From Candidatus Cloacimonadota bacterium (GTDB lineage: Bacteria; Cloacimonadota; Cloacimonadia; Cloacimonadales; WRIO01), in NCBI GenBank assembly GCA_029553545.1, contig JAKPKU010000154.1, positions 1 through 36,109 of the forward strand: DNA of 36,109 nt, read 5' to 3'. The notes beneath the pieces are model-generated. The model had not been told where the DNA came from, made no database searches, and was given only the letters and a program-made list of their open reading frames with translations. Of this stretch, positions 1 through 36,109 are shown piece by piece. The first letter of the stretch is position 1; each line of letters opens with the position of its first letter. The position numbers and the translations under genes are program-made.

Positions 1-12
1 AATGTACCTAAC

Positions 13-58
13 CTTTACGAAGTAAAGTACCTAACCCGCAGCGAAGCGAGGACCAAAG
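13..58 (+). repeat. Hairpin plus GAGGACCAAA repeat, copy 1
   Basis: A 6-bp perfect stem (CTTTAC at 13-18, loop GAA, GTAAAG at 22-27) is followed by a tail that ends in AGCGAAGCGAGGACCAAAG. The same arrangement recurs at 7732-7781 with a 7-bp stem in which both arms carry an extra matching base (CTTTCAC/GTGAAAG). Short tail-only copies lie at 207-235 and 8021-8052. The hairpin is also flanked by a short direct repeat (TACCTAAC at 6-11 and 28-35, approximately). It is a dispersed non-coding repeat of unknown role. Confidence 0.7.
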
Positions 59-59
59 A

Positions 60-206
60 CTGACGAGCACAGCTCGCCCCTACATTATTTTTTAACATGC
101 TGACGAGCAAAGCTCGCCCCTACATTATTTTAACATGCTGACGAGCACAGCTCGCCCCTACATTATTTTTTTGGGGGGCTGACGAGCACAGCTCGCCCCT
201 ACATTA
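60..206 (-). repeat. Four-copy palindromic repeat array (left)
   Basis: Four near-identical units start at about 60, 100, 138 and 179. Each reads CTGACGAGC-ACA-GCTCGCCCC and then TACATTATTT. They are separated by about 10 bases of T-rich DNA containing AACATG, giving a period of 38-41 bp. The core is an inverted repeat, GACGAGC/GCTCGCC. On the minus strand the arms become GGCGAGC/GCTCGTC, so the one imperfect pair would be a tolerated G-U in RNA; on the plus strand it would be A-C. I therefore orient the units on the minus strand. The same units appear in the opposite orientation at 7536-7677. They are REP-like elements, probably lying 3' of a gene outside the window. Confidence 0.85.
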
Positions 207-235
207 GGCGTAGCGAGGACCAAAGGTGTGTTGTT
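207..235 (+). repeat. GAGGACCAAA repeat tail, copy 2
   Basis: The stretch GCGTAGCGAGGACCAAAG followed by GTGTGTTGTT directly abuts the last unit of the palindromic array. It matches the tail of the repeats at 28-58 and 7762-7792 and a diverged copy at 8021-8052. It lacks the preceding hairpin. No coding function is apparent. Confidence 0.6.
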
Positions 236-267
236 AATAAAATAACAAAAAGAATAAGCAAAAAAGC

Positions 268-295
268 TTGCTAAAATATCTATTTTATTTAAACT
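268..295 (+). promoter_or_regulatory. Candidate promoter for the purN operon
   Basis: TTGCTA at 268-273 and TAAACT at 290-295 are separated by 16 bp in very AT-rich DNA, about 38 bases before the purN start. The match to a sigma-70-type consensus is partial. It is offered mainly because the spacing resembles that of the other candidate promoters in this window. Confidence 0.3.
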
Positions 296-332
296 TGTTT
301 TTAGAGGCAATTTGATAAAGAGGAGACTATTC

Positions 333-935
333 ATGACAGGATTATTCAAAATAGCAGTTTTAACATCGGGGCACAGCCGTGGCTCTAACTTTAAGGCAAT
401 TTACCAGTATATCAATGATAAGAAATTGCCAATTGTTGTAGATTTTGTTTTGATTACCGAGCAAGACCCTCCAATCAAAGAATATTGCGCAAGCCTCAAT
501 ATTGAAACTATTTTTTATGATGGTAAAAGCAAAATTAATTCTTTTTTATTGGAATTATTCAAAGAAAGACAATGCGACTTAATCGTTTTGGCTGGTTTTA
601 TGAGAAAACTTTCAGAACAATTTTTAGATACAATAAACACCCCGCTCATCAATATTCACCCTGCACTATTACCAAAATACGGGGGCAAAGGTATGTACGG
701 GTCAAATGTCCATAATGCCGTTTTCACAGCAGGAGAAAAGATTTCTGGAGCAACTGTGCATTATGTCAATAAGAATTACGATGAAGGAGATATCATCATG
801 CAGCAAAGCGTTGATATCACCGATTGTCAGTCGCCAGAAGAAATTGGTAAAAAAGTGCTGGCAATAGAACATCAAATCTATGGTGCAGCAATTGAAAAAA
901 TACTTTTAGGGAGGACTTCATTATTAAAAGATTAA
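333..935 (+). CDS. purN: Phosphoribosylglycinamide formyltransferase (PurN/GART)
   Basis: This 200-residue protein has the N-terminal nucleotide-binding fold typical of PurN, with a modified phosphate loop around residues 11-22 (TSGHSRGSNF). The family's catalytic set is present: N107 and H109 in the NIHPALLPKY segment and D150 in YDEGD. PurN transfers a formyl group from 10-formyltetrahydrofolate to GAR, the third step of purine synthesis. I chose the ATG at 333 over the TTG at 312 because AGGAG at 321-325 sits 7 bases before it, whereas the TTG has no ribosome site. The length is close to that of other PurN proteins. It is the first gene of a plus-strand run whose other members look like secreted or carbohydrate genes, so the grouping is not functional in any obvious way. 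Confidence 0.9.
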   Translation: MTGLFKIAVLTSGHSRGSNFKAIYQYINDKKLPIVVDFVLITEQDPPIKEYCASLNIETIFYDGKSKINSFLLELFKERQCDLIVLAGFMRKLSEQFLDTINTPLINIHPALLPKYGGKGMYGSNVHNAVFTAGEKISGATVHYVNKNYDEGDIIMQQSVDITDCQSPEEIGKKVLAIEHQIYGAAIEKILLGRTSLLKD

Positions 936-2194
936 TTGTAGTTTTATTAGTACTCGTGGCGTGTACACTGTCAGCATATGAAATGCAGGATTTAATTCAA
1001 AATAAGCTTGAGTATCTCAAAAACTTCCCTGATGATGTGGCTGAGCGAATTGAATTAGGCCAAATTTATGTCGAACAATATCAGTATGATGACGCAGCTG
1101 ATCAGTTCATGATTGTCCTCTTGGATGACCCTCACAATATAAAAGCATGGACTAATCTCTTGGCAGTACTTAATTATACTGGTAGTGATAATGATGTTAT
1201 TTCTTTGAGAAATTTAGCATTAGACAACACCGACAATGACCCTTTGATCGCCTTTATCATTGCCAGTTCTTTGGAACGCAAGTCAAATAGGCTTAATGCT
1301 ATCTCTCTGCTAAAAAGCATTATAGATGATAGCCGCACAGATGAGAATACTGCAATATTATGCAAATTAAAACTGGCGCAATCTTACTATTCTTTGGGAG
1401 ATTTTTATCGTTATAATATTATAAATAATGAACTGAAAAAAGCCCAAACTGACGAGAATAAAAAGAATGAAAATATCGTGAAAATTAAACCATTATTCTT
1501 AACTGAGCTGTCCTTTAATAAAGAAAATAATGACGTTCTCAATCAAAAACTCAAACAGTATGTGGATATGGGTGCACTTGAAATGGAGATTTATGCGAAC
1601 AGTAGATTGCAAGACTCGAAAGTTGCTGCAAACACCTATTCACTCGATATTAAAAACAAGTATTTCTTCCTCACAGTCGATGGTCAATTTCACTTGATAA
1701 AAAGCAATAAAGATAATTTTCCAGAAGATGAAAATGCTTTTGGCACTCTCTTCACAGCATCAAAGCAATTCTATTTTAATAAATACCGAATTGAGCCTTT
1801 TGCCTCTATTGGCTTTTGTGAATATAAAGCTACTGAAAAAAAGGAAGAGTTGACGCAAATCAATGCAGGCTTTGCTTTTAGTTCGGATTCTTACACTATT
1901 TTAGCTGATCTTAATCGCCTCAATGATAGCGAGAAAAAGACATCAGCGATGCTCACAGCTTATGCAAATATCTATGGACCATACTCTATTCAATCGATCA
2001 ATAGTTTTGGCTATAATTATCAATTTACCAGTACATTAGGTGGTCATTTTGATAAGCGCAGTGCAAGTCATCAATTTCATCAAATAGATAATTTATTTTC
2101 CTTTAAACAATACGTATTTAATATCTCATACTGCCGCTCTTTACATGATAAATGGACAAATACTTGGGGCATCAGCGCCAGCATATTTCATTAG
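923..2194 (+). CDS. Secreted TPR-like/outer-membrane barrel protein, apparent ATT start
   Basis: The first conventional start in this frame is the GTG at 956, but the frame is open upstream to 896. Codons 923-979 encode a convincing signal peptide (basic KR, then IVVLLVLVACTLSA) that a start at 956 would cut in half. No ATG, GTG or TTG exists upstream. ATT at 923 lies 8 bases after GGGAGG (909-914), so I propose ATT as the start, giving 423 residues and a 13-base overlap with purN. Residues about 20-180 look like tetratricopeptide helices (the segment with GQIYVEQYQYDDAADQF). The last 200 residues alternate polar and aromatic residues like a beta-barrel and end in SIFH. A YaiO-like TPR-plus-barrel protein is possible. 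No specific function can be assigned. Confidence 0.7.
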   Translation: MKRLIVVLLVLVACTLSAYEMQDLIQNKLEYLKNFPDDVAERIELGQIYVEQYQYDDAADQFMIVLLDDPHNIKAWTNLLAVLNYTGSDNDVISLRNLALDNTDNDPLIAFIIASSLERKSNRLNAISLLKSIIDDSRTDENTAILCKLKLAQSYYSLGDFYRYNIINNELKKAQTDENKKNENIVKIKPLFLTELSFNKENNDVLNQKLKQYVDMGALEMEIYANSRLQDSKVAANTYSLDIKNKYFFLTVDGQFHLIKSNKDNFPEDENAFGTLFTASKQFYFNKYRIEPFASIGFCEYKATEKKEELTQINAGFAFSSDSYTILADLNRLNDSEKKTSAMLTAYANIYGPYSIQSINSFGYNYQFTSTLGGHFDKRSASHQFHQIDNLFSFKQYVFNISYCRSLHDKWTNTWGISASIFH

Positions 2195-2203
2195 GAGTTT
2201 ACT

Positions 2204-3148
2204 ATGAAAAGATATGAGAAAAACCCTATTATCAGCCGCCTAAACATCGTCTCAGAGCTGCCAGAACTAAAGGATGTATCCTCTGTCTTTAACCCTGGAG
2301 CAGTGATCTTTGAAAATAAAGTCGTTTTACTATTACGTGTGCAAAATAGAGGGCGCGAGACACTTTTGGTAAAGGCAATCTCTGCTGATGGATATAATTT
2401 CACTGTCTCGACAAAACCAGTGATAATCAAGGGTTTAACAGAGTCTACTGAGAGAAAAATTTACCATATTTATGACCCACGCATAACGAAAATTCAAGGT
2501 AAGTTTTATATACTTTGTGCCATCGACACCTCGCAAGGATGCTTTTTGGGCTTATTTACCACAAGTGATTTTGACACATTAGACTTTATAGACTATGTTT
2601 CTGAGCCCGATGTACGCAATGGAGTATTGTTTCCAGAATTGATAAATGGCTATTTTTACAGATTAGAACGGCCCAATCAACATGTCTTGGCTAATGGCAC
2701 AAAGACGGGATCAACCATCATCGTTTCAAGATCAATTGACTTAATAAAATGGGAAAAAGTCTCTGATTTATTCAGCGGCAGACCACATTATTGGGATGAG
2801 CTTATCGGGTCGGGTCCTCCACCACTGAAGACAAAGAACGGGTGGCTGCACATATACCACGGCGTTGCAACTCACTTTGCCTCAGCAAATATCTACCAAG
2901 CAGGGTATAGCCTATTAGACCTGGAAAACCCTGAAAATGTCTTAGATCGTGGGAAATATAATATACTCGAGCCACGTGAATTATACGAGCTCACGGGGCA
3001 AGTGCCAAATGTCGTCTTTCCCAGTGGTATGGTATCTTTTGACTATGATAGTGAAGGCTTTTTAAAAGATGATGCCAAGATTCTAATCTACTATGGCGCC
3101 GCCGATACTGTTGTGTCCGTGGCAGAATTTTGCCTGAAAAATCAATAA
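2204..3148 (+). CDS. GH130-family glycoside phosphorylase
   Basis: This 314-residue protein has the five-bladed-propeller signatures of glycoside hydrolase family 130: FNPGAV near residue 30, the YDPRI block with D91 at the usual proton-donor position, RLERPNQH near 153-160, and GSGPPPLKTKNGWLHIYHG near 202-220. Family members phosphorolyse beta-mannosides such as mannosyl-glucose or mannobiose; some act on other beta-linked sugars, and subfamily cannot be told by eye. There is no signal peptide, so it should be cytoplasmic. It starts 9 bases after the TPR/barrel gene, behind TAGGAG. A secreted CBM9-like gene follows, which supports a shared carbohydrate-handling role. Confidence 0.88.
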   Translation: MKRYEKNPIISRLNIVSELPELKDVSSVFNPGAVIFENKVVLLLRVQNRGRETLLVKAISADGYNFTVSTKPVIIKGLTESTERKIYHIYDPRITKIQGKFYILCAIDTSQGCFLGLFTTSDFDTLDFIDYVSEPDVRNGVLFPELINGYFYRLERPNQHVLANGTKTGSTIIVSRSIDLIKWEKVSDLFSGRPHYWDELIGSGPPPLKTKNGWLHIYHGVATHFASANIYQAGYSLLDLENPENVLDRGKYNILEPRELYELTGQVPNVVFPSGMVSFDYDSEGFLKDDAKILIYYGAADTVVSVAEFCLKNQ

Positions 3149-3206
3149 GAGAGGCGTGGTGAGGAAGAGATTTCACTGCGTAGAATAATAAATTATGAGG
3201 TTTTTA

Positions 3207-4313
3207 ATGAAAAAGATAATAATCACACTCGCTTTTATCATCTGCTTGAGCGCAATCTTTGCAGAGCATTTTCCTGTGCCTGCATATCAAATAACTCCCA
3301 AGTATTATGCTTGTTATCGTGCGGCAGAGAAGATGGATATTGATGGGCAAATGAATGAGCCCGCATGGCAGAAGGCACGTTGGACAGAGCCTTTTATCGA
3401 TATCGAAGGTAAGCTTAAGCCACAGCCTTTTTACAATACCCAAGTAAAGATGCTCTATGATGACGAATATTTTTACTTCTATGCATATTTGGAAGATAAA
3501 GATCTCTGGGCAACTCTCACAGAGCGTGATGCAGTGATCTTTCATGATAATGACTTTGAGATTTTTATCGACCCAGATGGTGATACACATGATTACTATG
3601 AGCTCGAAGTGAATGCTTTTAATACTATTTGGGATTTATTGGTCCTCAAACCCTATCGTGATCGTGCACAAGTGGCGGTTAATGCGTGGGATATCAAGGG
3701 CTTGCAAAGTGCGGTTCATCTCGATGGAACAATCAATGATAATAGCGATGAAGATCGGGGCTGGGGCGTGGAAATCGCTATCCCCTGGTCTGTTTTGGCA
3801 GAATGCGCTCACAAGCCTGCTCCGCCAAAGAATGAGGAGATCTGGCGTGTGAACTTTTCACGTGTGCATTATGATTTGGATAAAGAGGGCACTGGCTATC
3901 AGAAACGTCGTGATTTGCAGTCTGGAAACCCTCTGCCAGAGTATAATTGGACATGGTCGCCGCAGGGCTTAATTGCTATGCATTATCCTGAGCAATGGGG
4001 GTATGTGCAGTTTTTTGCGCAAGAAGTGAGTGAAGAGGCTGCTGAGATTGACTTTCAGTTGAGTACGAAGGAACTCGATAAGGTTCTACTTAGGCAAATT
4101 TATTATGCACAAAAGCAGTATTTTATGAACAATAAAAAGTATGCTAAGACACTTAAAGAGTTGGACTTTGACTACCCTTATCAAGCAAAGAATTATAAGA
4201 TAGAGATCTTTACCAGCCCGCACACCTATGAGGTAATTCTCACTAATAAGAAAACAAAAGAGCAGCTATTTATCTTTCAGGATGGTCGACTCTTAGAGGC
4301 AATTGACTTTTAA
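3207..4313 (+). CDS. Secreted CBM9-like carbohydrate-binding protein
   Basis: The 368-residue product starts with a signal peptide (MKKIIITLAFIICLSAIFA, then EHF). I chose ATG 3207 rather than 3195 because GAGG at 3197-3200 precedes it by 6 bases. Residues about 40-270 match the CBM9-like fold seen in secreted proteins of anaerobes: an IDGQMNEPAWQKA opening, then LYDDEYFYFYAYLED, FHDNDFEIFIDPDGD, YYELEVNAFNTIWD, GWGVEIAIPW and WRVNFSRVHY. These domains bind sugar chain ends or act as non-catalytic modules. The last about 75 residues (LLRQIYYAQKQYF, NNKKYAKTLKEL) look like the head of a type IV pilin-like protein, which is an unusual add-on. The 3' end overlaps the convergent GT9 gene by 44 bases. 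Confidence 0.8.
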   Translation: MKKIIITLAFIICLSAIFAEHFPVPAYQITPKYYACYRAAEKMDIDGQMNEPAWQKARWTEPFIDIEGKLKPQPFYNTQVKMLYDDEYFYFYAYLEDKDLWATLTERDAVIFHDNDFEIFIDPDGDTHDYYELEVNAFNTIWDLLVLKPYRDRAQVAVNAWDIKGLQSAVHLDGTINDNSDEDRGWGVEIAIPWSVLAECAHKPAPPKNEEIWRVNFSRVHYDLDKEGTGYQKRRDLQSGNPLPEYNWTWSPQGLIAMHYPEQWGYVQFFAQEVSEEAAEIDFQLSTKELDKVLLRQIYYAQKQYFMNNKKYAKTLKELDFDYPYQAKNYKIEIFTSPHTYEVILTNKKTKEQLFIFQDGRLLEAIDF

Positions 4314-5655
4314 AAATAGCGGCAAATTCAGCAAAGACTTGCCAAAACAAATTAAAGATTAGTAAGGGGCTGAGAAATTGATAATTATCACTCAGCTCAT
4401 TTATATTTATGCCCTTTTCTTTGGTTAGATTGGCGATGCTCATTTCTCTCTGGATAAGCTGGCTCGCCTTTGCTAATTGCTCATCAGTAAATAAAAAGTA
4501 CTGCAGGTAGTCAGCTAAGCTGGTTTCTTTTTGCAAAAAATATCTTGCACTGGCGATTCTCCAAAGTAAGGCATAGAGTTGATAATCTTTCGGGGTGCAT
4601 CTGACAAGGGGCACTAAATACTGCCCAAGAGGGTCAAAAACAGCCTTATACAGCGCTTTATTTTCTTTTTTATGCAATATCCAGTCTGTTACAATTTCAG
4701 CGGCAAATGCCTTGCAAATGAATTTATTGGGGCAGGGGGTCAGTTCAGCGCATGGATAGCAAGAAATCTGTGCATGATCAGGGAAATAAACAAGCGTGTC
4801 CGCCTTATAAGCAAGCGTCTCATAGGGATAAGCTGAACCAAAAAAGAGGGCAAAAACACGACAGTTCGTCAATGAAGCAAGGTGCATGGTTCCTGTATCT
4901 GAGCTAATCAAATACTCCGATTGATCGAGAATGTGATACAATTCTTGCAAGCTGGTCTGCCCAATTTTATTGAAAATCTTCTCTCTCTGCCCAATTAAGG
5001 GGATAAATTCTTCATATAGCACCAGTTCGCTCTGCACGCCAGTTAATACGATTTGATAGCCATTTTCAATTAGTCGATTAGCAATCTTGGCAAAGTCGCT
5101 CATCAAAGGGTGACGCTTAGAATTGCGGGAGCCCAATTGTAAGGCAATTTGCTTTTTAGCTTCAACTCTGCTCTCTTTTTCTGGCAGATACGCATTGTCA
5201 AAGGGATTGAGCTTTAAAAAAATATCTACAAGGTTAAAACTTGCCAGCTCCCTATTTTTCATAAAAGATATAATATATTTCAGCCACTTTTCATCATGCT
5301 CATTACCAGAGGCAAAGCCCTTCTTATGCGGACTTTGTACACGTGATATGATCGCTTTTGCCAGAGCTGTGCCATTTAAATTTATCACATAATCAAAGCC
5401 TTTTAATGTCTCAAACATTTGTTCAGCATAGTCGCTATCTTTTAGCAGAAACTGCTCATCTTCATGCGCTGCCAGCAGGTCGAGATTGACAGGCAATGGC
5501 TTTACACAGTCGATGAGAGAAAGCACGTCTGAGAATATTTCACTATGCAAGACATAAATTTCAGGCTTGGCGACACCCTTTTGTAGGGCTTTTATCAGTG
5601 GAAAGCTCTGAATCAAGTCTCCCATTTTTGCTAATTGTATAATCAAAATCTTCAT
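4270..5655 (-). CDS. Glycosyltransferase family 9 (heptosyltransferase-like)
   Basis: This 461-residue protein has the GT9 layout: an N-terminal Rossmann domain opening with KILIIQLAKMGDLI, and a C-terminal sugar-nucleotide domain with IALQLGSRNSKRHP near residue 170 and SDTGTMHLASL near 250. GT9 enzymes transfer heptose from ADP-heptose to the LPS core, so the gene supports a Gram-negative envelope. A four-cysteine patch (CYPCAELTPCPNKFIC) follows the second domain and may bind metal. The last about 130 residues are helical and longer than in basic WaaC/WaaF proteins. It is transcribed alone from a strong promoter (5685-5713), with GAGGTGA before the ATG. The acceptor sugar cannot be inferred. 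Confidence 0.85.
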   Translation of the reverse strand: MKILIIQLAKMGDLIQSFPLIKALQKGVAKPEIYVLHSEIFSDVLSLIDCVKPLPVNLDLLAAHEDEQFLLKDSDYAEQMFETLKGFDYVINLNGTALAKAIISRVQSPHKKGFASGNEHDEKWLKYIISFMKNRELASFNLVDIFLKLNPFDNAYLPEKESRVEAKKQIALQLGSRNSKRHPLMSDFAKIANRLIENGYQIVLTGVQSELVLYEEFIPLIGQREKIFNKIGQTSLQELYHILDQSEYLISSDTGTMHLASLTNCRVFALFFGSAYPYETLAYKADTLVYFPDHAQISCYPCAELTPCPNKFICKAFAAEIVTDWILHKKENKALYKAVFDPLGQYLVPLVRCTPKDYQLYALLWRIASARYFLQKETSLADYLQYFLFTDEQLAKASQLIQREMSIANLTKEKGININELSDNYQFLSPLLIFNLFWQVFAEFAAIFKSQLPLRVDHPER

Positions 5656-5684
5656 TTTTGCCGATCACCTCTCTCTTTTATGGC

Positions 5685-5713
5685 AATATATAAAAAAGAT
5701 TATTGCTTGTCAA
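5685..5713 (-). promoter_or_regulatory. Promoter of the GT9 gene
   Basis: Read on the minus strand, TTGACA (5708-5713) and TATATT (5685-5690) are separated by 17 bp. This is an almost perfect sigma-70-type promoter. Transcription should begin near 5678, leaving a leader of about 23 bases before the ATG at 5655. Confidence 0.72.
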
Positions 5714-5781
5714 GTAGATAATTGTAAAATCATGTATAAATCTATTGACTTTTCTCTCTCATTCTGCAAGAGTTAATTATT

Positions 5782-7533
5782 ATGATTAGATATTTTTTAT
5801 TGATAATGATGATTCTCATGCCTTTTTTGCTTTTAGGTCAACTCGATGACGAGTTAATCTATGATAGTGAACTTTATGAAAAGGAGTCCTATTACTTTGA
5901 GGCATGGATAGATACGCCTATTTATATCAATCAGATTTCAAGGGATGAGCTGATAGACTCTTCAATCTTTTCTGATCTTGAAATAGATAAAATTATTGAA
6001 TATAGAGTGCAAAAGCCGATTGATTCGATTGCTGTTTTGCAGACTATGCTTAATGATGAAAAAATTGAGATGATAAAGAATAGGCTTCGCTTTAATTTGC
6101 CGCAAAGATACTCTACAAACATCAAAAGCTATACTCTGATCAGCAAAACGAAGGAAGATTATTATTATCAAAAGCTGAATATGCAGAATAAAGAAATGAG
6201 GATGAGCGTGGTCGCTGAAAATGTTCCTCATGATCCTCTGCGCTTTGACTTTTATAAACTCAGTGCCAGCTATACGAACAGCAAGATGAAAGAATCTGTA
6301 CATGTAGGCGCTTTTTCTATCAATTCTGGCAATTCTTTGCTCTTTGGTTCGTCTCCTTTTTTTCGTAGTAAAACGGTCTATAAGCTGCAAGAGTCGCGGG
6401 TAAAACAAGATTTGAGCCGCACGAAATATGTTTATCTCAATGGCATTGCAACTAAAATAAATGTGAAAAATACCTCTTTTCTGCCATTTGTTTCGATAAG
6501 CCCTTTTAGCTTTAAAGCTGACTCTTTAGGGCGTATCAAGACAATTGTCAAGACGGGTAATGACGAGAATATCTCTCTCGTAAATAGCCATGTAAAAGCC
6601 TTTGGGCTCATCTCTGAGTATAAAGAAAAGCAATACTTAATCGGGGCAAATGTACTTTGGCAAGATTTTGCTAATGAGTTTTCTGATGCTAATCTCAAAC
6701 AAAAAAATCAGACCTTTAGCCAATATGGTCAATTCTTTAATGATTATTTGGCGCTGCGCTATGAATACGCATTTGCACACGAGAAAGATGCTTATCATAT
6801 TGAGACTCTGTGGCATAATAAAGCACATTCTTTGAAAATAGGATATCGTGATTATCAAAAGTATTTTCCAGAAAATTATGCCACACCATACAGTGTCAGA
6901 GCCGATTTTAGAAATGAAAAGGGCATTTATAGCCTATTCAATACCGAGATAAAAAAGCTGCAGATTGAGCTCTTTACTGATAATTTTATCTATAGCCAGC
7001 CCGAAGGAAAAGATGATTTAACTAAGAGGGGCACGGTAAATAAGATCAGACTGAGCTATCCTTTTAGCCAAGATTATCGGCTTTCTCTGCTCGCTAATCA
7101 CCGTAAAAGCGATCTCTCCTATCAAAATGAGATGACTCTCAAACGCAGAAACTACCTTTCTATCATCAATGATATATTTCCAAAACAACGGCTCAGCCAT
7201 CAAGTAAAGTGCTATTTGATAAGCGATAAGGTATATAGTCAAGATGAAGAAAAAGAGGGCTTTGCTTTGGTTCAAAAGACTAAGTATAGCGGCAAGCAAT
7301 TTACTTTTTCTTCAACTACTGCCTTTTATGATACAAAATCAAGTATCTCGCTACCAAATAACTCTGTACATGGATTCGCCTCGTTTTTTGTGCTAAATAA
7401 ATCGAGTTTCTTAGTGTCCCTTGAAGGCAAAGTAAGGGTAGTAAATTCTTGCGATCTTGGTGCGACTGTCACTTATCAGCCAGAAAGTGCAAATGCCTAC
7501 AAAGCTGCTTTGTCAGTAAATATGGTCTTTTAA
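5782..7533 (+). CDS. Secreted protein with N-terminal helix-hairpin-helix region and barrel-like body
   Basis: The 583-residue product has a signal peptide (about residues 1-20, ending LLLGQ). A ComEA-like helix-hairpin-helix stretch follows at about 45-108 (INQISRDELI, LEIDKIIEYRVQK, IDSIAVLQTML). The remaining about 460 residues are rich in alternating aromatic and polar strands and end in VNMVF, as outer-membrane barrels do. Comparable HhH-plus-barrel proteins occur in Bacteroidota and relatives, where their role is unknown. I infer an outer-membrane location. DNA binding or uptake is only a possibility suggested by the HhH motif. It is monocistronic, starts divergently from the GT9 gene, and is followed directly by the palindromic repeat array. 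Confidence 0.7.
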   Translation: MIRYFLLIMMILMPFLLLGQLDDELIYDSELYEKESYYFEAWIDTPIYINQISRDELIDSSIFSDLEIDKIIEYRVQKPIDSIAVLQTMLNDEKIEMIKNRLRFNLPQRYSTNIKSYTLISKTKEDYYYQKLNMQNKEMRMSVVAENVPHDPLRFDFYKLSASYTNSKMKESVHVGAFSINSGNSLLFGSSPFFRSKTVYKLQESRVKQDLSRTKYVYLNGIATKINVKNTSFLPFVSISPFSFKADSLGRIKTIVKTGNDENISLVNSHVKAFGLISEYKEKQYLIGANVLWQDFANEFSDANLKQKNQTFSQYGQFFNDYLALRYEYAFAHEKDAYHIETLWHNKAHSLKIGYRDYQKYFPENYATPYSVRADFRNEKGIYSLFNTEIKKLQIELFTDNFIYSQPEGKDDLTKRGTVNKIRLSYPFSQDYRLSLLANHRKSDLSYQNEMTLKRRNYLSIINDIFPKQRLSHQVKCYLISDKVYSQDEEKEGFALVQKTKYSGKQFTFSSTTAFYDTKSSISLPNNSVHGFASFFVLNKSSFLVSLEGKVRVVNSCDLGATVTYQPESANAYKAALSVNMVF

Positions 7534-7535
7534 AA

Positions 7536-7677
7536 TAATGTAGGGGCGAGCTGTGCTCGTCAGATAGTTTAAATAATGTAGGGGCGAGCTTTGCTCGTCA
7601 GATAGTTAAAATAATGTATGGGCGAGCTTTGCTCGTCAGCAAGTTTAAATAATGTAGGGGCGAGCTGCGCTCGTCAG
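7536..7677 (+). repeat. Four-copy palindromic repeat array (right)
   Basis: Four 28-bp units lie at 7536-7563, 7574-7601, 7612-7639 and 7650-7677, a strict 38-bp period. Each reads TAATGTAGGGGCGAGC, a three-base loop (TGT, TTT, TTT or TGC) and GCTCGTCAG. Spacers are ATAGTTTAAA-like. The arms GGCGAGC/GCTCGTC pair in RNA with one G-U. Unit 3 has GTATGGGC instead of GTAGGGGC. The array begins 3 bases after the stop codon of the upstream plus-strand gene, so it would be in that gene's 3' untranslated region. It is the inverse-oriented counterpart of the array at 60-206. Confidence 0.9.
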
Positions 7678-7722
7678 AAAACCGACGAAATCGCATGCTT
7701 CGCTTCACTGCTGGCTACCTTT

Positions 7723-7749
7723 AAAAAAAACCTTTCACGAATGTGAAAG
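7723..7749 (-). terminator. Rho-independent terminator, minus strand
   Basis: On the minus strand a perfect 7-bp stem (CTTTCAC, loop ATTC, GTGAAAG) is followed by GTTTTTTTT. The next gene upstream on this strand, rnfB, already has its own terminator at 8053-8081. This second one would therefore end readthrough transcripts or an RNA that starts within the repeat region, such as from element copy 1. Confidence 0.65.
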
Positions 7750-7781
7750 CTCCTCACCCGTAGCGTAGCGAGGACCAAAAG
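7732..7781 (+). repeat. Hairpin plus GAGGACCAAA repeat, copy 3
   Basis: This copy has the stem CTTTCAC/GTGAAAG with loop GAAT at 7732-7749, then a tail with CACCCGTAGCGTAGCGAGGACCAAAAG. Compared with the copy at 13-58, both stem arms gained one base that pairs (C and G), which argues that the stem is maintained. The stem doubles as the minus-strand terminator noted at 7723-7749. Confidence 0.7.
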
Positions 7782-7800
7782 ATGTGTTGCCATTGTTTGT

Positions 7801-7913
7801 AAAAAAATCACCCCTAAACCCGCTTGTAGTAGGCATCTGCCGTTTTGGATGAAAATAGCTTTCGAAAAACACCATTTTGTAAGCCCTATATATATAGAGG
7901 GTGTTGTTTTTTT
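7801..7913 (-). repeat. 113-bp A/T-capped element, copy 1
   Basis: Read on the minus strand this copy is nearly identical to those at 20875-20987 and 22346-22459. It has an A run, a CACCCTCTATATATATAGGG block, TTACAAAATGGTG, a central part with GGCAGATGCCTACTAC, then GGGTTTAGGGGTGAT and a T run ending in A. The ends form an imperfect inverted repeat (TAAAAAAA..CACC / GGTGATTTTTTTA). An ATG at 7875 opens a 46-codon frame running down to 7735. The element may be a MITE-like mobile sequence, a structured RNA or a small-peptide gene. It lies between two convergently transcribed genes. Confidence 0.75.
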
Positions 7914-8020
7914 ATCCTGCTTTTAATTGTTTTCTGAGTAAGGTTATTATTCAGAAACATACAGTGGCATAGATGTGTGAAAGAGTGATTCAGAAGTCAC
8001 GGGGCGAAGCTGTAGGCACA

Positions 8021-8052
8021 CGCAACGAAGTGAGGACCAAAAGGTGTTGTTT
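8021..8052 (+). repeat. GAGGACCAAA repeat tail, copy 4 (diverged)
   Basis: CGCAACGAAGTGAGGACCAA followed by AAGGTGTTGTTT matches the repeat tails at 28-58, 207-235 and 7762-7792 with several changes (AACGAAGTGAGG for AGCGAAGCGAGG). It closes the 571-base gene-free stretch 7534-8104. Between element copy 1 and this repeat, 7914-8020 shows nothing recognisable. Confidence 0.5.
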
Positions 8053-8081
8053 AAAAAAAAGCCCAACATTGCTGCTGGGCT
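8053..8081 (-). terminator. Rho-independent terminator of the rnf operon
   Basis: On the minus strand, AGCCCA-GCAGCAATGT-TGGGCT is followed directly by TTTTTTTT, 24 bases after the rnfB stop codon. Stem and U-tract are both clear. Confidence 0.88.
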
Positions 8082-8104
8082 AATTTCTAATTTAAATATA
8101 TTGC

Positions 8105-9127
8105 TTAATTTTCTTTAGCTAAAGCGACTGTACTCCCTTTTTCAACCATTTCAATTGCATTCTTTGGGCAGGCTTTCACGCAAACCTCACAGCCTACACA
8201 GAGCTTAGGATCGACTTTATGAGGATGTTTTAGTTCACCACTAATTGCTTGAACAGGGCACTTTTTAGCACATATCGTGCAGCCGATACACTGATCTTCG
8301 TGGATAAACGCTTCTTTACGTGGAAGCATCCTATCTTCAATAGCCTTTGTAGGGCATACAGATGCACAAATACCGCAATTGATGCACTTGCTATAATCAA
8401 TTATTGCAAGATTATTCACAATGGTAATTGCCTGTGTTGGACAATTCTTTACGCAGAGCCCGCAAGCGATACACGCAGTGTTATTGCCACATGATTTCTT
8501 GGCAATAGGTCCCTTATCGCGGCTTGAACAGAGAATATGAACTCTCTTGCTGATAGGCACGAGCTCGATCAAAGAGCGTGGGCAAGCCTTTACACATGCG
8601 CCACAGCCTGTGCAATTATCTTCATTTACTACTTTCATGCCATCTTCTGTAATATGTAGAGCGTCGAATTGACAAGCCTTCACACAGTCATATTGAAATA
8701 CGCAGCCCCAGATACACTGATTAGGTCCCCCAGCGATTGTCGCAGCAGAACGACAGCTATTTATGCCCTTGTATTCAAATTTGAAAGCGGTATTATTATA
8801 GCCGCCTGATTGGCAATGAATCACGGCTATATCTCTCTCTTTTGGCGTCAGACTGACACCCATAATCGCAGCGATTTTTTTGGCAACTTCTTCGCCACCA
8901 GGAGCACAAAGATTGACAGCGGCACCATTTTGAACTATTGCGTCTGCATAGCCAGCACAGCCTGGAAAGGCACAGCCACCACAGTTTGCTGAAGGTAATA
9001 TGCTGACAATTTCATCTATTTTAGGGTCAACTTCTACAAAGAATTTCTTTGAAGCATAGGCTAAAATTATACCAAAGACAGCCGCCAAACCGCCGATTAG
9101 TAGAGCAGGTATTAATATTGTATTCAT
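8105..9127 (-). CDS. rnfB: Rnf complex subunit RnfB, multi-ferredoxin form
   Basis: RnfB accepts electrons from reduced ferredoxin and passes them into the Rnf complex. The 340-residue protein has an N-terminal membrane helix (about 5-26). A family-specific Fe-S domain follows, with C49, C52, C57 and C74 (CGGCAFPGC). A CxxxCxxxxxCxxxC block lies at 138-152. Five ferredoxin-type CxxCxxCxxxCP motifs begin at 172, 219, 248, 280 and 310. About seven [4Fe-4S] clusters are implied, many more than the three of proteobacterial RnfB (about 190 residues); enlarged RnfB proteins are known from several anaerobes. It is the last gene of rnfCDGEAB, 9 bases after rnfA, and is followed by a terminator. Confidence 0.95.
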   Translation of the reverse strand: MNTILIPALLIGGLAAVFGIILAYASKKFFVEVDPKIDEIVSILPSANCGGCAFPGCAGYADAIVQNGAAVNLCAPGGEEVAKKIAAIMGVSLTPKERDIAVIHCQSGGYNNTAFKFEYKGINSCRSAATIAGGPNQCIWGCVFQYDCVKACQFDALHITEDGMKVVNEDNCTGCGACVKACPRSLIELVPISKRVHILCSSRDKGPIAKKSCGNNTACIACGLCVKNCPTQAITIVNNLAIIDYSKCINCGICASVCPTKAIEDRMLPRKEAFIHEDQCIGCTICAKKCPVQAISGELKHPHKVDPKLCVGCEVCVKACPKNAIEMVEKGSTVALAKEN

Positions 9128-9136
9128 ACTTCCTCC

Positions 9137-9727
9137 TTAACCAAGTTTCAGTCCAGCAAAGCCTAAAAAGGCAAGAGCCATACAGCCTGCAATGATCAGA
9201 GCAATAGGCATTCCTTGCATACTTTTTGGGACTTCTGCTTTTTCCAAGCGTTCTCTGATTCCTGCCATCATTAGCAAGACAAGAGTAAAGCCGACACCGC
9301 CAAAGAATCCATTGAGAATACTATCTAAGAAATTGAGATGATCATTAATATTTATCACAGCTACACCGAGTACAGCACAGTTTGTGGTAATTAGTGGCAA
9401 ATACACACCCAAAGATTTATACAGAGCAGGAGCTGATTTTTGGATAAACATTTCTACAAATTGCACCAATGCCGCAATCGTGAGAATAAAGGCAATCGTC
9501 TGCAAATATTCAAGACCTGTAGGTATGAGTAAATATGCATTGATCAGCCATGTAAAAGCTGAGGCTATCGCCATCACGAAGATCACTGCCATTCCCATAC
9601 CAAAAGCAGAATCGAGCTTCTTTGATACGCCTAAATAAGGGCATAAACCTAAAAAGCGAGACAGCACAAAGTTATTGATAAAAATGGACGAAACTGCCAT
9701 TATTAGTATTTTTGCTATATATTCCAT
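9137..9727 (-). CDS. rnfA: Rnf complex subunit RnfA
   Basis: This 196-residue protein has six predicted membrane helices and the RnfA/NqrE hallmarks: IFINNFVLSRFLGLCPYLGVS near residues 15-35 and the second pseudo-repeat PLITTNCAVLGVAV near 111-124. In each half a conserved cysteine (C29, C117) matches those that hold the intramembrane Fe-S cluster shared between RnfA and RnfE. It lies 3 bases downstream of rnfE and 9 upstream of rnfB, so translation is probably coupled. Confidence 0.95.
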   Translation of the reverse strand: MEYIAKILIMAVSSIFINNFVLSRFLGLCPYLGVSKKLDSAFGMGMAVIFVMAIASAFTWLINAYLLIPTGLEYLQTIAFILTIAALVQFVEMFIQKSAPALYKSLGVYLPLITTNCAVLGVAVININDHLNFLDSILNGFFGGVGFTLVLLMMAGIRERLEKAEVPKSMQGMPIALIIAGCMALAFLGFAGLKLG

Positions 9728-9730
9728 TTC

Positions 9731-10342
9731 TTACTCCTTTACTGCTTTATTCTTGTCTTTGATGATATTAATCAATGCCATTAAGAGCCCAAGAGTGATA
9801 AAAGCACCAGGTGCCAAAATAGCTACCAACATTGGTTCATTGATATATGCTTGAGGGAGAATGGCTATTTCCCAAATCTTGCCAGTGCCTAATATCTCAC
9901 GGATAATGGCAACCACAGATAATGAGAGAGTGAAGCCCAGTCCCATTCCAACGCCGTCCATTAAAGAAGCAAATACACCATTTTTGCAGGCAAAAGCTTC
10001 AGCACGACCAAGGATAATGCAGTTCACAACGATTAATGGAATAAAGATACCCAAGCTCTTATGTAAATCTGGTAAATAAGCTGCCATTGCCATATCTATT
10101 ATTGAGACAAATGATGCAATTACAACGATATAGCCAGGTATTCTTATTTTTGAGGGTATCAAATCTTTGAGTAATGAGATGAGAATATTTGAAAAAGCTA
10201 AGACAAATGTTGCAGCCAAGCCCATACCTATTGCATTTTGTAAAGATGATGTGACCGCCAAAGTAGGGCACATACCCAAGACAAGTACGAAGGTGGGGTT
10301 TTCTTTGAATATCCCTTTAGATAATTCTTTAAATGAGCTCAT
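9731..10342 (-). CDS. rnfE: Rnf complex subunit RnfE
   Basis: This 203-residue, six-helix protein is the partner of RnfA and homologous to NqrD. The motifs NPTFVLVLGMCPTLAVT near residue 15 and PLIVVNCIILGRAEAFA near 102 carry the cysteines C25 and C108 that pair with those of RnfA around the membrane-embedded cluster. CAGGAGGTG precedes the ATG. The gene overlaps the end of rnfG by 14 bases and stops 3 bases before rnfA. Confidence 0.95.
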   Translation of the reverse strand: MSSFKELSKGIFKENPTFVLVLGMCPTLAVTSSLQNAIGMGLAATFVLAFSNILISLLKDLIPSKIRIPGYIVVIASFVSIIDMAMAAYLPDLHKSLGIFIPLIVVNCIILGRAEAFACKNGVFASLMDGVGMGLGFTLSLSVVAIIREILGTGKIWEIAILPQAYINEPMLVAILAPGAFITLGLLMALINIIKDKNKAVKE

Positions 10343-10901
10343 CTTTCACCTCCTGTTTAAAGGTAATGCCAACTAATTCATTTTCAAGATCATAAACATC
10401 CTTTTTAATGGCATTGGTCACGGTACGTGTCGTAATTGTTGCACCTGTAATGCTTTTTATATTACCACCATCTTTGTCGACAGTTAAATCTTTGTATTCG
10501 AGATTAGTATATTTTTCACTAAATTCAGGCTTAATACAGTTAGCACCGAGACCAGGTGTTTCGCTTTGTTGAATGATGATGATTTTTTCAATTTTAAAGT
10601 TTGTATCAATGCCGACCATGATCTGCACATCACTGCTATAACCTCTACCACAAGAAATAAAAGTATAGCCTATTTCTTTGCCTTTTTCATCTTTAGCAAT
10701 ATAATAAACTTTGCCGTTTTTCAATTCTTGTTTTTCAAAGGTTTTTGCTGAGCTGATAACTTGTTCCCTTGCATTGTTTTCTTCTTCTTGCAAATTACGG
10801 TCGATAATTGGCTTGGTTTGTTGATTTACCATTGCCAAAATACCACAAGCGAGGGCAGTTATTATCAAGAGCACAAGGGCATAATGTAAATAAACTTTCA
10901 T
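10329..10901 (-). CDS. rnfG: Rnf complex subunit RnfG (covalent FMN carrier)
   Basis: The 190-residue protein has one N-terminal membrane helix (about 7-25) and an extracytoplasmic FMN-binding domain. It contains ETPGLGA near residues 114-120 and the flavinylation site SITGATITT, with T155 as the expected attachment residue. The FMN transferase ApbE that would load it is not in this window. It overlaps rnfD by 4 bases (ATGA) and rnfE by 14. Confidence 0.94.
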   Translation of the reverse strand: MKVYLHYALVLLIITALACGILAMVNQQTKPIIDRNLQEEENNAREQVISSAKTFEKQELKNGKVYYIAKDEKGKEIGYTFISCGRGYSSDVQIMVGIDTNFKIEKIIIIQQSETPGLGANCIKPEFSEKYTNLEYKDLTVDKDGGNIKSITGATITTRTVTNAIKKDVYDLENELVGITFKQEVKDELI

Positions 10902-11962
10902 TCTTTCACCTCCCCAAATGGCTTAGGTCGTGTATATTTGTCGATAAGGGGCACAAATAAGTTCATGATCAAAATAGCATAAGAAACGCCCTCTGGATAA
11001 CCGCCGATAAGCCTTATTACGACGGTCAAAACACCAGCTCCTATGCCGAAGATCATACGTCCATTCTTGGTTATCGGGGTTGTCACCATATCCGTTGCCA
11101 TAAAGAATGCACCAAGGAAAAGACCACCAGATAAAATGTGAAATAGCGGGAAGGTGAGTGGCGCTGTCATAATACCATCAATGCCGCCAAAGATATATAC
11201 CAAGACGAATACTGTTCCAATATAAAATGCAGGGATACGCCATTCAATAATATTTAGAATAAGCAAATATAGAGCGCCTAAAAGCAAGGCAAAGGCTGAT
11301 ATCTCACCAATACATTGCCCAATATTACCCCAAAAGAGATTGGTGAGCGTTGTGTAATCTGTTAAATGAGTATAAATACTATGTGCATTATCATAACCGA
11401 TAGTTGTTACAACGTCTTTATTTCGCAGCATATTAGCCACACCAAGGGGCGTAGCCTTACTGACTAATTCCATTGCTTTTTCTGGGACATTTTCAAGGTT
11501 CATACCGCTAATCTGTCCGAACTTTGTTGCAGCCCAGCCAGACGTCATTCGTGTGGGCCATGAAGCCAATAAAAAGGCACGTGCCAGCAAAGCAGGATTG
11601 ACAATATTAAAACCAAGCCCACCAAAGGCATGTTTACCAATAGCAATAGCAAAGGCAGAGCCCACTACCACTATCCACCAAGGCACATTTGCATGCACAT
11701 TAAAAGCTACAAGCATACCTGTGATAACGGCAGAACCATCAGTCACAGTGATCGGCTTTTTTCTCAGCTTTTGGATCAAAGCTTCTGTAATAACAGCTGT
11801 TGCAACACCGTAAATAGTCAGTTCTAAAGCCCTAAAACCAAAATATATAATTCCTGCCACCAAAGCAGGTAGCAAAGCAATAACGACATTCCACATTACA
11901 AACTTTACATTAGTCACGTCATGTAGATGTGGAGAACTGCTTACAATTGTTTTATCTTTCAT
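10898..11962 (-). CDS. rnfD: Rnf complex subunit RnfD
   Basis: This 354-residue membrane subunit is homologous to NqrB. It shows VNPALLARAFLLASWP near 121-136, the covalent-FMN motif SKATPLG with T171 as the likely flavin-linked threonine, and FMATDMVTTPIT near 285-297. It carries a flavin in the membrane and forms part of the ion path. It starts 37 bases after rnfC, the largest gap within the operon, and overlaps rnfG by 4 bases. Confidence 0.95.
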   Translation of the reverse strand: MKDKTIVSSSPHLHDVTNVKFVMWNVVIALLPALVAGIIYFGFRALELTIYGVATAVITEALIQKLRKKPITVTDGSAVITGMLVAFNVHANVPWWIVVVGSAFAIAIGKHAFGGLGFNIVNPALLARAFLLASWPTRMTSGWAATKFGQISGMNLENVPEKAMELVSKATPLGVANMLRNKDVVTTIGYDNAHSIYTHLTDYTTLTNLFWGNIGQCIGEISAFALLLGALYLLILNIIEWRIPAFYIGTVFVLVYIFGGIDGIMTAPLTFPLFHILSGGLFLGAFFMATDMVTTPITKNGRMIFGIGAGVLTVVIRLIGGYPEGVSYAILIMNLFVPLIDKYTRPKPFGEVKE

Positions 11963-11999
11963 TTCATACCTCTATAATAATACAAAATTAGCTCGGAAA

Positions 12000-13328
12000 T
12001 TATGATTTAGCTGCTCGACGCATAGCGGTAATTTGGTTTTTACCTAAATCAACCCATTGAATAATCTTGATATGAGCAGGGCAAACATAAGAGCAGGAGC
12101 CGCATTTCATGCAGTCCATCACCCCTGACTTCTCTGCCATATCCCAATCTTTATATTTCACTGCGGAGGCAATAAAGCTGGGTAGAAGATTGAGTGGACA
12201 CGCATCAACACAACGTCCACAGCGTAAGCAAGCATGCTCGTCAAGCGACTTAGCCTGTGTTTTACTAAACAATAGTATTCCAGAGGTAGTCTTACTCACG
12301 GGGGCATCGAGATTAGGCAATGCAAAGCCCATCATGGGACCACCAGAGATAATCTTGCCTATCTCTTCTTTTGTACCATCACACTTTTCAACTAATTCTG
12401 AAAAGGCTGTACCAACTCTTGTTCGCAGATTCTTTGGATTATTTACAATCTGACCGCTTACTGTTACCACACGCTCAATCAGAGGCTTTTTATAGCGCAC
12501 TGCCTCATAAATTGCGATTGCTGTACCAACGTTTTGTACAACAACTTCTACGCTACTTGGCAAGCCACCTTTGTTTGGTACCTTTCTCTTTGTACACGCA
12601 TAAATTAGCTGTTTTTCTGCACCTTGTGGGTATTTAAGTTTCAAACCAACAACATCGAGTTCTTTTTCTGTTTTTAATAAATTCGCCATTTTTTTGATTA
12701 CATCAGGCTTATTATTCTCAACGCCAATATAGCCTTGCTTAGCGCCAAGTACTTTCATAATAATCTTTAAGCCTGATATAATATCATCGGTTCTTTCCAG
12801 CATCGCTCGGTAATCTGCAGTCAAATAAGGCTCACACTCAACACCATTCAAAATCACAGTGTCAATCGGCTTATCTGCAGGTGGAGATAGCTTGATAAGG
12901 GTTGGGAAACCAGCTCCGCCCATACCGCACACTCCCGCATCACCAATGCGCTTTTTAATCTCTTCGACTGGTAAATCTAAATAATTAGTATCGTCTACTA
13001 AGTCCACCCATTCATCTTGTTCTTCTGCTTCAATTTCAATAGCCATTGACTGATATCCGCCAGGATGCGGAAACATATCGATCTTTGTGACCTTCCCCGT
13101 CACGCTCGAATGCATAGCTAATGATACAAATGCAGAAGGCTCTGCGATTAATTGTCCAGTTTTCACCCTATCACCAGGTTTCACAATTGGATTAGCAGGG
13201 GCACCTATGTGCTGTGATAGAGGAATCACAACCTTTTTTGGGACACCCATCGGCTCAATAGCAGAGTTTTTTGAATACTCTTTGCTATCCTTAGGATGGA
13301 CACCTCCAATAAAGCTTTTTAATTTCAT
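12000..13328 (-). CDS. rnfC: Rnf complex subunit RnfC (NADH-binding)
   Basis: RnfC exchanges electrons with NAD(H). The 442-residue protein begins with a biotin-lipoyl-like region (KPGDRVKTGQLIAEP near 51-65). It continues with the glycine-rich NADH/FMN segment GVCGMGGAGFPT near 132-143 and the ECEPYLTADYR motif, an SLBB-type region, and two ferredoxin motifs starting at C367 (CLRCGRCVDACP) and C406 (CMKCGSCSYVCP). GGGGGAG precedes the ATG. The 123-base gap to the upstream gene is the only sizeable one before the operon and holds a weak candidate promoter (TTGCCA 13390-13395, TAATAC 13369-13374, spacing 15). The rnf genes may thus have their own start or be co-transcribed with the upstream genes. 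Confidence 0.95.
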   Translation of the reverse strand: MKLKSFIGGVHPKDSKEYSKNSAIEPMGVPKKVVIPLSQHIGAPANPIVKPGDRVKTGQLIAEPSAFVSLAMHSSVTGKVTKIDMFPHPGGYQSMAIEIEAEEQDEWVDLVDDTNYLDLPVEEIKKRIGDAGVCGMGGAGFPTLIKLSPPADKPIDTVILNGVECEPYLTADYRAMLERTDDIISGLKIIMKVLGAKQGYIGVENNKPDVIKKMANLLKTEKELDVVGLKLKYPQGAEKQLIYACTKRKVPNKGGLPSSVEVVVQNVGTAIAIYEAVRYKKPLIERVVTVSGQIVNNPKNLRTRVGTAFSELVEKCDGTKEEIGKIISGGPMMGFALPNLDAPVSKTTSGILLFSKTQAKSLDEHACLRCGRCVDACPLNLLPSFIASAVKYKDWDMAEKSGVMDCMKCGSCSYVCPAHIKIIQWVDLGKNQITAMRRAAKS

Positions 13329-13451
13329 TCTTTCTCCCCCATTTTATTAATTCAAATTTAGAAAACAAGTATTATGATTTGCTAAATAATGGCAAGATTT
13401 TTTTTGCTTTTTGTAAAAATAATTGAAATCTGTGTTAAAAAGTCAGGAAAA

Positions 13452-14870
13452 TCAAATCAATTCGTACTGATATGAATAATCCAAACGGCTCAATACCTCA
13501 TCTGTACAGCCACGACTGAGAGCCATAAAGGACACTGCCGCATCGTCTCTAAATTCTTCTGTGAGATATCCCAGCTTGACGATTACCAGGTCTTTTTTTA
13601 GATGATTAATGCCTAAAGCCTTAAACATTTCTGAATTGGTAAAGCCGATATGTTTTGAGCAGATTATCAGCTCAAATTCTTTAGTTTTAAAGAGGATAAG
13701 AGTGGTATTTAATAGACCAAAGCCCTCAATCTTTTTAATCGGCACACCCTGAAGCAATACGGGTTTGCAGTATTTTGTATCATAAATACCTCCGACAAAA
13801 AGCTCGATCTCTGTTTGCATATTCTTCTCGCAGAAAGCCACAGCTAATGGATCAAAAATGCCTGCAATTAAGATACTTTTTTCATTAATCTTATCTTTCA
13901 AATCTTTGCTCAAAAGTCTTATTATTTCAGTATTATCGGCAGTTGAACCAGCGGTTGGATTGTCGCCCGAATCAGAAACAAAGACAGGCTTTTTCTCTTG
14001 TTTTAATGCTTCTATAAGAGCTTGCTCAGGCGGTAAAGAGGGCATAGAAAAACCAAAAAGGTGTTTCTTTTCCTTAAATTTATCAGCAAGATATCTGGCA
14101 GCATGATCAGCTCTCTCTTGATCTGTTTTGCAGACCACTATCGCTGTTACACCATTTTCCTTCGCATCAGCCCATGGAAAGCCAAGACAATAAGAAGCTG
14201 ACAATATTTCAGCCTCTTTCTCCAGCTGATGCAACTCGTCGATCAGTGATTTCATTGGCTGGCAATCAGTCTCCGACTTTTCACCAGCGATTAGGCAATT
14301 AACCTTTGCATAAGCGGTTTTCAAGGTGATCTTATTTTTCAAAGAAAAGTCTGCTAATTCAGCGATCTTATAACCTGTTTCCCAAACGTCAATATGCGGC
14401 GCAGTCTTAAAAGCAACAAAGGCATCAGCTGTTTCCATCATCGTTTTAGTTATGCTGGCATGCATATCAAGAGCAGAGAAAATCGGCGTGCTGGGGTACT
14501 GTTTTTTGATGTCTGCCAGCAAGTCGCTTTCAGCTGAGCCGATGCCCTCAACTCGCATCGAACCATGCAATGCAAGCACAAATGCATCGATTTGAGGCGC
14601 TTCCTTTAGATATGCAAAGAACCGCTCTTTCAATAGCAAATAGTACTCTCTGTTTATTTCTCCATTTGGCACAGCCTTCATAAAAACCAATGGATAAAGC
14701 GAATACTCGCCTCTCTCTTGAAAATAATCAATAATACCCTTTGCCATTATAAACGCTGATTTATTAGTAAAAATCTCTTCTTTTTCAAAAACAACTATAT
14801 CTTCTTTACCCGTAATAATGGGGTTAAATGTATTTGATTCGTGGAAAAACCCACCTATTGCAATATTCAT
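13452..14870 (-). CDS. M81 family metallopeptidase (MlrC/microcystinase-like)
   Basis: The 472-residue protein matches the M81 family, named for MlrC, which cleaves linearised microcystin. The N-terminal domain has FFHESNTFNP (H10), LALHGSM near 99-105, and the zinc ligands D135 and H137 (LDMHAS) plus H159 (TAPHID), with the same spacing as in MlrC. A C-terminal domain contains SDSGDNPTAGSTADNT near 300-315. There is no signal peptide. Most M81 members have no known substrate; a peptide or amide hydrolase is the safe reading, and peptide fermentation would suit it. It starts 11 bases after tatD and precedes the rnf operon. Confidence 0.85.
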   Translation of the reverse strand: MNIAIGGFFHESNTFNPIITGKEDIVVFEKEEIFTNKSAFIMAKGIIDYFQERGEYSLYPLVFMKAVPNGEINREYYLLLKERFFAYLKEAPQIDAFVLALHGSMRVEGIGSAESDLLADIKKQYPSTPIFSALDMHASITKTMMETADAFVAFKTAPHIDVWETGYKIAELADFSLKNKITLKTAYAKVNCLIAGEKSETDCQPMKSLIDELHQLEKEAEILSASYCLGFPWADAKENGVTAIVVCKTDQERADHAARYLADKFKEKKHLFGFSMPSLPPEQALIEALKQEKKPVFVSDSGDNPTAGSTADNTEIIRLLSKDLKDKINEKSILIAGIFDPLAVAFCEKNMQTEIELFVGGIYDTKYCKPVLLQGVPIKKIEGFGLLNTTLILFKTKEFELIICSKHIGFTNSEMFKALGINHLKKDLVIVKLGYLTEEFRDDAAVSFMALSRGCTDEVLSRLDYSYQYELI

Positions 14871-14881
14871 TTTCTATCCTT

Positions 14882-15640
14882 TTAAAAAGCTTCTTGAAGA
14901 AAAAACCTCTTAGCATTTTGATATGTCTGTTCTGCTACAAGGTTTGGTGGAATACGCAAGATATCACTAATCTTTTGCACCACATAAGTCAGATATTCGG
15001 GCGTATTTCTCTTGCCACGATGAGGAACAGGCGTCAGATACGGGCTATCTGTTTCAATAAAAAACTTATCTTTTGGTAAGATGCGCACTACGTCTGCAAG
15101 ATCATTATTCTTATAGGTAATCACGCCTGTAATGCTGATATACCAATCTTCGGCAAGCACTTTCTCAGCAAAAGCGACATCACCAGAAAAACAATGAAAA
15201 ACAACCTTCTTTGCTTTATTTTGCTTGAGCACGTCAAAGCAGTCTTCATGCGCTTCTCGATCGTGAATAATGATCGGTTTATCTATCTCGCAAGCAATCT
15301 CAACTTGCCTTGCAAAAGCCTTTTTTTGCATATCTTTGGGATTATAATTACGATAATAATCGAGTCCTATTTCACCTATTGCCACTACTTTTTTATGCTT
15401 TGCCAATTCATATACCACTTTCTCATTGAAAATCTTTACCGTAGAGGGGTGGTAGCCTACACTTGCATAGATTTCTGGATATTGTTCTGCCAATTTAATT
15501 GAATCTCGCGAGCTTTTTTCATCTATACCGATATTTATAATGTTTTTCACGCCTACTTTGAAGGCTTTTTGGATCATCTGTTCGCGGTCATGCTTGTAGT
15601 CATCAAAATCTAAATGCGCATGTGTCTCAAAGATATTCAT
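14882..15640 (-). CDS. tatD: TatD family metal-dependent DNase
   Basis: This 252-residue TIM-barrel amidohydrolase-fold protein carries the full TatD metal-site set: H7 and H9 in ETHAHLD, E in GEIGLDYY near 92-99, H in IIHDREA, H in VFHCFSG and D in ETDSPYLTPVPHRGKRN. TatD-like enzymes are 3'-5' exonucleases or D-aminoacyl-tRNA deacylase-type hydrolases; the exact activity here is not certain. It lies 17 bases after the zinc-ribbon membrane gene and 11 before the M81 gene, inside the gpsA operon. Confidence 0.92.
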   Translation of the reverse strand: MNIFETHAHLDFDDYKHDREQMIQKAFKVGVKNIINIGIDEKSSRDSIKLAEQYPEIYASVGYHPSTVKIFNEKVVYELAKHKKVVAIGEIGLDYYRNYNPKDMQKKAFARQVEIACEIDKPIIIHDREAHEDCFDVLKQNKAKKVVFHCFSGDVAFAEKVLAEDWYISITGVITYKNNDLADVVRILPKDKFFIETDSPYLTPVPHRGKRNTPEYLTYVVQKISDILRIPPNLVAEQTYQNAKRFFLQEAF

Positions 15641-15657
15641 ACTTACTCCTCTATTAC

Positions 15658-16506
15658 TCAGCTAACTTCTTTCTCGATATTCTTTTCCAAAATGCCATTA
15701 TCTTTATATTTTTGATACTGGCTTCTGATTAATTGCCAGGAGAAAGGAAAGATAATAAGCGAATAAGCTATACCAAGCAATAGGGCGATTATACTGATAA
15801 TCCATGTATTTAGCATATTGTACTTTGTCAATGAATTTGCATAGAGCATTAATAAAAAAGCTGGAACATTGACAATTACGATGAAGATAGAGAGAAACAC
15901 ATTTTGCCAACGAATGGTATGTTTGCCAAAAGTATAAGCTTTTTTGATCGCTTTAATGGGGCATATCGGATTTTCAAACATCATGGTAGGCACATGAAGA
16001 ACAATAGCCAAACCATAAATTATTAGAATAAAATGTACCAAATTTAAAATGGGGTCGCCTTGACAAATAAGCTTCAATAAGAGCAAGTAAAGAGAAGAGG
16101 CGACACATAACACTAATTGAGCAGGATAGTGTCTTAAAAGGGCAAAATACTCAGAAATATGAGAGCTTTTTGAGAAGAAGTCATCCTCCTTCGCAAGAGC
16201 AATTAACCAAAACGGCATAAAAAGAGAAATAACAAGTAAATTCAAGGCATAGTAAAAGAAAGGTCTAATATTTACAAAATTGCGGTGCAGCAAATACAAA
16301 CCAAGAATGAGTGGCACAACTGAAAATATAAAAGTAATGAGAGAAAAACTTATATGTTTGCTGATATGCTTAGAATATGTGCTAAAGACTTCTCTGATTG
16401 TCTTAGATGCTGACAAATTCTCTTTTACAAAGCTCGTAGCAGTTCCACAATGATTACAAAAAATACTATTTGCAGGTATTTTACCCTTACACTTTTTACA
16501 ATTCAT
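15658..16506 (-). CDS. Zinc-ribbon multi-pass membrane protein, function unknown
   Basis: This 282-residue protein begins with a zinc ribbon (CKKC at 3-6, CNHC at 17-20). About six hydrophobic helices follow, at roughly 50-75, 85-108, 130-145, 155-178, 200-225 and 235-258, and the tail is charged. The layout is that of a small-molecule or signalling membrane protein of unknown role, and I do not recognise a specific family. It is located between gpsA (28 bases) and tatD (17 bases). Its closeness to a glycerol-phosphate gene does not by itself establish a lipid role. Confidence 0.75.
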   Translation of the reverse strand: MNCKKCKGKIPANSIFCNHCGTATSFVKENLSASKTIREVFSTYSKHISKHISFSLITFIFSVVPLILGLYLLHRNFVNIRPFFYYALNLLVISLFMPFWLIALAKEDDFFSKSSHISEYFALLRHYPAQLVLCVASSLYLLLLKLICQGDPILNLVHFILIIYGLAIVLHVPTMMFENPICPIKAIKKAYTFGKHTIRWQNVFLSIFIVIVNVPAFLLMLYANSLTKYNMLNTWIISIIALLLGIAYSLIIFPFSWQLIRSQYQKYKDNGILEKNIEKEVS

Positions 16507-16534
16507 TTTGTCTCCTTTAAATCAAAAAATACGC

Positions 16535-17509
16535 TCATACAGGCATCTTCAACAATACTTCTTCTAAATCTTTTCTCAGGTCAGCTTCGCCGTTAATCGT
16601 GTCAACAACGAATGAGATCAGCGGTAAAGAGATATTTAATCTGGTCAATTTCATTACGGTTTTAGCCATAGAGACGCCTTCGACTTCCATGCCCACTTTT
16701 TGTAGTGCAGAGTCCACATCCAAGCCCTGAGCTAAGAGCTTTCCAAACTGTCGGTTTCTGCTGTTTTCTGATAAGCAAGTTGTGATCAGGTCACCCATAC
16801 CTGCGATGCCGTATACAGTTTTGGGATTAACATTAAAAAACTTCATTAATTTATAAAATTCCGAGAGTCCTTTTGTCATCAAAAGCCCAAAGATATTAGT
16901 CTTATAGCCAAGTCCATCTGCAATGCCAATAGCAATAGCGATCAAACCTTTCAGCGAGGCAGCCAGCTCGATACCTTTTACATCTGTGCTAAACTCAAAA
17001 AAGAGCCTTGAATTTGCCAATTCCTTTTGTAAATAGAAGAGCAATTCTATGTCATCAGATGCCAAAACAGCCTTTGCGGGCAAGCCTTCTGCAATTTCTC
17101 GGGCAATAGTCGGTCCTGAGAGATTAGCAAAATGCACTTTTGGTATAAAATCTTTTACTATTTCATGAATAGTCTTGAGGCTCTTGTGTTCAACGCCTTT
17201 TGAAACATTTACATAAATTGGCTGGGTATAGCCTTGTGCCTTTATTTCTTCGCATATTTCATGAACTTTTCTGGAGGGCACGCTGACTATCAAGATATCA
17301 TCGCTATTTAATCTACTATTGTATTTTTTTTCAGCAGAAATATTATCAGGCAGCATTATGCCAGGCAAAAACTGTCTATTCTCACGATCTTTATTGATCT
17401 GATCAGCTTCTTCAGTAGTATTGGTCCACAGTACAATTTGGTTTTTTTCAGCAAAGACTGTAGCTAAAGTTGTTCCCCAATTTCCAGCACCTAAAACGTA
17501 TACTTTCAT
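16535..17509 (-). CDS. gpsA: Glycerol-3-phosphate dehydrogenase [NAD(P)+]
   Basis: GpsA makes sn-glycerol-3-phosphate, the backbone of phospholipids, from dihydroxyacetone phosphate. The 324-residue protein has the Rossmann motif GAGNWG at 7-12, the catalytic-site lysines K104 (NVSKGVE) and K187 (ELAASLKGLIAIA), LSGPTIAREI near 130, GLGYKTN, and the GMGDLITTC motif. At the second lysine the usual KN is KG, a minor deviation. GGAGAAAAA precedes the ATG. It heads a run of four genes (zinc ribbon, tatD, M81) and is separated from khpB by a terminator. PgsA, which uses its product, is encoded at 29696-30256. Confidence 0.95.
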   Translation of the reverse strand: MKVYVLGAGNWGTTLATVFAEKNQIVLWTNTTEEADQINKDRENRQFLPGIMLPDNISAEKKYNSRLNSDDILIVSVPSRKVHEICEEIKAQGYTQPIYVNVSKGVEHKSLKTIHEIVKDFIPKVHFANLSGPTIAREIAEGLPAKAVLASDDIELLFYLQKELANSRLFFEFSTDVKGIELAASLKGLIAIAIGIADGLGYKTNIFGLLMTKGLSEFYKLMKFFNVNPKTVYGIAGMGDLITTCLSENSRNRQFGKLLAQGLDVDSALQKVGMEVEGVSMAKTVMKLTRLNISLPLISFVVDTINGEADLRKDLEEVLLKMPV

Positions 17510-17574
17510 TTTTTCTCCTAAAACGTCTTCAACACTGTAATTCAGACAGGCAATAAATGTTTCATTTTATTTTC

Positions 17575-17605
17575 AAACAAAACCAAACCCCTCGCATTGG
17601 AGGGG
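17575..17605 (-). terminator. Rho-independent terminator after khpB
   Basis: On the minus strand, CCCCTC-CAATGC-GAGGGG is followed by TTTGGTTTTGTTTG. It sits 12 bases beyond the khpB stop codon and closes the rpmH-rnpA-yidD-yidC-khpB operon. Confidence 0.85.
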
Positions 17606-17617
17606 CTTGCTGATAAT

Positions 17618-18337
17618 TTATTCACTTGTTTTTTGAGTATGGTTGTTTTGTTTATGTTGGTGATGTGTGCTTTTAAATGTTTTTCTATTACCTTGATTCT
17701 TATTTGAAAAGCCTTTTTTAGCAAGAGAGATCACGACAGTTTTCTTTCTTCCATCGCCGATAGTCGTTGTTTTAAATCTCTTATCTTCTTGTACTCTGTG
17801 GTGTATCAATCGTCTTTCGGCAGAGATAAGTGGGTTCAGAGAGACACTTACTCGTGTTTTTAGCACTTTTGCCATAGCAATTTCAGCATCACGTTTGAGC
17901 GTATTAGCACGTCTTTGACGGTAATTATCCACATCTAAAATAATCTTGCCTTCTACCTCTTGATTTCTGAGAATACTGAGGTTTAATAAGTACTCTAAAT
18001 CATTGAGGAAATTGCCATCTTTACCGATAATAACACCAGGTTCTGTGGGATTAATTATCGTGACTTTGTATACATGGTCGATATTTTCAATTTCGATTAC
18101 ATCAAAACTCATCTGAATATGATTAAAGAAATCAAATAAATAGAGGCGTATTTCTTCAGAATAATTTGTAACAGTAAATTTTACTATTGCATCCTTTCCG
18201 CCAAATAGCCCTAAAAAAGAGGAAGTTGGTTCTTGTACAACTTCATATGTAAATTGATTATCATTGAGTTTATATTCTTTTTTAAAATCTTGAATAGCGA
18301 GATCAACTGTCTTTGCAGTTTTTTCAATTGTTTTCAT
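17618..18337 (-). CDS. khpB: RNA-binding protein KhpB/Jag (Jag-N, KH, R3H)
   Basis: The 239-residue protein has the three usual parts. A Jag-N domain (about 1-52) ends in the SSFLGLFGGKDA motif. A KH domain contains GVIIGKDGNFLNDLEYLLN near 97-115. An R3H domain has the RRLIHHRV motif and IGDGRKKTVVISL near 180-200. The C-terminal about 30 residues are basic and histidine/asparagine-rich, an extra tail likely to touch RNA. KhpB binds RNA and acts in cell-wall and division control in Gram-positive bacteria. Its place directly after yidC, with a 1-base gap, is conserved across phyla. Confidence 0.93.
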   Translation of the reverse strand: MKTIEKTAKTVDLAIQDFKKEYKLNDNQFTYEVVQEPTSSFLGLFGGKDAIVKFTVTNYSEEIRLYLFDFFNHIQMSFDVIEIENIDHVYKVTIINPTEPGVIIGKDGNFLNDLEYLLNLSILRNQEVEGKIILDVDNYRQRRANTLKRDAEIAMAKVLKTRVSVSLNPLISAERRLIHHRVQEDKRFKTTTIGDGRKKTVVISLAKKGFSNKNQGNRKTFKSTHHQHKQNNHTQKTSE

Positions 18338-18338
18338 T

Positions 18339-20009
18339 TTAAGCCTTCTTCTTGTAGTCTTTGTATAATTGTTGTACTATTTGGAACACATTAAATACCA
18401 TCCAATATAGCACAAGACCGGATGGTAGAGATTTGAAAATAAAAAACATAAATATAGGCATTATATACATCATCATTTTCTGGCTTTGGATTTGAGCTTG
18501 TTGTTTTTCGTCCATCTTTTTAAGATCTTCGGGACTTGTGTTTGCCATAGTCATTTTTTGTTGTACAAACATTGATATGCCCATGAGAATTGGTAATACC
18601 CAGAATTTATCAGGTTCAGATAGGTCTGCCAACCAACCAAAGAACTCAGCTTGTCTGAGGTCAATCGAGCTTCTCAAGACAGGGTAGAGAGCGAAGAAGA
18701 TAGGCATTTGCAAAAGTAAAGGCAAGCATCCGCCTAATGGATTGATTTTATGTTCTTTATAGAGTTTTTGTAATTCTTGATTCATACGTTGCGGATCGCT
18801 TTTGTATTGCTTTTGGATTTCTTGCATCAGCGGATTAATTTCTTGCATCTTTTTTGCCGACTGCATAGTCTTATTGGTCAGCGGAGAGAGTAAAAGCTTT
18901 AATACCAGAGCAAAGATAATAATAACGATACCCCAATTTGTGATGAATTTATTAAGGAAATTCAAGAAATGTAAGAAGATCTTGCTCAGCCATCTCAACC
19001 AAGCGCTTCCAAGCTCGGCAATATCTTCCATGCCATTATTGAAAGCTGAGAGTTTGCTATAGTCTACAGGACCTAAATAGAGTTGATAGTTGTCTTCAAA
19101 GACAGAGCTTCTTTTGCTAAAATCGACATTATAAACAAAAGCAGGGCTATCTTCACTTGCAAAAATATCAATACCTTTGGACTCAATTTTCTTTTCAGGG
19201 ATAAGGGCATAAATGAAATATTTAGAGCGCACAGCAGCCCAATCAATACTACCATAATGCTTTAAGGTCGCATCTTTTGTCCCCTGATTTGTCATCTTGC
19301 CAATCTCTTTATTGATTTTATAAAGAGTAACTTGTTCGTATTTATTGCCGACCTGGCTGATAAGTTTGAAAGAGTTCTTTTTATCTTTTGTGGATGCAGT
19401 GCTCTCTTCAGTCAGCTTTATACCTGAGTCAAAGCCAATTGTATAGCCATCTAAAGAGGCGTAGTTTTCATTTATAAATTTTAAATCGAGCGTATAATCA
19501 TCATACAGGGTAAATACCTTGCTCAATAACTTTGTGCCATTTTCTGATTCAAAATAGAAAGTTAAAACTTGAGCGCTATCTGTTTGGCTATGTTCATATT
19601 TTAAATTATAATCAGCAAGAGAGATATAGCCATCAGACGTTTTTAAAACAATATTTGTCAAATCTTGATCTTCTGGTATTAGCTGGACGGGGGTTTCTTT
19701 GTCAGCTAAGGAATAATCTTTAACGACGATAGATCTTAAATTTCCACCTTTATTTGTAAAAGTGAGGCTGAGTTGGTCATTCTCAATAACAATATTTTCA
19801 TCCAATTCAACAGCTTGATTAACGACAGGGGTACTAATGAGTTCTGGTTGTTTTTCTACAACTTCATTTTGCTTGTTATTTGTATCTTCGACAGTCTGAA
19901 CAGTTTGAGTTTGGGCATTTTCAATTGTTTTTGGTTTCCAGAAATATTCTGAAGCCACCCAATAGATTACCATAATTAAGATAATGGCAATGATTGTTCT
20001 TTTTTCCAA
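18339..20009 (-). CDS. yidC: Membrane protein insertase YidC
   Basis: The 556-residue protein is the long, Gram-negative type. An N-terminal helix (5-20) is followed by a low-complexity linker, a large beta-rich periplasmic domain (about 60-320), and the five-helix insertase core (about 345-550). The core has NWGIVIIIFALVLKLLL, the coiled stretch KMQEINPLMQEIQKQY, NPLGGCLPLLLQMPIFFALY and LPSGLVLYWMVFNVFQI. It inserts proteins into the inner membrane alone or with SecYEG. The periplasmic domain supports a diderm envelope. It lies 31 bases after yidD and 1 base before khpB. Confidence 0.96.
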   Translation of the reverse strand: MEKRTIIAIILIMVIYWVASEYFWKPKTIENAQTQTVQTVEDTNNKQNEVVEKQPELISTPVVNQAVELDENIVIENDQLSLTFTNKGGNLRSIVVKDYSLADKETPVQLIPEDQDLTNIVLKTSDGYISLADYNLKYEHSQTDSAQVLTFYFESENGTKLLSKVFTLYDDYTLDLKFINENYASLDGYTIGFDSGIKLTEESTASTKDKKNSFKLISQVGNKYEQVTLYKINKEIGKMTNQGTKDATLKHYGSIDWAAVRSKYFIYALIPEKKIESKGIDIFASEDSPAFVYNVDFSKRSSVFEDNYQLYLGPVDYSKLSAFNNGMEDIAELGSAWLRWLSKIFLHFLNFLNKFITNWGIVIIIFALVLKLLLSPLTNKTMQSAKKMQEINPLMQEIQKQYKSDPQRMNQELQKLYKEHKINPLGGCLPLLLQMPIFFALYPVLRSSIDLRQAEFFGWLADLSEPDKFWVLPILMGISMFVQQKMTMANTSPEDLKKMDEKQQAQIQSQKMMMYIMPIFMFFIFKSLPSGLVLYWMVFNVFQIVQQLYKDYKKKA

Positions 20010-20040
20010 ATTTCCTCCAAAATTATATCATAAGTGAGTA

Positions 20041-20259
20041 TTAGGGTAGTGGATCATCTCCACCAGGGTGAAAGGGATTACACTTCAAAACACGTATCAC
20101 AGATAAAAAAAGAGCTTTGGGTAGAGAGTATTTTATAAAAGCTTGCCTTGCATATTCGCTGCATGTGGGAGTAAATCGGCATGCTGGTGGCAATAAAGGA
20201 GAGATATATCTTTGATAAAACCGTATCAAATAATAAAATGGATAATTAATTATTCGCAT
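20041..20259 (-). CDS. yidD: Membrane protein insertion efficiency factor YidD
   Basis: This 72-residue protein shows the YidD signature: [20 protein letters not shown] near residues 15-34, followed by YARQAFIKY and CNPFHPGG near the C-terminus. The three conserved cysteines are present (C27, C33, C59). It assists membrane insertion by YidC, next to which it sits. Its start overlaps the rnpA end by 14 bases, a common arrangement. Confidence 0.94.
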
Positions 20260-20584
20260 ATTGATTCAATCTCTCAAATTGCCTATATAGATCTTTTTTC
20301 AAAAGCAAAAAATCTACCTCGACAATATCTGGACGTGCAATAATATTAATTTGAAAACGCGATAAGGCTGAAGGCTCATGGTAATCTCTCAAAATTGAAC
20401 GTAATCGCCTTTTGATGAGGTTTCTTACAACCGCATTACCCACTTTTTTACTTACTGTGATACCTACAGCCAACTCTGTATTCTCTTCGTTTTCAAGGTA
20501 AATCAACAAAAAGTACTTGCCAAAAAGCTTCTTCTCGCTTTTTCTCAGCTGGTCAAATATACTTTTTTGTTTGATGAATTGCAT
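20246..20584 (-). CDS. rnpA: Ribonuclease P protein component
   Basis: This 112-residue basic protein has the RnpA features: [16 protein letters not shown] near 40-55 and the RNR-type motif [14 protein letters not shown] near 55-68. It is the protein part of RNase P, which matures tRNA 5' ends. The ATG immediately follows the rpmH stop codon with no gap, so the two are translationally coupled. The RNase P RNA gene is not in this window. Confidence 0.93.
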
Positions 20585-20719
20585 TTATACGCAGAGAACT
20601 TTTCTTCCTTTTGCTCTTCTACGTGCTAATACTTTTCGACCATTCTTGGTTGCCATTCTGCTTCTGAAGCCATGTACGGACTTTCTTCTTCTATTATGTG
20701 GCTGAAATGTTCTTTTCAT
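20585..20719 (-). CDS. rpmH: Large ribosomal subunit protein bL34
   Basis: The 44-residue product starts [20 protein letters not shown] and contains [19 protein letters not shown], which is unmistakably bL34. The terminal VLCV replaces the more usual LSA/LTV ending. GGAGG lies 8 bases before the ATG. It is the first gene of the minus-strand cluster and is expressed from the promoter at 20771-20798. In many bacteria rpmH abuts dnaA and oriC; here neither dnaA nor clear DnaA boxes are visible next to it. Confidence 0.97.
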
Positions 20720-20770
20720 TTTTTATCCTCCAAATTTTTGTATTTTTGAATAATCATTTCCTAAATTGCC

Positions 20771-20798
20771 AAATTATTAGGTCTATTGTAAGTGTCAA
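20771..20798 (-). promoter_or_regulatory. Promoter of the rpmH operon
   Basis: On the minus strand, TTGACA (20793-20798) is followed after 16 bp by TAATTT (20771-20776). The -35 is perfect and the -10 is weaker. The start point would be near 20764, giving a leader of about 45 bases before rpmH. Confidence 0.6.
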
Positions 20799-20825
20799 GA
20801 AAAAAAAGAAAAAGTAATTAAAGAA

Positions 20826-20987
20826 GCTGTTGCATAGTAGCAAAAATTACTTAAAAAGAATAAAACTGAGTCATAAAAAAACATCACCCTCTATATATAT
20901 AGGGCTTACAAAATGGTGTTTTTTGAAAACTATTTTCACCCAAAACAGCAGATGCCTACTACGAGCGGGTTTAGAGGTGATTTTTTT
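20826..20987 (+). repeat. 113-bp element, copy 2, with extended left flank
   Basis: The core at 20875-20987 matches the element at 22346-22459 in the same orientation and at 7801-7913 inverted. Similarity to the 22294 copy also extends left to GCTGTT at 20826, including AAAAGAATAAA, for about 160 bp in all. The ends read TAAAAAAACATCACCC and GAGGTGATTTTTTTA. An ATG at 20913 opens a 43-codon frame to 21044, whose first about 25 residues resemble those from the other copies. The rest of this gene-free stretch (20988-21171) is AT-rich and shows nothing recognisable. Confidence 0.75.
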
Positions 20988-21171
20988 ACGGATCACAATT
21001 CTTTATTGGCTCAGATCAATTACATTTCATTTCTCAGTTCTTAGCTTTCAATATTCTTCAAGTCTGTAAACCCGAATTATCCATTAATCAACACACTCTA
21101 AAAGCCTGTTTTTGTATCATACTTTTTTGAGGTATATTCACTATAAAAAAATGATTTATTCGATAAAAAAC

Positions 21172-21199
21172 TTGACTTTTAAATTATATTTATTAATCT
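21172..21199 (+). promoter_or_regulatory. Candidate promoter of the ATP-grasp gene
   Basis: TTGACT (21172-21177) and TAATCT (21194-21199) are separated by 16 bp, about 26 bases before the ATG at 21225. The -35 is good and the -10 is weak. Confidence 0.42.
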
Positions 21200-21224
21200 G
21201 GGTAAAAACATATATTGAGGTTAT

Positions 21225-22274
21225 ATGAAAAGAATCATCATTATCATGGGCTATAATAAGTTTTTTGGTCAAGCAAGAAAGCCTTGGGCTTCTCTTAATA
21301 CTGACTTATTTGTAGACGAGCTGAAGAATCATGGGTATAATATCGAATTATACGAGTTTTATCAAATTGCCAATGACTTAGTGAAACTCAAAAATGAAAT
21401 TATCATTTACAGCTTTAGTCAAAAGTTTAACTTAAGATTTTTGATCAAAGACACTATCCGCTACCTTGAAAAAGAGGGCAATGTAGTCATTCCAGACTTT
21501 AATTTATTGTATTGCCATGAGAATAAGGGGTATCAAGAATTTTATAAGCGTCAATTGGGAATAACGAAGCCTAAAGCACTCTATTTTAGCAGCAAAAGAG
21601 AAATGGAAAACATGGATATTAAGTTTCCTAAAGTGCTAAAGACGATAGAAGGATCTAATGGTCGAGGGGTATTCCTTGTGCGCTCAAAAAAAGATGTTTA
21701 TCGAGTCTTAAAGAAAATAGAAAAACAGCTGAGTATTTTTGAGAGAATAGACTTATTGCGCCGCCATTTTTTTAGAAAGCAAAAGACCTTTGCTGGCTAT
21801 CCTGATTTTAATCCAATGAAAGATTATTACCAATACCGTGATTATATAACACAAGAGGTGCCATTTGTTTTACAAGATTTTGTTGAAAATCTCGACTGTG
21901 ATTATCGTGTTATTGTGCTTTATGACCGCTATTTTGCAGTGAAAAGAATGACCAATAAAGGTGATTTTCGAGCAAGTGGGACCAAAAAATTCATCTTTGA
22001 TTTTGAAATGCCCAAGGGGCTGCTCGACTATGCGAAAGAGATATTTGACACTTTTAAATCACCACTTTTATCAATGGATATTGGCTTTGATGGCAAAGAC
22101 TTTTATCTCTTTGAATACCAGGCAATTCACTTTGGAATTAGTGCTGTAGTGAGATCAAACGGATATCATGTGTTGGAGAATGGTCACTGGAAGTTTACAC
22201 AAACCACGACTGTTTTTGAAGTTGCCATAGCTGAGGCTTTTGATAAATATGTAAAATTGGGGTGCGCAAAGTAG
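21225..22274 (+). CDS. ATP-grasp domain protein, substrate unknown
   Basis: This 349-residue protein has an N-terminal about 100-residue domain (opening KRIIIIMGYNKFFGQARKPW) and a RimK-like ATP-grasp domain. Visible motifs are the glycine-rich ATP loop KTIEGSNGRGVFLV near 139-152, QDFVENLDCDYRVIVLYDRY near 216-235, AVKRMTNKGDFRASG, and the metal-binding end DIGFDGKDFYLFEYQ. The usual final E-x-N is E-Y-Q, which occurs in some RimK-like proteins but is worth noting. Such enzymes ligate a carboxylate to an amine or thiol using ATP. It is monocistronic, with GAGG before the ATG, and is bracketed by two direct copies of the 113-bp element. Confidence 0.75.
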   Translation: MKRIIIIMGYNKFFGQARKPWASLNTDLFVDELKNHGYNIELYEFYQIANDLVKLKNEIIIYSFSQKFNLRFLIKDTIRYLEKEGNVVIPDFNLLYCHENKGYQEFYKRQLGITKPKALYFSSKREMENMDIKFPKVLKTIEGSNGRGVFLVRSKKDVYRVLKKIEKQLSIFERIDLLRRHFFRKQKTFAGYPDFNPMKDYYQYRDYITQEVPFVLQDFVENLDCDYRVIVLYDRYFAVKRMTNKGDFRASGTKKFIFDFEMPKGLLDYAKEIFDTFKSPLLSMDIGFDGKDFYLFEYQAIHFGISAVVRSNGYHVLENGHWKFTQTTTVFEVAIAEAFDKYVKLGCAK

Positions 22275-22293
22275 CAAAGCTATATAAAGAGAG

Positions 22294-22459
22294 GCTGTTA
22301 CTCACTAAATCAAAATAGCATATAAAAGAATAAAGCAGATATTATAAAAAGCATCACCCTCTATATACATAGGGCTTACAAAATGGTGCTTTTTGAAAAC
22401 TATTTTCACCTAAAACAGCAGATGCCTTATAGGAGCGGGTTTATAGGTGATTTTTTTTT
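22294..22459 (+). repeat. 113-bp element, copy 3, with extended left flank
   Basis: The core 22346-22459 is in the same orientation as copy 2, with several substitutions (TATATACATAGGG, GGTGCTTTTTG, CCTTATAGGAGC). The left flank from GCTGTT at 22294 also matches copy 2. The ends read ATAAAAAGCATCACCC and AGGTGATTTTTTTTTA. An ATG at 22383 opens a 48-codon frame ending at 22529, inside the last codon region of the convergent sdaA. It fills the space between the convergent ATP-grasp and sdaA genes, and its stem and T run could also terminate transcription. Confidence 0.75.
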
Positions 22460-22525
22460 AAAAATGTTTGAGCAACTTATCTTTATTTATTCCAAATTAT
22501 TCAATATTTTCATAGAGATTTTACA

Positions 22526-23734
22526 CTAAATCAGCTTATAGCCCTTCCATTCACGTGCCAAGCCGCCAAGTGAGGTCTCTCTGTACTGAGCTTGCATGTC
22601 TCGACCTGTCTGCCCCATTGTCTCAACAACTTGATCAAAAGATATGCGATGCTTGCCATCAGACAGCAGTGCATAAGACGCACAATCAAGAGAACGAGCG
22701 GCAGCAATTGCATTACGTTCGATACAGGGGATCTGCACGAAGCCGCCTATCGGGTCGCAAGTGAGCCCTAAATGATGTTCCATACCCATTTCTGCTGCAT
22801 ATTCAACCTGAGCAGGTGAGCCTCCCAAAATCTGAGCAGCGGCACCAGATGCCATTGCGCAGGCAGTTCCAATTTCACCTTGGCAACCGACCTCTGCACC
22901 TGAGATGCTGGCATTTGTCTTGATGATATTACCGATCAAACCAGCTGTAGCAATTGCTCTGACTATGCGTGTATCGCTGATTTGATAAGTATGTTTTAAA
23001 AACAATAAAACAGCGGGTAAAACTCCTGCCGAGCCGCAAGTTGGAGCGGTCACTACAGTATTTCCTGTAGCATTCTCTTCAGCAACAGCCAATGCATAAG
23101 AAAAAGCTACACCAATACCCCCTAATATCGAGCCAATATTATTAGCTTTCATATTATAAGAAGCGGCTTTACGTGCTATACGCAAGGGTCCAGGTAAAAC
23201 CCCTTCATTATTTAGTCCATTAAAGATGGCATCTTTCATTGCCTTCCATACTGTTTCAAGGTAATCCCAAATACTGCTATCTTCATAGATATCTACGATT
23301 TCCCAAAAGGCACGCCCCGTATTATCACAAAAAGCAAGTAATTCCTGCATCGTGCTCATGTCATAAATGTCATTTTCTCTGGCATAGAAGTTTTTCTCAT
23401 CGCGGATAGTGCCGCCACCAACGCTAAAGACTTTCCATCTTCCCAATTCTTCTTTATTAAAATACGCAACAAATTCCATGCCATTGGGATGTAATGGCAA
23501 ATATTCTTCTGGCTTCCATTCTACAGTTGTTTTGCGGGCACCAAGCACTTTATATAGCGCCTGATCTGTGAAGTGTCCTTTACCTGTCGCAGCCAAGCTT
23601 CCGTATAAAATCACCTTATACAGTTCAGCATGTGGGTACTTTTTCTTAAATTCTTCTGCAGCCTTTTGAGGTCCCATAGTATGGCTACTTGAGGGACCAA
23701 AACCAATAGTGTATATATCTTTAATTGATTCCAT
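22526..23734 (-). CDS. sdaA: L-serine ammonia-lyase (L-serine dehydratase), Fe-S type
   Basis: The enzyme converts L-serine to pyruvate and ammonia. The 402-residue single chain joins the beta domain (GFGPSSSHTMGPQKAA near 12-27) to the alpha domain. The latter has TAPTCGSAGVLP, GAEVGCQGEIGTACAM and GLTCDPIGGFVQIPC, which include the cysteines that hold the [4Fe-4S] cluster. It is about 50 residues shorter than E. coli SdaA. The gene lies 9 bases after mntP and is third in glyQ-mntP-sdaA. Serine degradation to pyruvate feeds the ferredoxin-reducing fermentation that Rnf would use. Confidence 0.93.
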   Translation of the reverse strand: MESIKDIYTIGFGPSSSHTMGPQKAAEEFKKKYPHAELYKVILYGSLAATGKGHFTDQALYKVLGARKTTVEWKPEEYLPLHPNGMEFVAYFNKEELGRWKVFSVGGGTIRDEKNFYARENDIYDMSTMQELLAFCDNTGRAFWEIVDIYEDSSIWDYLETVWKAMKDAIFNGLNNEGVLPGPLRIARKAASYNMKANNIGSILGGIGVAFSYALAVAEENATGNTVVTAPTCGSAGVLPAVLLFLKHTYQISDTRIVRAIATAGLIGNIIKTNASISGAEVGCQGEIGTACAMASGAAAQILGGSPAQVEYAAEMGMEHHLGLTCDPIGGFVQIPCIERNAIAAARSLDCASYALLSDGKHRISFDQVVETMGQTGRDMQAQYRETSLGGLAREWKGYKLI

Positions 23735-23743
23735 AATGCCTCT

Positions 23744-24313
23744 TTACGCTAAGCAAAATAAGTGTTCGATAAGTATTTTTAACCCAATAAGAATGAGGAT
23801 AATACCACCAAATATCTCGACTTTATTGCCGAAAACATTTCCAAATCTGTCGCCAATATACATGCCTGCATAAGAAAAAATAAAAGTCACTAAACCAATG
23901 ATCAGAACGGGTGTTAAGATTCTAATGCCTAAGACGGAAAAGCTGATTCCGACAGCTAAAGTGTCTATGCTTGTAGCTATTGATAAGCCGATGATGACGA
24001 GTAATTTTCGTGGGTCGCAGACCTTTTCTTCGCCTTTGACATACAATGCTTCATAAATCATCTTTGAGCCTATTATTGCCAAGAGAATAAAGGCAACCCA
24101 GTGATCATAATTCTCGATATATTTTTTGAAGCTATTGCCTGCAAACCAACCTATTACGGGCATAAGTGCATGAAAACCGCCAAAAAAGATGCCGATCCTC
24201 ACAGCATAGCGAACCATAAAGCACTTTAGAGCCATGCCACTTGAAATTGATACCGCAAAGCAATCTATCGATAAGCCGACGGCTATGACAAAATAAGTGA
24301 AAATATTCATCAT
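23744..24313 (-). CDS. mntP: MntP-family manganese efflux pump
   Basis: This 189-residue protein has six predicted helices in two repeats, with the family's acidic motifs GLSIDCFAVSISSG near 13-26 and GLSIATSIDTLAVGIS near 108-123. Aspartates in these helices are needed for Mn2+ export in E. coli MntP. No yybP-ykoY riboswitch is apparent upstream; the gene starts 18 bases after glyQ and would be co-transcribed with it. Another divalent cation as substrate is possible. Confidence 0.88.
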   Translation of the reverse strand: MMNIFTYFVIAVGLSIDCFAVSISSGMALKCFMVRYAVRIGIFFGGFHALMPVIGWFAGNSFKKYIENYDHWVAFILLAIIGSKMIYEALYVKGEEKVCDPRKLLVIIGLSIATSIDTLAVGISFSVLGIRILTPVLIIGLVTFIFSYAGMYIGDRFGNVFGNKVEIFGGIILILIGLKILIEHLFCLA

Positions 24314-24331
24314 TATTCAGGCTCTATATCG

Positions 24332-25177
24332 TCATGATTCATAGACAGATAAGTAGGTCAATGCACAATCTCTGGCGAGCTTTCTTATTCTGCCAATATA
24401 TGCAGCACGCTCAGTTACGCTGATGACCCCGTGTGCATCCAATAAATTGAAGGCATGAGAGGTTTTTAGTAGATAATCATAAGCAGGGTAGACGAGCTTT
24501 TTAGCGATCAATTCATTGGCTGATGCCTCATATTCAGCAAAAGATGAAAAGAGTCTTTCAACATTTGAGGCTTCGAAATTGAACTTTGAAAACTCGACTT
24601 CTTTATCAAAAAAGATCTCGCCATATTTGGTATCATCATTCCACTTAATATCTTTAAAATCATCTACATTTTGGATATACATGGCAATGCGTTCGAGCCC
24701 ATAAGTCAACTCGACGCTGATAGGAGATATTTCAACTCCACCCACCTGCTGAAAATAGGTAAATTGAGATATTTCCATACCATCAAGCCACACTTCCCAG
24801 CCCAGCCCCCAAGCGCCTAAAGTAGGAGATTCCCAGTCATCTTCAACGAAGCGAATATCGTGCTTTTCAATCTCGATGCCTATTTCTTTTAAAGAATCTA
24901 AATATAAGTCTTGAATATTATGAGGCGATGGCTTTATTATCACTTGAAACTGATAGTAATGTTGCATGCGGTTTGGATTTTCACCATAGCGTCCGTCTTT
25001 TGGTCTACGACACGGCTGTGGGTAAGCGATAGATGTTGATTTCTCGCCTAATGAACCAAAAAAAGTTGAGGGGTGAAAAGTGCCTGCGCCGACTTCTGCA
25101 TCATATGGTTGCAATAAGCAACAGCCTTGCTTTGCCCAAAAATGTTGCAAACTTAATATCATATCTTGAAAATTCAT
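24332..25177 (-). CDS. glyQ: Glycyl-tRNA synthetase alpha subunit
   Basis: This 281-residue protein is the catalytic subunit of the bacterial tetrameric GlyRS. It has the class II features [14 protein letters not shown] near 13-26, [34 protein letters not shown] near 52-70, [21 protein letters not shown] and [21 protein letters not shown] near 165-185. The beta subunit GlyS, usually immediately downstream, is absent here; mntP follows after 18 bases. It is probably expressed from the candidate promoter at 25222-25249. Confidence 0.95.
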
Positions 25178-25205
25178 TACTTCTCCTCTATCAGGTGATG
25201 TCTTT

Positions 25206-25237
25206 AAAAAAAGCTATCTCAAATAATTAAGATAGGC
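25206..25237 (-). terminator. Rho-independent terminator of the thiN-flhA operon
   Basis: On the minus strand, CTATCT-TAATTATTTG-AGATAG is followed by CTTTTTTT, ending about 90 bases after the flhA stop codon. The stem is short but the U-tract is clean. Confidence 0.65.
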
Positions 25238-25249
25238 ATATTTTGTCAA
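25222..25249 (-). promoter_or_regulatory. Candidate glyQ promoter overlapping the upstream terminator
   Basis: On the minus strand, a perfect TTGACA (25244-25249) is followed after 16 bp by ATTATT (25222-25227), or after 17 bp by TTATTT. The -10 falls in the loop of the flhA terminator. The start point would be near 25215 and the glyQ leader about 38 bases. Confidence 0.42.
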
Positions 25250-25294
25250 TATAATTTAAAAGGTAAGTGAAATTTGTCTTTTTATACAGGTTAT

Positions 25295-27409
25295 TTAGTG
25301 AATGCTGATATTCAAAAATGATTGGATAGGTATTTGCGTGGGAATTTCATTGTAAGAAATCACCTGCAATGACGGCATGGAGGGCTCAATCAATCTCTTT
25401 AAATAGGATCTAATTGTCGGTGTAACAATCACAACAGGGGTAAAGCCTGCTTTAGTAATCTGCACCACCGCCTCTCTCAAATCATCATAAAGCTGCGAAA
25501 CAATGCCAGGGGGCAGAGATGCCTGATAGTTCTTTTGCTTGATTTGATGCACAACATCGGTAATGGAATGCTCAAGATCAGGCGCCAAAGTAATGCCGTA
25601 AACAATGCCATCGCCTGCTATGTATTTCTTGGAAATAGTACGTGATAAAGCATAGCGTACATATTCTGTTAGAGTCTCGACATCGCGTGTTGCAGGTGCA
25701 AAGTCCGCCAGCGTCTCCAAAATCGTCACCATATCACGAATAGGCACGTTTTCATGAAGCAGATTTTTCAATACCTTTTCTATATTGCCGAGCGAGAGAA
25801 GGTTTGGTACAAGTTCATTAACGACAGCTTCATTCTCTTTTTTCACATTATCAAGCAGCTTTTGAACATCTTGGCGAGTGACCAATAAATCTGCATGCGT
25901 CTTGATTAATTCAGATAAATGCGTCGCTATCATTGCAGATGGCTCAATGACTGTATAGCCATGCATTTCAGCGATATCTTTCTTATCTTCTGATATCCAC
26001 AAGGCAGGCAGACCAAATGCTGGATCGACTGTCTCGATGCCCTTGATTGCTTTTTCAACAGTACCTGGATTGAGCGCCATATAATGGTTCACCAAGCACT
26101 CTCCACGTGCGATTTCTTCACCTCTGATCTTGACAACATAATTATTGGGAACTAAAGAGATATTATCGCGTATTCTAATAGGTGGTACGAGCATCCCTAT
26201 TTCAATAGCTAATTGCTTTCTTAGGCTGGCGACACGCTCCAATAGGTCGCCTTTTTGCTTTTCATCTACCAAGCTGATAAGGCTATAGCCTATTTCGAGT
26301 TCGAGAGGGTCAACTTGTAGATAAGAGGCGATTTCTTTTGCCTTTTCTTCTGGAGACTGTGTTAATGCATCATGCGCAGCCTTTTCTTCTTGTTCAAGTC
26401 TTTCCTTTAGAGCTTTTTCTTCATCTGATACCACGACAATCATCTCAGATTTTGAGACTCTATATCCAAAGTAGCCAAGCGCAAGCCCCAAGGGCATAAA
26501 GATATATTTGGGCATGCCAGGTGCGAAACCAAAGAGAAAGAGCACAATGGCTGTCACATACATGACTTTTGGCTCTTTAAATAATTGGGTAATGACCTCT
26601 GTTCCCAAATTTTCTTTTGTACCTGCACGCGTAACAATGATACCCGCAGACACAGAAATCAAAAGACCTGGTATTTGCGAGACTAATCCATCACCAATAG
26701 TCAAAATTGTGTATCTATCCATTGCATCAAGCAAAGGCATATTCTTTTGCACAACGCCAATGATAATACCGCCAATAAGGTTGATAAGCGTGATCATAAT
26801 ACCCGCTTTTGCATCACCGCTCACAAACTTACTGGCACCGTCCATTGAACCATAAAAATCTGCTTCACGGCGCACATCATCACGCTTTTCACGCGCCTCA
26901 GCATCTGTAATCACGCCATTATTCAAGTCGGCATCAATAGCCATTTGTCTACCTGGCAAAGCATCCAGTGTAAAACGTGCGGAGACTTCTGCCACACGAC
27001 CAGAACCCTTAATAATCACGATAAAGTTGATGATAAAGAGTATAATAAATATAATAATACCGACAGTATAATTGCCTCTAATCATAAAGCTGCCAAAGAC
27101 CTCAATAATCTGCCCAGGCGCCCCTGAGGATAGAATAGCACGGGTCGTGGCGACGTTTAAGGCAAGCCTAAACAGTGTAACAATCAGTAGTAAACCTGGA
27201 TAAACAGAGAACTCAACAGGTCTCAGAAGATAAACAGGCGACAAGAGTATGATAAAGGCAAGCATGAAATTAACTGCCAAAAGTGCATCAATCATAAATG
27301 AAGGCAATGGAAAGAGCAAAACGACGAGGATAAGTATTACACCGACGCCTATCGCTATATCGCTATGTTTCCCAATTTCAACTAATAAAGAGCTTCTCGC
27401 TTTAGCCAT
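25295..27409 (-). CDS. flhA: Flagellar-type export gate protein FlhA
   Basis: FlhA is the export gate subunit of the flagellar type III secretion apparatus. This 704-residue protein is full length. About eight N-terminal membrane helices span 20-330 and include RLALNVATTR at 81-90, the FHIPEP-family signature RFTLDALPGRQMAIDADL at 145-162 and MDGASKFVSGDAKAG, which contains the conserved FlhA aspartate. A cytosolic domain follows (about 350-704). The sequence reads as flagellar rather than injectisome. No other flagellar gene is in the window; it is the last gene of a housekeeping operon, 7 bases after htrA. Confidence 0.92.
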   Translation of the reverse strand: MAKARSSLLVEIGKHSDIAIGVGVILILVVLLFPLPSFMIDALLAVNFMLAFIILLSPVYLLRPVEFSVYPGLLLIVTLFRLALNVATTRAILSSGAPGQIIEVFGSFMIRGNYTVGIIIFIILFIINFIVIIKGSGRVAEVSARFTLDALPGRQMAIDADLNNGVITDAEAREKRDDVRREADFYGSMDGASKFVSGDAKAGIMITLINLIGGIIIGVVQKNMPLLDAMDRYTILTIGDGLVSQIPGLLISVSAGIIVTRAGTKENLGTEVITQLFKEPKVMYVTAIVLFLFGFAPGMPKYIFMPLGLALGYFGYRVSKSEMIVVVSDEEKALKERLEQEEKAAHDALTQSPEEKAKEIASYLQVDPLELEIGYSLISLVDEKQKGDLLERVASLRKQLAIEIGMLVPPIRIRDNISLVPNNYVVKIRGEEIARGECLVNHYMALNPGTVEKAIKGIETVDPAFGLPALWISEDKKDIAEMHGYTVIEPSAMIATHLSELIKTHADLLVTRQDVQKLLDNVKKENEAVVNELVPNLLSLGNIEKVLKNLLHENVPIRDMVTILETLADFAPATRDVETLTEYVRYALSRTISKKYIAGDGIVYGITLAPDLEHSITDVVHQIKQKNYQASLPPGIVSQLYDDLREAVVQITKAGFTPVVIVTPTIRSYLKRLIEPSMPSLQVISYNEIPTQIPIQSFLNISIH

Positions 27410-27416
27410 TTTCCCT

Positions 27417-28586
27417 CTATTTATATTCTCCAGCTACTAAATCAAGTGATGTTATCTTTCCATCACGAATTATATTTATCTTTACTTTATCTCCTGGCGA
27501 GATGTCTGAAACCGCCAATTCTGCATCATTGGTATTATTAATTACAGCACCATTAATCGAGTTTATTACATCACCTTTAATCAGCCCCGCCTTTATTGCA
27601 GGACCTGCTTTATCAACTGCGGAGACAATTACTCCGTCAGAGCTTTTCAAGTTTAGATAAGATACGATCATAGGTGTCAGATCCTGTACCTTAAAGCCAA
27701 AATATGCTTCACGAATTTGTCCATATTTTATCAATTCCTCTGTTATCTTTTTCACTCTATCTATTGGTATTGCAAAACCAATACCAACACTACCGCCTGA
27801 CTCGGATAAGATAAAAGAGTTGATACCAATAACTTCGCCATTGATATTTACAAGCGGTCCGCCGCTATTTCCAGGATTGATAGCCGTGTCTGTTTGAATC
27901 ATTCCTTTATAAACTTTACCATCATTTTTCTGAACAAAATTCCGATTGATAGCTGAAATTACCCCGACAGAGACAGAGGGTTTGCTATCTTTCATCAAAA
28001 AACCATAAGGATTGCCGACTGCTATCACCCATTCCCCAATAATCAAGTCATCTGAACGACCGAGCATTGCAACAGGCAAATTTTTCTCATTACATTTCAC
28101 AACGGCTATATCGTGCACGCTATCCACACCTATTAAGCGTCCGTCGACTTCTCTTCCATCGGGCAATACGACCTTGATCTGGGTTGCTCCTTCGACAACG
28201 TGAGCATTTGTGAGCAAATATCCATCTTCAGTAAAAATTACTCCAGAGCCAATACTCTGCACTTGCCTTTGCATTTGCCCACCAAAAAAGTCGAAGAAGA
28301 AATCATCAAAGAAGGGGTTCCTTCGTACAACTTGTGTCTTGATAACATTGACAGAAACGACGCTTTCTGCCATCATTGCAATAGCATCAGTGATCGCATT
28401 TTGTCTATTGAGTGCGAGCTCATCATTTGCAGCAGCGCGCTGAGCGGCACTCTTTGCATAGGCATTACTACTATGTAAATGGCTTATTGCCACGTCTTTT
28501 TGAAATTGGGTATGGTATGCAAAAAGAATGACTGAATTAAATAATATTGTCAAAAAGAATAAAAAGAAAACACTGGACTTCTTCAT
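27417..28586 (-). CDS. HtrA/DegP-family periplasmic serine protease
   Basis: The 389-residue product has an N-terminal signal or anchor helix (about 4-24) and a trypsin-like domain. The catalytic triad is complete: H129 (TNAHVVEG), D159 (HDIAVVK) and S241 (NPGNSGGPLVN). One C-terminal PDZ domain (about 295-385) contains AGLIKGDVINSINGAVI. A single PDZ makes it DegS/HtrA-like rather than DegP-like. It degrades or senses misfolded envelope proteins. It overlaps the DUF4837 gene by 4 bases and is followed by flhA. Confidence 0.93.
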   Translation of the reverse strand: MKKSSVFFLFFLTILFNSVILFAYHTQFQKDVAISHLHSSNAYAKSAAQRAAANDELALNRQNAITDAIAMMAESVVSVNVIKTQVVRRNPFFDDFFFDFFGGQMQRQVQSIGSGVIFTEDGYLLTNAHVVEGATQIKVVLPDGREVDGRLIGVDSVHDIAVVKCNEKNLPVAMLGRSDDLIIGEWVIAVGNPYGFLMKDSKPSVSVGVISAINRNFVQKNDGKVYKGMIQTDTAINPGNSGGPLVNINGEVIGINSFILSESGGSVGIGFAIPIDRVKKITEELIKYGQIREAYFGFKVQDLTPMIVSYLNLKSSDGVIVSAVDKAGPAIKAGLIKGDVINSINGAVINNTNDAELAVSDISPGDKVKINIIRDGKITSLDLVAGEYK

Positions 28587-29692
28587 TTTTTCACCTCTTT
28601 AGCTTTAAATGAATGAGCAATGGATTCGAGTTCCATCAAAAACTTCAGCTTATCTCCCTGTGGAAAATAAACAGAAGTGTCTATTAAATATGCGATTTTT
28701 GTACTTTCATCAAAAAAGCCAAATGACTGAAAAGTCCCGCCAATAAAGTATTTACTGTTTTGCCAGCGCCCAGACATATACCAAGTGGGATAATCTAAAA
28801 ACTTATACAGCCCATATTGCACGTCTTCGTCCACTATTTCATCTTCGTCATAGTAGTCCCAAGCAATCTTCTTTCTCGTTGCCTTGACCCACTCTTGTTC
28901 GATAACTTTATTTTGTTTTTTGGGCATTGGCTCATAATAAATTGAAATATACTTATCTGGATTGAGCTTTTGGTCTTCTCTTGAACGCCAAATAAATGAA
29001 ATAAAGCGACCTTCTGGGTCTGACTTATACAAGATATAATTCTCTGGAACTTGCATAGTAAAAGGAAATTTATCAAATAGCTTTTGATCGACAGGCTTGA
29101 GTTTATCGTGTTTATGGGCAATTCTTTGCACAAACTTCTGACGATAATGGAAGAACAATTCATTGCCATTTCTCTTATAAAATTCAGCCAAATTATTAAT
29201 ATTAGAACCAATCATAAACACCACAAATTGCTCATTTGCCCAATGATTATGCTTTGCAAAGAGTCCTGACCCCTTGCTTTCAACGTAGTTCTCCATTTCT
29301 TTATTCATCATTTTCTTTACTGATGTAGCGACAGGTTTATTTGAGCTCAAATCACAAATAAAGAGCAGGTTTTTGTATTTATAAAATTGATCTAAGGCTT
29401 TGACATCACCACGTTTAACTTCAAAGAGTTTCTCATTTTGCACAGTGAAAAACGGGCGTTCCAATGCATATCGGACATAGTATTCAGACTCTTTCCACAC
29501 ATCATCATCCACAAAAACATATATTGTCTGATCATGCCCCCAGGACATAGGTTTGCCTGGTTCATAGACATCATTTGCCTTTTTTGTTGTAGTTGATTTT
29601 TTTGCTTTAGCTTGCTTTTTCTCGCTATTCGAACAAGAAGCAGCCAAGAGACTAAGCATAATCAACATTATAATGAGATATTTATTTTTCAA
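28583..29692 (-). CDS. DUF4837-type lipoprotein, function unknown
   Basis: The 369-residue product starts with a signal peptide and a lipobox-like LLAASC, so C20 is probably lipidated. A lysine-rich linker follows. The body matches my recollection of DUF4837: an N-terminal part with TIYVFVDDDVWKE, and a C-terminal part with ISIYYEPMP, WYMSGRWQNSKYFIGGTFQS and YLIDTSVYFPQGDKLKFLMELESIA. This family is found mainly in Bacteroidota and relatives and has no known role. It sits 3 bases after pgsA and overlaps htrA by 4, which suggests an envelope function. Confidence 0.72.
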   Translation of the reverse strand: MKNKYLIIMLIMLSLLAASCSNSEKKQAKAKKSTTTKKANDVYEPGKPMSWGHDQTIYVFVDDDVWKESEYYVRYALERPFFTVQNEKLFEVKRGDVKALDQFYKYKNLLFICDLSSNKPVATSVKKMMNKEMENYVESKGSGLFAKHNHWANEQFVVFMIGSNINNLAEFYKRNGNELFFHYRQKFVQRIAHKHDKLKPVDQKLFDKFPFTMQVPENYILYKSDPEGRFISFIWRSREDQKLNPDKYISIYYEPMPKKQNKVIEQEWVKATRKKIAWDYYDEDEIVDEDVQYGLYKFLDYPTWYMSGRWQNSKYFIGGTFQSFGFFDESTKIAYLIDTSVYFPQGDKLKFLMELESIAHSFKAKEVKK

Positions 29693-29695
29693 TCT

Positions 29696-30256
29696 TCATT
29701 TCCTCTTTTTAATCATAAAATAATTGGTGCCTGACAATACCGTGACTGCCGCAATAATCCAGAAAAAGATCTCAATAGAAAGCAGAATGGCATTGTTTAC
29801 CGAGGCGACAAACTTGTATGGAATCACTACTCCATATGAATAATAAAGCAATGCACCTATGATACCCACCATCTGCAAGACTGTTTTGATCTTGCCCCAA
29901 ATATTGGCAGCAATGATGATATTCTTTGAGCGATAGTAATCGCGTAAAAGCGTAACAGCAAGCTCACGAACAAACACAATCAAGACGACCGCCCAATGAA
30001 TATAGCGAATTGGCGGCAAGCTCAATAAAACTATAGCTGAGATGACGAGGATTTTATCTGCAAGTGGGTCCATTATCTTACCGAAGTTTGAGATCACGTT
30101 CAGCTTGCGGGCGAGATAGCCATCAAAAAAGTCAGTAATGCTTGCACCAACAAAGATGCATAGCCCAATAAAGGGATTTATATCCATCATCCAAACAAAC
30201 ACTGGCACAGCCAATAGTCGCAACATAGTTAAAATATTAGGTATATGTTGTATCAT
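29696..30256 (-). CDS. pgsA: CDP-diacylglycerol-glycerol-3-phosphate phosphatidyltransferase
   Basis: This 186-residue membrane enzyme has the CDP-alcohol phosphotransferase motif with D42, D45, G46, A49, R50, G59, D63 and D67 (TDFFDGYLAR, then GKIMDPLADK). It begins with IPNILTMLRLLAVP, typical of PgsA. It makes phosphatidylglycerol phosphate from CDP-diacylglycerol and glycerol-3-phosphate; the latter would come from GpsA (16535-17509). It overlaps the FtsX-like gene by 4 bases. Confidence 0.93.
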   Translation of the reverse strand: MIQHIPNILTMLRLLAVPVFVWMMDINPFIGLCIFVGASITDFFDGYLARKLNVISNFGKIMDPLADKILVISAIVLLSLPPIRYIHWAVVLIVFVRELAVTLLRDYYRSKNIIIAANIWGKIKTVLQMVGIIGALLYYSYGVVIPYKFVASVNNAILLSIEIFFWIIAAVTVLSGTNYFMIKKRK

Positions 30257-31044
30257 TTTTTCTTTCTCAAGTAAAGTGCACTGATAATCGCTAACACAAA
30301 AGGCAATACAAAAGCCATAAAGTAGTGCACATTTGTATAAGAATTATCAAGCTTGTTTATATCAAACTGTCTGTCATTTTGCAGATAAAATGCAGTTGCG
30401 AAACTCAATATTACCCCAAAAACATATGTAAAAAAGAACTTTTTAAAGAATAGCTTTCTTCGTTTCGAAATGTCTCCACCTGCTTTAAGGTAGATTCGCC
30501 AGTACTCATTATTGCAAGATTCATAGTAAATATTTGCATAAAAAAGAATCATAAAAGCGAAAGAAATCAAGACCCATACCAAAGTATTTCTTATCTTTTT
30601 ATATGCATTGAGATTATTAAAAAGTTTGTCCACGCCTTGAATATCATAATCCAAAAGAAAATTCGGATAATCTGTTCTTATCTGCTGCAAAATCTGCAAA
30701 TAAGCACCTTTTTCTTTACCTTGAAAGCTGATTATCATCAAGTTTGGCAATCGTGTACTTCTCATTATATCATCATTCACCAGCTTGTATTTCTCGATGA
30801 GGTTTGCCTTTAGCTCATTATTCTGTTTTATTTCAATTCCAACAACCCATGGCAGAGCCTCAAGTTTACTCTTCAGTTCATTTAGCTTAGCCAGGTCTTG
30901 TGAATAAGCCAAAATTGGCATTTCTTGCAACTTATGATAGTAAGTGTTTTCGTACAAATAGCTTTTGCCAAGCAATAAGAATACGACCAGAAAAACAAGA
31001 AAATACAGGGGTATTAAGATTGTTAAATGATTCTTTGCTTTCAT
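30253..31044 (-). CDS. FtsX-like membrane protein
   Basis: The 263-residue protein has four predicted helices (about 8-26, 152-172, 205-223 and 240-259) and an extracytoplasmic domain of about 120 residues between the first two. This is the FtsX topology. The domain contains the LPWVVGIEIKQN stretch typical of the FtsX ECD fold. FtsX with FtsE controls peptidoglycan hydrolases at division. It overlaps the ABC ATPase gene upstream by 4 bases, which supports an FtsEX pair. Overall similarity appears low, so I leave the symbol empty. Confidence 0.68.
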   Translation of the reverse strand: MKAKNHLTILIPLYFLVFLVVFLLLGKSYLYENTYYHKLQEMPILAYSQDLAKLNELKSKLEALPWVVGIEIKQNNELKANLIEKYKLVNDDIMRSTRLPNLMIISFQGKEKGAYLQILQQIRTDYPNFLLDYDIQGVDKLFNNLNAYKKIRNTLVWVLISFAFMILFYANIYYESCNNEYWRIYLKAGGDISKRRKLFFKKFFFTYVFGVILSFATAFYLQNDRQFDINKLDNSYTNVHYFMAFVLPFVLAIISALYLRKKK

Positions 31045-31652
31045 TTTTGTATCAAGCCCTTTTCTGTAATAACAAATTGCTTTTCTGCATTGAACTCGGC
31101 TTTACCGCTGGTAATGATAATCGTGCCTTGTTTTTTCATTTTAACTAAAAGATTATAGATCTTATCAAAGACTGTAGAATCAAAATAGTTGTCCAAATCA
31201 TCTATAATCAACATCATAGGCTTTTGCATATAAGCGCGAATAAGCTCGATACATTTTAACTCAGACTGGCTTAGTTGTGAGCATTTGATATTCTTTTCCA
31301 CTGGTAATTTAAACTCCACCAACAAGTCAATCAGGCTGCTATCAGCGCGAAAGTCATCTGGTTCTTTAAAACCAATATTTTCTACTATACCCAAGTCGCC
31401 AAAGATCAGATTTTCATTTTGGATAATCCTCACCAGCTTATGATAATTCTTATCGCAAGGCTCTTTATTGCTCAAATATATTTTACCATGATAATTGTGA
31501 TATACAGCGCCTAAGCTGGATAAGAGTAAGCTTTTGCCAGAGCGGTTTTCTCCATTAAAATAAGCAAACTCACCTGTATCGATGATCAGTTTTTCTACTA
31601 TCAATATTATTTCTGAATGGTTAATAAGTTCAAAGTTCTCAATTTTTAACAT
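31041..31652 (-). CDS. Degenerate FtsE-like ABC ATPase
   Basis: This 203-residue protein has an intact Walker A (GENRSGKS, 34-41) and a Q-loop glutamine (Q78, RIIQNEN). Other ATPase elements are altered. The signature is LSQSELKCIEL instead of LSGGQ. The residue after the Walker B aspartate D151 is D152 rather than the catalytic glutamate. The switch region IIITSGKAE (178-186) has no histidine. It probably binds ATP but hydrolyses it poorly or not at all. It lies directly before the FtsX-like gene, so it is most simply a diverged FtsE. It overlaps trmN6 by 7 bases. Confidence 0.75.
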   Translation of the reverse strand: MLKIENFELINHSEIILIVEKLIIDTGEFAYFNGENRSGKSLLLSSLGAVYHNYHGKIYLSNKEPCDKNYHKLVRIIQNENLIFGDLGIVENIGFKEPDDFRADSSLIDLLVEFKLPVEKNIKCSQLSQSELKCIELIRAYMQKPMMLIIDDLDNYFDSTVFDKIYNLLVKMKKQGTIIITSGKAEFNAEKQFVITEKGLIQK

Positions 31653-32275
31653 TTTTCTATCTCGTATAAGAATGTCTGATTATTAGCTTTACTATCAGGG
31701 ACTGTCATTTGATTGAGTATTGCCAAGTTATATTGTCGAGCCCCATTTTGCAATTCTTTATCACGAAAAGCAGGGTACAAAATCAATAATCTTGCAGTCT
31801 GTTTCTCTTGTTGTGCAAAGAATTGTAGTATATCGTCCATTTTGAGTGTGATCTCATGACGGGCAATTGCCTTCCCATAGTCCTCTGGCAGGCGTGCTTG
31901 CCCTTCCTTGTAATACGGTGGATTTGAGACAATTAGATCATAATCAAAACGCTCATATTTTCTCAAATCTTTTTGTAAAAAGCGAAGCCCTTTGCTCTGA
32001 TAAGCAAGGCAAAACTCTTGCAGATTTTGCTTTGCCAGAGTGATCAATGATTCTTGAATATCAATCCCATCAATCTGCCAATCTGGAAAGTTTAGCTTCA
32101 GCATATAAGCAATAATCCCCATACCTGTCCCGATATCAAGCACTTTCAAGGCATTTTGCTCTGCATAATTCTTGATAATAGTTTCTGATAAAAAAGCCGT
32201 GTCAGATGTAATTTGATGATTATTCGACATCTGATAAAAGCTTAAATCTGTTTCAGGTATGCTTATCGCTTTCAT
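31646..32275 (-). CDS. tRNA1(Val) adenine-37 N6-methyltransferase-like (TrmN6/YfiC)
   Basis: This 209-residue SAM-dependent methyltransferase has the SAM loop VLDIGTGMGIIAYML near 44-58, the acidic end of strand 2 (IDGIDIQ), and the amino-methyltransferase motif SNPPYYKEG near 117-125. The N-terminal segment YQMSNNHQITSDTAFLSE resembles the YfiC/TrmN6 group, which methylates A37 of tRNA1(Val). RsmC- or PrmC-like alternatives fit less well because of that N-terminus. It lies 17 bases after nadA and overlaps the ABC ATPase gene. Confidence 0.82.
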   Translation of the reverse strand: MKAISIPETDLSFYQMSNNHQITSDTAFLSETIIKNYAEQNALKVLDIGTGMGIIAYMLKLNFPDWQIDGIDIQESLITLAKQNLQEFCLAYQSKGLRFLQKDLRKYERFDYDLIVSNPPYYKEGQARLPEDYGKAIARHEITLKMDDILQFFAQQEKQTARLLILYPAFRDKELQNGARQYNLAILNQMTVPDSKANNQTFLYEIEKC

Positions 32276-32292
32276 AGTCCTCTTTTTTTGCT

Positions 32293-33213
32293 TTACTTTG
32301 AGAGTTCGAGCATTCTATCAATCGCCACAGCCGCTTTTTTTGCTATTTCTGGGGAGATTGTTATCTCATTAGCCTCATTTTCGAGTGTCTTTAAGATGTC
32401 GATTAACTGCGTCTTTTTCATATCAATGCACACCGCCATACTTGATAATGGCAAGATACTCTTTTCAGGGTATTTGTACTGCAATGCCTCAACCAACCCT
32501 ATTTCTGTGCCCAAAATAATATTGTCATGTTCTGCGACATAGTCAGCCACACCTTTGGTGGAAGCTGCAAAGTCTGCTGCTTTAATGACGTCTAATTGAC
32601 ACTCTGGATGCACAATTATCTTATGGTTTGGATAGTCTTTCCTCATTTTATCTATATCATTCACAGTAAAAATAAAATGATGAATGGGGCACATACCATC
32701 CCAAACTCTGATATTTCGTCCTGTCTTCATTTTTGTATAATTGCCCAGATTTTGGTCTGGCACAAACAAAATAGGCGTGTCTTTATCTATGCTTTCTACG
32801 ATTTTAACTGCATTTGATGAGGTCACGCACACATTGCTTTCCGCCTTTATTTCTATTGAGCTATTAACATAGCAAACTACTTGATAGTCTGGGTGTTGCA
32901 CTTTAAATTCCTGCAATTGAAATGGCTTAATCATATCTGCCATTGGGCAACCAGCACCATCTTTTGCCAGCAATACCTTTACTTTAGGATTGAGCAACTT
33001 TGCTGTTTCTGCCATAAAAAGCACGCCAGCAAAAACGATTATATCTGCATCCACTTCTTTTGCTTTTTGAGCTAATTGCAGAGAATCTCCGACAAAGTCA
33101 GCGACTTTTTGCACTTCAAGCAATTGATAATTATGTGCTAAAATAATAGCCTTTTTGCTTTTCTTTAGTTGCTTGATCTGCTCAATTATTTTTTCTTCTT
33201 CTACATTATACAT
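32293..33213 (-). CDS. nadA: Quinolinate synthase NadA
   Basis: NadA condenses iminoaspartate with dihydroxyacetone phosphate to quinolinate, using an oxygen-sensitive [4Fe-4S] cluster. The 306-residue protein shows LAHNYQ near 25-30 and GDSLQLAQKA near 42. The three cluster cysteines are C89 (GAGCPMAD), C175 (DGMCPIHH) and C262 (MAVCIDMK). The active-site VHPEC is near 201-205. The pattern is that of the three-cysteine type without the proteobacterial CxxCxxC motif. NadB and NadC are not in the window. It lies 34 bases after dut and 17 before trmN6. Confidence 0.95.
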   Translation of the reverse strand: MYNVEEEKIIEQIKQLKKSKKAIILAHNYQLLEVQKVADFVGDSLQLAQKAKEVDADIIVFAGVLFMAETAKLLNPKVKVLLAKDGAGCPMADMIKPFQLQEFKVQHPDYQVVCYVNSSIEIKAESNVCVTSSNAVKIVESIDKDTPILFVPDQNLGNYTKMKTGRNIRVWDGMCPIHHFIFTVNDIDKMRKDYPNHKIIVHPECQLDVIKAADFAASTKGVADYVAEHDNIILGTEIGLVEALQYKYPEKSILPLSSMAVCIDMKKTQLIDILKTLENEANEITISPEIAKKAAVAIDRMLELSK

Positions 33214-33247
33214 TTTTTCCTCTTAACTTTTTATGCTATTTTTAAAA

Positions 33248-33682
33248 TCATTTATCTGTTGAACCAAAACCGCCCTCAGCGCGCATTGTTTCAGACAAAT
33301 TTTCACACAATTCAAAGTTTACTACTTCAAATCTTGAAATAATCATCTGTGCTATTCTGGAAAACGGCTCAATAATAAAGTCTTTATCTCCATGATTTAT
33401 CAAGATCACCATGATTTCACCGCGATAATCGCTATCTATTGTGCCAGGCGAATTTAAGACAGTGACACCATATTTAAATGCCAAACCGCTTCTTGGCCTG
33501 ATCTGCGCCTCAAAGCCTTCAGGTAATGCCACAGCAACCCCCGTAGAAATGCGCACCCGTTCGCCTTTTTTTAGGCACAGTGGCTCTGAATTATTAGCAA
33601 AAAGATCATAGCCAGCGGAATACTCTGTCATTCTTTGTGGCAGTATTGCGTTTTGATCCAATTTTTTGATTGAGATATTCAT
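33248..33682 (-). CDS. dut: dUTP diphosphatase
   Basis: This 144-residue trimeric dUTPase has the ordered motifs AGYDLFAN near 23-30, RPRSGLAFKYGV near 62-73, LNSPGTIDSDYRGEI near 76-90 with the catalytic aspartate, RIAQMIIS, and the C-terminal arm GGFGSTDK. It hydrolyses dUTP to dUMP and keeps uracil out of DNA. Its ATG shares one base with the ispA stop codon (TAATG), implying coupling. Confidence 0.95.
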   Translation of the reverse strand: MNISIKKLDQNAILPQRMTEYSAGYDLFANNSEPLCLKKGERVRISTGVAVALPEGFEAQIRPRSGLAFKYGVTVLNSPGTIDSDYRGEIMVILINHGDKDFIIEPFSRIAQMIISRFEVVNFELCENLSETMRAEGGFGSTDK

Positions 33683-34578
33683 TAAGACTCTCTCTTAGCC
33701 AACATTAAAGTAAATTCTTTAAGCATATTTGCATGTTCACCATAGGGCTTGAGCAGTTTCAGTGCATCGTCAATAAGCTTATCAGCTTTTTTCTTTGACT
33801 GTTCCATGCCATAAACAGAGGGGTATGTTGCCTTGTTTTCAGCCTGGTCTTTACCGACAGTTTTACCCATTTTTTCACTTGAGCTCTCAACGTCCAAAAT
33901 ATCGTCAATTATCTGAAAAGCGAGCCCAATCTTTTCGCCAAATTCATCTAATCTCTTGACATGGCTGGCAGGTACCTTTGCCAAATACGCACCAAAGCGA
34001 CAACAGAGCTGTATCAATTTTGCTGTTTTATTGAGATGAATAAAGTCAACGGTTTTTCTCTTTACTGCTTTTCCTTCGCTTTGAATGTCAACCATTTGTC
34101 CAGCAATCAAACCTTTATCGCCTGCAAGCTCTGCCATGTCGGCTATCATGCGGACTTTCAGTTCAGCTTTAATATTCAGTTCATTGACCATATTAAATGC
34201 TTCCACCAAGAGTGCATCACCTGCTAAGAGTGCTATATCAGCGCCAAAGAGTACATGGCAAGTTTTTTTGCCACGGCGATAATCATCATTATCTATTTCT
34301 GGCAAATCATCATGAATAAGCGTATATGTATGTAGAACTTCGATCGCTCCAGCTGCTTGCCATACAAGGTCTTCTCTTTCTTTGGAAAAAAGGTTATATA
34401 CCATGATAGTCAAATGTGGTCTAATACGTTTGCCGCCTGCAAAGAGAGTATGACGCATTGCTTTATGGATCTCTTTTGGGTAGTCATTTTTTCTTGGTAT
34501 CAATCGATCGAGTACGATATTTACCATTTCTTTTTGCTCTCTCATTTGTTTTTTTAGATCAACTTTTTCAGCTTTCAT
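33682..34578 (-). CDS. ispA: Short-chain polyprenyl diphosphate synthase (farnesyl/geranylgeranyl type)
   Basis: This 298-residue protein has the GGKRIRP motif near 48-54. The first aspartate-rich motif is DDLPEIDND near 90-98, in its bacterial four-residue-insert form. RRGKKTCH follows, and the second motif is IIDDILDVE. It elongates DMAPP with IPP. The DDLPxxD form suggests farnesyl diphosphate as product, though geranylgeranyl cannot be excluded. I chose ATG 34578, with AAGGAAG a few bases before it, over the GTG at 34596. It overlaps xseB by 11 bases. Confidence 0.9.
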   Translation of the reverse strand: MKAEKVDLKKQMREQKEMVNIVLDRLIPRKNDYPKEIHKAMRHTLFAGGKRIRPHLTIMVYNLFSKEREDLVWQAAGAIEVLHTYTLIHDDLPEIDNDDYRRGKKTCHVLFGADIALLAGDALLVEAFNMVNELNIKAELKVRMIADMAELAGDKGLIAGQMVDIQSEGKAVKRKTVDFIHLNKTAKLIQLCCRFGAYLAKVPASHVKRLDEFGEKIGLAFQIIDDILDVESSSEKMGKTVGKDQAENKATYPSVYGMEQSKKKADKLIDDALKLLKPYGEHANMLKEFTLMLAKRES

Positions 34579-34798
34579 TATCTTCCTTCTTTTCACGATT
34601 TAATTTTTGGCTAATTGTTTCTACACGCATTTCAGCATCTTCCAAATACTTATAACATTTTTGTAGCAGATCTGTCCCTTCTTCGTATTTCATAATCATG
34701 TCCTCAAGATCGTCAACACTACTATTTTCAAGGATTTTAATAACCGAATCGAGCTTCTTAATTGTTTCTTCAAAAGAAATATCTTTCTCTTCTGACAT
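34568..34798 (-). CDS. xseB: Exodeoxyribonuclease VII small subunit
   Basis: This 76-residue acidic, helical protein has the XseB pattern: ISFEETIKKLDSVIKILE near 7-24, then the E..I..YEEGTDLLQKCYKYL stretch near 40-60. It forms the small subunit of the single-strand exonuclease VII. The large-subunit gene xseA, often adjacent, is not in the window. Its pairing with ispA is common across bacteria. It starts 14 bases after thiN. Confidence 0.9.
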   Translation of the reverse strand: MSEEKDISFEETIKKLDSVIKILENSSVDDLEDMIMKYEEGTDLLQKCYKYLEDAEMRVETISQKLNREKKEDNES

Positions 34799-34812
34799 AT
34801 CTCTTTCCCTTT

Positions 34813-35526
34813 CTATGCTTTATGCATATTTAACTGTTCACTAATGCTTGTGCTGGTGTATAAATGGGTTTGCTCATTGTTTAATTGAACAATAACTAAT
34901 AATTTTCCTTCATTAAAACTGATCTGAGCACGATTTTTACTAATAGTATTACTTATTCCGCGCGTTTTATGTCGAAATAAATGTTCATGATTAAGCGGAT
35001 AAAGACAATTAACCGTCTTTACACTGCTAACAGCCTCTGTCAAGGGGCATAATGAAAATATGGTATTGGCGGGATAATCCAGCTCTTGGACATGCTTTGC
35101 CAAGTAAACTTCCTGCATTGCAGAAATAATCTTTAACTGAACACCCCTCTCAAGAGCATTTTCCAAGGCAGAAAGAATGCCTAAAGTATGGTCAAAACGC
35201 CCTTGCAATGAATTTATCAAATTGAGTTCTTGAAACCCTTTATTTATGCAAAAATCTACTGCTATTTCTGTATCGGTCTCATCTTTTTCACGTTTCAGCT
35301 GAACAACCTCTATCTCATTATTCTGCTCAACCTTTTTCAATGAATCTAATCCTACTGAATCAAAATCTCCTATAAAATAGTGTGGCTTTATTTTGTTTTT
35401 TAATAATAGCTCAATACCAGAATCCACTGCAATGATAATATCTTCTGCATGAATTTTTGGCAAAATGCTCTGCAGATCTATAAAGCTATAAAAAGTAAAG
35501 ATCCATGCGATCCTATTGCTCTTCAT
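34813..35526 (-). CDS. thiN: Thiamine pyrophosphokinase
   Basis: This 237-residue protein has the TPK motifs: VDSGIELLLKNKIKPH near 34-49, IGDFDSV near 52-58, the catalytic acidic motif DETDTEIA near 82-89, QGRFDHTLG near 107-115, and RGISN near 189-193. It converts thiamine to thiamine diphosphate with ATP. It is the first gene of the 12-gene operon, reading from the strong promoter at 35628-35656 through a leader of about 95 bases. I see no TPP-riboswitch sequence in the leader. The ribosome site is weak (AGAGAG). Confidence 0.88.
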   Translation of the reverse strand: MKSNRIAWIFTFYSFIDLQSILPKIHAEDIIIAVDSGIELLLKNKIKPHYFIGDFDSVGLDSLKKVEQNNEIEVVQLKREKDETDTEIAVDFCINKGFQELNLINSLQGRFDHTLGILSALENALERGVQLKIISAMQEVYLAKHVQELDYPANTIFSLCPLTEAVSSVKTVNCLYPLNHEHLFRHKTRGISNTISKNRAQISFNEGKLLVIVQLNNEQTHLYTSTSISEQLNMHKA

Positions 35527-35627
35527 ATTGCTATTATCTACTCTCTGTTATCACTTTAACATGAATCAGTATTGTTTTTTTTATCATAATAAATACTACC
35601 TTACTATTATATATTTTTATATTTTGC

Positions 35628-35656
35628 AGTATAATTATAAATTGCATTATTGTCAA
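35628..35656 (-). promoter_or_regulatory. Promoter of the thiN-flhA operon
   Basis: On the minus strand, TTGACA (35651-35656) and TATACT (35628-35633) are 17 bp apart, an almost perfect sigma-70-type promoter. Transcription should start near 35621 and run through about 10.4 kb to the terminator at 25206-25237. Confidence 0.75.
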
Positions 35657-36045
35657 GTTGAAATTTATTCTTTCTCTTTTTATAAGTATAATAACAAATC
35701 TTTGAATAAAAAACTATATAATTCTTGAAACTTTTACTCAATAAATCAAAACAACTTGTAAAAGAATACAGATATTTTTTTGTACCTCAAAAACTCATAA
35801 AAAATCTCCTTTGCATTCCCTTTCGATTCCTATAAGATTACCTTGCATTCTCCAAGATAGCAAGGGGAATGTAAGGGTAGTCACATTGACAATAGATTGA
35901 AAAATAGTGATATACAAAATAGAATTGATAATTAGTAAAAAGAGGAGAAAACGGATATATTAACAGAGAGAGGGTGTTGCATAGTCAACTATATTTTCTC
36001 AAGAAATCTATTTAAAAAAAGGCATAAAATTAATGTAAATATCTC
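35657..36045. other. Gene-free AT-rich stretch with a long hairpin
   Basis: Between the thiN promoter and the promoter at the right edge there is no credible coding frame. The notable structure is a hairpin at 35811-35874. TTGCATTCCCTTT (35811-35823) pairs with 35862-35874 over 13 contiguous positions, with G-U pairs only in plus-strand RNA. A second TTGCATTC (35843-35850) and a CCTTGC/GCAAGG pair (35841-35846, 35860-35865) give alternative foldings. GTTGCATAGT at 35976-35985 matches the left flank of element copy 2 (20830-20839). Confidence 0.6.
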
Positions 36046-36073
36046 TTGACAAATAAGTTAGGAGGTTTATATT
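36046..36073 (+). promoter_or_regulatory. Promoter of the gene at the right edge
   Basis: TTGACA (36046-36051) and TATATT (36068-36073) are separated by 16 bp. The start point would be near 36080, giving a very short leader with AAGGAG at 36091-36096 and an ATG at 36104. Confidence 0.75.
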
Positions 36074-36103
36074 GGTACTTAATCAACCACAAGGAGATAA
36101 GAA

Positions 36104-36109
36104 ATGAAT
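36104..36109 (+). CDS. Start of a gene cut off by the window edge
   Basis: Only ATGAAT (Met-Asn) is visible. The call rests on the strong promoter 31 bases upstream and AAGGAG (36091-36096) 7 bases before the ATG. Nothing can be said about the product. Confidence 0.65.

Follow-up and report, generated by a model that had tools for sequence, protein, structure and literature searches.

A 113-bp intergenic repeat of a Candidatus Cloacimonadota genome as the probable core of a MITE family driven by an IS5-family insertion sequence

The closest described counterparts of the repeat discussed here are the type II bacterial MITEs, among which the Correia elements of Neisseria, ERIC, QMITE1/2 of Coxiella and Chunjie of Geobacter have been reviewed (PMC10969869). 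As in that class, the units are shorter than 500 bp, AT-rich and intergenic, with short terminal inverted repeats (TIRs) and with direct repeats flanking the young copies; they occur in tens to hundreds of copies with gradients of truncation, and share with their helper insertion sequence (IS) only the TIRs (PMC10969869). Unlike the families named, to which no sequence relation is claimed, they have the TIR GAGGSTGTTG, a 5-bp duplication and a modular core that is also found alone in a sister species. With the IS5 family (the NF033581 group) the likeness lies in the transposase of the helper, which matches the model, and in the TIRs of a related element (AAGACTGTTGCATAG), which resemble the ends of the MITE; the differences are that the MITE lacks coding sequence and has only terminal bases in common with the IS, and that the 5-bp duplication is a value measured here rather than taken from the family description. 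The mosaics of several intergenic repeat types, with nested elements, also recall the BIME/REP or pneumococcal BOX/RUP/SPRITE clusters, from which the present units differ by their 5-bp duplications and IS5-type helper. No report of a MITE in Cloacimonadota was found in a literature search, and the present work documents for this group a high-copy family together with its likely helper. The family is new but in other respects ordinary: it adds one more case to a familiar class of elements and leaves general concepts unchanged.

The window (the whole stretch of 36,109 nucleotides that was analysed) belongs to a 2.88-Mb metagenome-assembled genome (MAG) of Candidatus Cloacimonadota in 268 contigs, referred to below as the host genome (G000). 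An earlier note on this DNA had placed three copies of a 113-bp repeat in its spacers, and these were recovered at 7801–7913 (minus strand), 20875–20987 (plus strand) and 22345/6–22457 (plus strand), all three intergenic and with 93–94% identity to the middle copy, a similarity far beyond chance (blastn E values of 1e-42 to 1e-59). The A/T-capped inverted ends it described are also present, as an A-run/ATCACC on one side and GGTGATTTTTTT on the other, with a CCCTCTATATATATAGGG palindrome in the interior. The sharp ends at 113 bp, instead, did not survive closer comparison, as the two plus-strand copies have 134 nt in common and a module, or modules, are seen beyond the core among the roughly 100 copies of the genome. 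With a probability that can be put at approximately 0.85, the 113-bp repeat is the core of a MITE family driven by an IS5-family insertion sequence.

Most core copies of the host genome form the centre of a larger unit of 275–285 bp, or of 314–315 bp in a second subfamily with a longer right module. Alignment of the copies with their flanks showed a conserved left module (A, approx. 57 nt) and a conserved right module (B, approx. 110 nt) beyond the core. For the 100 core copies that were mapped, with approximately 0.5 Mb around them, and with module presence called at a shuffled-flank threshold, 43 carry A and B, 25 A only, 11 B only and 18 neither, while the right side could not be judged in three. 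The unit is bounded by the TIRs GAGGSTGTTGCATAG.../...ATTAATCAACACCCTC, which have 10 bp in common in the consensus, and when its ends are located by the paired motifs GAGGSTGTTG and CAACASCCTC the length classes are sharp, at approximately 72 bp (from A to the start of the core), 276–285 bp (A–core–B) and 314–315 bp, the full units clustering at approximately 282 and 315 bp. The only complete unit in the window (20823–21098, plus strand, 276 bp) consists of the left TIR GAAGCTGTTGCATAG, module A, the middle core, module B (20988–21098, plus strand) and the right TIR ATTAATCAACACACTC. The third core is part of a partial copy (22291–22457, plus strand) made of module A and core, with the right module decayed or replaced; the copy at 7801–7913 is reduced to the core, A and B both falling below threshold there, and is adjoined on either side by other intergenic repeats (P motif). 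A decayed A-like fragment is found at 35731–35771 (plus strand; 83% identity to 22295–22335). Open reading frames overlapping the units are few, small and attributable to chance. The family is short (less than 500 bp), non-coding, multi-copy and intergenic, with TIRs and a 5-bp duplication. In one copy (L072, C173:3430–3541) module A points the opposite way from the core and the two meet at the short inverted repeats, which suggests recombination or inversion between these repeats.

The duplication was identified in the sequences flanking 27 full units, whose ends had been fixed by motif and thus independently of the flanks. The 5-bp flanks matched exactly in 18.5% of the units against 1.7% with shuffled partners, and their identity was 58.5% against 41.6%, a value that none of 2,000 shuffles reached; repeats of 2, 3, 4, 6, 7, 8 or 9 bp gave no signal in the same 27 units. 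The TA-targeting (Tc1/IS630-type) MITE considered earlier was discarded, since matching 2-bp flanks are no commoner in the units (14.8%) than among shuffled pairs (16.8%). For the complete unit of the window the candidate duplication is TTAAA on the left (20818–20822) and TAAAA on the right (21099–21103), identical at four of five positions. The conserved modules, the length classes and the 5-bp repeat together indicate that the usual mobile unit in the host genome is the larger one. The MITE interpretation of the earlier note was therefore supported, with corrections: the ends lie elsewhere, the duplication measures 5 bp and is not TA, and a likely helper of the IS5 family is found at the window edge as well as elsewhere in the genome.

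The same note had called for a search for empty sites and TA duplications. One nested insertion with related empty sites was found. On contig C250 a 315-bp unit (12034–12348) lies within another unit (11851–12434); when the flanks of the inner unit are joined, the resulting sequence matches many uninterrupted copies through the junction, over at most approximately 250 nt and with approximately 75–80% identity, and AATAA stands on either side of the outer unit. A filled site and its related empty counterparts are in this way seen within a single genome.

The helper would be the IS whose left end closes the window (35970–36109, plus strand), with the TIR GAGGGTGTTGCATAG followed by a promoter-like TTGACA box, AGGAG and an ATG at 36104, after which window and contig stop. 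The statement that no transposase is present holds for the listed open reading frames only because the contig stops inside the IS. The IS is known in pieces, namely the left end (GAGGGTGTTGCATAGTCAAC..., then the TTGACA box, AGGAG and ATG), which recurs at five contig ends with 137 nt in 100% identity, 35970–36106 of the window among them, and the right end (...CGGCTTTATTTAACACCCTC), found on C117, C7 and C183, whereas the middle is unassembled. C117 opens within a DDE transposase, of which it holds the 3' half (PF01609, 3e-24); the best NCBIfam model for this partial protein is NF033581 (IS5 family, 1.9e-29), with a score of 103 bits, to be read against a cut-off of 140 that applies to the whole protein. 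The window left end and the C117 right end very probably bound a single insertion, because AGAGA, the target duplication of the IS at 35965–35969, is also the 5 nt that follow the right end on C117. The reading frame of the IS on C216, read from the DNA, begins MNRNDMTFADIEI and resembles full-length homologues in related genomes, which begin MKRNIITFADAEI and DRNSLTFTDNEI and score 217 and 239 bits, above the IS5 cut-off; the homologues are approximately 1.3–1.4 kb in length, and one such element in a related genome has the TIRs quoted above, close to the ends seen here. On C235 a 101-bp internal-deletion derivative of the IS has AACTT on both sides, a perfect duplication. The IS, with the TIR GAGGGTGTTGCATAG and 5-bp duplications, is a putative autonomous element with ends that match those of the MITE. 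The sequence common to MITE and IS amounts to approximately 10–16 terminal bases, so the assignment of the helper relies on the ends and on the duplication length and not on internal sequence. Repeats of this kind help to explain the contig breaks in the host genome.

From these features a course of events can be proposed. The IS5-family transposase would recognize the common ends and move the MITE in trans; copies would be retained between genes, those landing within genes being removed by selection; and recombination between short inverted ends, besides nested insertion, would generate truncated, inverted and mosaic copies, of which 7801–7913 and 22291–22457 may be examples. An RNA or regulatory function is not needed to explain the pattern.

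A genome-wide search, as the earlier note had recommended, gave 104 matches to the core pattern in the host genome against none for the reversed control pattern, so that the repeat is far from confined to the window. Among 148 genomes searched, strong matches were limited to the host and its sister species (G001, also a MAG), and no viral contig matched the core pattern. Two Bacteroidales matches to the pattern were rejected as family members, as they cover approximately 20 nt of the core, are coding-like and agree in number with the chance expectation. Weak matches to the model in other Cloacimonadota families involve only the left half (TATATATATAGAGGG-like) and were treated as chance or promoter similarity; in L169–L174 and L179–L189 the minus strand reads TTGACA...TATATATATAGAGGG, which is promoter-like, and in L173, from another Cloacimonadota family, GGAGG and ATG lie downstream of the promoter-like match.

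The sister species, which has at least 37 diverged core copies in unrelated flanks, offers a clean case of a core repeat common to two species and packaged differently. Mean core identity is 58.5% across species, 67% within G001 and 82% within G000, and the flanks of the sister-species copies become unrelated exactly where the A-run and T-run end the core; some of these copies are approximately 90% identical to a consensus. Modules A and B are absent from this species save for one G000-like copy on contig C87, the only one with module B; the copy may be a binning error, both genomes being MAGs. Contig JAJBBH010000072.1 (Candidatus Cloacimonadota LW2 Bin 16_7, of the same genus as the host) starts identically to locus L032 of G001. 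The core-only copies of the sister species, which lack detectable 5-bp duplications, are not explained by an IS5-driven MITE, and no homologue of the IS transposase was found in that species at E ≤ 1e-10. A further observation counts against the MITE reading: within the same units pairwise conservation is 0.88–0.90 for the core, 0.83 for A and 0.75 for B, which is unexpected for a simple MITE, although it could reflect the collection of the copies via the core. Possibly the core is the older of the two, an element in its own right that an IS5-type MITE took up as cargo in the host. In its full form this alternative is rather unlikely: the core would be mobile by itself, with imperfect inverted ends capped by A/T and no target duplication, would be carried by the IS5-type MITE in the host and would spread naked in the sister. 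It would account for the boundaries of the sister-genome copies, for a core common to species that do not share A and B, and for the approximately 18 host copies with neither module above threshold. However, no target-duplication signal was detected at the core ends, no helper gene was found for it, and several host core-only copies abut other repeats, so that loss of A and B by recombination is also possible. A wider formulation is rather doubtful: the core would be separately mobile or selected, would move in one species with no target duplication and in the sister would have been enclosed by IS5-type ends, and two or more insertion sequences would use its TATATATATA tract (20892–20901 in the middle copy) as a landing site. 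This tract, which may be an insertion landing site, is broken by insertion sequences in other copies: the IS5-type element also lies within it (C148/C183, C7), and a second IS with ends like GAGAGCTTTGATTTAG appears to lie in or beside it in L148 (end of C116), L113 (start of C229) and L032/L166 (G001:C87).

The alternatives that assign the core a function in the cell fare worse than the MITE reading. That it is a host-maintained chromosomal site, bound by a nucleoid or segregation protein and homogenized within each species, is most improbable, even if the core is more conserved than its flanks and approximately eight spacers are occupied in host and sister alike. These are only approximately eight out of approximately 30 sister-species copies, and positional conservation finds no support in them, as orientation agrees in approximately half and the similarity of the copies does not exceed that of cross-species pairs drawn at random; moreover, no strand or gene-orientation rule was detected, and the transposition footprints are clear. 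The earlier note had also considered a long-range stem followed by a T run, in which two folds would exclude each other. A structured RNA or bidirectional terminator, in which a terminal stem competes with the internal hairpin, could draw on the inverted A/T-capped ends and on single copies that fold better than shuffles (one copy reached a z of −3.1 on one strand), but most single-copy z-scores are near or above −2, and the genes flanking the core, taken from simple ORF calls for copies with both neighbours known, show no orientation preference (22 divergent, 18 convergent and 28 tandem). No conserved pairing emerged from the covariation analysis that the note had proposed: RNAalifold returned no consensus pairs for 46 copies from both species, and neither the terminal stem, nor the local hairpin, nor a middle pairing exceeded its shuffled controls. 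The top column couplings of the covariation scan proved to be linked subfamily-diagnostic sites and were rejected as base pairs. Rfam gave no match at the gathering threshold and no credible overlapping match at E ≤ 1. A role as structured RNA or terminator is thus very unlikely.

A few minor features of these loci may be recorded. In the sister species, at L137 (G001:C15), two genes are connected by a core copy; their orthologues in G000 occupy separate contigs and each has a core copy next to it, which points to a possible rearrangement at the repeat. In the window, a RimK-like ATP-grasp gene (21225–22274) lies between the two direct repeat copies; the sister species lacks it, and its distribution across the order is patchy. 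A 38-nt tandem repeat (TGACGAGCACAGCTCGCCCCTACATTATTTTAACATG) occurs in four copies each at 50–206 and 7530–7680, in opposite orientation and approximately 7.4 kb apart. A dispersed intergenic repeat (CTCACCCGCAGCGAAGCGAGGACCAAA) is present at 24–57, 7746–7779 and 8008–8041, and in other copies of the core it often adjoins the right end (right ends ACAACACACCTTTTGGTCCTCGC).
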